Source: Hyphomicrobiales bacterium (lineage in GTDB: Bacteria > Pseudomonadota > Alphaproteobacteria > Rhizobiales > Xanthobacteraceae). Taken from it: 41,578 nt of DNA. The stretch lies in the NCBI GenBank assembly GCA_019243195.1, contig JAFAUQ010000163.1, positions 1 through 41,578 on the forward strand. The letters run 5' to 3'. Below, piece after piece: positions 1 to 41,578 of the stretch. Under the pieces are notes generated by a model. The model ran no database searches and had not been told where the DNA came from. It saw nothing but the letters and a program-made list of their open reading frames with translations. Every line of letters starts with the position of its first letter. Position 1 is the stretch's first letter. The position numbers and the translations under genes were made by a program.

Positions 1-752
1 TGATGCTCCGCCAGGCCGAGATGCTTGGCGAAAATGTTCTGCATCATGTGCGGCGCCTGGGTGCCGTGATGCACGGTCAGCCGCCGCGCGCCCTCGTTCC
101 AATCGGCCACTACCGCGCGCGGCTCGTTGGTCACGCCGGTGTGACGGCCGAACAGAAATGTCGTCTCGACGACAGCGTCGGATTGCTTGAACGCCTTGTC
201 GACCTCGCCGGCGTCGAGCGTGCGCTCGAACGTGAGATTGTCGCCGAGTTCCGGATGGATCACCGGCGTTGCCTTGTCGAGCGCGGTCTCGGCGTCGGTG
301 ACGGCGGGCAGCTCCTCATATTCAACTTCGACCAGCTCGGCCGCGTCCTCGGCGAGCGCGCGCGTGCGCGCTACCACGGCCACGACCGCCTCGCCCTGCC
401 AGCATGCGCGCTCGACGGCGATCGCGTGCTGCGGCGCCGACTTGATGCCCTTGAGGTGGGTGAGCACGCCGACCCACGGCGTGCACACCTTCGCCAGCTC
501 CGCACCGGTGACGACCGCGATCACGCCCGGCGCACGCTTCGCCGCATCGGTACCTATTTGTTTGATGCGCGCGTGGGCATGCGGCGACCGAACGAACGCC
601 ACGTGCGCCATGCGCGGCAAAACGACATCGCTGACGTATTGCCCGCGGCCCTGCGCAAGGCGCGCGAGGTTCGGGCGCGGCACCGAGCGGCCGATGTAGG
701 AATTGGGCCGGTCGAGGGCGGTCAGGCCGGCCGGCAGGTCGCGGTCGTTCAT
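1..752 (-). CDS. Molybdenum hydroxylase large subunit (CoxL/XdhB-like), 5' part only
   Basis: This is the N-terminal ~250 residues of the molybdopterin-binding subunit of a xanthine dehydrogenase/CO dehydrogenase family enzyme; the rest lies beyond base 1. The minus-strand frame is open across the whole stretch and begins MNDRDLPAGL, followed by an N-terminal domain typical of this family (IGRSVPRPN, GRGQYVSDVVLPRMAHVAFVRS, SPHAHARI, GVIAVVTG, VEVEYEELPAV). The ATG overlaps the TGA of the iron-sulfur subunit (ATGA), as expected for translationally coupled subunits. The active-site glutamate and cofactor residues are outside the window, so the substrate (CO, aldehyde, purine or N-heterocycle) cannot be assigned. 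The gene order medium-small-large, read along the minus strand, supports the assignment. Confidence 0.9.
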   Translation of the reverse strand, partial: MNDRDLPAGLTALDRPNSYIGRSVPRPNLARLAQGRGQYVSDVVLPRMAHVAFVRSPHAHARIKQIGTDAAKRAPGVIAVVTGAELAKVCTPWVGVLTHLKGIKSAPQHAIAVERACWQGEAVVAVVARTRALAEDAAELVEVEYEELPAVTDAETALDKATPVIHPELGDNLTFERTLDAGEVDKAFKQSDAVVETTFLFGRHTGVTNEPRAVVADWNEGARRLTVHHGTQAPHMMQNIFAKHLGLAEH

Positions 753-1231
753 GACGTTGCTCCCGCACGGGCGCGCGCCACCGCTTCGACGGCGTCGACG
801 ATGGCGTGATAGCCGGTGCAGCGGCAGTAGTTGCCCGAGAGGTGTTCGCGGATGGCGGCGCGGCTCGGCACGCCGCCGGCGGCGAGCAGCTCGGCCGCGG
901 TGAGCAGCATCGCCGGCGTGCAATAGCCGCACTGGAGCGCGTTGCGGGTACGGAACGCTTCCTGCAAATCGGCGAGCGCGCCGGAATCCGACGCGCCCTC
1001 GATGGTTTCGACCATATGCCCGTCGCACTGAACCGCGAGCGTGAGGCAGCCGCGCACCACGGCGCCGTCGAGCCGCACCGAGCAAGCGCCGCACACGCCG
1101 TGCTCGCAGCCCACGTGACTGCCGGTGAGGCCGAGCGTGTCGCGCAGGAAATCGACCAGAGTCGTACGCGGTTCCACGGTCTCGCGCACCTCTTCACCGT
1201 TGACGGTGAGCGTGATCTCGTGCGCGCTCAT
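749..1231 (-). CDS. Molybdenum hydroxylase iron-sulfur subunit (CoxS-like)
   Basis: This 160-residue protein carries two [2Fe-2S] clusters and passes electrons from the molybdenum centre to the FAD subunit. The N-terminal plant-type ferredoxin domain has the motif GCEHGVCGACSV plus a later Cys in the usual place (VVRGCLTL). The C-terminal helical domain has the paired motifs LQCGYCTPAM and GNYCRCTGY. Length and cysteine pattern are exactly those of CoxS/XdhC-type subunits. Its ATG overlaps the TGA of the FAD subunit gene upstream, and its TGA overlaps the ATG of the large subunit downstream, so the three form one coupled operon on the minus strand. Confidence 0.95.
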   Translation of the reverse strand: MSAHEITLTVNGEEVRETVEPRTTLVDFLRDTLGLTGSHVGCEHGVCGACSVRLDGAVVRGCLTLAVQCDGHMVETIEGASDSGALADLQEAFRTRNALQCGYCTPAMLLTAAELLAAGGVPSRAAIREHLSGNYCRCTGYHAIVDAVEAVARARAGATS

Positions 1232-2070
1232 GGCGGCGCCTCGTTGAGTTGCCGCGCGACCCGGCGCAGCAGCACGCCGGCGAGATGTTTCTTCACCGCG
1301 CCGGTCGCCAGCACGTCGTCGGGCGGACCGAGGTCCTGCGCCAGCGCTTTCACGCCGGCCTCAACGTCGCCCGCCGCCAGCGCCGCCTCCGCGTTGCGCG
1401 CGCGCACCGGCGTCGCTCCCACGCCGAAGAACGCGAGCCGCACGTCGGCGAGCTTCGTTCCGCTCGCGCGCGCGGCCGCCGCAAGGCCCACCATGGCGTA
1501 GTCGCCGTGCCGGCGCGCCAGTTCGGCAAAGCCGACGCGGTTGTCGCGCGTCGCCGCCGGCAGGCGAATGGCGATAAGCACGTCGCACGGGCCGAGCGCG
1601 GTCTCGAACAAACCCTGGAAGAAATCGTCGGCCTTGACCGTGCGCTTTCCCGCCGGCCCGACGATCTCGACCTCGCCGTCGAGCGCGAGCAAACACGCGG
1701 GCAGTTCGGCCGCCGGATCGGCGAAGGCGATCGAGCCGCCGATGGTGCCGCGGTTGCGGATCGCCGGATGGCCGATGTGCGGCAGCGCGCGGGCAATGAG
1801 CGGCGCGGCTTGCACGAGTTCCGCCGAACGCTCCGCCTGAGCGAGACGTACCAGCGCGCAGATCTCGATGTGGCCGTTGCGCCGCGCGAGTCGGTCGAGG
1901 CCGGCGACCTCGTTGATGTCGACCAGCAGGCTCGGGTGCGACAGCCGCATGTTGAGCGTGGCGATCAGGCTCTGCCCGCCCGCCAGCAGCCGCGCGCCCT
2001 CGCGGCCGAGCAATTCAACCGCGTGCTCGACCGAGCGTGCCCTGGCGTAATCGAACGGCGCGGGTTTCAC
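1228..2070 (-). CDS. Molybdenum hydroxylase FAD-binding subunit (CoxM-like)
   Basis: This is the FAD-binding medium subunit (about 280 residues) of the same molybdenum hydroxylase. FAD-binding motifs are visible as AGGQSLIATLNMRLSHP in the N-terminal half and TIGGSIAFADPAAELP near the middle, followed by the CO-dehydrogenase flavoprotein C-terminal domain. I chose the GTG at 2070 (protein start MKPAPFDYARA) because it matches the family start and sits behind a good ribosome site (GGGGAGGA, roughly 7 bases upstream); the open frame extends farther but that part is not family-like. The stop overlaps the ATG of the iron-sulfur subunit by four bases. Confidence 0.93.
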   Translation of the reverse strand: MKPAPFDYARARSVEHAVELLGREGARLLAGGQSLIATLNMRLSHPSLLVDINEVAGLDRLARRNGHIEICALVRLAQAERSAELVQAAPLIARALPHIGHPAIRNRGTIGGSIAFADPAAELPACLLALDGEVEIVGPAGKRTVKADDFFQGLFETALGPCDVLIAIRLPAATRDNRVGFAELARRHGDYAMVGLAAAARASGTKLADVRLAFFGVGATPVRARNAEAALAAGDVEAGVKALAQDLGPPDDVLATGAVKKHLAGVLLRRVARQLNEAPP

Positions 2071-2103
2071 CCCGATTCCTCCCCGATGTTTGTTGTGGCC
2101 ATT

Positions 2104-2180
2104 GTAGCCCGGATGAACGCCCGCGGAAGCGGGCGGAAATCCGGGATTCCCGCAGTTCCGCTTCGCTCCATGCGGGCTAC
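2104..2180. repeat. Dispersed palindromic (REP-like) element
   Basis: The ends form an inverted repeat, GTAGCCCGG at 2104-2112 and CGGGCTAC at 2173-2180, with internal complementary stretches (GCCCGCGGAAGCGGGC). This is the GTAGCCCGGAT...ATCCGGG...CGGGCTAC type of short element scattered through genomes of this order. It fills the gap between the amidohydrolase and the CoxM gene and includes the stop codon of the amidohydrolase (2177-2179), so it may also end or stabilise that transcript. Confidence 0.65.
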
Positions 2181-3025
2181 GCAAACCCGTAGAGGCGTGC
2201 CGGATTATTGACCAAGAGCTTACGCTGCGCCTCGGCGGTGACGGCGAACTGCGGGACGAGATCGACGAGGTCCGCCTCGTCCGCCTCATGCTCGAGGTTC
2301 GGATGCGGGAAGTCGGTGCCCCACAGCACGCGATCGGGGATCACTTCGACAATCGCGCGCGCGATCGGGACCGCGGTCGCATAAGGTGGCGGCGAAATCC
2401 GCTCGGACCCGCACACCTTGATCCAGCAGTTCTCGCGTTTGGCCAATTCCAGCAGCGCGCGGAACGCCGGCTGCTGCGTCCCTACCGCGGCTTCGACCCG
2501 GCCCATGTGATCGATCACGAATGGCAGCGGCAATTGTTTCATCATGGCGGTGAGCGGAACGATGTCGGGAGCATCGATGTGCAGCACCACGTGCCAGCCG
2601 AGCCCTTTGATGCGGTCGATCACGTGATGGAACACGGCCATGTCGGGCGTGCCGCCGAGGTGGCGCACGAAGTTGAAGCGCACGGCGCGGACGCCGCCGC
2701 GGTCGAGTGCCGCCAAATCCTTGTCGGTGAAGCCATCGTCGACCATCGCGACGCCGCGTCGTGTGTCGGGCGCGTCGGCGATCGCGTCGAGCATGGCGCG
2801 GTTGTCTTTGCCGTGGCAGCTCGCCTGCACGATCACCGCGCGTTCGACGCCGAGGTGGGCATGCAGCGCCGCGAGTGCCTCCTTCGGCGCGTCCTCGGGC
2901 GTGTAGCGCCGCTCCGGCGCGTAGGGAAATTTCGCCGCCGGGCCAAAGACGTGGTTGTGCGCGTCGCACGCGCCCGGCGGCAGCTTGAACCGCGGCTTCC
3001 GCCGCTGCGAGAAATCGTGCGCCAC
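2177..3025 (-). CDS. Amidohydrolase family protein (2-pyrone-4,6-dicarboxylate lactonase-like)
   Basis: This TIM-barrel metal-dependent hydrolase of about 282 residues belongs to the amidohydrolase-2 group. The metal-binding start of the barrel is CDAHNHVFG, followed by a segment (FPYAPERRYTPEDAP, ERAVIVQASCHGKDN) that resembles LigI-type lactonases. Later landmarks are VIDHMGR and the C-terminal LWGTDFPHPN, whose Asp is the usual catalytic position. I chose the GTG at 3025, two bases after the stop of the upstream gene, because the sequence before it is not family-like; this implies translational coupling. The substrate is unknown; a ring-derived lactone or dicarboxylate would fit a family acting on aromatic breakdown products. 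Confidence 0.85.
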   Translation of the reverse strand: MAHDFSQRRKPRFKLPPGACDAHNHVFGPAAKFPYAPERRYTPEDAPKEALAALHAHLGVERAVIVQASCHGKDNRAMLDAIADAPDTRRGVAMVDDGFTDKDLAALDRGGVRAVRFNFVRHLGGTPDMAVFHHVIDRIKGLGWHVVLHIDAPDIVPLTAMMKQLPLPFVIDHMGRVEAAVGTQQPAFRALLELAKRENCWIKVCGSERISPPPYATAVPIARAIVEVIPDRVLWGTDFPHPNLEHEADEADLVDLVPQFAVTAEAQRKLLVNNPARLYGFA

Positions 3026-3027
3026 GT

Positions 3028-3945
3028 TCAGCTCGTCCGCCTCATACTTGCTGCTTCCGTCAGCACCTCCGGGATCGCCTCGGGATTGGCGGGCGCCATC
3101 ACGTGCGCGCCGGCGACGCCGGGAATCTCCGCGAGTTCCTGCATCAGCTCGACGCACACGCGGCGGCCTTCCGCTCCCGGGTCGGCCGCACCTTCGAGCC
3201 GCGCGATAATCGCATCGGGAATGATCGTGCCCGGCAGATGCTTGCGCATCCAGCGCGCCGAGCGCGCCGACTTGAGCGGCACGACGCCGATGAGGATCGC
3301 GAGCCGCGGCACGAGCCCGTGCTCGGCGAGCCGGGCGAGGTAGCGCCGCACGATTCCGGCATCCATGCAGAACTGCGTCTGCACGAATTGCGCGCCCGCG
3401 TCGACTTTCGCTCTCAGTGAATGCGGCGCCCAGCCGGGCGGCGGATCGATCGGCACGTCGCCGACGCCGAGGAAGAACAGGGGCCGTTGCTTGAGCTGGC
3501 GGCCCGATGGCAATTCCCCGCGGTCGCGCAAGGCGGCGGCGGTCGTCAGCAGCCCGACCGTGTCGAGATCAAACACCGGCTTGGCATCCGGCTGGTCGCC
3601 GGCGGTGGGATCGTCGCCGCGCAAGAGCAGCAGGTTGCGCACACCGAGCGCCGCCGCAGCGAGCAGGTCGCCCTGCAGCGCAATGCGGTTGCGGTCGCGG
3701 CAGGTGAACTGCTGGATCGGCTCGATGCCCTCGCGCGCGAGGATCGCGGCCGCGGCCGAGGCGCCCATGTGGGCGCGCGCGCCCGCCCCGTCAGTGACGT
3801 TGACGGCGTCGACGAGCCCCTTGAGCGGCCGCGCCAGGCGGATCACGTCGTCCGCTTCGCCCGAAAGCGGGGGCGCGATTTCCGCCGTCAGCGCGAAGCG
3901 GCGAGCAGCGAGCGCGGAGGACAGCGACGTTTGCTGATGATTCAT
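3028..3945 (-). CDS. Methylenetetrahydrofolate reductase family protein
   Basis: This 305-residue protein has the MetF-type flavin TIM barrel. It has the family order: LTAEIAPPLSGEAD near the start, DAVNVTDGAGA, a FTCRDRNR segment (residues about 81-88), LLLLRGDDP and VDAGAQFVQTQFCMD. The canonical family reaction is NADH-dependent reduction of methylene-THF to methyl-THF, but this version is short, diverges in the C-terminal half and sits with catabolic genes rather than methionine genes, so it may serve a C1 or demethylation pathway. It is the first gene of the pair with the downstream amidohydrolase (two-base gap). No strong ribosome site is seen before the ATG at 3945. Confidence 0.85.
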   Translation of the reverse strand: MNHQQTSLSSALAARRFALTAEIAPPLSGEADDVIRLARPLKGLVDAVNVTDGAGARAHMGASAAAAILAREGIEPIQQFTCRDRNRIALQGDLLAAAALGVRNLLLLRGDDPTAGDQPDAKPVFDLDTVGLLTTAAALRDRGELPSGRQLKQRPLFFLGVGDVPIDPPPGWAPHSLRAKVDAGAQFVQTQFCMDAGIVRRYLARLAEHGLVPRLAILIGVVPLKSARSARWMRKHLPGTIIPDAIIARLEGAADPGAEGRRVCVELMQELAEIPGVAGAHVMAPANPEAIPEVLTEAASMRRTS

Positions 3946-3986
3946 AGGCGCAGACTACAGGGCGCGGACGACGGAAGCCAAACGAG

Positions 3987-4082
3987 GTCATTGCGAGGAG
4001 GGCCGCAGGCGCGACGAAGCAATCCAGGCCGTCACGGGAGGCCTGGATTGCTTCCCCTCGCTTTCGCGAGGGTCGCAATGAC
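3987..4082. repeat. Long palindromic intergenic repeat (GTCATTGCGAGG type)
   Basis: The ends GTCATTGCGA (3987) and TCGCAATGAC (ending 4082) are complementary, and an inner pair GAAGCAATCCAGGCC / GGCCTGGATTGCTTC gives a near-complete hairpin. This matches the dispersed CATTGCGAGGAGC...GCAATCCAG repeat class of this bacterial order. It lies upstream of the MTHFR gene and upstream of the small plus-strand gene, with no ORF of its own. Confidence 0.75.
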
Positions 4083-4204
4083 GTGTGGCCCATATGTCAC
4101 AGGAGTCGCTTTTTCCCAACTGTGGCGCCGATGTCACAGCATTCGGCCGGCAACCGGAGTAGCCTCCCGCTCGCCTGAATTGTCCAAACTATCGGGGGGA
4201 CAAA

Positions 4205-4420
4205 ATGGCGATCGAAACGCTGGTGGTAGGAGCTGCGATCTGCGCCGCGCTCGGCTTGATCAGCCTGCAGCGGCGCGTGATGGCCTCGCATCTCGGTGCC
4301 GCGACCGTGCGGCTCAAGACGCGGACGCACGACATGCTGCACCCGTATCGGCCCGAGCTGCACTACATGCGCGGCCCCGGCCCGAAGTGGCTGGAGAAGC
4401 ACGGCGGTCGATACGAATAG
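4205..4420 (+). CDS. Small membrane-anchored hypothetical protein (71 aa)
   Basis: The protein is 71 residues. An N-terminal hydrophobic helix (about residues 4-21, LVVGAAICAALGLISL) is followed by a basic, soluble tail rich in His, Arg and Pro that contains the motif HYMRGPGPKWLEKHGG. I do not recognise a family. It is supported as a gene by its ribosome site (GGGGGA seven bases before the ATG), good GC-biased third positions and a strong terminator just downstream. Orientation is opposite to both neighbours, so it is a single-gene unit. A single-pass inner-membrane protein with a cytoplasmic tail is the likely topology. Confidence 0.65.
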   Translation: MAIETLVVGAAICAALGLISLQRRVMASHLGAATVRLKTRTHDMLHPYRPELHYMRGPGPKWLEKHGGRYE

Positions 4421-4540
4421 TTTGTTTGATGCGGCGTGATCGGCCGGGAGTGGGAACACCGGTTCCGATCAGGCTGTGAGCGGGGACTTGGACCGGCGGG
4501 GGACTGGACCCGCGCATCGGCGCGGAGGATGGGGCGTAGA

Positions 4541-4576
4541 GATGGCCGGGGCTAAGCCCCGGCCATCCGCGTTTTT
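4541..4576 (+). terminator. Rho-independent terminator
   Basis: A perfect 12-bp stem GATGGCCGGGGC / GCCCCGGCCATC with loop TAA is followed by a short T run (4572-4576). It lies about 120 bases after the stop of the small membrane-protein gene and just before the end of the convergent amidohydrolase gene, so it probably ends the plus-strand transcript. Confidence 0.8.
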
Positions 4577-4584
4577 GGGCACTC

Positions 4585-5634
4585 CTACAACTTATAAAAC
4601 TTCCGCGCCGTGTCGCGGAACAGCAGCGCCTTCTCCTGCGCCGAGGCGCCGGCGGCGAGCCGCTTGAAGGCGTTCCAGTAGGTCGCATAGCTGCCGGAAA
4701 GCTTGTCGACCGGGAAGTTGCTCTCGAACATGCAGCGCTCGGGCCCGAACGCCGCGAGGCAGGTTTCGATGTAGGGCCGCCACGCGTCGGCGAGTTCCTG
4801 CGAGGACGGCGGCCGCTCGCGATGGTGGAAGGCGAAGCCGTTGATGCGCATGCCGATCCCGCCGAGCTTCATATAAACATTCTCCGCGCGCGCCAGTTCG
4901 GCGATGCGGCCGCTCCACTCGGCGAAGATTTCGGCGCGCTTGTCAGCATACCAGCCGAGTCCGAGCGGCCCACCGACGTGATCGAGCACGATCGGCTGGT
5001 CCGGGAACGCGCGCGCGAGGTCGATCAGGTCGTCGATCTGCGGATGATAGAGCCAAGCATCGAACACGAGGCCCATGCGGCCGAGCACCTTGAAACCTTC
5101 GCGGAATTGGGCGTGGTCGCGGTAGAGGTGCGGCGGCGGATCGGTGTGGGAATTATGCACCTCGGGCGTCTTGTCCTGCCAGCCGGCGGCGTGACGGATG
5201 CCGCGGAAGCGTCCGCCGCCCGCGATGATGTGCGCGGCGAGCACCTCCTCGACCTTGGCGCCCAACGTGAGATCGGCAAAGCCGACAATACCGGCGGCGA
5301 CGCGGATCGGCCCGTAGGCGCCGCTCGCCGCCATCGCCGCAATGCCGTTGACGAACTCGGTCTCACCCACCGGACGCAGCGCCGCCGGGCCATCGGCGCG
5401 GTAGCAGGCGGTGCATTCGATGAACACGGTCTGCGTGACGTTGTGGCCGCTGCCGGTGTCGGCGAGAAGATCGTGCAGCAGATAGCGGTGGCGCGCGAAG
5501 TCCCACAGGTGATGATGCGGGTCGACGATCTCGAGCGCCGGCTCGAGGATGTCCTCGCGATGGAGCGCGAGCCATTCCGGCTTGATGCCCGAGCGGCTGG
5601 CGACGGTGGATTTTTCCGGGGTTTGTTCGTTCAT
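4585..5634 (-). CDS. Amidohydrolase family protein
   Basis: This 349-residue member of the amidohydrolase-2 group has the metal motif at the first barrel strand as IVDPHHHLWDF, then FRGIRHAAGWQD, the strand-6-like IVLDHVGGPLG, and the C-terminal MFESNFPVDK where the usual catalytic Asp lies. About 40 residues precede the barrel. A good ribosome site (AGGAGA) lies seven bases upstream of the ATG at 5634. It is distinct from the LigI-like protein at 2177-3025 (little visible similarity outside the barrel motifs). Lactonase or decarboxylase activity on a small carboxylate is typical; the exact substrate is not inferable. Confidence 0.85.
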   Translation of the reverse strand: MNEQTPEKSTVASRSGIKPEWLALHREDILEPALEIVDPHHHLWDFARHRYLLHDLLADTGSGHNVTQTVFIECTACYRADGPAALRPVGETEFVNGIAAMAASGAYGPIRVAAGIVGFADLTLGAKVEEVLAAHIIAGGGRFRGIRHAAGWQDKTPEVHNSHTDPPPHLYRDHAQFREGFKVLGRMGLVFDAWLYHPQIDDLIDLARAFPDQPIVLDHVGGPLGLGWYADKRAEIFAEWSGRIAELARAENVYMKLGGIGMRINGFAFHHRERPPSSQELADAWRPYIETCLAAFGPERCMFESNFPVDKLSGSYATYWNAFKRLAAGASAQEKALLFRDTARKFYKL

Positions 5635-5643
5635 GGGCGTCTC

Positions 5644-5720
5644 CTAGTGCCGCGAACCCGAAGTTCGCACCACAGTTGCCGCGAGTCCGATTGCGAACTT
5701 CGGGTTCAAAGCGGCACTAG
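5644..5720. repeat. Palindromic repeat, CTAGTG...CACTAG family, copy 1
   Basis: The outer arms are CTAGTGCCGC (5644-5653) and GCGGCACTAG (5711-5720); the inner arms GAACCCGAAGTTCGC and GCGAACTTCGGGTTC continue the hairpin, giving about 25 paired bases. It lies just upstream of the amidohydrolase start and shares its plan with the copy at 5734-5808. Confidence 0.8.
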
Positions 5721-5733
5721 AATTATAGATTTG

Positions 5734-5808
5734 CTAGTGTCCTTCGATTCCGAAGTTCGCCTCAAAACGTGCGGCAAGATCGGGCGAACTTCGGAATCGG
5801 GACACTAG
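5734..5808. repeat. Palindromic repeat, CTAGTG...CACTAG family, copy 2
   Basis: The outer arms are CTAGTGTCC (5734-5742) and GGACACTAG (5800-5808); the inner arms are GATTCCGAAGTTCGC and GCGAACTTCGGAATC. It has the same architecture as copy 1, with the shared core GAAGTTCGC/GCGAACTTC. Together the two copies fill the divergent gap between the amidohydrolase and the racemase-family gene. Confidence 0.8.
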
Positions 5809-5844
5809 GTATAGTTTAGCCTGACAAAAAGCGAGGAGTCCTCA

Positions 5845-6573
5845 ATGGCCGGATGGCGGGCGCGGCTCGGATTTTTGGTGCCGCCAGGAAACCCGACGGT
5901 CGAGACCGAGATGATCGCGCTCGCGCCGCCAGGCGTCACCGTGCATTTCTCGCGCCTCGTTGCCCATGGCGAGACCGGCAGCCACGCCGGGCAGGAGGAG
6001 CGCAACCAAACGATGGTTGCGCACATGGCCGAGAGCGCCGCGCTGCTCGCCATGGTCAAGCCCGCCGTCATCATGCTTTCCCACACCGCGACGAGCTACA
6101 CGCTGGGCCCGCAGAAGGAAGCCGAGCTCGTCGCGCGCCTCTCCGAGCAATGCGGCACGCTGGTCGAGACCGCGTTCGCGAGCGTGCTCGAAGCGTTGCG
6201 CGCGCTCGGCGTGCGCAGGATCGCCCTCGGCACGCCCTACGGCGAGGAGACGACGCTCAAAGGCAAGGCGCTGCTGGAGCAGCACGGCTTTGCGGTGGTG
6301 AGCCACGGCCGGCTCGACGGCGTCACGAACATCTACGACGAGACGCCGGAGCGTGCCTATCGGCTCGGGCGCGCCATCGACAAGGATGACGTCGAGGCGG
6401 TGTTCCTGAGCGGCAGCGGCATGCCGACGATTTCGATCCTCGACACGCTCGAGCGAGACCTCGGCAAGCCGGCGATCTCCGCCGCCTCCGCCATGATGTG
6501 GCGCGCGCTCCACCTCGCCGGCGTGCGGGCACCAATTTCGGGATACGGACAGCTTTTGGAAATTACGCGCTGA
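5845..6573 (+). CDS. Maleate isomerase / Asp-Glu racemase superfamily protein lacking the usual cysteines
   Basis: This 242-residue protein has the fold of maleate cis-trans isomerase and arylmalonate decarboxylase: N-terminal GFLVPPGNPTVETEM, then HMAESAALLAMVKPAVIMLSHT, LGVRRIALGTPY, and the second half AVFLSGSGMPTI with LGKPAISAASAMMW. In the well-studied members two cysteines flank the substrate (in ACTS- and SCT-type contexts). Here the matching places read SHTATSY and LSGSGM, so neither cysteine is present. A two-cysteine racemisation mechanism is therefore unlikely. Ribosome site GAGGAG precedes the ATG. The isochorismatase-family gene next door recalls the NicE/NicF pair of nicotinate breakdown, but the missing cysteines argue against NicE itself. 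Confidence 0.85.
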   Translation: MAGWRARLGFLVPPGNPTVETEMIALAPPGVTVHFSRLVAHGETGSHAGQEERNQTMVAHMAESAALLAMVKPAVIMLSHTATSYTLGPQKEAELVARLSEQCGTLVETAFASVLEALRALGVRRIALGTPYGEETTLKGKALLEQHGFAVVSHGRLDGVTNIYDETPERAYRLGRAIDKDDVEAVFLSGSGMPTISILDTLERDLGKPAISAASAMMWRALHLAGVRAPISGYGQLLEITR

Positions 6574-6591
6574 GCGGCGATTCTCTCCGTC

Positions 6592-6711
6592 GTCATCCGG
6601 GGCCCGAGCAAAGCGAGGGAGCCCGGAATCCATGAACACGGACCACTCCCATGTTGCTCGGCCGGTGTTCATGGATTCCGGGCTCGCCGCTACGCGGCGC
6701 CCCGGAATGAC
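6592..6711. repeat. Long palindromic intergenic repeat (GTCAT-CCGG type)
   Basis: The ends GTCATCCGGGGC (6592) and GCCCCGGAATGAC (to 6711) are complementary, and an inner pair GAGCCCGGAATCCATGAACAC / GTGTTCATGGATTCCGGGCTC forms a long stem around position 6650. It belongs to the same dispersed class as the elements at 9238-9281 and 39681-39822. It sits between two convergent genes and may act as a two-way terminator. Confidence 0.8.
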
Positions 6712-6722
6712 AGGGAAATAAT

Positions 6723-7430
6723 CTACGCCGCCGCCGACCGGCGTTGCGCGTTCGCCTCCAGGCAGCGGATCAAATGATCCGTGTCCATCACGTCGCCGAA
6801 CACCGAGTAGAAACTCGCGAGCGTCGCGTTGTGCTCGGCGTCGGTGCGGGCGGCGTTACCGTCGCTCACCATGACGGTCTTGAAGTTGAGCATCATGGCG
6901 TCGCGCGCCGAGGACTCGCAGCACACGTTGGTGACCGTGCCGGTGATCAGCACCGTGTCGTAGCCCTGCGCGCGCAGCAGTTCCGGCAGCTCGGACGAGC
7001 CCTGCACGAAGGCGCTGAACCGGGTCTTGTTGACGATCGCGTCCTCGGGCTTGACCTCGAGGGTCGGATAAAGGTCGTGACCGCGCGTGCCCGGCGCCAT
7101 GTTGGTGAGCGCGCGGGCGCGCTTGGCCGGCGTGAGCATGTCGAAATATTCCGACCATGAGGCGACGGTCGCCTCGTCGAACGTCATCTTGATCCACACG
7201 ACCTTGCCGCCGGTGCGCCGCACCGCGGTTGCGAGCTTGTTGACGTTGGGGACGATCTCGACCGCCGTCGGCACGTAGGCGATCGCCACCTCCTCGTCCA
7301 TGAAGCCGTTCTGCAAATCGACCACGACCAGTGCCGTCTTGCGCGGGTCGAGGTTCTCATAGATGTGCGCCTTGCCGCGTCGGTCGAGCGCGACGGCGGT
7401 CGCCCATTGGGGCATTTCCAGCTTGTGCAT
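6723..7430 (-). CDS. Isochorismatase-family cysteine hydrolase
   Basis: This 235-residue alpha/beta hydrolase belongs to the isochorismatase/nicotinamidase group. The catalytic triad is visible: Asp in LVVVDLQNGFMD, Lys in VNKTRFSAF, and Cys in TGTVTNVCCESSARDA. The motif after the Cys (SARDAMMLNF) is typical of N-carbamoylsarcosine amidohydrolase-like members. The ATG at 7430 is preferred over an earlier in-frame start because GGAGG lies about eight bases before it. Amide hydrolysis (for example a maleamate- or carbamoyl-type substrate) is the family expectation; the true substrate is unknown. It is convergent with the racemase-family gene. Confidence 0.88.
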   Translation of the reverse strand: MHKLEMPQWATAVALDRRGKAHIYENLDPRKTALVVVDLQNGFMDEEVAIAYVPTAVEIVPNVNKLATAVRRTGGKVVWIKMTFDEATVASWSEYFDMLTPAKRARALTNMAPGTRGHDLYPTLEVKPEDAIVNKTRFSAFVQGSSELPELLRAQGYDTVLITGTVTNVCCESSARDAMMLNFKTVMVSDGNAARTDAEHNATLASFYSVFGDVMDTDHLIRCLEANAQRRSAAA

Positions 7431-7482
7431 GGGATGGTCCTCCGATGCGAAGCCTAGCACCGGAAGGCGTAGTAGTCAGGGT

Positions 7483-7791
7483 TTATTTGCGCCGGAGGAA
7501 CGACCACAGGATCGCGGCCGCGATCGCGATGCTCACCGGAATCCACAGCAGCACGAGGCCGAGAAGGAGCGCGAGCACGACCGCCGAGCCGAGGCCGAGC
7601 ATCAGCAGCGCCGTAAAAAGCGTCAGCGGCCCGCGCGTTTCGAAATGCACGGTACGGCCCTGGCCGCGGCCGGAGGAAGTCCACACCCAGGTCGCGCCGC
7701 GCGGCCGCGGTCCGGGTTCGCCGGGCGGGATGATCTCTGGCTCGGATTTCGGCCGCTCCGGCGGCGTCGGACGGTCGCTCATGACGCTCAT
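7483..7791 (-). CDS. Small two-helix membrane protein, conserved hypothetical
   Basis: This ~102-residue protein has a Pro-rich cytoplasmic N-terminus (PTPPERPKSEPEIIPPGEPG), then a WVWTSSGRG segment, two closely spaced hydrophobic helices (LTLFTALLMLGLGSAVVLAL and LVLLWIPVSIAIAAAILW) and a short basic tail. Proteins with this PPERPKSEPEIIPPGEP head and paired helices are common in Bradyrhizobium relatives, but no function is known to me. The start is either the ATG at 7791 or the ATG three codons later (7782); GGAAG about ten bases before 7791 favours the former. Confidence 0.75.
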   Translation of the reverse strand: MSVMSDRPTPPERPKSEPEIIPPGEPGPRPRGATWVWTSSGRGQGRTVHFETRGPLTLFTALLMLGLGSAVVLALLLGLVLLWIPVSIAIAAAILWSFLRRK

Positions 7792-7827
7792 ATAAGTGCT
7801 TCCGGGCGCGTCGTCAGCCGGACATAC

Positions 7828-7876
7828 GAGCATGATCCCGAAAAGTGGCTACCGGTTTTCGGAAAAGATCATGCTC
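7828..7876. repeat. 49-bp Rhizobiales palindrome (CCGAAAA...TTTTCGG), copy 1
   Basis: The arms GAGCATGATC (7828-7837) and GATCATGCTC (7867-7876) enclose a second stem CCGAAAA/TTTTCGG. A near-identical element lies at 40311-40359. The class is widespread in intergenic DNA of this order; this copy lies between the divergently oriented small membrane protein and the substrate-binding-protein gene. Confidence 0.85.
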
Positions 7877-8012
7877 CAATAAAGGGCCTGCGACCTTGCC
7901 TTCGTTGCCTTGGCGCAGCTGCATTTTTTATACTGCCGGTAAGTGGTTCCCGCGTTGGACACTCGCGGGGGACTGGAAAGACCAACGACGAACGCGTTCC
8001 AGGGAGAACATC

Positions 8013-9215
8013 ATGAAGTTTTCGGCGGCACTTGCCGCGGCGTTAGCGCTCGGTTTCACCGCAGCGGCATCGGCCGACACCATCAAGGTCGGCGTCGTGC
8101 TGCCCTATTCCGGCGTCAACGCAGCGCTCGGCAACCAGATCGATAAGGCGTTCGATCTTTATCTCAAGCTCCACGCCAAGGACCTCGGCGACCACAAGAT
8201 CGAGCTCGTCAAGCGCGACGAAGGCCCGCCGTCCGGCGCCAACGCCCGCACCGTCGTCACCGAGCTCGTCACCAACGACAGGGCGAAAATCGTCACCGGT
8301 TTCGTGTTCTCCCCCTCGGCGATCGCGGCGGCGCCGCTCGCGACCCAGGCCAAGGTGCCGATGCTCATCGCCAACGCCGGCACCGCCTGGATCACCAATC
8401 TCTCGCCCTACATCGTGCGTTTCTCGTTCAGCATGTGGAGCCCGGCCTATCCGATGGGCACCTACGCGGCGAAGGATCTCGGCTGCAAGACCGCGGCCGC
8501 CGGCTACACCGACTTCCCGCCCGGCCAGGACAGCGTGCTCGCGTTCAAGACCGCGTATGAGAAAGCGGGTGGCAAGGTGGTCGACGAAGTGCGCATGGGT
8601 AATCCCGCCCAGGTGCCGGACTTCACGCCGTTCTTCCAGCGGGTGAAGGACGAGCACCCCGATTGCTTCTACGTGTTCGTGCCCTCCGGCGCGCACGCGG
8701 CCGGCGTGATGAAGACCTACGGCGAGCTGAAAATGCGCGAGGCCGGCGTGAAGCTGATCGGCCCGATGGACCTGATCCCCGATTATGAGCTGGCACGCAT
8801 GAGCGATGCCGCCGTCGGCCTGATCGTGATGGGGCACTACGCCGACGACTACGACAACCCGGCGAACAAGGACTTCATCAAAGAGTGGCACGCAGCCTAC
8901 GGCCCGGACTCCTATCCCGACTTCATGTCGGCGGCCGGCTGGGACACCATGGCTGCGATCTTTCACGCGGTGCAGGCGCTCAATGGCAATCTCGACGACG
9001 GCACTAAGGTGGTCGATACGCTCAAGGGCTGGTCCACCGACGGCCCGCGCGGACACATTGCAGTCGATCCGCAGACGCGCGATGTGGTGCAGGCCGAGCA
9101 CGCCGAGGAAGTCGTCAAGAAAGCGGACGGCAAGCTCGGCGTGAAGGTGCTCGCCACCTTCCCGGACGTGAAGGATGAGTGCAAGGTGCTCAAAGTCGGG
9201 CGTTGCGGGCAGTGA
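8013..9215 (+). CDS. ABC transporter substrate-binding protein, branched-chain amino acid (Liv) type
   Basis: This 400-residue periplasmic binding protein has a type I fold. A clear signal peptide (about residues 1-22, KFSAALAAALALGFTAAASA) is followed by the mature start DTIKVGVVLPYSGVNAALG, typical of LivJ/HAAT-family proteins. IVTGFVFSPSAIAAAPLATQAKVP and YTDFPPGQDSVLAFK are the expected hinge and ligand-pocket segments. The ATG at 8013 follows AGGGAGA by five bases; upstream in-frame sequence is not protein-like. In this group the ligand is often an aromatic acid or other organic acid rather than an amino acid, which fits the neighbouring hydrolases. Two permease genes follow. Confidence 0.93.
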   Translation: MKFSAALAAALALGFTAAASADTIKVGVVLPYSGVNAALGNQIDKAFDLYLKLHAKDLGDHKIELVKRDEGPPSGANARTVVTELVTNDRAKIVTGFVFSPSAIAAAPLATQAKVPMLIANAGTAWITNLSPYIVRFSFSMWSPAYPMGTYAAKDLGCKTAAAGYTDFPPGQDSVLAFKTAYEKAGGKVVDEVRMGNPAQVPDFTPFFQRVKDEHPDCFYVFVPSGAHAAGVMKTYGELKMREAGVKLIGPMDLIPDYELARMSDAAVGLIVMGHYADDYDNPANKDFIKEWHAAYGPDSYPDFMSAAGWDTMAAIFHAVQALNGNLDDGTKVVDTLKGWSTDGPRGHIAVDPQTRDVVQAEHAEEVVKKADGKLGVKVLATFPDVKDECKVLKVGRCGQ

Positions 9216-9237
9216 GTTGAGCAACAAATCCCCCGCT

Positions 9238-9281
9238 CGTCATTCCGGACTCGCGGGCTTCGCCCGCGATCCGGAATGACG
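9238..9281. repeat. Perfect 44-bp hairpin inside the transporter operon
   Basis: The arms CGTCATTCCGGA (9238-9249) and TCCGGAATGACG (9270-9281) plus the inner pair TCGCGGGC/GCCCGCGA leave only a TTC loop, so almost the whole element is paired. It belongs to the GTCATTCCGG repeat class. It lies between the binding-protein and permease genes, where a stable mRNA hairpin could give more binding protein than permease. Confidence 0.85.
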
Positions 9282-9292
9282 ACCCAGTGCAA

Positions 9293-10156
9293 ATGGCCAA
9301 CACCGCGATCAGCATTCTGTTCGACGGCGTGGCCTACGCCATGTTCCTGTTCATCGTGTCGGTCGGCCTCTCCGTCACCATGGGGCTGATGGGCTTCGTC
9401 AACCTCGCGCACGGCGCCTTCGCCATGGCGGGCGGCTACCTGGTGGTGACGGCGACGCAGAGCTTCGGCGTGCCGTTCCCCCTCGCCCTCGTCATCGCCG
9501 CGGTCGCGATCGGCGCGGTGAGCATCCTGTTCGAGCGCACACTCTACGCCGGCCTCTACGGCGCGAGCGAACTCGATCAGGTGCTGATGACCATCGGACT
9601 CACCTTCATGGTGATCGCGGCAATCACGTATTTCTACGGGCCGCTGCCGGAGCACGTGCGCATGCCCGATTATCTCACCGGCGAGATCAACCTCGGCTTC
9701 CGCAGCTTCCCGACCTACCGGGTGTTCATCATCGTGATCGGCGCGGTGCTGGTCGCCGTGCTGTGGTACGGCTTCGAGCGCACCAGCCTGGGCGCGAAGA
9801 TCCGCGCCGCGGTCGATAATCACCGCATGGCGCAGTCGATCGGCATCGACGTCGCGCGCCTGTTCCGCATTTCCTTCGCGCTCGGCAGTGGCCTTGCTGC
9901 GCTCGGCGGCGGGCTCGCGATCCAGCTGTTCGGCCTCACCCCGAGCTTTGCCATCCTTTATCTCGTGTTCTTTCTGCTGGTGGTCGCGGTGGGCGGCTCC
10001 GGCACCTTATGGGGCACGCTGATCGCCGCGCTCGTGCTCGGCATCTGCGACACCGCCGGCAAATATTTGTATGCCGACGCCGGCGGTTTCTTCATCTATG
10101 CGGTCGCGGTCGCGATTCTGCTGATCAAACCGGCGGGGCTCTATGGCCGCGGATAG
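9293..10156 (+). CDS. Branched-chain amino acid-type ABC permease (LivH family)
   Basis: This is a 287-residue inner-membrane permease. The N-terminus ANTAISILFDGVAYAMFLF and the LivH signature GLMGFVNLAHGAFAMAGGYL are clear, as are the EAA-like cytoplasmic region (SLGAKIRAAVDNHRMAQSIG) and several further hydrophobic spans ending IKPAGLYGRG. I favour the ATG at 9293, which gives the usual family start; a GTG two codons earlier is also possible. No strong ribosome site is visible. The 3' end overlaps the next permease gene by 14 bases. Confidence 0.93.
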   Translation: MANTAISILFDGVAYAMFLFIVSVGLSVTMGLMGFVNLAHGAFAMAGGYLVVTATQSFGVPFPLALVIAAVAIGAVSILFERTLYAGLYGASELDQVLMTIGLTFMVIAAITYFYGPLPEHVRMPDYLTGEINLGFRSFPTYRVFIIVIGAVLVAVLWYGFERTSLGAKIRAAVDNHRMAQSIGIDVARLFRISFALGSGLAALGGGLAIQLFGLTPSFAILYLVFFLLVVAVGGSGTLWGTLIAALVLGICDTAGKYLYADAGGFFIYAVAVAILLIKPAGLYGRG

Positions 10157-11168
10157 CCTCGCGCCGACCGTGGCCGCCGCGCTGCCGCAAGCGCGCGAGC
10201 GCGCGGCGCGTTTTCTCGCCGCACGGCACCGCTTGCGCCCGATCGAAGCGTTGCCGTGGCTGATCGCGCTCGCGGCCTTCTTCATTTTTCCCGACCGGAT
10301 GATGCTCGGCAGCCAGGCGCTGATCATGATCCTGTTCGCGCTCTCGCTCGACCTTATCCTCGGCTTTGCCGGCATCGTTACCTTGGGCCACGCCGCCTTC
10401 TTCGGCATCGGCGCTTACACGGCGGGCTTGCTGATCACGCGGCTGCAATGGACCGAGCCGATCACCGGCCTGCTCGCCGCCGCCGCCTGCGCGGCGGTCG
10501 CCGGCGTGCTGTCCGGATGGATTCTGCTGCGCTACCGCGGGCTCGCTTTGCTCGTGCTCACGCTCTCGACCACGATCATGCTGCAGGAGATCGGCAACCT
10601 CGTTCCCGATTTCACCGGCGGCTACGACGGCATTCCCGGGGTGGTGCCCGCGCCCCTCCTCGGCAGGTTCGAGTATGATCTTTACGGCCACACCTATTAT
10701 CTTTATGCGCTCGTGGTTTTGTTTTTGCTGTTCTTCCTGGCGCGCCGCATCGTCTATTCGCCGTTCGGCCGGGCGCTCGCCGGCATTCGCGAGAACGTCG
10801 CGCGGATGCATGCGCTCGGCTCGCCGGTGCATTGGCGGCTGGTCACCGCCTACGCAATCGCGGCGGCGATTGCCGGCATTGCCGGCGCGCTGTTCGCCCA
10901 GACCAACGGCTTCGTTACGCTCGGCGTGTTCGACTTCGAGCGTTCTGCCGGCGTCCTGATGATGCTCATCCTCGGCGGCACCGGCTGGCTCTACGGCGCT
11001 TTCATTGGCGCGGTGCTCTACATGGTGCTGGAAAATCGATTGTCGGCGGTGAGCCCGGAGTTCTGGCAGTTCGGCCTCGGCTTCGTGCTGGTCGCCGTGG
11101 TGTTGCTGGTGCGGCGACCGCGCTGGGATTGGGTGAAGCTGTGGCGGCGTGTGGTCGCGCGGACGTAG
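10143..11168 (+). CDS. Branched-chain amino acid-type ABC permease (LivM family)
   Basis: This 341-residue permease partners with the LivH-like protein. It has a ~45-residue N-terminal cytoplasmic extension, then LDLILGFAGIVTLGHAAFFGIGAYTAGLL (cut here into LDLILGFAGIVTLGHAAF and the following helix), the family signature. FGRALAGIRENVARMHALG is the EAA-like loop. It overlaps the LivH gene by 14 bases. No LivG or LivF ATPase gene follows; instead a toxin-antitoxin promoter starts about 30 bases after the stop, so the operon appears cut short here or relies on ATPases encoded elsewhere. Confidence 0.93.
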   Translation: MAADSLAPTVAAALPQARERAARFLAARHRLRPIEALPWLIALAAFFIFPDRMMLGSQALIMILFALSLDLILGFAGIVTLGHAAFFGIGAYTAGLLITRLQWTEPITGLLAAAACAAVAGVLSGWILLRYRGLALLVLTLSTTIMLQEIGNLVPDFTGGYDGIPGVVPAPLLGRFEYDLYGHTYYLYALVVLFLLFFLARRIVYSPFGRALAGIRENVARMHALGSPVHWRLVTAYAIAAAIAGIAGALFAQTNGFVTLGVFDFERSAGVLMMLILGGTGWLYGAFIGAVLYMVLENRLSAVSPEFWQFGLGFVLVAVVLLVRRPRWDWVKLWRRVVART

Positions 11169-11200
11169 ACGACGCCGACGCCGCGCATGCCGCAGCGCAA

Positions 11201-11229
11201 TTGACATGTGCATCACATGCACATATGTT
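11201..11229 (+). promoter_or_regulatory. Sigma-70 promoter with palindromic operator for the toxin-antitoxin pair
   Basis: A perfect -35 TTGACA (11201-11206), a 17-base spacer and a -10 TATGTT (11224-11229) lie directly ahead of the antitoxin. An 8-bp inverted repeat ATGTGCAT-CAC-ATGCACAT (11206-11224) fills the spacer, the expected place for autorepression by a ribbon-helix-helix antitoxin. The likely transcription start (about 11236) coincides with the ATG, so the message may be leaderless. Confidence 0.75.
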
Positions 11230-11230
11230 T

Positions 11231-11480
11231 TGCGCATGACAACGATGATTCAAATTCGCAATGTGCCGGCCGGGCTGCACCGCCAGCTGAAATCGCGTGC
11301 GGCGCTCGCGGGCATGTCGCTATCTGATTACCTGCTGAGCGAGATTCGCCAAGTAGCGGCGCGGCCGACCCTTGATGAGTTGCGCGCGCGGTTGGAACAG
11401 CGCCCGGGCGTCACCCTGACGGTGGAACCAGCACAAGCGGTCCGCGCGGAACGTGACGGTAATGATCGTTGTTGACGCCT
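11231..11480 (+). repeat. Direct repeat, left copy (antitoxin gene plus first codons of toxin)
   Basis: This segment is nearly the same as 31513-31762, about 20.3 kb away in the same orientation. The encoded antitoxins share 69 of 79 residues, and similarity stops five codons into the toxin gene. The two copies bracket the biosynthetic cluster. Confidence 0.8.
11236..11475 (+). CDS. FitA/VapB-type ribbon-helix-helix antitoxin
   Basis: This 79-residue antitoxin probably binds its own operator through an N-terminal ribbon-helix-helix (IQIRNVPAGLHRQLKSRAAL, then AGMSLSDYLLSEIRQ) and blocks the toxin through its acidic/basic C-terminal tail (RPTLDELRARLEQRPG onward). The first strand IQIRNVP and the helix pair are typical of FitA-like antitoxins. 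The ATG at 11236 lies right at the predicted transcription start; a second ATG three codons later (11245) is an alternative. The gene overlaps the toxin gene by 14 bases. A second, diverged copy without toxin is at 31518-31757. Confidence 0.88.
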   Translation: MTTMIQIRNVPAGLHRQLKSRAALAGMSLSDYLLSEIRQVAARPTLDELRARLEQRPGVTLTVEPAQAVRAERDGNDRC

Positions 11481-11854
11481 CGGCGGTCTTCGAAACTCTC
11501 CTGCGCAGGCCGAACGCGGAAGCAGTGGAAAGGCGGCTCTTCGACCCCTCAGAGACGTTACATGCGCCTCATTTGCTCGATGTCGAAGTCGCACAAGTGC
11601 TCCGCCGCTATGCCGCGAGCGGCGAAATCGACGCCGAACGTGGCCGTATGGCTCTCGCTGACCTCGCCGATTTTCCCTTGAGCCGATATCCCCATGAGTT
11701 CCTTCTGCCGCGTATTTGGGATTTGCGACGAAATCTAACGGCCTACGATGCCGTCTACGTCGCCCTCGCCGAAACGCTCGATGCTCCGCTGCTCACTCGC
11801 GACCGGCGTCTCGCAGCGGCGCCTGGCCATCGGGCGCATGTTGAGGTCGTGTGA
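11462..11854 (+). CDS. PIN-domain ribonuclease toxin (VapC/FitB-type)
   Basis: This 130-residue PIN toxin is predicted to cleave RNA with metal-bound acidic residues. They are visible as Asp in IVVDASAV, Glu in HLLDVEVAQVL, Asp in NLTAYDAVYVALAE and Asp in LLTRDRRLA. The length is normal and the frame intact, so the toxin is probably active. I use the ATG at 11462 (MIVVDAS), the family start; a GTG three codons earlier is possible. It is translationally coupled to the antitoxin upstream. Confidence 0.9.
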   Translation: MIVVDASAVFETLLRRPNAEAVERRLFDPSETLHAPHLLDVEVAQVLRRYAASGEIDAERGRMALADLADFPLSRYPHEFLLPRIWDLRRNLTAYDAVYVALAETLDAPLLTRDRRLAAAPGHRAHVEVV

Positions 11855-12129
11855 AACTCCTGCAAGGCCGGAGGCGGTGCTGGCCGCGGCGTTTTATCCA
11901 GCGGTGGGCCGGCCGCGAATGGGCCTTGCGCCGAGACCGGGCCGCGGCGCTCGAAGGACTCATTGCGGCGCGCCGGTCCGGCGATATCGAAGAGGGCTCA
12001 TTGGCGATGGGGCAGGAGGCCGGATTGATTAACGGCATTCAGCCGGCCGGCGAGGTCGTAACCCGCATCGCCGAGGAAGCGGAGGAGATTCTGCGCACGA
12101 GGCTGCCGCAGTTGGTTGCACGCAACTAG
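11851..12129 (+). pseudogene. 3' fragment of a nitronate monooxygenase-like gene
   Basis: The 92-codon frame ends with SLAMGQEAGLINGIQPAGEV followed by a helix VTRIAEEAEEILR and a short tail. This is the usual C-terminus of 2-nitropropane dioxygenase/nitronate monooxygenase proteins; RFIQRWAGREWALR also fits the last part of that family. The N-terminal flavin barrel is absent and no start is convincing. It follows the toxin immediately. A second, more decayed copy of the same 3' end lies at 32499-32610, beyond the biosynthetic cluster. It is probably not functional. Confidence 0.6.
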
Positions 12130-12224
12130 GATGGCGACATCGCCATGGTGACGCTCATCCTCAGCAGCACCCCCATGCACAATAGTCGCTTCGGCATGTT
12201 TCAGAGTTTCGGGAGGGACATTAC

Positions 12225-13541
12225 TTGACAGTTTTGTCCGCTTCCAATCACCCCGGTTGGGAGAGCTGCGGCAACGGAGTGCTGAATGAGCAGCAGGCCG
12301 CCAAACTCGCCGAACGGCATGGCACGCCGCTGTTCCTCTATGATGCCGCAGCGATGCGCTGCGCCGTCACGTCGCTGCGCAATGCGCTTCCGCCGGACGC
12401 CATTTTGTTTTATGCGGTTAAAGCCAATCCGGTGCCAGGCGTAATCGGCGTTTTTGCCGGCATGGGCCTCGGTGCCGAGGTCGCCTCGGCGGCTGAGCTC
12501 GACCTGGCGCTGGCGTGCGGTATCCCACCTGAGAAAATCGTTTTCTCCGGTCCCGCCAAGACGGAGGCCGAGCTTGAGCCGGCGGTTATGGCCGGCATCT
12601 ATGCCGTGCAGGCCGAATCTTGGGATGAGCTGCAGCTGTTGCAGAGCATCTGCCGATCGCGTGAGTTGCACGCGCGTGTGGCTCTGAGAGTCAATCTCGG
12701 TCCCAACGCTCGCGGTGAACGGCGCAGCGGTTGGGGTGGAGTATCGCCGTTCGGAATGGACGATGAGACGCTACGTCATGTTGTCGCCCACGCGCATGAG
12801 GTCGATCGCGTGCGCATCATCGGGGTCCACCACCACCTGTCTTCCCAATCCGCGACGGCCGAGCAGCTGGTCGAGCGATTCGATGCCTTCGCTCAGGTGG
12901 CACTTCAGTTGCGCGCGCAGCTTGATCTCGAGTTTGTCAATTTCGGCGGCGGCTTTGCGGCGCCATTCTACGCCGATGACCGACCGCTCGATCTTGCCCC
13001 GCTGCGGACTTATTTCCTGGGTCTTCGTCAACCGGAGGGCCGGTTCGGCAATTGGCGCCCGACGATCGGCGTCGAATCGGGAAGATATCTGACCGGACCG
13101 GCCGGATTCTACATAGCGCGTGTTATCAGCATTAAGCGGTCATTCGGGGTTCGCTTCGCTTTTCTCGACGGCGGCGTTCATCACGCTCTGGGGCTCTCCG
13201 GCGCGATGCGCTCCCTGCGGCGTCCGGTACGCGCGTGGCGCCTCGGCAATCCCACAGCCGCCCCGCTCGAACCGACAGAACTGGCCGGCCCGCTGTGCAC
13301 TCCCATCGACAGACTCGCGAGTGCGGTCGATCTGCCCTCTGATTTGCGCCCGGGCGATCTGGTGGTCTTCGCCAACTGCGGCGCTTACGGCAAGCACGCC
13401 AGTCCACTGACCTTCCTCGGACACGACTGGCCCGCCGAGGTATTGATAGACGGACCTCGAGCGAGCCTGGTGGCGCCACGCATGCGTTGCGCCGACCTGC
13501 CTGGCCTGCGACCCGGTACGCACGCGAGAGTACCGATATGA
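12225..13541 (+). CDS. PLP-dependent decarboxylase, fold type III (DapDC/BtrK-like)
   Basis: This 438-residue protein belongs to the alanine-racemase-fold decarboxylases that act on diaminopimelate, ornithine/arginine or carrier-bound amino acids. Visible motifs: FYAVKANP (Lys66 for PLP), GVHHHLSSQ, EFVNFGGGFAAPF (phosphate binding), IGVESGRYL, GPLCTPIDRLA (catalytic Cys) and ANCGAYGKHAS (Tyr). I use the TTG at 12225, ten bases after the strong ribosome site GGGAGGG. The stop overlaps the next ATG (ATGA). Ordinary lysine synthesis is unlikely given the neighbours. In butirosin synthesis BtrK, of the same family, decarboxylates an acyl-carrier-bound glutamate; an ACP and a ligase are present here, so carrier-bound substrate is a fair inference. 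Confidence 0.88.
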   Translation: MTVLSASNHPGWESCGNGVLNEQQAAKLAERHGTPLFLYDAAAMRCAVTSLRNALPPDAILFYAVKANPVPGVIGVFAGMGLGAEVASAAELDLALACGIPPEKIVFSGPAKTEAELEPAVMAGIYAVQAESWDELQLLQSICRSRELHARVALRVNLGPNARGERRSGWGGVSPFGMDDETLRHVVAHAHEVDRVRIIGVHHHLSSQSATAEQLVERFDAFAQVALQLRAQLDLEFVNFGGGFAAPFYADDRPLDLAPLRTYFLGLRQPEGRFGNWRPTIGVESGRYLTGPAGFYIARVISIKRSFGVRFAFLDGGVHHALGLSGAMRSLRRPVRAWRLGNPTAAPLEPTELAGPLCTPIDRLASAVDLPSDLRPGDLVVFANCGAYGKHASPLTFLGHDWPAEVLIDGPRASLVAPRMRCADLPGLRPGTHARVPI

Positions 13542-14938
13542 CTTACCGCTCGTTGGAACGCGCGAACGCGTATTTCTACGACCCGGAGCGCCGGCTGGCG
13601 GTGGTCAAGCGTCATGGCGGCGTCTCTTACCTGTCATCCGGCGTCAATCATCTCAAGGCGCCGGAAGTTTTGCTCGATCTTGCCGGGCGCGAGTTCAAGG
13701 AACGGCGGCTGATCGAGAACTACTCGGCCCCCAGTGGTGCTCTGGGGATCGGCGCGGCGATCAGCTTTGAGCTGCACGAGCGGCTCGGCCGTAGCGCATT
13801 CGGCGCGATCGGACCTGCCAACATTTGTTTGACCGTCGGCGCCACCGGCGCCCTCGCGGGTGCGTTCCGTTATCTCGCCGAAGTAACCGGAGCGCGAACG
13901 GCTCTCGTGCTTGGTCTCAACTACAGTTTCTTCTCGACAATCTGCGACAGTCTGGGCATTCGCTATCGCATCCTCCGCTCGGAAGAGAGAGGGCGGTTGT
14001 TGCCGAGCGTAGCGGAGGTCCGCCACCGCATTTCGACGGAACGTCCCGCAATCGTTGTCCTGTCGCAGCCGACAAATCCCTCCGGCGAACTCTTCACGGC
14101 GCACGAGCTGCAGCAAGTGGTCGAGATGGCGGAGGAGTTCGGCTGCTGGCTGGTTTTCGATGAAGTGCCGAGTTTGGCGGCCCCGGATGAAGGTGATCTT
14201 CCCGCGCCATTTCCGGCCGGGGCCGTCACCTTTGTTTCGCCGCGCCTGATCTGGATCAACAGCTACTCGAAATCGCGCAGTTTGGCCGGACTGCGGGCCG
14301 GCTACATGGTCGCGGCGCCGACCGTCGTGGATTTCGTTCGCAAGTACAATGAACGGCTGCTGTGGTCCCCGGTCAATGCCGGATCAAGCGCGCTGATTGC
14401 CGACATGGTCCTGCGTGCCGTGCTGCGCGCGCTCGGCAAATGCGAAGCCGGGCAGGAGGCTCGGACAATCAGCAGAACCGTCAAACGGGCCGGGCACTAT
14501 CTCCAGGCATTCGCCCCCTATAGTGACGATTTCTCCCGACTGGACGGCATATGGCGCTTTCTCGACGGCGCCCTGGATTGGCCGGATGCGTGCGCAAGTT
14601 ACGGTCGCGACCTCGCGCGCGTCGGCGAGATCTGCCGGGCGAACTGGCAAATGTTCTCGAGCGATTTGGCTCCTCACATTACCGAGGCCATACATCTGAA
14701 GTCCGGGTTCAATCATTGCGTCAAGCTGGATGCTGCAATGAGCGAATGGGAATTCGTCGTCAGCGCGTACGATCAGGCCGGTATCGACTTCTACACCGAA
14801 ACCGTATTTGCCGATCATGACGACGCCGATACCCACGATTTCTGGATCCGCATCTCCTGTGCGGTCGAGCCAGACATGTTCTCCTGCGGTGTCCGCAACC
14901 TCGCCGCTGTGCTCGACGCACGCTCAGCCCGGCACTGA
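13538..14938 (+). CDS. Fold-type I PLP aminotransferase (class I/II)
   Basis: This 466-residue enzyme of the aspartate aminotransferase fold is PLP-dependent. Landmarks are ENYSAPSGALGIGAAISFE, VLSQPTNPSGELFT, LVFDEVPSLAA (PLP-ring Asp), and the lysine motif NSYSKSRSLAGLRAGYMVA. It is longer than usual because of a ~45-residue head and extra helices in the last third (LARVGEICRANWQMF), so the substrate pocket may be special. The ATG at 13538 overlaps the decarboxylase stop, so the two enzymes are made together and may act in sequence on one substrate. It ends convergently, overlapping the glycosyltransferase gene by 15 bases. Confidence 0.87.
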   Translation: MTYRSLERANAYFYDPERRLAVVKRHGGVSYLSSGVNHLKAPEVLLDLAGREFKERRLIENYSAPSGALGIGAAISFELHERLGRSAFGAIGPANICLTVGATGALAGAFRYLAEVTGARTALVLGLNYSFFSTICDSLGIRYRILRSEERGRLLPSVAEVRHRISTERPAIVVLSQPTNPSGELFTAHELQQVVEMAEEFGCWLVFDEVPSLAAPDEGDLPAPFPAGAVTFVSPRLIWINSYSKSRSLAGLRAGYMVAAPTVVDFVRKYNERLLWSPVNAGSSALIADMVLRAVLRALGKCEAGQEARTISRTVKRAGHYLQAFAPYSDDFSRLDGIWRFLDGALDWPDACASYGRDLARVGEICRANWQMFSSDLAPHITEAIHLKSGFNHCVKLDAAMSEWEFVVSAYDQAGIDFYTETVFADHDDADTHDFWIRISCAVEPDMFSCGVRNLAAVLDARSARH

Positions 14939-15838
14939 CACGGTCGGACGCCGATCGCGCGCGACGATCAGTGACTGCACCTCGCGAATCGCGGGATCGC
15001 CATGCTTCGCGTAGAACAGATCGAAGCTTTTCCCGAAGGTGTTGATGGAATCGCCGCGGGGATGATCCATGTGCGCGGAATAGATCTCCTCGGCTTGCAC
15101 GAAGCCGGCTCCCGACCGCCACAGTCGGTATCCGAGTTCGATAGCCTCCGCGCCCCACATCAGGCCAAAGGCCTCGTCATAGCCGCCGGCTTGCATGAAC
15201 AAGCGGCGGGCAATTCCCACCCCGGACCCCGAATAGCCGAGCCAGGGAAATCGCGGGGCGGGCTCGCGCAATACTTGCGCCACCAGTCGCTCGAAGCGAT
15301 TGAGATGACGGCATCTCCGGGCGATGGCGGGCCAATCGCTCAGAATCATTCGGCGGCTGATGCGCTCGTGCGCCAGTTTCGAGTCAACCAACCCGGTCGG
15401 ATGTCCCTGGTACGGCACACCGGTCTCGGGATCGCGGAATGCCGCGAGATAACGCAGCAAGTAGACCGGCGCGCGCACGACCGTGTCGGATCGGGCAATG
15501 CAAATCGCCGCGACCGTCCTGAGATAATCGGGCGAGAGAAGAACATCGTCATCCATGAAGACGAGAATTTCACCGCTTGCCCGCGCGGCGCCAAGGTTGC
15601 GCGCCGCGGCTTGACCGATCCGCGCGCTTTCGACGAGCTCGATTTCGAGCGGCAGGTTCCCCATGCCCCGGATCGCCTCTGCGGCGCCGCTGTCATGGCC
15701 ATCCGCCACCACCACGGTCTCGAAGCGTGCGAGGGTGCCGCTTGCCTGCCGCACCAGCGAGTGGAGGGCGAGAACAAGCCGCTCAGGTTTGCCGCGCGTG
15801 GGTATGATGACCGAGACAGCGGCCGCGGAAGGCGTCAC
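14924..15838 (-). CDS. Family 2 glycosyltransferase (GT-A fold)
   Basis: This is a 304-residue inverting glycosyltransferase. The N-terminus VSVIIPTRGKPERLVLALHS is the nucleotide-sugar binding start, ARNLGAARASGEILVFMDDD holds the metal-binding Asp motif, and YSGSGVGIARRLFMQAGGYD followed by WGAEAIELGYRL gives the acceptor-side ED-like motif. No membrane helix is seen, so it is cytosolic. The start is the GTG at 15838, whose GTGA overlaps the stop of the radical SAM gene; the longer frame upstream lies inside that gene. It is the last gene of the ACP-radical SAM-GT unit. It could attach an amino sugar made by the enzymes farther right. Confidence 0.88.
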   Translation of the reverse strand: MTPSAAAVSVIIPTRGKPERLVLALHSLVRQASGTLARFETVVVADGHDSGAAEAIRGMGNLPLEIELVESARIGQAAARNLGAARASGEILVFMDDDVLLSPDYLRTVAAICIARSDTVVRAPVYLLRYLAAFRDPETGVPYQGHPTGLVDSKLAHERISRRMILSDWPAIARRCRHLNRFERLVAQVLREPAPRFPWLGYSGSGVGIARRLFMQAGGYDEAFGLMWGAEAIELGYRLWRSGAGFVQAEEIYSAHMDHPRGDSINTFGKSFDLFYAKHGDPAIREVQSLIVARDRRPTVSVPG

Positions 15839-17640
15839 GGAGTTTGGCCGATCAGCGCCTGTGCGGATGCACCAGAACCGATTGCCGGAGCGCCGAACCA
15901 TCGGCGGCGGCCGTGCTCGCGCAGAGACTCCGCGAGTCCACCGGCGAAAAACTGCCGCTCGCGTTCGGCAACGAAGCTCTCGGCAAAATCGCGCCAGTCA
16001 CCAGCCGGAGCACACCGTCGCTCGCGCTCCATTGCCTCCGCGATGAGCAGGCGCATCAACTCTACCAGCCACGGGCCGATGGAACGACGGAACATCGCGA
16101 TGCGCCGCACGAGTTCGATCTGCTCGACCTTGTCGGCACCGCGCGCGGCCTGCCGGGCCGCTTTGAGAAAGCGCGGCACGATTTCGTCCAGCAGCACCGA
16201 CCAGCGGTTGGCGGCGCCGTTCAGGGCGCCCCAGAACGCCGCCACATGCGCGTTCTCGATCGGAATTCCCTGATAGGTGGCCTTGGCGCACCAGCTGCGA
16301 ATGCTGACGTCGTCGCTGATTGCCGGCAGCACCGGTTTTCCGTGAACGTTGTCGTAGCGCCGGGACGCGGCCGTGCCGCAGTGCACCTTGAGCTTATTTA
16401 CCAGCCAGAGCGGTTGCCCGCTCCGATACAACTGATTGCGTTCGATGAACGCGATCGTCTCTTCCACCTCCGCAAGATCGGATTCCCAATCAAGCAGGAT
16501 GATGCTGGGCATCATGTCGAGACCGAGGCTTCGAGCCAACGAGATCGCGGCCTCGTTCTGCTCGACCGTTTGCCCCTTGGCCCAGCGCTTGAGCGTCCGC
16601 CGCGATCCCGATTCCAAGCCGAACAGGATTTGATCGAATCCCGCCGCTCGCAGCCGGACGAGCGTGTCAGGGACGAGGGAGTCGACACGGCACTCCGCAT
16701 GAAAATTGATTCGCAGACGGCGGCGCAGGATCTCGTCGGCCAAACCCAGCATGCGCCGATTGCTGTCCTCCCCGTAGCCGAGAAAATTGTCGTCCGCCAT
16801 GTAAAAGCGCGTGACCCCGAGATCGCGGACGAGCGACTCCATTTCGCTCACGACGTCGACCGGATCGCGCATCCGGTACACGCCCGTTTTCATTCCGCGC
16901 ACGATATTGGGGACGGTGCAGAAAGTGCAGAAGGCCTTGCAGCCGCGCGAGGTCGTCAAGTAAGCGCTGGGCACGGGAAGCCGGCGCGCGCGTATCGCCT
17001 CGATCACGTCGCGCGAGGGATGCGGCAGAGAGTCGAGGTCGAGTGGCTCGGCGCGCGGATTCCGCACAATCCCGTTGACGCCGCGGTGGACCAGCGCCGG
17101 GACTTCACCTAGCTCGGTCCCCACTTCGACGGCTTCGACAAGCCGCGCGAGCGCCGATTCACCTTCGCCTTCGATGACGCAATCAATGAATGGAAAAGTG
17201 CTCAACAACAGTTCCGAGATGGCGGACGCGAGCGGGCCGCCAAAGACTATGACCACTCCGGGCAGGGCGGCTTTGAGCCGTTTCGACAGGATAATCGCGC
17301 TGGCAAGCTGCAGGTCATAGAGCACGGAAATGCCGACGACGCGGGGGCCAAAAGTCAGCAGTTCCGTCAGCACGACATCGTCCGCCAGACCGGAATTGTT
17401 GGCGCCTATCACGCGGACGAGATGCCCTTCACGGCGCAGCACCGCCGCCAAGTAGCCGATGCCGAGAAACTCACGCGATATCGTGTAGTCCGATCCGAAC
17501 GCGACAACGTCTCCGCAGATCTCTTCATAACTGCGCAGCATCGTCTCGCGATGTTCGAGATCGACGTTGTCGAGGAACGCCTCTTCTCTCGGCCCGACGA
17601 GCGCGATCCGCGTGCCCGGGGCTTGTCCTTCGGCCGGCAT
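15835..17640 (-). CDS. B12-binding radical SAM enzyme
   Basis: This 601-residue protein has a cobalamin-binding Rossmann domain (about residues 55-165: GIGYLAAVLRREGHLV, VVGISVLYDLQLASAII, IVFGGPLAS, CVIEGEGE) followed by a radical SAM barrel with the cluster motif C234-x3-C238-x2-C241 (SRGCKAFCTFC). FYMADDNFLGYG and FGLESGSRRTLKRWAKGQT are typical of the class. A ~200-residue C-terminal extension (WLVNKLKVHCG onward, helical) is not one I recognise. Such enzymes methylate unactivated carbons or rearrange rings. The ATG at 17640 is two bases after the ACP stop, which decides the start. Partner substrates may be carrier-bound or peptide-bound. Confidence 0.9.
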   Translation of the reverse strand: MPAEGQAPGTRIALVGPREEAFLDNVDLEHRETMLRSYEEICGDVVAFGSDYTISREFLGIGYLAAVLRREGHLVRVIGANNSGLADDVVLTELLTFGPRVVGISVLYDLQLASAIILSKRLKAALPGVVIVFGGPLASAISELLLSTFPFIDCVIEGEGESALARLVEAVEVGTELGEVPALVHRGVNGIVRNPRAEPLDLDSLPHPSRDVIEAIRARRLPVPSAYLTTSRGCKAFCTFCTVPNIVRGMKTGVYRMRDPVDVVSEMESLVRDLGVTRFYMADDNFLGYGEDSNRRMLGLADEILRRRLRINFHAECRVDSLVPDTLVRLRAAGFDQILFGLESGSRRTLKRWAKGQTVEQNEAAISLARSLGLDMMPSIILLDWESDLAEVEETIAFIERNQLYRSGQPLWLVNKLKVHCGTAASRRYDNVHGKPVLPAISDDVSIRSWCAKATYQGIPIENAHVAAFWGALNGAANRWSVLLDEIVPRFLKAARQAARGADKVEQIELVRRIAMFRRSIGPWLVELMRLLIAEAMERERRCAPAGDWRDFAESFVAERERQFFAGGLAESLREHGRRRWFGAPAIGSGASAQALIGQTP

Positions 17641-17642
17641 GA

Positions 17643-17963
17643 CTAGGCGGCGCCGATCCCGGGTGTTTGCAGGCTCGCGGCATTGTCCGCAAGCCACGCG
17701 GCCCAGGTATCGACGGAAGACAGGGCTGGGTTCAGCATTGCCTCATCGGGAATGTCGATATTCAAATCGGCCTCGACGTTCAAAATGAATTCGAGGTAAT
17801 CGACCGAAGTCAGGCCGAGCGCCGCAAAGGTACTGGAGGCGACGTCGCGATCGGCCGCGAGATCGTTCCGAGCGATCAGGATCTGCCGGAGAATGCCTGA
17901 GAGCCGATTGGTCAGAGCCTCATTTTTGTTCTCTGGTCGACTCAGCGAAAATGAAACAGTCAT
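17643..17963 (-). CDS. Acyl carrier protein
   Basis: This 106-residue stand-alone carrier protein has the phosphopantetheine attachment motif LGLTSVDYLEF (Ser53), followed by the usual acidic helix II/III segment EADLNIDIPDEAM. It has a ~15-residue N-terminal extension and a Gly/Ala tail. It is first in a three-gene unit with the B12 radical SAM enzyme and the glycosyltransferase. The AMP-forming ligase at 21471-22859 could load it and the BtrK-like decarboxylase could act on the loaded group. No ketosynthase or condensation domain occurs in the window, so it probably tethers a single acyl or aminoacyl unit. Confidence 0.9.
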   Translation of the reverse strand: MTVSFSLSRPENKNEALTNRLSGILRQILIARNDLAADRDVASSTFAALGLTSVDYLEFILNVEADLNIDIPDEAMLNPALSSVDTWAAWLADNAASLQTPGIGAA

Positions 17964-18532
17964 CGTTATCGGCTCTCCTGGTGATCAGCGAGTTCGCCTC
18001 GACCCGAAGCCATCCCTGGTGCCGGGGCGCGGCCGGACATGTTTGCGTGCATTTGACGAAGTTGAACTTATAAGCAGTGTGCGCAATCTGCCTGCCTCTT
18101 GTCAAGCTCGTGAGAGAGTTGGCTGCGCCAACAATTCGCGTATCACGCGAGGAAGCCGAACTCCAATTATGCTCGCCAAGCAATAGCCGCGCACCGCATG
18201 TTGCCAGCGAGAGAACGGGTGGCGTTTGCATCAGGAAGCCAGCCCAGGTGCCCGTCAGGAGTCCAAAACTGCCATCGCCGAGTTCCACTCGCGAATGCAG
18301 CGCTTGTGTTTGGCCGTGTACTCAAGAGCTGGCTCAATTCTGGCCGGCGATCCAATATCCCAGATAACGTCGTGAGCGAGGCAAAATGTCACGCACTGCG
18401 ATAGCAGATCCCATTTCAGGCAGGCCGGATATGGAAGGGCGTGCCGCAGGCTCTGGTAGACGGAAAGGCTGTAAGAATGCCGCCGAAATGGACTAACCTT
18501 TACGAGACGATGCCATAACTCAAGAGGACAGC
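17964..18532. other. Divergent intergenic region, no convincing gene
   Basis: These 569 bases separate the minus-strand ACP unit from the plus-strand hypothetical gene. No frame looks like a conserved protein. The stretch is locally more AT-rich (around 18050-18100 and 18350-18530) and must hold the promoters for both directions. Confidence 0.6.
18076..18105 (-). promoter_or_regulatory. Candidate promoter for the ACP operon
   Basis: On the minus strand a perfect TTGACA (18105-18100) is followed after 18 bases by CACACT (18081-18076), a weak -10. It lies about 110 bases ahead of the ACP start. The weak -10 makes this tentative. Confidence 0.3.
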
Positions 18533-19363
18533 GTGGACGTGCAAAGGCGAGCGTGGGGGCGAAGCATGTTGCTGGAGTTCGCCGCCAAGCAGCAGGTCGT
18601 ACCGCTCGGACACATGTTCGGCGACGCGATCACGTCGACCGATTCCCGTCAGCTGCGCTCGCTCGTCGATGCCGCGCAAGCCATGGATTCGGGACAGGCC
18701 GACGGGCCGGCCTTGTGCCGCCTCCTGCGTCTCAGCGACGACCTCGATGCCGCGGGCCCGCGGCTGCGCTCGGCCGCCGGCGCGATGACGGCCGAACAGG
18801 TGGGAATGGCTTTGGCATTGGCGTACGTGCCGTTTCAGGTGGCCGACGCGTTCGCGGTCAACGTGATCAAGGGCGCAACACTCAAATCGCTGGCGGCAGC
18901 GATCGATCCGCGCTCGAGCATCCCGGTGCGCAGCCGGCTGTTTCTGGCCGACAATCTGCGGAAGGACAAAACTCTGCGCGGCGTCGTCGCTTGCGCGGCG
19001 TCGGTCGTAATTCTGCGCGAGAACGGGCCGGGTGCCGATGGCGCGGAACTCGTGGCACCCGACGCGCGCGAACGACTGCGCCGATTGGCCTTGTCGGTCC
19101 GCGGATATCACGCAAGTCCCGCCAAAATGGCGGCGGCGCTGCGTTACTGCCTGGCGCACGACTGGTGGAACGCCGACGGGCTCGCTCGCCACGTCGCGAT
19201 CGACATGGGCATCGAGGCAGGCGAAACCTTTGCCAATCCGCCGGCGGTTGCGGACCTCGTTTTGCTGTCTCTGATGCCGACCTGCGATACGATTGACGCG
19301 GCGGAACGACTGCTCGCTGCCTCGCCGCCGTCATCTATGCCGCGTGGCGCGCCGCTGCCTTAA
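18533..19363 (+). CDS. Unrecognised cluster protein (276 aa)
   Basis: This 276-residue protein is soluble and apparently almost all helical, rich in Ala, Leu and Arg, without a signal peptide or membrane segment. I recognise no family and no catalytic motif. Possible landmarks are FGDAITSTDSRQLRSLVDA, CRLLRLSDDLDAAGPRLRSA and HDWWNADGLARHVAIDMGIE. The GTG at 18533 follows AGAGGA by four bases, a good site; ATG codons lie further in. The stop region overlaps the convergent radical SAM gene by 29 bases. Position inside the cluster and normal codon use suggest a real pathway component, perhaps a scaffold or a diverged enzyme. Confidence 0.7.
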   Translation: MDVQRRAWGRSMLLEFAAKQQVVPLGHMFGDAITSTDSRQLRSLVDAAQAMDSGQADGPALCRLLRLSDDLDAAGPRLRSAAGAMTAEQVGMALALAYVPFQVADAFAVNVIKGATLKSLAAAIDPRSSIPVRSRLFLADNLRKDKTLRGVVACAASVVILRENGPGADGAELVAPDARERLRRLALSVRGYHASPAKMAAALRYCLAHDWWNADGLARHVAIDMGIEAGETFANPPAVADLVLLSLMPTCDTIDAAERLLAASPPSSMPRGAPLP

Positions 19364-20414
19364 GTTCGACAAGGCGGGCCTGAGCGGCCGGCGCGCGGAA
19401 CAAGGGCATCCGGGCGATCTCCGCGATGTCGATCGCGCCCTCGATGTAGAGATTGACGATATCGGCCTGGCTGAAGCAGTTCCGGCACACCGGCACCCGC
19501 GGACGTTCACGCGTGAGCAAATCGTACATCTTGTGCACGCCGACTTGTGCGGCAACGCCCTCGGGCCCGTCCTTCTTCATGTTCCCGATTTCCGCGGTCC
19601 AGCCGACCGGACAGGGCGTCACTGCGCCGGTATCGAAAAGTTGAATCGCCGCATTCGCCAAGTGGCAGCGCTGGCGCCGCCGGCCGTGCTCGACGTCGAG
19701 AAAATCAGCGAGAGCCGAATGATACGCCGGCGGGCAAAGCACGTCGGCAAAGACGCGGTGAATACCGCGCAGAAGATCGGCGAAGCCCGCGCGCACAGCC
19801 GGAGAAAACAGGGCATCCGCCCGAGGTCCCCTCACGGGTATGGGGACGACGATGATCGGGCGCTCTTTATTTTGCAGGAACTCGAGGAAAGACGGGAACG
19901 CCGGCGCATTGGCGTCGCTGATCACCGAGGTGATTTCAAGAACCTCGCATTCCTTAACCATCGCCGCGAAGGCAGCCGTCACGCGAGCGCCGATGTGATG
20001 GCTGCGCCACCGCATCGCGTTCATCTCGGGCGTATGTCCGTCGAGGGAGAGATTGAATCCCACGTTGCCGAGTTGCGCAAGGCGGCTGACGATTTCGGGC
20101 GTGACCTCGGTGCCATTGGTCAGCACCTGCACATGCGCGTAGCGGCTCGACAGCTCCGCGATCAGTTCTACCGCGTTGGCAAGCAGAAAAAGCTCGCCGC
20201 CGCTCACTTTGATGACGGGCGCGTCGACATACCGGCGCAGGCCGTCAACCATGTCGAGAACGTCGGCGAGCGCGATCGTGGCGCCGCGTCGCCGGTGTGA
20301 GGCGGAGGTGTTGCTGCCAAACGCGTTGGCATCCTCGACGCTGGTGCAATAGCTGCACTTCAGATTGCACCAGTTACCGGCGATGATCAGGTCATGATAG
20401 AGGTATCGTTTCAT
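19335..20414 (-). CDS. Radical SAM protein with C-terminal cysteine-rich (SPASM/twitch-like) region
   Basis: This 359-residue radical SAM enzyme has the cluster motif close to the N-terminus: C16-x3-C20-x2-C23 in NWCNLKCSYCTS. KVSGGELFLL and VQVLTNGTEVT followed by GFNLSLDGHTPEMNAMRW are barrel motifs of the peptide-modifying and anaerobic-maturase branch. The C-terminal half has Cys in RQRCHLAN, TPCPVGW and VPVCRNCFSQ, which could hold an auxiliary cluster. Enzymes with this plan often modify ribosomal peptides, which fits the peptide pair upstream in the same operon. It is the last gene of the nine-gene minus-strand run, 37 bases after PIG-L. Confidence 0.9.
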   Translation of the reverse strand: MKRYLYHDLIIAGNWCNLKCSYCTSVEDANAFGSNTSASHRRRGATIALADVLDMVDGLRRYVDAPVIKVSGGELFLLANAVELIAELSSRYAHVQVLTNGTEVTPEIVSRLAQLGNVGFNLSLDGHTPEMNAMRWRSHHIGARVTAAFAAMVKECEVLEITSVISDANAPAFPSFLEFLQNKERPIIVVPIPVRGPRADALFSPAVRAGFADLLRGIHRVFADVLCPPAYHSALADFLDVEHGRRRQRCHLANAAIQLFDTGAVTPCPVGWTAEIGNMKKDGPEGVAAQVGVHKMYDLLTRERPRVPVCRNCFSQADIVNLYIEGAIDIAEIARMPLFRAPAAQARLVELKAAARHAA

Positions 20415-20451
20415 CTCGATCTCGCAGGATAGCTAACGAGTTGATGGTAAA

Positions 20452-21471
20452 TCATGAAGGCCCGTTCGGTCGGACGAAGCACCGCTCGGCCGCGTTATTT
20501 CGCCCGGCGATCCGCTTCGCGTGACCGATGCAAAGATCGATCTGAGTGGCACGCAGCCGTGTGCGAAAAACGGAGAGCGCCGTCCGCTTCTCGTCCAGCG
20601 TAGCCGTGATGTCGTTCAGCCGCGGCGTGTGACCATCGAGCGAGATGCCGCCGGCCGTTCCGGCGGCCGCGTACGGCAGGTCCTCGTAGAAGATGATGCG
20701 ATCGGCCGGAATGGCCAGCAACGCCGCGATGCGCGGGGCGGCGAGCGCGACAATCAGATGGTCGACATGGCCGCCGATCGCCGCAGGTGCGAACAGCCGT
20801 GCTATCGGCGTGCGACCCACCGGTTTGCGCGTGGCCGCAACAACCGCCCCGACCACTTGGTCGACGTCGCGCTGCACGTGCATCTGCGCGCGAAGCTCGG
20901 TTTCACGCCATCCCATTACGGCGCCGAAGGCGAGGCCGTGACGATCCTGCGCGCCGCGCAGCCCGAGCGAACAGCTCTCGTATCCGGTGATCCGCCCGGC
21001 GAGTCCATCCTCGGTGCGTGCGACGGCGTCGAGCTGATCGGCCGGAACCCGCAGCCCGGTCTGATACGATTGGAGGGAAAAAATATTCACCACCAGCGGC
21101 GCGGCACGGCGGCCGCGCTGCGACGCGATCAGTCCGCCGAGCGAGAGCGCAGCATCATCGACGTGCGGGGACAGGATGCAATCGCGCTCGCCGACGCAAG
21201 CGCCGGTCGAAGCCGGCGGAATACGGACCAGGTACCCGGCGGCAAGGAGTCGTTGGAGCGCCGACTGCTTGTCTGCGCTTAAGTCCAAGTCGATTTCGAT
21301 AAGCGAACGCTCCTCCTCGCAGGCGGCGGCAAGCTCGCGCTGTTCCGCAGAAAGCTCCACGACGCGGCCGCCGAGGGTCTGCAGGCCCTTTGGGTGCGGC
21401 GTGAAATGCGGAAGCAGGACGACGCTGTCGCACGCCTCAGGCATCCGTTCCCGCAGGGCCTGTGCGATCAT
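20452..21471 (-). CDS. PIG-L family deacetylase with N-terminal winged-helix (RRE-like) segment
   Basis: This 339-residue protein has a zinc-dependent N-deacetylase domain: SPHVDDAALSLGG (residues 101-113, the PHxDD metal motif) and the distal GGHVDHLIVALA. The family includes MshB and BtrD, which deacetylate N-acetylglucosamine conjugates. The first ~90 residues are not part of that domain. They read like a PqqD/RRE winged helix (LGGRVVELSAEQRELAAAC, ERSLIEI, SALQRLLAAGYLVRIPP), the fold many peptide-modifying enzymes use to bind leader peptides. The ATG at 21471 shares its A with the ligase stop (TGATG), fixing the start. Deacetylation of an amino-sugar conjugate bound to the peptide is a possible role. 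Confidence 0.87.
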   Translation of the reverse strand: MIAQALRERMPEACDSVVLLPHFTPHPKGLQTLGGRVVELSAEQRELAAACEEERSLIEIDLDLSADKQSALQRLLAAGYLVRIPPASTGACVGERDCILSPHVDDAALSLGGLIASQRGRRAAPLVVNIFSLQSYQTGLRVPADQLDAVARTEDGLAGRITGYESCSLGLRGAQDRHGLAFGAVMGWRETELRAQMHVQRDVDQVVGAVVAATRKPVGRTPIARLFAPAAIGGHVDHLIVALAAPRIAALLAIPADRIIFYEDLPYAAAGTAGGISLDGHTPRLNDITATLDEKRTALSVFRTRLRATQIDLCIGHAKRIAGRNNAAERCFVRPNGPS

Positions 21472-22859
21472 CAGAGCCGCTCGTGCCGGTCGCCGGCGCC
21501 ATGGCTGCTCCGACCGAGCTGGACGCGGGCCAGTTGTTCCAGAACCTTGCGATCCGGCTTGCCGGCCGGACCACGCGGAAAGTTGCCGACCGTCAGCACC
21601 GTCACCGGCATGCCGTTCGTCGCCGGATCGAGCTTGCCGGCGATCTCCCCTGGGAGGACATGGTCGGTTTCGCACACGAGCACGAGGTCGGATATCTCGG
21701 CACGATCCGTTCGCGGTATCGCAAACGCCATGGCGTCGCTAACCCGCTCGATCCGGCGCGCACGGTCGACGAGGCGACCTCCGTCCACGAGATGGCCATT
21801 GATCTTGAGCTGATCGTCGATCCGTCCCAGCAGCGCCACCGTCCCATCCTCGCCAAGTCGGGCGATGTCGCCGGTCCGCCAAATTCCCTGCTTCAGCGAC
21901 GGTGCCTGCGGCTGACCTTCAATGCCCAAAATCTCGTGGCCGAGTTCCAGGACCAGTTCCTCGGGCCCGGCGCCGACACCCGGCGACCTGATGCCAACGC
22001 CGTGGAACGGCGGACCAAGGCACCCTTGCGGCAGGGAATGCGGCGCGCCGAACGTCGCCCCGGTCTCCGAGCAGCCGTAGTTGCGGCCGAGCCCGACACC
22101 GAAAGTGCGGCGGAACGCGTGATCGAGGGACTCCGGCACCGGCCCGGCTCCGGCGATCACAGTTTCCGGCGGTCGTTTGGGGATTTGTAAACTCGGCTCG
22201 GCGGCCTCGATCGCCAAGCGCGCGATGGTCGGCGTCAAGATAACGACGTCGGCGCCGCCCGAATGCAGCAGGCGCGCTAAGCGCCGAGGATGCACCACGT
22301 CGAAAAGCTCCGCACAGCCGCCACCCGCAAGCGCGCCCAACAGTGCCCCGAACGCAAACGAGTGTTCGATCGGCGCCACGAGAACGGTGCGATGTCCTGC
22401 TGCGAGAGAGTAGCGCGCGACGTAACGCTCGGCTTCGGCCAACAGGCTTTCGAACGAGCGCTTCGCCAGCTTCGGGTGCCCGGTCGTGCCCGAGGAGGCA
22501 TGAATGACCGCGGCGGGTGCCGTGTCGATCCGCGGTCCGTCGCAAAGTTTGACCCGGTCCGACCAGCGCCATAGCGCCGTTTCGCCGCGCCACTCCGCCG
22601 CGATCTCATCGTTTGCACCGAGGACCGGAACCCCGCCGGACTTCCAGATCGCCAGAACGGCGAGGAAGAGCTCCGCTCCGCGCGGACCCGCGAGGATGAC
22701 CCGGTCTCCCGATCGCCAAGGCCACGCGGCACTCCCGTCGCTGCCATGGGACGCCTCTTCCCACAGCCGGCTCACGGCAACATCGCGCCGGTCCGCGAGT
22801 ATGAGGCGACCTCGGCCGAGCGCGGCAATCACGTCATCCAGTCGGCGCTCGACAGACAT
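21471..22859 (-). CDS. AMP-forming acyl/aminoacyl ligase (ANL superfamily)
   Basis: This 462-residue adenylating enzyme has the phosphate-binding loop HASSGTTGHPKLAKRS (about residue 120), then NYGCSETGATFG, WRTGDIA, GRIDDQLKINGHLVDGG and the C-terminal catalytic Lys in PRGPAGKPDRK. It is shorter than typical 500-550-residue members and has an abbreviated N-terminal subdomain. The expected reaction is activation of a carboxylic acid with ATP and transfer to a thiol, most likely the stand-alone ACP at 17643-17963. It lies eight bases after the aminotransferase gene and overlaps PIG-L by one base. Confidence 0.9.
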   Translation of the reverse strand: MSVERRLDDVIAALGRGRLILADRRDVAVSRLWEEASHGSDGSAAWPWRSGDRVILAGPRGAELFLAVLAIWKSGGVPVLGANDEIAAEWRGETALWRWSDRVKLCDGPRIDTAPAAVIHASSGTTGHPKLAKRSFESLLAEAERYVARYSLAAGHRTVLVAPIEHSFAFGALLGALAGGGCAELFDVVHPRRLARLLHSGGADVVILTPTIARLAIEAAEPSLQIPKRPPETVIAGAGPVPESLDHAFRRTFGVGLGRNYGCSETGATFGAPHSLPQGCLGPPFHGVGIRSPGVGAGPEELVLELGHEILGIEGQPQAPSLKQGIWRTGDIARLGEDGTVALLGRIDDQLKINGHLVDGGRLVDRARRIERVSDAMAFAIPRTDRAEISDLVLVCETDHVLPGEIAGKLDPATNGMPVTVLTVGNFPRGPAGKPDRKVLEQLARVQLGRSSHGAGDRHERL

Positions 22860-22867
22860 TTGTTCGC

Positions 22868-24082
22868 CTATGCGATCGCTCGCGCTACAGTCGGCGCCCG
22901 AGCCATGGGCTGACGGAGATCACCGACCGCCGCCGCGATGTCGGCCAGCAACTCTTCATCCCCGAGCAGCAGTGAGTGATGGAACCAGATGACCTCGCGC
23001 GCCGCCTGCCCGGCAACCGGGGTGTTGATGCGATCGTAGGCGGGCGCCGATCGGTTCGAGCGCAGGGGTTTGTGCAAAATGTCGGACGCAAACATGCCGC
23101 TCCGATGGATCTCCGGAAAGCAGCGGTAAGCCGGAATTCCCAGTTTCCGGAGCTCCGCGGAAATTTCTCCGGCATCGCGCCCGCCGAATTCCGAAGGATC
23201 GAACCAGGCCATCACCATGTAACGGCCGTGGATATCGACATAGGGCTCGCGCGAGAGCGGCTCGAGCCCTGCGTCGCGCAAACGTTCCTCAAAAAACGGG
23301 GCCGACTTTTCGCGCTGCGCACATTGCTCGGGCAAACGCGCCAGTTGGCATCGCAAAATAGCCGACTGGAATTCCGTCAATCTCATATTCGTGGCCGGCA
23401 TGAGATGCACGTAATCGGTATCGCCTTTGGGGCGTCCACATGAATGAAGCGCGAATGTGCGCTCGGCGATGGCAGCATTGTTTGTAGCGACCGCGCCTCC
23501 TTCCCCACAGGTCAGCAGCTTGCCGGCCTGAAAGCTGAAGATGGAAGCTTCGCCAAGCGCCCCGAGCGCGGCTCCAAACGCCCTGGCGCCGTGACAATGA
23601 GCCGCGTCTTCGAGAATGACCAACCGGTGGCGGCGGGCGATCTCCAGGAGCGCCGGCATGTTCACCGCATGCCCGGCCATGTGGACCGGAATAATGCACT
23701 TCGTGCGCGACGTGATCGCCGCCTCGACGGCCTGCGGGTCGATATTGAGTGTGGTGCGCTCCACATCCACCGGCACCGGCCACGCGCCGATGCGCAGCAC
23801 CGCCGAAGCCGTTGAGATGAAGGTGCATGCCGGTACGATGACCTCGTCGCCCGGCTCCACTCCGAGCGCGTCAAGCGCGAGTTCGAGAGCGAGCGTTCCG
23901 TTGGCGACGACGCGGACATGGCGGACGCCTAGTTGGGCCGCGAATGCCGCCTCGAATTCATCTCCCGCAACGCCGTTGCCGCGCCACCATCGCCGCGAAT
24001 GCAGCACGTCGCGCAAGCCCTCTTCGTCGGTCGTGTCGAAACGAGGCCATGGCGGAATCCGCTCGGCGAACGTGCTTTGCAT
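22868..24082 (-). CDS. DegT/DnrJ/EryC1 aminotransferase, AHBA-synthase-like
   Basis: This 404-residue PLP aminotransferase of the sugar-aminotransferase family has its PLP lysine at Lys188 in FSFQAGKLLTCGEGG. Several stretches closely recall AHBA synthase (RifK) as I remember it: RRWWRGNG, VIVPACTFISTASA, IIPVHMAGHAV, EDAAHCHGA, HSCGRPKGDTDY, NMRLTEFQSAILRCQLARL and VIWFHHSLLL. RifK and its relative NtdA aminate a 3-keto sugar or form an amino-aromatic. The start at 24082 follows AAAGGA by about seven bases. Neighbours are a ROK kinase and a HAD phosphatase, the same enzyme types as RifN and RifM. An amino-sugar (kanosamine-like) intermediate is therefore likely; AHBA itself less so because RifG/H/J are absent. 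Confidence 0.9.
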   Translation of the reverse strand: MQSTFAERIPPWPRFDTTDEEGLRDVLHSRRWWRGNGVAGDEFEAAFAAQLGVRHVRVVANGTLALELALDALGVEPGDEVIVPACTFISTASAVLRIGAWPVPVDVERTTLNIDPQAVEAAITSRTKCIIPVHMAGHAVNMPALLEIARRHRLVILEDAAHCHGARAFGAALGALGEASIFSFQAGKLLTCGEGGAVATNNAAIAERTFALHSCGRPKGDTDYVHLMPATNMRLTEFQSAILRCQLARLPEQCAQREKSAPFFEERLRDAGLEPLSREPYVDIHGRYMVMAWFDPSEFGGRDAGEISAELRKLGIPAYRCFPEIHRSGMFASDILHKPLRSNRSAPAYDRINTPVAGQAAREVIWFHHSLLLGDEELLADIAAAVGDLRQPMARAPTVARAIA

Positions 24083-24114
24083 GATTGAAGTCCTTTCTCT
24101 GGATACGATGCGGT

Positions 24115-24981
24115 TCACGGCCGCTGCCCCGGTTTGGTTCCGTTGCGCATGACCAAGCCGAGCGCAGCGCCTACCAGTCCGGCTTCCTCGCCGAACCGAT
24201 GACGTTCGATGGCCACCGGGATTTGCCTCTGCTCCAAGCCCCCTTGAATGAGCTCGAACAGCGGCGAGATGCCGAGGCCTCCGCCAATCACGATCCGGTC
24301 AAGATCGAATAAACAATCAAGAATTGCAAGCGCTTCCGCGATTGAAGCGACGGCCCTGGCGAGGGCGGCGGTGTCGCGTTGGGAATCGACGGTCACGTCC
24401 CCCGGTCCTCTCGACGAACCCAGGTGCACGCCCAGAGCAGCGCCGGAGGCCGCTGCCTGCAAGCACCCGGTCCGACCGCACGTGCACGGCAGGCCGGTCG
24501 CCGACGGCACCGGCATGTGACCCACGTCCATCGCCGCTCCCGAGCGCCCGGTCAGCGGAATGCCGGCTATCACCGCGCCCCCGCCGATCCCCGTCCCGAT
24601 GGTGATGCAGAGCGTTGTCTCGTCCTGATGCTTGGGCTCGAACCGATGGGCCGAGATCGCCGCCGCGGTGGCATCGTCGAACACAGCGACCTCGGCCGCG
24701 TTCTTCATTTCTGTGCTCAGCAGGTTTTGCCCCTGATAAGCGGGGCGATTGGGCCAGCGGCGCACGATGCCGTTGCCGTGCAATTCCGGCGCCGCCGCGA
24801 GCGCCACGCGCCGGGGCCGGCCGACTTCGCGCCAAGCGGAATCGAGTGCTTGCACCGCGTCGGGAGCAGCATCGGGTGTGGGCACCACTGATTTCGTTTT
24901 CAACTCCAGCGTTGTCGGGCACACGGCCGCGTATCTCAGCCACGTCGCACCGAGATCGATTGCAAATACCGGCTCGCTCAC
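24115..24981 (-). CDS. ROK-family sugar kinase
   Basis: This 288-residue kinase of the ROK family has an N-terminal phosphate loop FAIDLGATWLR, catalytic region VFDDATAAAISAHRFE, second loop ITIGTGIGGGAVIAG, and the zinc/sugar motif VGHMPV...CTCGRTGCLQAAASG. The last residue of the CxCGxxGCLE motif is Gln instead of Glu. The GTG at 24981 gives the family-like start MSEPVFAIDLG; the longer frame overlaps the HAD gene and is not conserved in type. Substrates are hexoses or amino hexoses; RifN, a kanosamine 6-kinase, belongs to the same family. The next gene downstream is the aminotransferase, 32 bases away. Confidence 0.88.
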   Translation of the reverse strand: MSEPVFAIDLGATWLRYAAVCPTTLELKTKSVVPTPDAAPDAVQALDSAWREVGRPRRVALAAAPELHGNGIVRRWPNRPAYQGQNLLSTEMKNAAEVAVFDDATAAAISAHRFEPKHQDETTLCITIGTGIGGGAVIAGIPLTGRSGAAMDVGHMPVPSATGLPCTCGRTGCLQAAASGAALGVHLGSSRGPGDVTVDSQRDTAALARAVASIAEALAILDCLFDLDRIVIGGGLGISPLFELIQGGLEQRQIPVAIERHRFGEEAGLVGAALGLVMRNGTKPGQRP

Positions 24982-25012
24982 CGGCGTAACGCTCGAACTG
25001 GCGAGCGATCGC

Positions 25013-25666
25013 TCACCGCGTGGTGCTCCCCACAGGCTTGCGCGTTTCTTGCAGTTCGCGCATGAGCGCGACCACATCCTCCGGCCGCGCAATCGAAACC
25101 ATCTCCGGCCGGGGGGCCGGCAAAGGAAATCCGCCCCAGGTCGCCAGTATCGGCAGCCGTTGCGCGTTCTCCGCCGCCTGAAGGTCAACGTCGGTATCGC
25201 CGACAAAGGCCAGGGAGGGCCCTGAACCAAGCAAGTTTTCGCACAGCCAAAGGCCATCGGGCTTCGGCTTGCCTGGTGCGTCGGTCGCCGTGACGACAGC
25301 GTCGACGAGACCCGCAAGCCGGGTCGTTTCGAGAATCCCGAGTGCACGCGGGCGGTCTTTGCCGGTGACGACGCCGATGCGCAGGCTCATCGCTCTGAGC
25401 CGGTGCAGCATCGCCGGGATCCCCTCGAAGGGCCGCACGTGCGGATCGTGTGCGCGCGCGATGGCGCGAAAAACTTGCGGGAAATCGGACGGAAAGCCGA
25501 ACTCCGCGACGATGGTTTCGAGCGGCATGCCCATTCTGGCGCGAAAGTCGGCGAGATGGGCTCTGCCATCCAACCCGAATTGGCTCGCGGCGCCGAGGAA
25601 GGCCGGAGTTACTGCGTCCCAGCTGTCCACCAACACACCGTCAAGGTCGAGGAGGACTGCTCTCAT
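25013..25666 (-). CDS. HAD-superfamily phosphatase (phosphoglycolate phosphatase-like)
   Basis: This 217-residue hydrolase has motif I VLLDLDGVLVDS (nucleophile Asp7, acid/base Asp9), a helical cap, motif II GVVTGKDR, motif III Lys in PGKPKPDGL and motif IV FVGDTDVDLQAA. It probably removes phosphate from a sugar phosphate. RifM and NtdB-type phosphatases of amino-sugar pathways are functional parallels. Its ATG overlaps the stop of the asparagine-synthetase-like gene by four bases (ATGA), so it is made together with it. Confidence 0.9.
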   Translation of the reverse strand: MRAVLLDLDGVLVDSWDAVTPAFLGAASQFGLDGRAHLADFRARMGMPLETIVAEFGFPSDFPQVFRAIARAHDPHVRPFEGIPAMLHRLRAMSLRIGVVTGKDRPRALGILETTRLAGLVDAVVTATDAPGKPKPDGLWLCENLLGSGPSLAFVGDTDVDLQAAENAQRLPILATWGGFPLPAPRPEMVSIARPEDVVALMRELQETRKPVGSTTR

Positions 25667-27393
25667 GCGGCCCCCGCGTGCGTATCGGCCGTCAGCGTTA
25701 CAAGAATATCGCTCACCTCCGGAAGAGCGCCGCGGCGACCGGACAAGTAAGTTGCGCGAAAGATTTCGAACAGGACGTAGTCGACTTTGCTCGCGAAGCA
25801 GCGCGCGCTTTCCGACTTGCTCATCAGCTCATCTGATATTGCGCGGCCGCACATCTCCTCGAAGCGCACGGAATGAAGCCGCGCCGCGTGCGGCATCATC
25901 ATCTTTGACCGCATCGCCATGTCGACGATGCGCTCGCCATAACGGCGCACCGCGGACCGGCGCAGGACTCGCTTGGTTATGTTGAGGGCGCAATCCACGA
26001 CTTCGTGCGCCGGCAGACTGCGCACAACGGCTTGAACGTCTCTGTCGAGATAGGGCACCCGCATCTCGACGCCGGACGCCATCGAAATGTGATCGACCGG
26101 ATCGAGTTGCGCGCGCTCGAGCAATTCGGCGAGGGAAACGTCCAGGGTCTCGCGAATACCGCGGGCCGGCACGGCGGCAGCCGCTACCAGCCGGTCCCGG
26201 ATCTCGAAGGCGCGGTCGCTCGGTGACAGGCCCGCCTCCTTGGCGCGCCTGAATCCGTCGGCGAGCGAAGCGATCGTTGCAGCGGGATCGAAATAGCCGC
26301 CGAGGGTTTCATCCGCTCCCTCGCCGTTCAGACAAACCTTGGCGGTGCGCCCGATGTGGCGGCAGAGCAAATGCAGCAACGGACCGGCGTGGAGATCGGG
26401 GGCTTCGACCGCCGCGATGGTGGCGGGAATCGCTGCCAGGTAATCTGCGAAACCGACCGTGAGAAGCGAATGATTCGAGCCGATCGCGTCGGCCACCCTT
26501 TGCGCGGCGACAGCGTCCGGGTGCAATGGATCATCGGCAACAGTGAACGTCCGAAGCGGCCTGTCGGCAACTTCGGCAGCCATGAAGGCAAGCATCGATG
26601 AGTCGATGCCGCCGGACAACACGGCGACAACTTCGACGTCAGACTGCATGTGGGTACGCACTGCCGCGAGGAGCGCGCGCGTAAAAGCCTCCTCCGGATT
26701 CTCCACGGTCGTTTGGGCCCCCGCCGGCACCTGGTCCGCATAACGGCTGTGTCTGATTCGGATGCCTCCTGCCCACGTGACGGTCGCGCTGCAGCCCGGC
26801 TGCAAAGTCGAGACCCCGGCAAAAAAAGTGCGGGGTCCCGTCAGATAGCCGAGCGCGATGAAATCGGCGAAAGCGCGCTCGTCGAGCGACGTCTGCACGG
26901 CGGGATGCCGCAGCAGGGCTTTGGCCTCTGACGCGAACAAAAACGGCCCGCTCGGCCCGAGACAGGTGAAGCGCAGCGGTTTGATACCGAGAGGATCGCG
27001 TACCAGGGAAAGCCGGTCGCGCTCGAGCGCCGCGAAGGCAAACATGCCGGAGAGGCGAGCCGGCAGCTCGCTGCCCCACTCCACCCAACCGCGCAAGACC
27101 ACTTCAGTGTCGCAAGTCGTGCGGAATGCATGGCCGCGCGCCTGAAGCTCGTGGCGTAACTCGCGGCAATTGTAGATCTCGCCGTTGAGGACGACGGCCG
27201 TGCCGGTCTGCTCATCCACCATCGGCTGCAGCCCGTTGGCCGGATCCATGATGGCAAGGCGCGCCGACCCGATTTCGCAGAAGTCGCGCCGCAGAATGTT
27301 CGACGCATCGGGGCCGCGATGGCGAATCGCATCAAGCAGCGGGCGCACATCGGGCGGCCCGCATAGCGTCACCACTCCGGCTAGCGCGCACAC
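25663..27393 (-). CDS. AsnB-type glutamine-hydrolysing amidotransferase
   Basis: This 576-residue protein starts at the GTG at 27393, which places Cys at position 2 (MCALAGVV), the nucleophile of class II glutaminases. IRHRGPDAS, SARLAIMDP and LNGEIYNCRELR complete the glutaminase domain. The synthetase domain has the ATP loop VLSGGIDSSMLA (about residue 250) and CLNGEGADETLGGY. Both halves look complete. In clusters such proteins convert a carboxylate to an amide or, as in lasso-peptide cyclases and beta-lactam synthetases, form a ring amide. The intact Cys2 favours ammonia transfer. GAGG lies about 12 bases upstream, and the desaturase stop is 13 bases away. Confidence 0.92.
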   Translation of the reverse strand: MCALAGVVTLCGPPDVRPLLDAIRHRGPDASNILRRDFCEIGSARLAIMDPANGLQPMVDEQTGTAVVLNGEIYNCRELRHELQARGHAFRTTCDTEVVLRGWVEWGSELPARLSGMFAFAALERDRLSLVRDPLGIKPLRFTCLGPSGPFLFASEAKALLRHPAVQTSLDERAFADFIALGYLTGPRTFFAGVSTLQPGCSATVTWAGGIRIRHSRYADQVPAGAQTTVENPEEAFTRALLAAVRTHMQSDVEVVAVLSGGIDSSMLAFMAAEVADRPLRTFTVADDPLHPDAVAAQRVADAIGSNHSLLTVGFADYLAAIPATIAAVEAPDLHAGPLLHLLCRHIGRTAKVCLNGEGADETLGGYFDPAATIASLADGFRRAKEAGLSPSDRAFEIRDRLVAAAAVPARGIRETLDVSLAELLERAQLDPVDHISMASGVEMRVPYLDRDVQAVVRSLPAHEVVDCALNITKRVLRRSAVRRYGERIVDMAMRSKMMMPHAARLHSVRFEEMCGRAISDELMSKSESARCFASKVDYVLFEIFRATYLSGRRGALPEVSDILVTLTADTHAGAA

Positions 27394-27406
27394 CTCGAAG
27401 CCTGCC

Positions 27407-28306
27407 TCATGTTCTGCCTGTGGAGCTGCCTTGCGGCGAAGCCTGCACGCAAGCCGCCATGGCGCGAAACACATCCCGCATGGACTGACGATACCCAGGA
27501 GCCTGCTCGCCGGCGCGGCGGCAACGCTCGGCATGGAACGCCGGCAACAGATGAAAAGGAAGGCTCGGGCGCAGGTGATGCTCGACGTGATAATTGTCGT
27601 AATGGATCAGGTAGCGCCAGAGCCCCGGCGCGCGGTACGTTCGCGTATTGACATCAAGGCGGCGCGACGCCGGCCGGCCGAGATGCTCGGCCGAGGTCAT
27701 GAGAAAGTGGCATGGCGGCGCAACAACAAGTGCCGGCACGATCCAGCCCCATAGCGCCAAGCCGGGATTGAACCACAGCGAAAGCATCAGCAAAGCGGCC
27801 ATGCCCGCCGCGGTCACAAGGAGCTCCGTCCGCGCAAGCTCTCGCGAGGCGTTCCCGAGCGGCCCCCGATACCGGCCCACCTGCAGCGACCAGATCATCG
27901 CAACAAAACTTGGCAGGCGGCCGAAATCGAATACATGTCCCAGAATGTCGCGGCCGCTGCGAAAGTCGTGGCACCTGCGGTCGAAAACGTCCTGTTCGGT
28001 TCCGTTGTAACGGTGGTGAAGCAGATGCCGTACCCGCGTGTCCGTGTAGGTGGCCAGCATCGGGAATCCCAAGATCGACCCGAGCAACCGATTGCCCGCG
28101 TCCGTCTTGAACAAGATCCCGTGTAGGGCTTCGTGCTGAAGTTCGAGCCCGTGGGCGAACGTGATGCCCAACAGCACGCTTCCGACAATCGTCACCGGCC
28201 AGCTCGGCGCTGATGCGAGAACCCAGAGCAAAATGGCAATTGCTGCCAGATAGAGGCAGACTTTCGCCCTGGAAAGCGCAATCCCGGCGCTGCGCGAGCG
28301 TGTCAT
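27407..28306 (-). CDS. Membrane fatty-acid-desaturase-type di-iron enzyme
   Basis: This is a 299-residue integral membrane protein with the three histidine boxes of the desaturase/hydroxylase family: HGLELQHEALH (His58 and His62), HLLHHRYNG (His94, His97, His98) and YHVEHHLRP near residue 240. Hydrophobic spans lie at about 17-50 and 165-205. Members desaturate or hydroxylate acyl chains or other hydrophobic substrates. No other lipid genes are nearby, so its target may be the pathway product or a carrier-bound acyl group. Its ATG overlaps the peptidase stop (ATGA), tying it to the cluster operon. Confidence 0.9.
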   Translation of the reverse strand: MTRSRSAGIALSRAKVCLYLAAIAILLWVLASAPSWPVTIVGSVLLGITFAHGLELQHEALHGILFKTDAGNRLLGSILGFPMLATYTDTRVRHLLHHRYNGTEQDVFDRRCHDFRSGRDILGHVFDFGRLPSFVAMIWSLQVGRYRGPLGNASRELARTELLVTAAGMAALLMLSLWFNPGLALWGWIVPALVVAPPCHFLMTSAEHLGRPASRRLDVNTRTYRAPGLWRYLIHYDNYHVEHHLRPSLPFHLLPAFHAERCRRAGEQAPGYRQSMRDVFRAMAACVQASPQGSSTGRT

Positions 28307-30246
28307 CGGCAGCCTCGCGGCATCGAGCTGCTCATGAGGTGTGCCGGGGCGCGCGGCACGACGGCCGCCTCAATCGCTGCGCTTGGCCGGTCGTCCGAGA
28401 CATCCGCGGCGCCCGGCCATCCCTGCCCGAATGCGCCGCGGCGCGCCCCCGCCTCGGCTAAGGTGCGCGTGAAGGTGCCAAGCTGTCCCGCTGCCGCGAA
28501 GGCGACCGTCAGCGTGCAGGGGACGACGGGCAGCCAGTGCGAGGGATCGACGTTGCGCCGCGGTCGCCCATCGGCGCCTTTGGGCCAAGCCCAGCTGGCG
28601 GTCTGCAGCGGCCAACGATTGTTCACGACAATGGCGCCAAACCATGTCCCGGCCGGGAAGCGCCCGGCCAGGCGCAAGCGATTGCGCGTAATTTTGACCG
28701 AGAAACCCAGCTCGGCGGAAACATTCTCGCAGACTTCACAGCGCGGACAGATCGACAGCCGGAACTGTGAAGTCAGCGGGCTCGGCAGGCTTGCGACCAA
28801 GCCCGTTGCCTGCGAGCCACAGTGATTGCAAACCCGGCTATCAGGGCTCGCCGCCACTGACGAGGCAGTGCGCACCCAGACGGTATGCATTGCCTCTTTT
28901 TCCAGCTGGGCGACGAAATCGCCCCAGAGGTCAGCGAGGGTTCGGTCGAGGCCGCCTTTATCTCCTCGCGTAAGCCGGATGAGCCCAGCCGCAGCCGAAC
29001 TGAGCGCCGCATCATCGGCACGCATGGTGCGCGCGGCGGCGCGGCGCGGAAGCTCCCCGGTCACGACGACCGGCGCGACATCGGTCGCGCGATGCTCGGG
29101 TTTCGCTGGCGAGACTGCGCGGGCGGTGCGCGGCGCGATGCACATGTCGGGATCGCCGAACAGAACCAGGCTGTGCGCTTTTCCGCGTGCCGCCCGTGAA
29201 GCATTGTGGGCGGCGACGACCGTGCCGATCGACTCGCCGCGCATCAACGCCGAGGCGAGATCGTCGGTCAGGTCGGAAGGCGTTATCACGATCTGATGGG
29301 TGGTGATAAAGGCGCCGATGGCGGGATTGACGGCGAGCCGCACGCCAACGCCGAAGTCGCGATCCACGAAGGCGTTGCGCGCCGGCCAGCCGATGCAGGA
29401 GTTCCAAACGAGCGCACGTGCGGACACCGATGCGGGTTGCACCCTGCGCAACAGGAATTCGTCGCTGCCGATGGCGGTGTTGGTCCGATGGCAGCGGGCG
29501 GTCATGTGGCAAATCGGCCTGCGCGCCCGGCCGCTGGCGATGAATTCCTCATCCACCGGACAGAGCACCGTTCCGCCGCCGAGATCGCCGTCGATCCCAT
29601 CGCCATGCCCGGTCAGGACGAGCAAGCTGCTGCCCTGGGACAGGGCTGCGCGGATCGCTGCCGGCTCGGCATGATGCCCGAGCATCCAGCATCTGTTTCC
29701 TTCGAGGCTGCCGAAGGCGTGACTGGGCAGCAGCTCGATGCGGCGCGGAAGGGCGGCTGGGCGAGCGTGATAATAGATCGCGCTGGCAATGACCTTGCGC
29801 CGCAGCTCACCCAGGTTGCGGCCCATGATAAGTCCGGGCGCGCTCGGCAGATCGGGCGCCGAAAGTCGCTGCATAAGGGCGGAGTCGATCGCATTGGCGA
29901 GCGCAACGCAGACGGAGATTGGTCCGAGCCGCGAAGGCGACGAGAATTCCGACGCTCGTTCGACCCGGTGAACAGGCCGGCCGGTCAGATGCGCATAGAG
30001 CCGCGCAGCCGGAAACGCCGCGGCGCCGATCGCAAGCACCGGATCGCCTTGCCCGTTGGAGAATGCGCAAGGAAGCGCGTCAACCGGCGCAATTTTGCTG
30101 CCCGCGTTGCGACAGGCGGCCTCGGCGGCCGCAACATCGGTGCGCCGGAGGGGAAGTACCGGCGCGCCATCGGGAGTTCGAAGCAGATCCGAGCCTGGTC
30201 CGATAAACGCCGGGATTATCGTCTCACGACTGATCTGGCTGAACAT
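28303..30246 (-). CDS. Clan CD (caspase/gingipain-like) cysteine peptidase with zinc ribbon
   Basis: This 647-residue protein has a central domain with the catalytic His in LVLTGHGDGIDG (His214) and Cys in LVWNSCIGWP (Cys284), then IGAFITTHQIV and VLFGDPDMCI (363-370). This is the arrangement of peptidase family C25/CHAT enzymes. It is followed by a probable zinc ribbon C473-x2-C476...C500-x2-C503 and a C-terminal beta-rich region. No signal peptide is seen, so it is cytosolic. The ATG at 30246 is preceded by GGGGAGAG. It is the first enzyme gene after the two DELHW peptides, which are likely substrates: clan CD peptidases commonly cut after Arg, Lys or Asp, all present before the conserved peptide tail. 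An alternative is a non-proteolytic scaffold. Confidence 0.8.
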   Translation of the reverse strand: MFSQISRETIIPAFIGPGSDLLRTPDGAPVLPLRRTDVAAAEAACRNAGSKIAPVDALPCAFSNGQGDPVLAIGAAAFPAARLYAHLTGRPVHRVERASEFSSPSRLGPISVCVALANAIDSALMQRLSAPDLPSAPGLIMGRNLGELRRKVIASAIYYHARPAALPRRIELLPSHAFGSLEGNRCWMLGHHAEPAAIRAALSQGSSLLVLTGHGDGIDGDLGGGTVLCPVDEEFIASGRARRPICHMTARCHRTNTAIGSDEFLLRRVQPASVSARALVWNSCIGWPARNAFVDRDFGVGVRLAVNPAIGAFITTHQIVITPSDLTDDLASALMRGESIGTVVAAHNASRAARGKAHSLVLFGDPDMCIAPRTARAVSPAKPEHRATDVAPVVVTGELPRRAAARTMRADDAALSSAAAGLIRLTRGDKGGLDRTLADLWGDFVAQLEKEAMHTVWVRTASSVAASPDSRVCNHCGSQATGLVASLPSPLTSQFRLSICPRCEVCENVSAELGFSVKITRNRLRLAGRFPAGTWFGAIVVNNRWPLQTASWAWPKGADGRPRRNVDPSHWLPVVPCTLTVAFAAAGQLGTFTRTLAEAGARRGAFGQGWPGAADVSDDRPSAAIEAAVVPRAPAHLMSSSMPRGCR

Positions 30247-30456
30247 ACCCGACTATCAACTCTCCCCGCCGCAACAACACTGATGCGTCCCGGCCGAGCC
30301 CTGTTCTCGTGCTGGCGCGCGCCGGTGAACGACGCGCGTCAGGAAGCGCCCTCGCTGATTCATCAGCAGCGCCGGGATTGGATCGGCAACAGCCGCAGCA
30401 TGCCCGATACGCTTGGGCAGGCTGAATCGATGATTGCGAGGGAAGCGGAGCCAGAT

Positions 30457-30639
30457 CTACCAGTGCAGCTCGTCGTCGACGTCCAGTACGACGCCCTTGC
30501 GGGCGATATCCACCCGAATGCGGGCAAGTTCCGCTTCGGCCATATGGTATCTCTCGAGCGCGCCGTGGAACCGCTCGAGTGCGGACTGATTCTCGGCCTG
30601 CCTGGATTCGCTTTCGCCCGCTTCGGGAGTCCCTACCAT
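30457..30639 (-). CDS. Candidate precursor/carrier peptide 1 (60 aa, ends DELHW)
   Basis: This 60-residue peptide begins MVGTPEAGESESRQAEN and ends GVVLDVDDELHW. The first ~48 residues are charged and helix-forming (LERFHGALERYHMAEAELAR); the tail after ARKG is hydrophobic-acidic and ends in Trp. It aligns without gaps with the peptide at 30951-31133, with 35 of 60 identical residues, including DELHW and GVVL. The ATG at 30639 has a very strong ribosome site (AGGAGAGGAG); a longer in-frame extension is unlikely. No known domain. It lies 210 bases upstream of the peptidase gene on the same strand. A leader-plus-core layout with the core near the C-terminus is inferred. Confidence 0.8.
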   Translation of the reverse strand: MVGTPEAGESESRQAENQSALERFHGALERYHMAEAELARIRVDIARKGVVLDVDDELHW

Positions 30640-30681
30640 ATTCCGTCTCCTCTCCTGTGTGATTGAACTCAAGCGCAAACA

Positions 30682-30710
30682 ATCCTAACCCACTTTGTCG
30701 CAACTGGGAA
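30682..30710 (-). promoter_or_regulatory. Predicted promoter of peptide gene 1
   Basis: On the minus strand TTCCCA (30710-30705), a 17-base spacer starting GTTGCG, and TAGGAT (30687-30682) lie 43 bases before the ATG. The promoter of peptide gene 2 has the same spacing, the same GTTGCG start of spacer and the same upstream CATTTTC, which supports both. Confidence 0.5.
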
Positions 30711-30809
30711 TAGTGAAAATGGAGATGACTAGAACTAGAGAGTGGACTCGACGTGTGCGTGTTGTCGCACGCGCAAAGAGTGAACGTTTTTGATGTCGCT
30801 TTTGCGACA
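30695..30809. promoter_or_regulatory. Cluster of TGTCGC motifs between the peptide genes
   Basis: The 8-mer TTGTCGCA occurs at 30695-30702 (inside the predicted promoter spacer) and at 30762-30769, and a palindrome TGTCGC-TTTT-GCGACA lies at 30794-30809. The repeated half-site suggests a regulator-binding region controlling peptide gene 1 and the operon below it. The surrounding 311 bases between the two peptide genes contain no other gene and are more AT-rich than the rest. Confidence 0.45.
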
Positions 30810-30950
30810 ATTGCCGTCAGCAAATAATTGCGGCCGGCGCTATCCACAATGATTGCGCGAAACGACCGGCGACAGCCGGAATTGGACACCGGCGGCAGTC
30901 GAGACTGCCGCGGGGCAATTTGAACCCTGGGGCGAGAGACGGGCTGCCAA

Positions 30951-31133
30951 CTACCAGTGCAACTCGTCGCAAAGCTCCAGGACGACGCCTCTGCGGGCGA
31001 GTTCCGCGCGAGCGCGCGCGAGCTCCTCTCCGGCCGAGTTGAATCGCTCAACCGCGCCTTGGAAGCGCTCCAGCGCGGCTGCATTCTCCGCCTGTTTGGC
31101 TTCACGCGCGCGTTCTTCCGGAGACCCTGCCAT
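30951..31133 (-). CDS. Candidate precursor/carrier peptide 2 (60 aa, ends DELHW)
   Basis: This 60-residue peptide begins MAGSPEERAREAKQAEN and ends GVVLELCDELHW. It is the same length as peptide 1, with matching helical region (LERFQGAVERFNSAGEELAR) and a double-basic ARRG before the tail. Differences in the tail are D/E, V/L and D/C, so this copy has a Cys five residues before the final Trp. The nucleotides coding the last residues and stop (GACGAG-TTGCACTGGTAG versus GACGAG-CTGCACTGGTAG) are nearly fixed. GGGGG lies about eight bases before the ATG. It is the first gene of the series on the minus strand, with its own promoter. Confidence 0.8.
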   Translation of the reverse strand: MAGSPEERAREAKQAENAAALERFQGAVERFNSAGEELARARAELARRGVVLELCDELHW

Positions 31134-31177
31134 GGTGCACCCCCTGCTGGGCGTAACAAAGGTTGAAGCTCAAGAGA

Positions 31178-31206
31178 ATTATAACGTAACCCGCCGCAAC
31201 GTTGAA
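31178..31206 (-). promoter_or_regulatory. Predicted promoter of peptide gene 2
   Basis: A perfect TATAAT (31183-31178) lies 17 bases after TTCAAC (31206-31201), 45 bases before the ATG. The spacer begins GTTGCG and CATTTTC lies just upstream, both shared with the promoter of peptide gene 1. Confidence 0.6.
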
Positions 31207-31345
31207 TAGGAAAATGAGCATCTTCGCCGCAAAATCCAACACGGAATCAACGCGAGCGGAATTCGGCGCGTGCTTGCATTATTGGCCTGACCGATAAAAA
31301 TGCGAGAGTTACCCGGATAGCCGTCACCCATGCGTCCGGAACATG

Positions 31346-31402
31346 ACGGCCGGCCGGGCAGCCGCGGCGGCGCTGTTGAGCCTTTGGCTGGCGGCCGGCC
31401 GT
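31346..31402. repeat. 10-bp inverted repeat
   Basis: ACGGCCGGCC (31346-31355) and GGCCGGCCGT (31393-31402) are perfect complements separated by 37 bases. It lies in the gene-free stretch 31207-31482 between peptide promoter 2 and the second antitoxin; apart from this hairpin I see nothing there. Confidence 0.5.
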
Positions 31403-31482
31403 TCGCTTGGGGGGCGGACCAGTCGGAGTTAGAGCGGGGCGCTCGGGTGGTCGTGCTCGACGACAGCGCATGACTAGCGCGA

Positions 31483-31511
31483 TTGGCGTGAGCGCCACAT
31501 GTCCCTATCTT
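31483..31511 (+). promoter_or_regulatory. Promoter/operator of the second antitoxin copy, diverged
   Basis: In an ungapped alignment with the left copy, TTGGCG (31483-31488) and TATCTT (31506-31511) replace TTGACA and TATGTT at the same 17-base spacing. The left operator palindrome is gone; a different one, TGGCG-TGAG-CGCCA (31484-31497), sits at nearly the same place. Confidence 0.5.
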
Positions 31512-31517
31512 CGGCAC

Positions 31518-31757
31518 ATGACGAGGATGATTAAAATTGGCAATGTGCCGGCCGGGCTGCATCGTCGCCTCAAATCGCGGGCGGCGCTGGCGGGCATGTC
31601 GCTTTCCGATTACCTGCTGAGCGAGATTCGCCAAGCAGCGGCGCGGCCGACCCTCGATGAGTTGCGCGCGCGGTTGGAACAGCGCCCGGGCGTCACCCTG
31701 ACGATGGAATCGGCACAAGCGGTCCGCGCCGAACCCGGCGGTAATGATCGTCGTTGA
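31518..31757 (+). CDS. FitA/VapB-type antitoxin, orphan copy
   Basis: This 79-residue ribbon-helix-helix antitoxin is a close paralogue of the one at 11236-11475, with 69 of 79 residues identical. Changes concentrate in the DNA-contacting first strand (IKIGNVP versus IQIRNVP) and in the C-terminal tail. That matches the changed palindrome upstream, as if DNA specificity had drifted with its operator. Its toxin partner is deleted. It could still be expressed and repress itself, or act as an anti-addiction copy against the intact toxin at 11462-11854. Confidence 0.8.
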   Translation: MTRMIKIGNVPAGLHRRLKSRAALAGMSLSDYLLSEIRQAAARPTLDELRARLEQRPGVTLTMESAQAVRAEPGGNDRR

Positions 31758-31762
31758 CGGTT
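31744..31762 (+). pseudogene. Stub of deleted PIN toxin gene
   Basis: The first five codons of the toxin (MIVVD) match the intact copy at 11462, overlapping the antitoxin stop as there. After that the sequence is unrelated (GSSTLLYRE...) and no PIN motif follows, so the toxin has been removed by deletion or replacement. Confidence 0.65.
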
Positions 31763-31880
31763 CCTCGACCCTTCTGTACCGCGAACGCGAAAAGGGGTGG
31801 AAGCATGCGCGTGGCGGCTGCTTTGTCGCGAAGCCAATTCTCGGCTATGATTCCGGTGCCCCAATTTGGATGGACAGCCG

Positions 31881-32105
31881 ATGGCACATGCTCGCATTTC
31901 CGTTGATCCCGCGGTCATGATGGGCAAGCCATGCATCAAAGGCACGCGGATCACGGTGGAATTGATCTTGCGTAAGCTCGGCGCAGGCCGTTCGTTTGCG
32001 GACCTCCTCGAAGCGTATCCCCGGCTCACGGAAGAAGACTTGCGCGCCGCGCTGGCCTTCGCGGCCGATTACATGCAGCATGAGACGGTTCTCGCCGCCG
32101 AGTGA
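31881..32105 (+). CDS. DUF433-family antitoxin
   Basis: This 74-residue helix-turn-helix protein of the DUF433 type has the diagnostic run ISVDPAVMMGKPCIKGTRI followed by VELILRKLGAG and YPRLTEEDLRAALAFA. In established pairs these proteins neutralise a PIN-like toxin encoded directly downstream, as here. The ATG at 31881 gives the family start; a TTG five codons earlier is possible. The stop overlaps the toxin start (TGATG). Confidence 0.9.
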   Translation: MAHARISVDPAVMMGKPCIKGTRITVELILRKLGAGRSFADLLEAYPRLTEEDLRAALAFAADYMQHETVLAAE

Positions 32106-32461
32106 TGCGTTTTCTGGCCGATGAGAATGTCTCGCTGCTGGTGATCGAGCGGCTCAGAGCCGGCGGTTTGGAGGTCGTATCGATTAGTGAAACTAGACCA
32201 GGCGTTCCCGATCGAGACGTTCTCGACGCGGCTAATGCCGAGAGCTGTGTTCTGATCACCGAAGACCGTGATTTTGGCGAATTGGTTATCCGCCAAAACT
32301 TGGCGGTTCGCGGCTTGGTCCTTTTGGAACTTGATCGGCTCTCCAATCAGATGGAAGCTGACCTGGTTGCGGAAGCTGTTTCGGCGCACGTAGACAGGCT
32401 CTTGGGCAACTTGCTTGTGATTGAGCCAGGGCGAATTCGCATCCGGCCTCTGCCGCGATGA
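32105..32461 (+). CDS. DUF5615 PIN-like toxin
   Basis: This 118-residue PIN-like (Mut7-C type) protein has the acidic start MRFLADENVSLLVIERLR, then the middle DVLDAANAESCVLITEDRDFGELV, with Asp/Glu residues placed for metal binding. It is the usual partner of DUF433 antitoxins and is predicted to be an RNase. The ATG at 32105 overlaps the antitoxin stop; a GTG immediately before it (32102) adds one residue. The frame is intact. Confidence 0.88.
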   Translation: MRFLADENVSLLVIERLRAGGLEVVSISETRPGVPDRDVLDAANAESCVLITEDRDFGELVIRQNLAVRGLVLLELDRLSNQMEADLVAEAVSAHVDRLLGNLLVIEPGRIRIRPLPR

Positions 32462-32498
32462 CCGGACCTTGCGTCTCCCCCCGCGCGGCTGATTGCGG

Positions 32499-32610
32499 TG
32501 GCGATGGGGCAGGACGCCGGATAGTGCGCCCGCCGGCGAGGTTGTCATCCACATCGCCGAGGGGGCGGAGGAGATTCTGCGGAAGCGTTACCGTAGCTGG
32601 TGGCGGACAA
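32499..32610 (+). pseudogene. Decayed 3' end of a nitronate monooxygenase-like gene
   Basis: The sequence aligns with 12002-12126: GGCGATGGGGCAGGA, then GCCGGCGAGGT, and GCGGAGGAGATTCTGCG are shared, but there is a premature TAG and a deletion of about ten bases, so it is not translatable. It is a second fragment of the same type of gene as the one on the left of the cluster. Confidence 0.6.
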
Positions 32611-32687
32611 CTATATTTAGAGTAGTGCGGCGCTAAAATGGTGCTATCCTACTGTTTAATCAACTGAATACCCGCTAAAGTGACTGC

Positions 32688-35435
32688 ATGGCCGTAGCAG
32701 CATTCCATCCGGAGGACCGCGCTCGCGCGGCTCTGGATGATCGATTGGCCGCTTGTGGCTGGATCGTCCAGTCGCGCGATGCCCTCAATTTATCTGCTGG
32801 CTCGGGAGTCGCCGTGCGCGAGTTTGGCACCGGCGCCGGACCAGCCGATTACGCGTTGTTTGTGGACAAGCAGTTTTGCGGCGTCATGGAGGCCAAACCC
32901 GCTGGAACGACGCTCAGCGGATATTCCGATCAGGCATCTCAGTACATCACGGAGGCGCCGGAATGGCTCAGCGTCGATCCAAAACATCGGCGATTCGAAT
33001 ATGTCGCGTCCGAAACGGAAATCATTTTCCGCGACCACCGCGATCCGGAGCCCCGTTCGCGCCGCGTGTTTACCTTCCATCGTCCAGAGACGCTGAGGCG
33101 ATGGCTGGGCGAGCCCGAAAGCCTGCGCGCCAGGCTTCGCCATCTGCCACCGCTTGTGACCGAGGGCCTGCGGACCTGCCAAGTCGAGGCAATCGAAGGA
33201 CTCGAAAAGTCCTTGGCCAACAGCGACCCCCGCGCGCTCATACAAATGACCATGGGCGCCGGCAAAACTTTCACCGCCTGTACCGTGTCGTACCGGCTCC
33301 TCGCACACGCCGGTGTCCGGCGAATTCTTTTCCTCGTCGATCGACGCAATCTGGGAAATCAGACTGCGACCGAATACGCCGGCTATCGACCCCCGGGCAC
33401 CGGGCGGTTGTTCCCTGAACTTTATGGTGTGCAAAAACTGGGGGCCGCCGGTCTCGACGGCAACGCGGCGGTCGTTATCGCCACAATTCAGCGGGTTTAC
33501 TCTGTCCTTTCGGGGCAGGAACTCGCGGAAGAAGAGGAGGACCGGTCCGGTTTCGAGCGCGTCGAAGAGGCCCCAAAGGTCGTCTCTTACAATCCAAAAA
33601 TTCCAATCGAGACATTCGATCTCATCGTAACCGACGAGTGCCATCGATCGATCTATGGCTCCTGGCGACAGGTGTTGGAGTATTTCGACAGCTTCATCGT
33701 CGGCCTCACGGCGACGCCGTCACTGCACACACTCGGTTTCTTCAATCGGAACATCGTGGCCGAGTACCCCTACGAGCGCTCGGTGGTCGACGGCGTGAAC
33801 GTCGGATATGAAGTTTTTCGTATCCGAACACGCATCAGTTCGCAGGGATCGCGCGTGGAGAAGGGTTATACGATCCCAATCCGCGACAAACGGACTCGGG
33901 CACAGCGTTACGAGACGTTGGCCGACGACCTGATTTACTCAGCGAGGGAATTGGATCGCTCTGTTGTCGCGCCTAACCAAATTCGCACAGTTCTAGAGAG
34001 CTATCGCGACACGGTGTTCACGGAGCTTTTCCCGGGCCGATCCACTGTCCCCAAGACGGTCATTTTCGCCAAGGACGACCACCACGCCGAACAAATCGTT
34101 GAAATCGCCCGCGAGGTGTTCGCGAAGGGAAACGATTTTGCCAAGAAAATTACCTATCGCGTCGACAATGCTGACCCCGAGCAGCTGATCAAGGAGTTTC
34201 GCATCAATCCCAACCCTCGCATCGCGGTGACCGTGGACATGATCGCGACGGGGACGGATGTGAAGCCGATTGAGGTGCTGATTTTCCTGCGCGACGTTCG
34301 ATCCGAGTTGTATTTCGAACAGATGAAGGGGCGTGGCGTTCGGACCATCAGCACGACCGATTTACAATCGGTAACGCCGGACGCTGATGCGAAAACTAGA
34401 TTCGTGCTCATCGATGCCGTTGGTGTGACCGAAAGCGCGAAGACGCTTGCACCGCCGCTCGACCGGCAGCGGGCTACCCCCTTCGACAAATTGCTGGAGC
34501 AGGTGGCATCCGGCGATCGTCGCGACGACACATTGTCCTCGCTGGCGGCGCGCCTTGCCATGCTCGACCGCAAGCTCGACGGAGATTCCGCAACCGAACT
34601 GGCGAAGCTTGCCGAAGGCAAGTCCGTCGCCGATCTCGCGCGGGGCCTGCTCGATGCCATCGATCCGGATACGATCGATACAGCTACGCGTGGCCGACAT
34701 GGCGAGGATGCAACGCCGGCAGAGAGGGTGGTGACCGAGACGGAATTGAAGGATCAAGCGTGCCGGCCGTTCGACTCGCCCGAGTTGCGCCAGGGTCTTA
34801 TCGCCGCGAAAGCCCGGACCGACGTGAAGATCGATACCATATCGACCGATGAGGTGATCTCCTCGGGGTACGACGAGACGCTGGCCAAAAGCGCGATCGA
34901 GCGCTTTCGGGAATTTCTCGAAGCGAACAAGGACACGTTGGTAGCGCTGCAGATCCTATACGGCCGCCTGTATGCCCAACGGCGACTCACCTATGAATCC
35001 CTGGAAGATTTGCGTGACGCGCTGAAGCGACCCCCGTGGCTTCTCGAACCGATAAATATCTGGCGAGCTTACAAGCGGTTGCACGATACACGCGTCCGCG
35101 GGAATCCGACTCGGATCCTCACCGATATCGTCATGCTGGTGCGCTTCGCGCTCGATAAGGACGACGTGCTGGAGCCGCTGCCTGCCAAAGTAGCCGGAAG
35201 GTTCAATCTTTGGCTCGGGCGCGAAAAGAACGCCAGCCGCGAGTACTCCACAGAGCAGCTGGCGTGGCTGGTTGCAATCCGCGACCACTTGGCCGTCAAT
35301 GCCGAGGTCACGCGGGAAGACTTGCTGGACATGGCGGCCTTCGCTGGAAAAGGCGGCCTCGTCAAAGCGCGGGAGTTGTTCGGCTCCCGCCTAGACGATC
35401 TGCTGGGCGATTTGTCGGACGCCCTTGTGGCCTGA
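32688..35435 (+). CDS. hsdR: Type I restriction enzyme, R subunit
   Basis: This 915-residue motor-nuclease subunit has an N-terminal nuclease domain with Asp54 and the Glu68-x-Lys70 motif (VMEAKP). The helicase core has Walker A MGAGKT (189-194), VDRRNLGNQ, Walker B DECH (316-319), GLTATPS and the late motifs VDMIATGTDV and QMKGRGVR. The C-terminal ~300 residues are helical and bind the M/S complex. The ATG at 32688 is in a more AT-rich leader. The frame is intact. With the S and M genes directly downstream it forms a complete system; the order R-S-M differs from the textbook R-M-S. Confidence 0.93.
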   Translation: MAVAAFHPEDRARAALDDRLAACGWIVQSRDALNLSAGSGVAVREFGTGAGPADYALFVDKQFCGVMEAKPAGTTLSGYSDQASQYITEAPEWLSVDPKHRRFEYVASETEIIFRDHRDPEPRSRRVFTFHRPETLRRWLGEPESLRARLRHLPPLVTEGLRTCQVEAIEGLEKSLANSDPRALIQMTMGAGKTFTACTVSYRLLAHAGVRRILFLVDRRNLGNQTATEYAGYRPPGTGRLFPELYGVQKLGAAGLDGNAAVVIATIQRVYSVLSGQELAEEEEDRSGFERVEEAPKVVSYNPKIPIETFDLIVTDECHRSIYGSWRQVLEYFDSFIVGLTATPSLHTLGFFNRNIVAEYPYERSVVDGVNVGYEVFRIRTRISSQGSRVEKGYTIPIRDKRTRAQRYETLADDLIYSARELDRSVVAPNQIRTVLESYRDTVFTELFPGRSTVPKTVIFAKDDHHAEQIVEIAREVFAKGNDFAKKITYRVDNADPEQLIKEFRINPNPRIAVTVDMIATGTDVKPIEVLIFLRDVRSELYFEQMKGRGVRTISTTDLQSVTPDADAKTRFVLIDAVGVTESAKTLAPPLDRQRATPFDKLLEQVASGDRRDDTLSSLAARLAMLDRKLDGDSATELAKLAEGKSVADLARGLLDAIDPDTIDTATRGRHGEDATPAERVVTETELKDQACRPFDSPELRQGLIAAKARTDVKIDTISTDEVISSGYDETLAKSAIERFREFLEANKDTLVALQILYGRLYAQRRLTYESLEDLRDALKRPPWLLEPINIWRAYKRLHDTRVRGNPTRILTDIVMLVRFALDKDDVLEPLPAKVAGRFNLWLGREKNASREYSTEQLAWLVAIRDHLAVNAEVTREDLLDMAAFAGKGGLVKARELFGSRLDDLLGDLSDALVA

Positions 35436-35443
35436 ACGGGGCG

Positions 35444-36910
35444 ATGATGATGCCAATCGAGTTCCACCGGGATGGGCCGTGGGAACTGCCCGAGGGATGG
35501 GTGTGGGCGCGCGCGGGCGATGTATTGCCCCTTGAATACGGTAAAGGACTTCCGGAGCGGCAGCGTGACACGTCTGGGGCTATACCTGTTTACGGCTCGG
35601 CTGGGATAGTCGGCACTCACTCCAAACCACTGGTTGATGAGCCATGTCTCATACTTGCACGAAAGGGCTCGATTGGAGCTGTCTTTGAAGAGACCCGCCC
35701 GTCCTGGCCCATAGACACTGTCTATTTCGCTCGCAAGTCACATGTCTTGGATCTCCGCTATGCATATTGGTTCATTGTCTTTTCGCAATTTGGTCGGCTT
35801 GACCAATCCACAGCTGTTCCGAGTTTAAGCCGTGACAAATATAACGACGTCCTGATTCCGATCGCCCCAGGGGCAGAGCAGCGACGCATCGCAGCACGAA
35901 TCGATGAGCTATTCACTGACATCGTCGATGGCGAGGCGGTAGCTACCCGGACTCTCAAGAACCTTGGAACTTGGCATCGGGCACTGCTTAAAGCCGCTGT
36001 CACCGGCCAACTAACATCGCAATGGCGAGTAGACAAGCCTCCAAATGAAGAGGGTCGGGATGTTGTTCGCCAATTGCGCCAATCTATCACAGCTACGGAT
36101 GGACCGTTTGTCCAGAGAATCCGGCAAGAGGATACAAAAGGCAAAACGATCGATGTATCAAAATTGCCTGAGCTTCCTGGCAGCTGGATATGGTCGCGTA
36201 TCGGTGAGGTTGGCCTTGTAACTGGTGGACTGACAAAGAATCCGGCTCGGGCGTCCATTGTCCGGAAGCTTCCCTATCTTCGGGTCGCCAATGTCCAGTA
36301 CGGGATGTTAGATTTGACTGATATCCAAGAGCTAGGTGTTGGAGAAGCGGAGTTAGATCGCGTCTCGTTACGAATTGACGACTTACTAATCGTTGAGGGC
36401 AATGGTAGTATTAATCAAATCGGTCGATGCGCATTGTGGAGCGCCGAAATTCAGCCCTGTGTGCATCAAAATCATATAATCAAAGTTCGATTTTCAGACG
36501 CGAGAATCGCCCACTGGGCCTTCCACTGGCTCATGTCCCCCCACGGCCGGGAACTCGTCACGACTGTAGCGAGCTCCACATCTGGACTGCACACCCTCAG
36601 CATCTCAAAGATCGAAGCGATTCCGATTCCGATTTGCCCCCTATCAGAGGTGGAGGAGATATTGCGCCTGATTGGTCGGAATTTCGATGACGAGGTCACG
36701 ACAAAGATTGAACTTCAAGGGGGCATTAGTTCATTAACGAGGATCCGAAACGCTGTTCTGAAGGCGGCATTTGAAGGCCGGCTGATCGAAAGGAACCCTA
36801 CTGACGAACCTGCTGACATTTTGCTGACACGACTAAATGGGGCGATCGATGATGGTGTACTGCTACGCCAAACGCGGCGATCGAGAAATTCAGTGATAGC
36901 GGCGGAGTAG
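35444..36910 (+). CDS. hsdS: Type I restriction-modification specificity subunit
   Basis: This is a 488-residue DNA-recognition subunit with two target-recognition domains: one from about residue 10 (LPEGWVWARAGDVLPLEYGKG ... SLSRDKYNDVLIPIAPGAEQ) and one from about 240 (LPGSWIWSRIGEVGLVTGG ... LSISKIEAIPIPICPLSE). Each is followed by a conserved helix (RRIAARIDELF and RLIGRNFDDEV). Codon use is noticeably less GC-rich than in hsdR and hsdM, as usual for frequently exchanged specificity genes. The start is the first of three successive ATG codons at 35444, just after the hsdR stop. Confidence 0.92.
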   Translation: MMMPIEFHRDGPWELPEGWVWARAGDVLPLEYGKGLPERQRDTSGAIPVYGSAGIVGTHSKPLVDEPCLILARKGSIGAVFEETRPSWPIDTVYFARKSHVLDLRYAYWFIVFSQFGRLDQSTAVPSLSRDKYNDVLIPIAPGAEQRRIAARIDELFTDIVDGEAVATRTLKNLGTWHRALLKAAVTGQLTSQWRVDKPPNEEGRDVVRQLRQSITATDGPFVQRIRQEDTKGKTIDVSKLPELPGSWIWSRIGEVGLVTGGLTKNPARASIVRKLPYLRVANVQYGMLDLTDIQELGVGEAELDRVSLRIDDLLIVEGNGSINQIGRCALWSAEIQPCVHQNHIIKVRFSDARIAHWAFHWLMSPHGRELVTTVASSTSGLHTLSISKIEAIPIPICPLSEVEEILRLIGRNFDDEVTTKIELQGGISSLTRIRNAVLKAAFEGRLIERNPTDEPADILLTRLNGAIDDGVLLRQTRRSRNSVIAAE

Positions 36911-36916
36911 TCGTCG

Positions 36917-38377
36917 ATGAACGAATCCTCACTCATTCAAAAAGTCTGGAACTACGCGACGGTCCTTAAGAATGAAGGCGTTCACTACGGTGCGTACATC
37001 TCGCAGATATCATTCCTCCTGTTCCTCAAGATGGACGATGAGGCAGCGACGCGCCTCGGTGAGCCTTCAGCCTTACCCGAAGACTGCCGCTGGAGCGTGA
37101 TCAGGGATTACCAAGGCGAGGCGCTGGCAGCACGCTATGGCAAAATACTCTCCAAGCTGTCGCGCGAAGATGGGCTAATTGGAGCTATCTTCCTTAAGGC
37201 CCAGAACGAAATCCAGGACCCGGCCAAACTGCGACGGTTGGTTACTTTGATCGGTGAGGAGACTTGGCTCGGCCTCGACATCGACACGAAGGGCGCGATC
37301 TACGAGGGCCTGCTCGAACGCAATGCCGCCGAGGTCAAGAGCGGCGCCGGCCAGTACTTCACCCCCCGCCCTTTGATCGATGTGATGACCGCGGTCATCG
37401 ATCCGCAGCCCGAGGAAAGTGTGCATGATCCCGCCTGCGGCACTGGCGGCTTTCTGCTGGCTACCTGGGAGCGGATGAAGGCCAATCCTCGCGCCAAGGA
37501 CCGTAGGCTACAACAGCGCATGCGTGCCCGTCTCTCCGGCGTCGACATCGTACCCGACGTGGTTCGGCTCTGCGCCATGAATATGTATCTGCACGGCGCG
37601 GCGCGCAGCGAAAGCATGATAGATCGCGCGGACGCTCTGATCAGGAAAAACGGAGAATACGACGTTGTCCTGACCAATCCGCCTTTTGGGAAGAAGCAGG
37701 GTTACAGGATCGTCGGACCTGACGGCGAAATCGAAACCGAGCGGGAGGAGTACAATCGCCCGGATTTCATCAAGACCACGAGCAACAAGCAACTCAATTT
37801 CCTCCAGCACATCATGTCGATCCTGAAGATCGACGGGCGCTGCGGAGTGGTGCTGCCGGATAATGTGCTGTTCGAAGGGGCTGGAGCGGACATACGCAAG
37901 CGCCTTCTCGATAATTACGATTTTCACACATTGCTGCGGCTTCCCACTGGAATTTTCTACAAGCAGGGCGTCAAAGCCAACGTGCTTTTCTTCGACCGCA
38001 AACCGGCTTCCGAGGAGCCTTGGACTAAGGAGCTGTGGATTTACGACTTGCGGACTAATATGGGCTTCACTCAGAAAGAACGGCCGATGAAGCGTCCTGA
38101 TCTTGACGACTTCGTTGCGTCCTATTGTGCGGCAAACCGTACCAAGCGCAAGGAGAGCGACCGCTTCCGTAGATACACCTACGATCAGTTACTGAAGCGG
38201 GACAAGTTCAATCTCGATATATTCTGGCTTAAAGACGACAGCCTCGATGATCCCGATTTGCTCCCGGCGCCGGACGAGATCGCAGCGGAGATCGTCGAAA
38301 GTCTCGAAACCGCCCTGGAAAAGTTCCGCAAGGTCGCCGCTACCTTGCAGCCGGGATCTGCATCGCTGATCGAATGA
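36917..38377 (+). CDS. hsdM: Type I restriction-modification DNA adenine methyltransferase, M subunit
   Basis: This 486-residue N6-adenine methyltransferase has an N-terminal helical HsdM domain (MNESSLIQKVWNYATVLKNE), then SAM motif I DPACGTGGFL (about 165) and catalytic motif IV NPPFG (about 254). GAGQYFTPRPLIDVM precedes motif I as in the family. It starts six bases after the hsdS stop. All catalytic motifs are present, so methylation should be active. A C-terminal helix (DEIAAEIVESLETALEKF) probably contacts HsdS. Confidence 0.95.
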   Translation: MNESSLIQKVWNYATVLKNEGVHYGAYISQISFLLFLKMDDEAATRLGEPSALPEDCRWSVIRDYQGEALAARYGKILSKLSREDGLIGAIFLKAQNEIQDPAKLRRLVTLIGEETWLGLDIDTKGAIYEGLLERNAAEVKSGAGQYFTPRPLIDVMTAVIDPQPEESVHDPACGTGGFLLATWERMKANPRAKDRRLQQRMRARLSGVDIVPDVVRLCAMNMYLHGAARSESMIDRADALIRKNGEYDVVLTNPPFGKKQGYRIVGPDGEIETEREEYNRPDFIKTTSNKQLNFLQHIMSILKIDGRCGVVLPDNVLFEGAGADIRKRLLDNYDFHTLLRLPTGIFYKQGVKANVLFFDRKPASEEPWTKELWIYDLRTNMGFTQKERPMKRPDLDDFVASYCAANRTKRKESDRFRRYTYDQLLKRDKFNLDIFWLKDDSLDDPDLLPAPDEIAAEIVESLETALEKFRKVAATLQPGSASLIE

Positions 38378-38433
38378 GTAGGGTAGCGCGAGGTAGCGAC
38401 GCCGGGAATATTTGCCCTGGCGAAGATGGAGGT

Positions 38434-39393
38434 TTAATCGGGTGCGTGTGACGCTCTTCGAAACACCCAGCCGGACGATTGGCTCGAACTGATCAAACAC
38501 CATGTCGGTGAATCGGTAGCGTTACCTTCACAATAATGGAGAACTACATCATCATCATTGGGTGGAATGAACCCAACCGCGCTACATGCTTGGTCCGGGC
38601 CGTTACGGACGATCAGCCCCTCACCAGTTCGTGAGAAGTTGGTAACTGGCCGGCTAGCTTTTGAGCGCAAAGCCAGATACCAATTGCTGACCCACCCCTT
38701 CACATTCCTGCACTGAATCGCGCACCATCCGGCGCTGCATTGGTCAACAACAATATCTGTGGCATTCGATGGAAGAGACGCAGTAAGCAAGCCCTGGACA
38801 TTTGGAGTAGTACGAACGTTCAGTTCGTTCGTTGCCGGAATATTAACGACGACATGAGTACCATTTGTTTGGTCACATGACCAGGCTACAATTTTCTCTC
38901 CGGGTTTGAGACATATGCTTGGCGGATTGAGCGAGGGAAGAGCGGAGTCATCGAGATTTATGATCCGCCTTTCAGGATCGGATACGAATCCCGCGGCTAC
39001 GAAGAATTTTAAATTCCGGATTGATTCTGCTCTAGAGGTGGTTTTGATTGCGTCGAGGATAAGCGATGTTTCGAATTTCTTTCTCTCGAGTGACTCGACG
39101 GCGGTCTGTTTGGTTCTTTCAAGCTCGAGATTGCCTTCAGCCTTAAGTTTTTCAATTTGCAATAAGGTCAGCGATTTGCCCGCCTCCACATTTTGTGATG
39201 ACCATGCTGTGATTAACGCGCCAGCTACGCCGCTAACGAGAGCGATCGCAGCACCCGCTATCGTCGCCTGGGCTGCGCTGAGGCCCCTACGATTGGACAC
39301 CACCTCCTTTAGCGCAGCTTCACGGCGACGAATCTCGGCATCAAGCGCAAATTTGCGCTCCTCAAGCGACGGTGGCTCTTGTTCCGATGCCAT
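38434..39393 (-). CDS. Membrane-anchored coiled-coil protein with SH3-like domains
   Basis: This 319-residue protein has an N-terminal charged coiled coil (residues 10-33), one transmembrane helix (about 39-65, AAQATIAGAAIALVSGVAG), a second coiled coil (about 75-115), then two bacterial SH3-like repeats (NELNVRTTPNVQGLL and EGLIVRNGPDQACS are the typical repeat starts) with several Cys. The SH3 part is probably outside the cytoplasm. No enzyme motif is seen. It converges on hsdM, 56 bases away; its lower GC than the flanks suggests it arrived with the restriction system. A surface-sensing or anchoring role is possible but not shown. Confidence 0.7.
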   Translation of the reverse strand: MASEQEPPSLEERKFALDAEIRRREAALKEVVSNRRGLSAAQATIAGAAIALVSGVAGALITAWSSQNVEAGKSLTLLQIEKLKAEGNLELERTKQTAVESLERKKFETSLILDAIKTTSRAESIRNLKFFVAAGFVSDPERRIINLDDSALPSLNPPSICLKPGEKIVAWSCDQTNGTHVVVNIPATNELNVRTTPNVQGLLTASLPSNATDIVVDQCSAGWCAIQCRNVKGWVSNWYLALRSKASRPVTNFSRTGEGLIVRNGPDQACSAVGFIPPNDDDVVLHYCEGNATDSPTWCLISSSQSSGWVFRRASHAPD

Positions 39394-39529
39394 TTGGGAC
39401 TGCGGTTTCGATTCCTGCCGCTCGACGATCTAGTATAGTCCGAATAAGGCAGCGAATGGGCGAGCGCGGACGGCCCGCCGGCCAAGAGCTGCGCTTTGTG
39501 AGCACGCGTTAGCAACTGCAGTTTATTGG

Positions 39530-39616
39530 CGGAGAGGGAGGGATTCGAACCCCCGATACGGTTACCCGTATGCCGCATTTCGAGTGCGGTGCATTCAACC
39601 GCTCTGCCACCTCTCC
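39530..39616 (-). tRNA. tRNA-Ser (anticodon CGA)
   Basis: Read on the minus strand, the acceptor stem GGAGAGG/CCTCTCC, discriminator G, anticodon stem-loop CCGCA-CTCGAAA-TGCGG (anticodon CGA, reading TCG), a long variable arm (TACGGG-TAA-CCGTA) and the T-arm GGGGGTTCGAATCCC are all present. The CCA end is not encoded. The long variable arm confirms a serine tRNA. It lies about 140 bases from the end of the restriction-system region. Confidence 0.97.
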
Positions 39617-39680
39617 GGCCGCGCGGCGCGCGGGATTATTTAGCCAAGGGGTTGGGGCGGGACAAGCCGGCGCATTTCGG

Positions 39681-39822
39681 CCTCGTCATTCCGGCGCGCC
39701 GCGCGGCGAACCCGGAATCCAGTAACCACGGCCGCCGATTACTGGATTCCGGCTCTCGCGCAGAGCCTGTCCTCGGACGGCGCGAAGCGCCGATCCGGGG
39801 GCGCTCGGCCGGAATGACGAGG
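39681..39822. repeat. Long palindromic intergenic repeat (GTCATTCCGG type)
   Basis: The ends CCTCGTCATTCCGGC (39681-39695) and GCCGGAATGACGAGG (39808-39822) are perfect complements, and an inner stem CCGGAATCCAGTAA / TTACTGGATTCCGG lies around 39735. It is the same class as the elements at 6592-6711 and 9238-9281. Confidence 0.8.
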
Positions 39823-39853
39823 CTGAGGGTTTTTGGCCCGCCGTGCCCCCACC

Positions 39854-40186
39854 CTAATCGACGATGAACACGGTCGCGCCGGTCGCGCATACCACGCGAT
39901 GGGGCGGGCCGGAGTCGTCGGGGGCGTGCCAGCTCATGCTGGCGGAAAGATCGAACCGCTGGCCGTCGTCGTGCTCGATCACGAGCTCGCCCGCGAGCAC
40001 GTGGACCACGTGGCCCTTGGCGCACCAGTGGTCGGCACGATAGCCGGCGCCGTATTGGACGATGCGCAGCTGCACGCCGCCGAGATCGCGGCTGCGCGCG
40101 GTGGCGCTGCCGGTCTCGCCCGCGTGCCCGACCGCCGTGACCTTGCGCCAGTCGATCGCGCCGATGGGGACGCCATCGAGCTTCAT
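39854..40186 (-). CDS. Small cupin-fold protein (DHCW-motif type)
   Basis: This 110-residue single-domain beta-barrel protein has cupin motif 1 as YRADHWCAKGHVVHVLAGEL and motif 2 around FDLSASMSWHAPDD. The ADHWC-KGH arrangement is that of a conserved small cupin group without known function. Metal-binding His residues are present in the first motif. ATG at 40186 follows GGAGAAC about nine bases upstream (AGGAGAAC on the minus strand). It is convergent with nothing and divergent from rplU. Confidence 0.8.
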   Translation of the reverse strand: MKLDGVPIGAIDWRKVTAVGHAGETGSATARSRDLGGVQLRIVQYGAGYRADHWCAKGHVVHVLAGELVIEHDDGQRFDLSASMSWHAPDDSGPPHRVVCATGATVFIVD

Positions 40187-40310
40187 GGGAGTTCTCCTGC
40201 CGGAATCGGCCGAAACCCAAGCTAAATCGGCCGTTTGGGTTGACTCCGCGCGGCCCGCTTCTATATTCCGCCGCGCCCGGCGCGGGAAACCCGCGCCTTT
40301 TGTGCTTCCA

Positions 40311-40359
40311 GAGCCTGATCCCGAAAAGTGGGTGCCGGTTTTCGGAAAAGATCAGGCTC
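40311..40359. repeat. 49-bp Rhizobiales palindrome (CCGAAAA...TTTTCGG), copy 2, in the rplU leader
   Basis: The arms GAGCCTGATC (40311-40320) and GATCAGGCTC (40350-40359) enclose CCGAAAA/TTTTCGG. The core is almost identical to 7828-7876 while the outer arms differ in matched, pairing-preserving bases. It lies about 90 bases before the rplU start, so it may be transcribed in the 5' leader. Confidence 0.85.
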
Positions 40360-40451
40360 CAAGAAGCACGGGCAAAATCAACGCGGTTCAAGACTGCCAA
40401 GAAGCCGGCCGGGGCAACCCAGCGCCGGTATCGAACACAAGGGAAAGAACG

Positions 40452-40955
40452 ATGTTCGCAGTCATCAAGACCGGCGGCAAGCAGTACCGGGTCGCCGAGA
40501 AGGACGTCATTACGATCGACAAGGTCAAGGGCGCGCCCGGCGACCTCGTCGAGTTCGGCGAGGTGCTCATCCTCGGCGGCGACAACGTCATGGTCGGCAC
40601 GCCGACGGTCGCAGGCGCGAGCGTCGCCGGCGAGGTGGTCGAGCAGACCCGCGGCGCCAAGGTGATCGCGTTCAAGAAGCGCCGGCGCAAGAACTCGCGG
40701 CGCAAGCGCGGCCATCGCCAGGAGCTTTCGGTGATCCGCATCACCGAGATCCTCACCGACGGGCGCAAGCCGTCGCCGCGAGCGCAGGCTTCGGAAGAAG
40801 CGCCGGCGCAGGAAGCCGCGGCGGAACCGGCGACCGACATGGAGGTTGAGGCCGAGGCGCCTGCGGAGGCGGGTGCTTCGGAAACCGCCGAAGCGAAGCC
40901 GGCCAGGAAGCGGGCAAGAAGGCCGGCGGCGGCAAAATCCGCCGACGAAGATTAA
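40452..40955 (+). CDS. rplU: 50S ribosomal protein L21
   Basis: This 167-residue protein has the L21 start FAVIKTGGKQYRVAEKDVIT and the conserved basic region VIAFKKRRRKNSRRKRGHRQ ending in VIRITEI at about residue 100. A ~65-residue Ala/Glu/Lys-rich tail follows, as in other alphaproteobacterial L21 proteins. The ATG at 40452 follows GGGAAAGAA. It is the first gene of the rplU-rpmA unit. Confidence 0.97.
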   Translation: MFAVIKTGGKQYRVAEKDVITIDKVKGAPGDLVEFGEVLILGGDNVMVGTPTVAGASVAGEVVEQTRGAKVIAFKKRRRKNSRRKRGHRQELSVIRITEILTDGRKPSPRAQASEEAPAQEAAAEPATDMEVEAEAPAEAGASETAEAKPARKRARRPAAAKSADED

Positions 40956-41022
40956 ATATAACAAGAAGTGATGTGCATTCGCCGCGGAATCGCGGTAGAA
41001 GAATAACGAACGGAGCAGAACC

Positions 41023-41295
41023 ATGGCCCACAAGAAAGCGGGCGGATCATCGCGCAACGGCCGCGACTCGGCCGGTCGGCGCCTCGGCGTGAAGATGTAC
41101 GGCGGACAAATCGTCCTCGCCGGCAATATTCTCGCGCGCCAGCGCGGCACCAAATGGCATCCCGGCCATAACGTGGGAATGGGCAAGGATCATACGCTTT
41201 TCGCACTCATTGATGGCCAAGTCGCGTTTCGTACCAAAGCAAAAGGCCGCACCTACGTATCCGTAAATCCGATGACGGAGGCGGCGGCAGAGTAA
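41023..41295 (+). CDS. rpmA: 50S ribosomal protein L27
   Basis: This 90-residue protein begins [20 protein letters not shown], the invariant L27 start, followed by [20 protein letters not shown] and [20 protein letters not shown]. No N-terminal prepeptide is present. The start at 41023 follows CGGAGCAGA. It lies 67 bases after rplU. Confidence 0.98.
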
Positions 41296-41314
41296 GACGG
41301 CAGACCAATGCGAG

Positions 41315-41346
41315 GTCCGCCGGCATCCCAGTCGAACCGGCGGACC
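41315..41346. terminator. Hairpin after rpmA
   Basis: A perfect 10-bp stem GGTCCGCCGG / CCGGCGGACC with a 12-base loop lies 20 bases after the rpmA stop. No T run follows, so it may be a processing or pause hairpin rather than a full intrinsic terminator. Confidence 0.5.
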
Positions 41347-41360
41347 CAAACGGGTTCCTT

Positions 41361-41391
41361 GAGGGGGAGACGGGACAGCCGGCTCCCCCTC
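41361..41391. terminator. Second hairpin between rpmA and the GNAT gene
   Basis: A 9-bp stem GAGGGGGAG (41361-41369) / CTCCCCCTC (41383-41391) lies just ahead of the acetyltransferase ribosome site. No T run follows; it could reduce read-through into the downstream gene. Confidence 0.4.
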
Positions 41392-41414
41392 GTCGCTTAG
41401 AAGGAGCCCGTGCC

Positions 41415-41578
41415 ATGACCCTTTTGGACCACAGAGCGCCGGAGACCTTCCGGGAACGCTGTATTCCCGTCCTCGAGACCGAGCGGCTCACCTTGCGTGC
41501 GCCGCGCCTCGAGGACGGCAAAGCGGTCGCGCAGCTCGCGAACGACCGTCGCATCGCCGAGAATACGGCGCGCATTCC
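41415..41578 (+). CDS. GNAT-family N-acetyltransferase, N-terminal part only
   Basis: The visible 54 residues begin MTLLDHRAPETFRE and contain VLETERLTLRAPRLEDGKAV, the opening of RimJ/RimL-type GNAT acetyltransferases; the gene runs off the window. AGGAG lies about eight bases before the ATG. The order rplU-rpmA-GNAT, usually followed by obgE, is characteristic of Bradyrhizobium-like genomes. Confidence 0.85.
   Translation, partial: MTLLDHRAPETFRERCIPVLETERLTLRAPRLEDGKAVAQLANDRRIAENTARI

What the first reader, a model, noticed from the sequence alone, without database searches (positions are those of the whole stretch)
30457..31133. Pair of paralogous 60-aa peptides with invariant DELHW C-terminus at the head of an enzyme-rich operon
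Two ORFs of exactly 60 codons align without gaps with 35/60 identities. Both have a charged helical N-terminal part, a basic residue plus Gly (ARKG/ARRG), GVVL, and the fixed end DELHW-stop. Each has a good ribosome site. They precede a peptidase, two radical SAM proteins (one in the same run), an AsnB-type enzyme and other tailoring genes. This is the pattern of ribosomal precursor or carrier peptides, but the core sequence matches no RiPP class I know. The C-terminal Trp or the Asp/Glu residues could be the modified site, or the peptide could carry a small molecule at its C-terminus.
Basis: partly seen in the sequence, partly recalled or inferred. Interest (0 to 1): 0.93.

Follow-up and report, generated by a model that had tools for sequence, protein, structure and literature searches.

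The report
Ribosomal DELHW peptides in biosynthetic cluster
Two small ribosomally made peptides with an identical five-residue tail belong to a rare, conserved cluster of biosynthetic genes, and they may be the handle on which an unusual small molecule is made, though that step is not yet shown.

Summary
Two 60-codon ORFs (minus strand, 30457-30639 and 30951-31133) align without gaps, 35 of 60 identical, both ending DELHW-stop. They are real genes: two other genomes of the family each carry one homologue of the same length and end, third codon positions differ most in all six pairs, and pN/pS is 0.36-0.70. Three of 391 family genomes carry the peptide, and the same three alone carry a protein private to the neighbouring cluster. 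The cluster has 17 kinds of gene, 16 of them in the window: ACP, AMP ligase, BtrK-like decarboxylase, AsnB, two radical SAM enzymes (one B12-binding), GT2, a PIG-L deacetylase, DegT, HAD, ROK, GntB/GntC-like enzymes, a private protein and one with peptidase-like motifs. The deacetylase has an N-terminal part that weakly resembles PqqD/RRE peptide-binding domains. The peptide matches no Pfam or NCBIfam model beyond chance level. Best reading: a ribosomal substrate or scaffold peptide whose free C-terminus is the working end, in a pathway I found in no library searched. The main rival is a small unmodified partner protein. Modification, product and the peptidase assignment are not shown. New variant of peptide-dependent biosynthesis, good interest.

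The parts
30951..31133 (-). 60-aa peptide 2, ends ELCDELHW-stop
   Evidence: ORF; 35 of 60 identical to peptide 1; 26 and 27 of 60 identical to the peptides of G050 and G147
30457..30639 (-). 60-aa peptide 1, ends DVDDELHW-stop
   Evidence: ORF with SD; 31 and 33 of 60 identical to the peptides of G050 and G147
28303..30246 (-). 647-aa protein with GHGDG and [ST]CIG motifs (clan-CD-peptidase-like by motif only, recalled) and a C-terminal four-Cys zinc-ribbon-like part
   Evidence: Motifs in 3 of 3; no family at threshold; C25 at 10.8 bits against a cut-off of 23 for one fragment
27407..28306 (-). FA_desaturase-fold (diiron type) enzyme, GntB-related
   Evidence: PF00487 4e-37; GntB model 49.8 bits, below its cut-off 380
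25663..27393 (-). AsnB-type glutamine-hydrolysing amidotransferase, GTG start followed by Cys, SGGIDS motif
   Evidence: TIGR01536 331.6 bits, over cut-off 267.1; motifs. ORF extends to 27534; start placed by homology, GTG-TGC read
25013..25666 (-). HAD phosphatase, best named model AHBA-synthesis-associated (RifM-like)
   Evidence: TIGR01454 84.3 bits, below its cut-off 246.65
24115..24981 (-). ROK-family sugar kinase
   Evidence: PF00480 1.4e-30; start placed by homology
22868..24118 (-). DegT sugar/cyclitol aminotransferase, closest solved relative AHBA synthase
   Evidence: PF01041; 1b9i 6.7e-81, then 2-deoxy-scyllo-inosose aminotransferase 2.2e-65
21471..22859 (-). AMP-forming ligase
   Evidence: PF00501 1.9e-25
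20452..21471 (-). Possible RRE/PqqD-like N-terminal domain (about residues 15-85) fused to a PIG-L deacetylase
   Evidence: PIG-L over cut-off for the G147 member (28.9 against 28.2) and below it for the window member (20.4); PqqD by profile comparison; strands then helices in a model of mean pLDDT 53.7, 55-87 over residues 21-80
19335..20414 (-). Radical SAM enzyme (CxxxCxxC)
   Evidence: PF04055 6.9e-16; motif; only PDB match at E up to 0.1 is SkfB, 4.4e-5
18533..19363 (+). Cluster-private protein of 276 aa, no known family
   Evidence: No match (G147 member); present in exactly the three peptide genomes of 391
17643..17963 (-). Acyl carrier protein
   Evidence: PF00550 26.9 bits, over cut-off 20.8
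15835..17697 (-). B12-binding radical SAM enzyme
   Evidence: PF02310 and PF04055; OxsB 7e-24; best NCBIfam models BchE and RiPP radical SAM C-methyltransferase, both below cut-off
14924..15901 (-). GT2 glycosyltransferase (in one ORF with the B12 radical SAM enzyme in G050)
   Evidence: PF00535 4.4e-17; single ORF in G050
13487..14938 (+). PLP fold-I enzyme, GntC-like
   Evidence: PF00155; GntC model 92.7 bits, below its cut-off 415
12225..13541 (+). PLP decarboxylase, closest solved relative BtrK (L-glutamyl-ACP decarboxylase)
   Evidence: 4.2e-63 to BtrK; TIGR03099 283.7 bits, below its cut-off 478.45

Best explanation
The two peptides are ribosomally made substrates of the pathway encoded beside them: a precursor or reusable scaffold whose free C-terminus ([KR]G-x-x-L-[DE]-x-x-DELHW) is the working end. 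Proposed mechanism (inferred): the RRE-like domain fused to the PIG-L deacetylase, and perhaps other enzymes, dock on the peptide. Units prepared by the cluster (an amino sugar or cyclitol from DegT/HAD/ROK, with an oxidoreductase in two of three genomes; an ACP-bound, decarboxylated amino acid from ligase/ACP/BtrK-like enzyme; a hydroxylated or cyclised amino acid from the GntB/GntC-like pair) are put on or built at the C-terminal segment by AsnB, GT2 and the radical SAM enzymes. The protein with peptidase-like motifs may then release the product. Shown: real, selected genes; fixed C-terminus; strict linkage in the genomes found; enzyme families. Inferred: that the peptide is a substrate, every reaction, their order, and the release.
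For: Same end in 4 of 4 peptides from three genomes, stop codon in register. pN/pS 0.36-0.70 over whole peptides in six pairs, uncorrected. Peptide in 3 of 391 family genomes; cluster-private protein in the same three and no other of 391. Sixteen kinds of cluster gene shared by the window and the others, 17 by the other two. Two diverged copies in the window, as precursors often have (recalled). PqqD/RRE-like part: hhalign probability 33% (pairwise E 4.4e-4) against at most 0.61% for 23 windows of three other cluster proteins and at most 0.84% for 30 column shuffles; first of 145 windows of the cluster's proteins, next best 7.5%; strands followed by helices in the low-confidence model. Weak likeness of the radical SAM enzymes to RiPP maturases: SkfB 4.4e-5, RiPP C-methyltransferase model 117.7 bits against a cut-off of 281.85. 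AsnB motifs intact. Precedent: TglA, a recycled 50-residue scaffold with an F[N/D]LD box near its end, RRE-bearing enzymes and a releasing protease (PMC9016710, passages); ammosamide, with a scaffold peptide, proteases and a candidate AsnB-like amidase (PMC12715798, passages).
Against: No LanB/PEARL-type family came up when at least one member of each of the 17 gene kinds was scanned against Pfam. The peptidase is motif-only and failed the CHAT profile test (0.34%, below the best of 20 shuffles, 2.0%). The RRE call rests on three sequences and a 24-column confident core, its middle helix has no counterpart, its global alignment is only 6.5%, and in the 50 rows shown of the Foldseek search no RRE stands out and no match reaches E 0.001. 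Peptide 1 is about as conserved as the enzymes, with no variable core. The neighbours make sense as a small-molecule pathway without any peptide.
Confidence: 0.45

Rival explanations
1. The peptide is a small unmodified partner protein (MbtH-like in role, recalled): an adaptor or activator of one of the enzymes, for example the desaturase-type hydroxylase that follows it, with the DELHW tail as its docking motif.
For: In G050 and G147 the next cluster gene after the peptide on the same strand is the desaturase. Identity of peptide 1 to the relatives (52% and 55%) and between the relatives (72%) is like that of the enzymes (53-72% for 14 proteins, window against G050). No variable core.
Against: Two diverged copies in the window, the second only 43% and 45% identical to the relatives; in the window the motif protein, not the desaturase, follows; a possible peptide-binding domain in the cluster.
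Confidence: 0.3
2. Classical RiPP: the last 12 residues after [KR]G are the core, modified (hydroxylation, radical SAM, glycosylation) and cut off as the final peptide product.
For: Conserved [KR]G in 4 of 4, a plausible cut site for a clan-CD-type peptidase (inference); RREs fused to glycosyltransferases of PF00535, the family of the GT2 here, are mentioned in PMC12710340 (passages); weak RiPP-maturase likeness of both radical SAM enzymes.
Against: The last five residues are invariant in 4 of 4; the ACP, ligase, decarboxylase and sugar genes are unneeded for a simple RiPP; no class that I know; peptidase unproven.
Confidence: 0.15
3. Chance or pseudogene ORFs without function.
For: Short ORFs; the region holds many spurious ORFs.
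Against: Full-length homologues in two other genomes with an excess of synonymous change.
Confidence: 0.02

Closest known systems
TglA / pearlin scaffold peptides (3-thiaglutamate, ammosamide)
   Same: Small ribosomal peptide whose C-terminus matters, an RRE-like part in the cluster, AsnB-like enzyme (ammosamide), a segment near the C-terminus ([VL]-[VD]-L-[DE]) loosely like F[N/D]LD
   Different: No PEARL found among the cluster proteins; other enzymes differ; the end DELHW is encoded, not appended
LysW-type amino-group carrier proteins
   Same: Small acidic protein with a conserved acidic/aromatic C-terminus (EDWGE in LysW, recalled)
   Different: No sequence match; at most one Cys in the peptide, so no zinc finger; no ATP-grasp ligase among the families found
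Butirosin side-chain module (BtrI/J/K) and exosortase-A-associated ligase/decarboxylase/amidotransferase set
   Same: Ligase, ACP, PLP decarboxylase and AsnB-like amidotransferase in one cluster
   Different: Exosortase-associated models all below their cut-offs; no exosortase among the cluster's families
Kanosamine/AHBA module (RifK, RifL, RifM, RifN)
   Same: DegT closest to AHBA synthase, AHBA-associated HAD, ROK kinase, Gfo/Idh/MocA oxidoreductase in two of three genomes
   Different: No aminoDAHP or aminoDHQ enzyme among the cluster's families; oxidoreductase missing in the window; HAD below cut-off
GntB/GntC of guanitoxin biosynthesis
   Same: Desaturase-fold hydroxylase and PLP cyclodehydratase models are the best named matches of the two enzymes
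   Different: Far below the cut-offs (49.8 of 380; 92.7 of 415), so substrates probably differ

Membership tests
RiPP / ribosomal scaffold pathway | Short conserved ORF beside modification enzymes | tested here: met
   3 of 3 genomes that hold the peptide
RiPP / ribosomal scaffold pathway | Peptide-recognition (RRE) domain in the cluster | tested here: inconclusive
   PqqD-like N-terminus of the PIG-L protein: 33% against at most 0.84% for 30 shuffles and 7.5% for the next of 145 windows; global alignment 6.5%
RiPP / ribosomal scaffold pathway | Post-translational change of the peptide | not testable with these tools
   Needs mass spectrometry
Pearlin (PEARL-dependent scaffold) | PEARL / small LanB-like ligase in the cluster | tested here: not met
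   No such Pfam family among the cluster proteins scanned; the rest of the genome was not searched for it
CHAT / clan CD peptidase | Match to a peptidase family profile | tested here: not met
   No Pfam at threshold; CHAT profile 0.34%, below the best shuffle; C25 10.8 bits against 23 for one of three homologous fragments
CHAT / clan CD peptidase | His-Gly and Cys motifs | tested here: met
   GHGDG and [ST]CIG in 3 of 3; that these define the clan is recalled
LysW amino-group carrier | Family profile match | tested here: not met
   At E up to 10 only four stray matches, each to one of 4 members (CysS_C 0.17, ATP-synt_DE 9.5, geobacillin-26 family 0.18, MmpB 1.3)
Kanosamine/AHBA module | Four enzymes RifK/L/M/N-like | tested here: inconclusive
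   DegT, HAD, ROK in 3 of 3, MocA in 2 of 3; DegT nearest AHBA synthase; HAD 84.3 of 246.65 bits
Butirosin-type ACP side chain | Ligase, ACP and BtrK-like decarboxylase together | tested here: met
   by similarity only, substrate unknown

The most novel reading that the evidence does not exclude
A ribosomal carrier peptide that works without an aminoacyl-tRNA ligase (PEARL): an amino-sugar/ACP-derived small molecule is assembled at its encoded DELHW C-terminus and then released, a new way of coupling the ribosome to aminoglycoside-like biosynthesis.
Probability: 0.22. Interest if true: 0.87.

Novelty: new variant of a known kind. Interest (0 to 1): 0.62.

Why it matters
Peptide-scaffolded small-molecule pathways are few and, as far as I recall, recognised mainly through their PEARL enzymes. 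A cluster that couples a fixed-tail ribosomal peptide to aminoglycoside-type (DegT, BtrK-like, PIG-L, GT2), guanitoxin-type and radical SAM enzymes, without a recognised PEARL, would widen that principle and give a concrete set of 16-17 kinds of gene to express. The peptide matches none of the family models that I scanned beyond chance level, so searches built on those models would miss it.

Tried and rejected
Peptide outside the family: genome contigs, two pattern scans, none; class draw, 1 of 385, own only; viral contigs none; plasmids none; genera of the two relatives, 1 of 16 and 1 of 2, the known ones only. Cluster-private protein: phylum draw, 1 of 398, own only; plasmids none. In one search, 72 of 101 genomes gave some match at E up to 1; I kept the three rows with E below 1e-8 and dropped the rest (E 0.005 or worse) as chance without examining each. 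Desaturase and PIG-L proteins in plasmids: 2 weak matches and none. B12 radical SAM protein in plasmids: 157 records, 4 neighbourhoods fetched and compared with all cluster proteins; besides the B12 protein only one weak ligase match in one of them (L067, 27.5%), so no related cluster in those four. CHAT homology of the 647-aa protein: not supported. C25 profile: no member found in 61 genomes to build one, and nothing rang in the controls. Structure of the 647-aa protein: mean pLDDT 42.6, unusable. Foldseek of the PIG-L protein: 976 matches, none at E 0.001, 50 shown, mainly deacetylases and unrelated folds. The missing oxidoreductase: best match elsewhere in the genome is partial, 35% over about 130 of 358 residues. 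Amphipathic helix of the peptide: hydrophobic moment reached by 945, 169, 482 and 207 of 5000 shuffles, not decisive. Papers: DELHW 0 papers; nine further searches gave no paper that I recognised from the listing as describing this cluster; the listings are short and the library is partial.

Full report
Observation. On the minus strand two ORFs of 60 codons (30457-30639; 30951-31133) align without gaps with 35 of 60 identical residues and end in DELHW-stop. The match between them is far beyond chance (E about 1e-17 within the genome). Both have upstream purine-rich sites. The pattern search of the window's six frames for ELHW-like ends found no third.

Are they genes? A draw of 101 genomes gave one convincing homologue, in G050 (E 3e-9). 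Using that peptide, a draw of 391 family genomes gave a second, in G147, so 3 of 391 carry it, own included. All four peptides have 60 residues with the stop in register; 20 columns are invariant, DELHW among them. Peptide 1 is identical to the relatives at 31 and 33 of 60 positions, peptide 2 at 26 and 27, and the relatives to each other at 43. Third codon positions hold the most differences in each of the six pairs (between 28 of 72 and 24 of 48 differences). pN/pS is 0.36-0.70 over the whole peptides and 0.31-0.54 over residues 48-60 (uncorrected for multiple hits, few sites). I take this as coding genes under purifying selection.

Linkage. The stretches around the peptides of G050 and G147 carry the same run of genes as the window. 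The order there is: peptide, desaturase-fold enzyme, AsnB, HAD, Gfo/Idh/MocA oxidoreductase, ROK, DegT, AMP ligase, PIG-L protein, radical SAM, a private protein on the other strand, ACP, B12 radical SAM, GT2 (one ORF with the former in G050), GntC-like PLP enzyme on the other strand, the motif protein, BtrK-like decarboxylase. In the window the motif protein lies between the peptides and the desaturase, and no oxidoreductase lies between HAD and ROK; elsewhere in this 66%-complete genome only a partial 35% match was found. Window and G050 are 53-72% identical for 14 proteins and 31% for the motif protein; against G147 BLAST aligned only the last part of the motif protein (27%). The private protein, without a known family, occurs in the same three genomes and in no other of the 391 drawn, so peptide and cluster travel together 3 of 3. 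Outside the family nothing was found: peptide 1 of 385 class genomes, own only; private protein 1 of 398 phylum genomes, own only; no peptide in genome contigs, viral contigs or plasmids and no private protein in plasmids. These are draws and pattern scans, so rare distant clusters may be missed.

What the enzymes suggest. The DegT enzyme is closest among solved structures to AHBA synthase and then to 2-deoxy-scyllo-inosose aminotransferase. The HAD protein's best named model is AHBA-associated, well below its cut-off. With a ROK kinase and, in two genomes, a Gfo/Idh/MocA oxidoreductase (for the G147 member), this resembles the RifL/K/M/N route to kanosamine 6-phosphate as described in PMC8788734 (passages read). 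The decarboxylase's closest solved relative is BtrK, L-glutamyl-ACP decarboxylase, and a ligase and an ACP are present. The decarboxylase, the amidotransferase and, faintly, the ligase also resemble exosortase-A-associated models below their cut-offs. The desaturase-fold enzyme and the PLP enzyme have GntB and GntC as best named models, far below the cut-offs; GntC is a cyclodehydratase acting on hydroxyarginine made by GntB (PMC10367076, passages). The B12 radical SAM enzyme is nearest to OxsB among solved structures; its best NCBIfam models are BchE and the RiPP radical SAM C-methyltransferase, both below cut-off. The other radical SAM enzyme has one PDB match at E up to 0.1, SkfB, a RiPP maturase (4.4e-5), while its best NCBIfam models are a mixed set below cut-off. 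AsnB has a Cys after its start codon and the SGGIDS motif and passes the asparagine-synthase model. These are similarities, not substrate assignments.

Is the peptide a substrate? The one new lead is the N-terminal part of the PIG-L protein. By profile-profile comparison with 21 PqqD-family domains of relatives it scored 33% (pairwise E 4.4e-4); 23 control windows from three other cluster proteins reached 0.61% at most and 30 column shuffles 0.84% at most. Among 145 windows of the cluster's proteins it ranked first, the next at 7.5%. The model (mean pLDDT 53.7, 55-87 over residues 21-80) shows four strands and then two helices there. Against this, the confident alignment covers 24 columns, the global score is 6.5%, one RRE helix has no counterpart, other winged-helix families were not tried as controls, and the Foldseek rows shown do not name an RRE. 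The words deacetylase, LmbE and PIG-L do not occur in the main text of PMC12710340, a survey of RREs (term search). I call it a possible, not a proven, RRE.

The motif protein. It has GHGDG and [ST]CIG conserved 3 of 3 and an LFGD-x-D segment, which recalls clan CD peptidases to me. But no Pfam, NCBIfam or PDB profile confirms it at threshold, the CHAT comparison fails, and the model is unusable.

Reading. A fixed free C-terminus, two copies, strict linkage and a possible peptide-binding domain favour a peptide that is worked on; the similar conservation of peptide and enzymes and the invariant end favour a scaffold over a variable-core RiPP. TglA is the closest working model: a recycled 50-residue scaffold, with an F[N/D]LD box near the end, enzymes that have RREs, and a releasing protease (PMC9016710, start of the abstract in the listing and passages). 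The [VL]-[VD]-L-[DE] segment at residues 50-53 here is loosely similar, a lead only. The absence of a recognised PEARL among the cluster's proteins means that it is not shown to be a pearlin. The rival, a small partner protein for one enzyme, is not excluded and is the reason for a confidence of 0.45.

Verdict. Observation confirmed; interpretation partly supported; peptide family and cluster not found in the libraries searched beyond three genomes of one family; product and mechanism open.

Noticed in passing
window 32688-38377 (+): Type I restriction-modification genes: HsdR-like (EcoEI_R_C), HsdS-like (Methylase_S), HsdM in order.
   Followed up: partly
window 31407-32461 (+): Short ribbon-helix-helix-like protein (FitA/ParD models, below their cut-offs), then a DUF433-DUF5615 (PIN-like) pair, toxin-antitoxin-like, next to the peptide genes on the other strand.
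   Followed up: partly
L011 10911-13766: In G050 the B12 radical SAM enzyme and the GT2 form one 951-aa ORF, while they are separate ORFs in the window and in G147: a fusion that hints at coupled reactions.
   Followed up: no
window 24981-25013: The Gfo/Idh/MocA oxidoreductase present between HAD and ROK in G050 and G147 is missing at this place in the window, so this genome may lack the sugar dehydrogenation step or supply it from elsewhere.
   Followed up: partly
L003 974-1330 (+): An S-adenosylmethionine decarboxylase gene lies just upstream of the G050 peptide.
   Followed up: no
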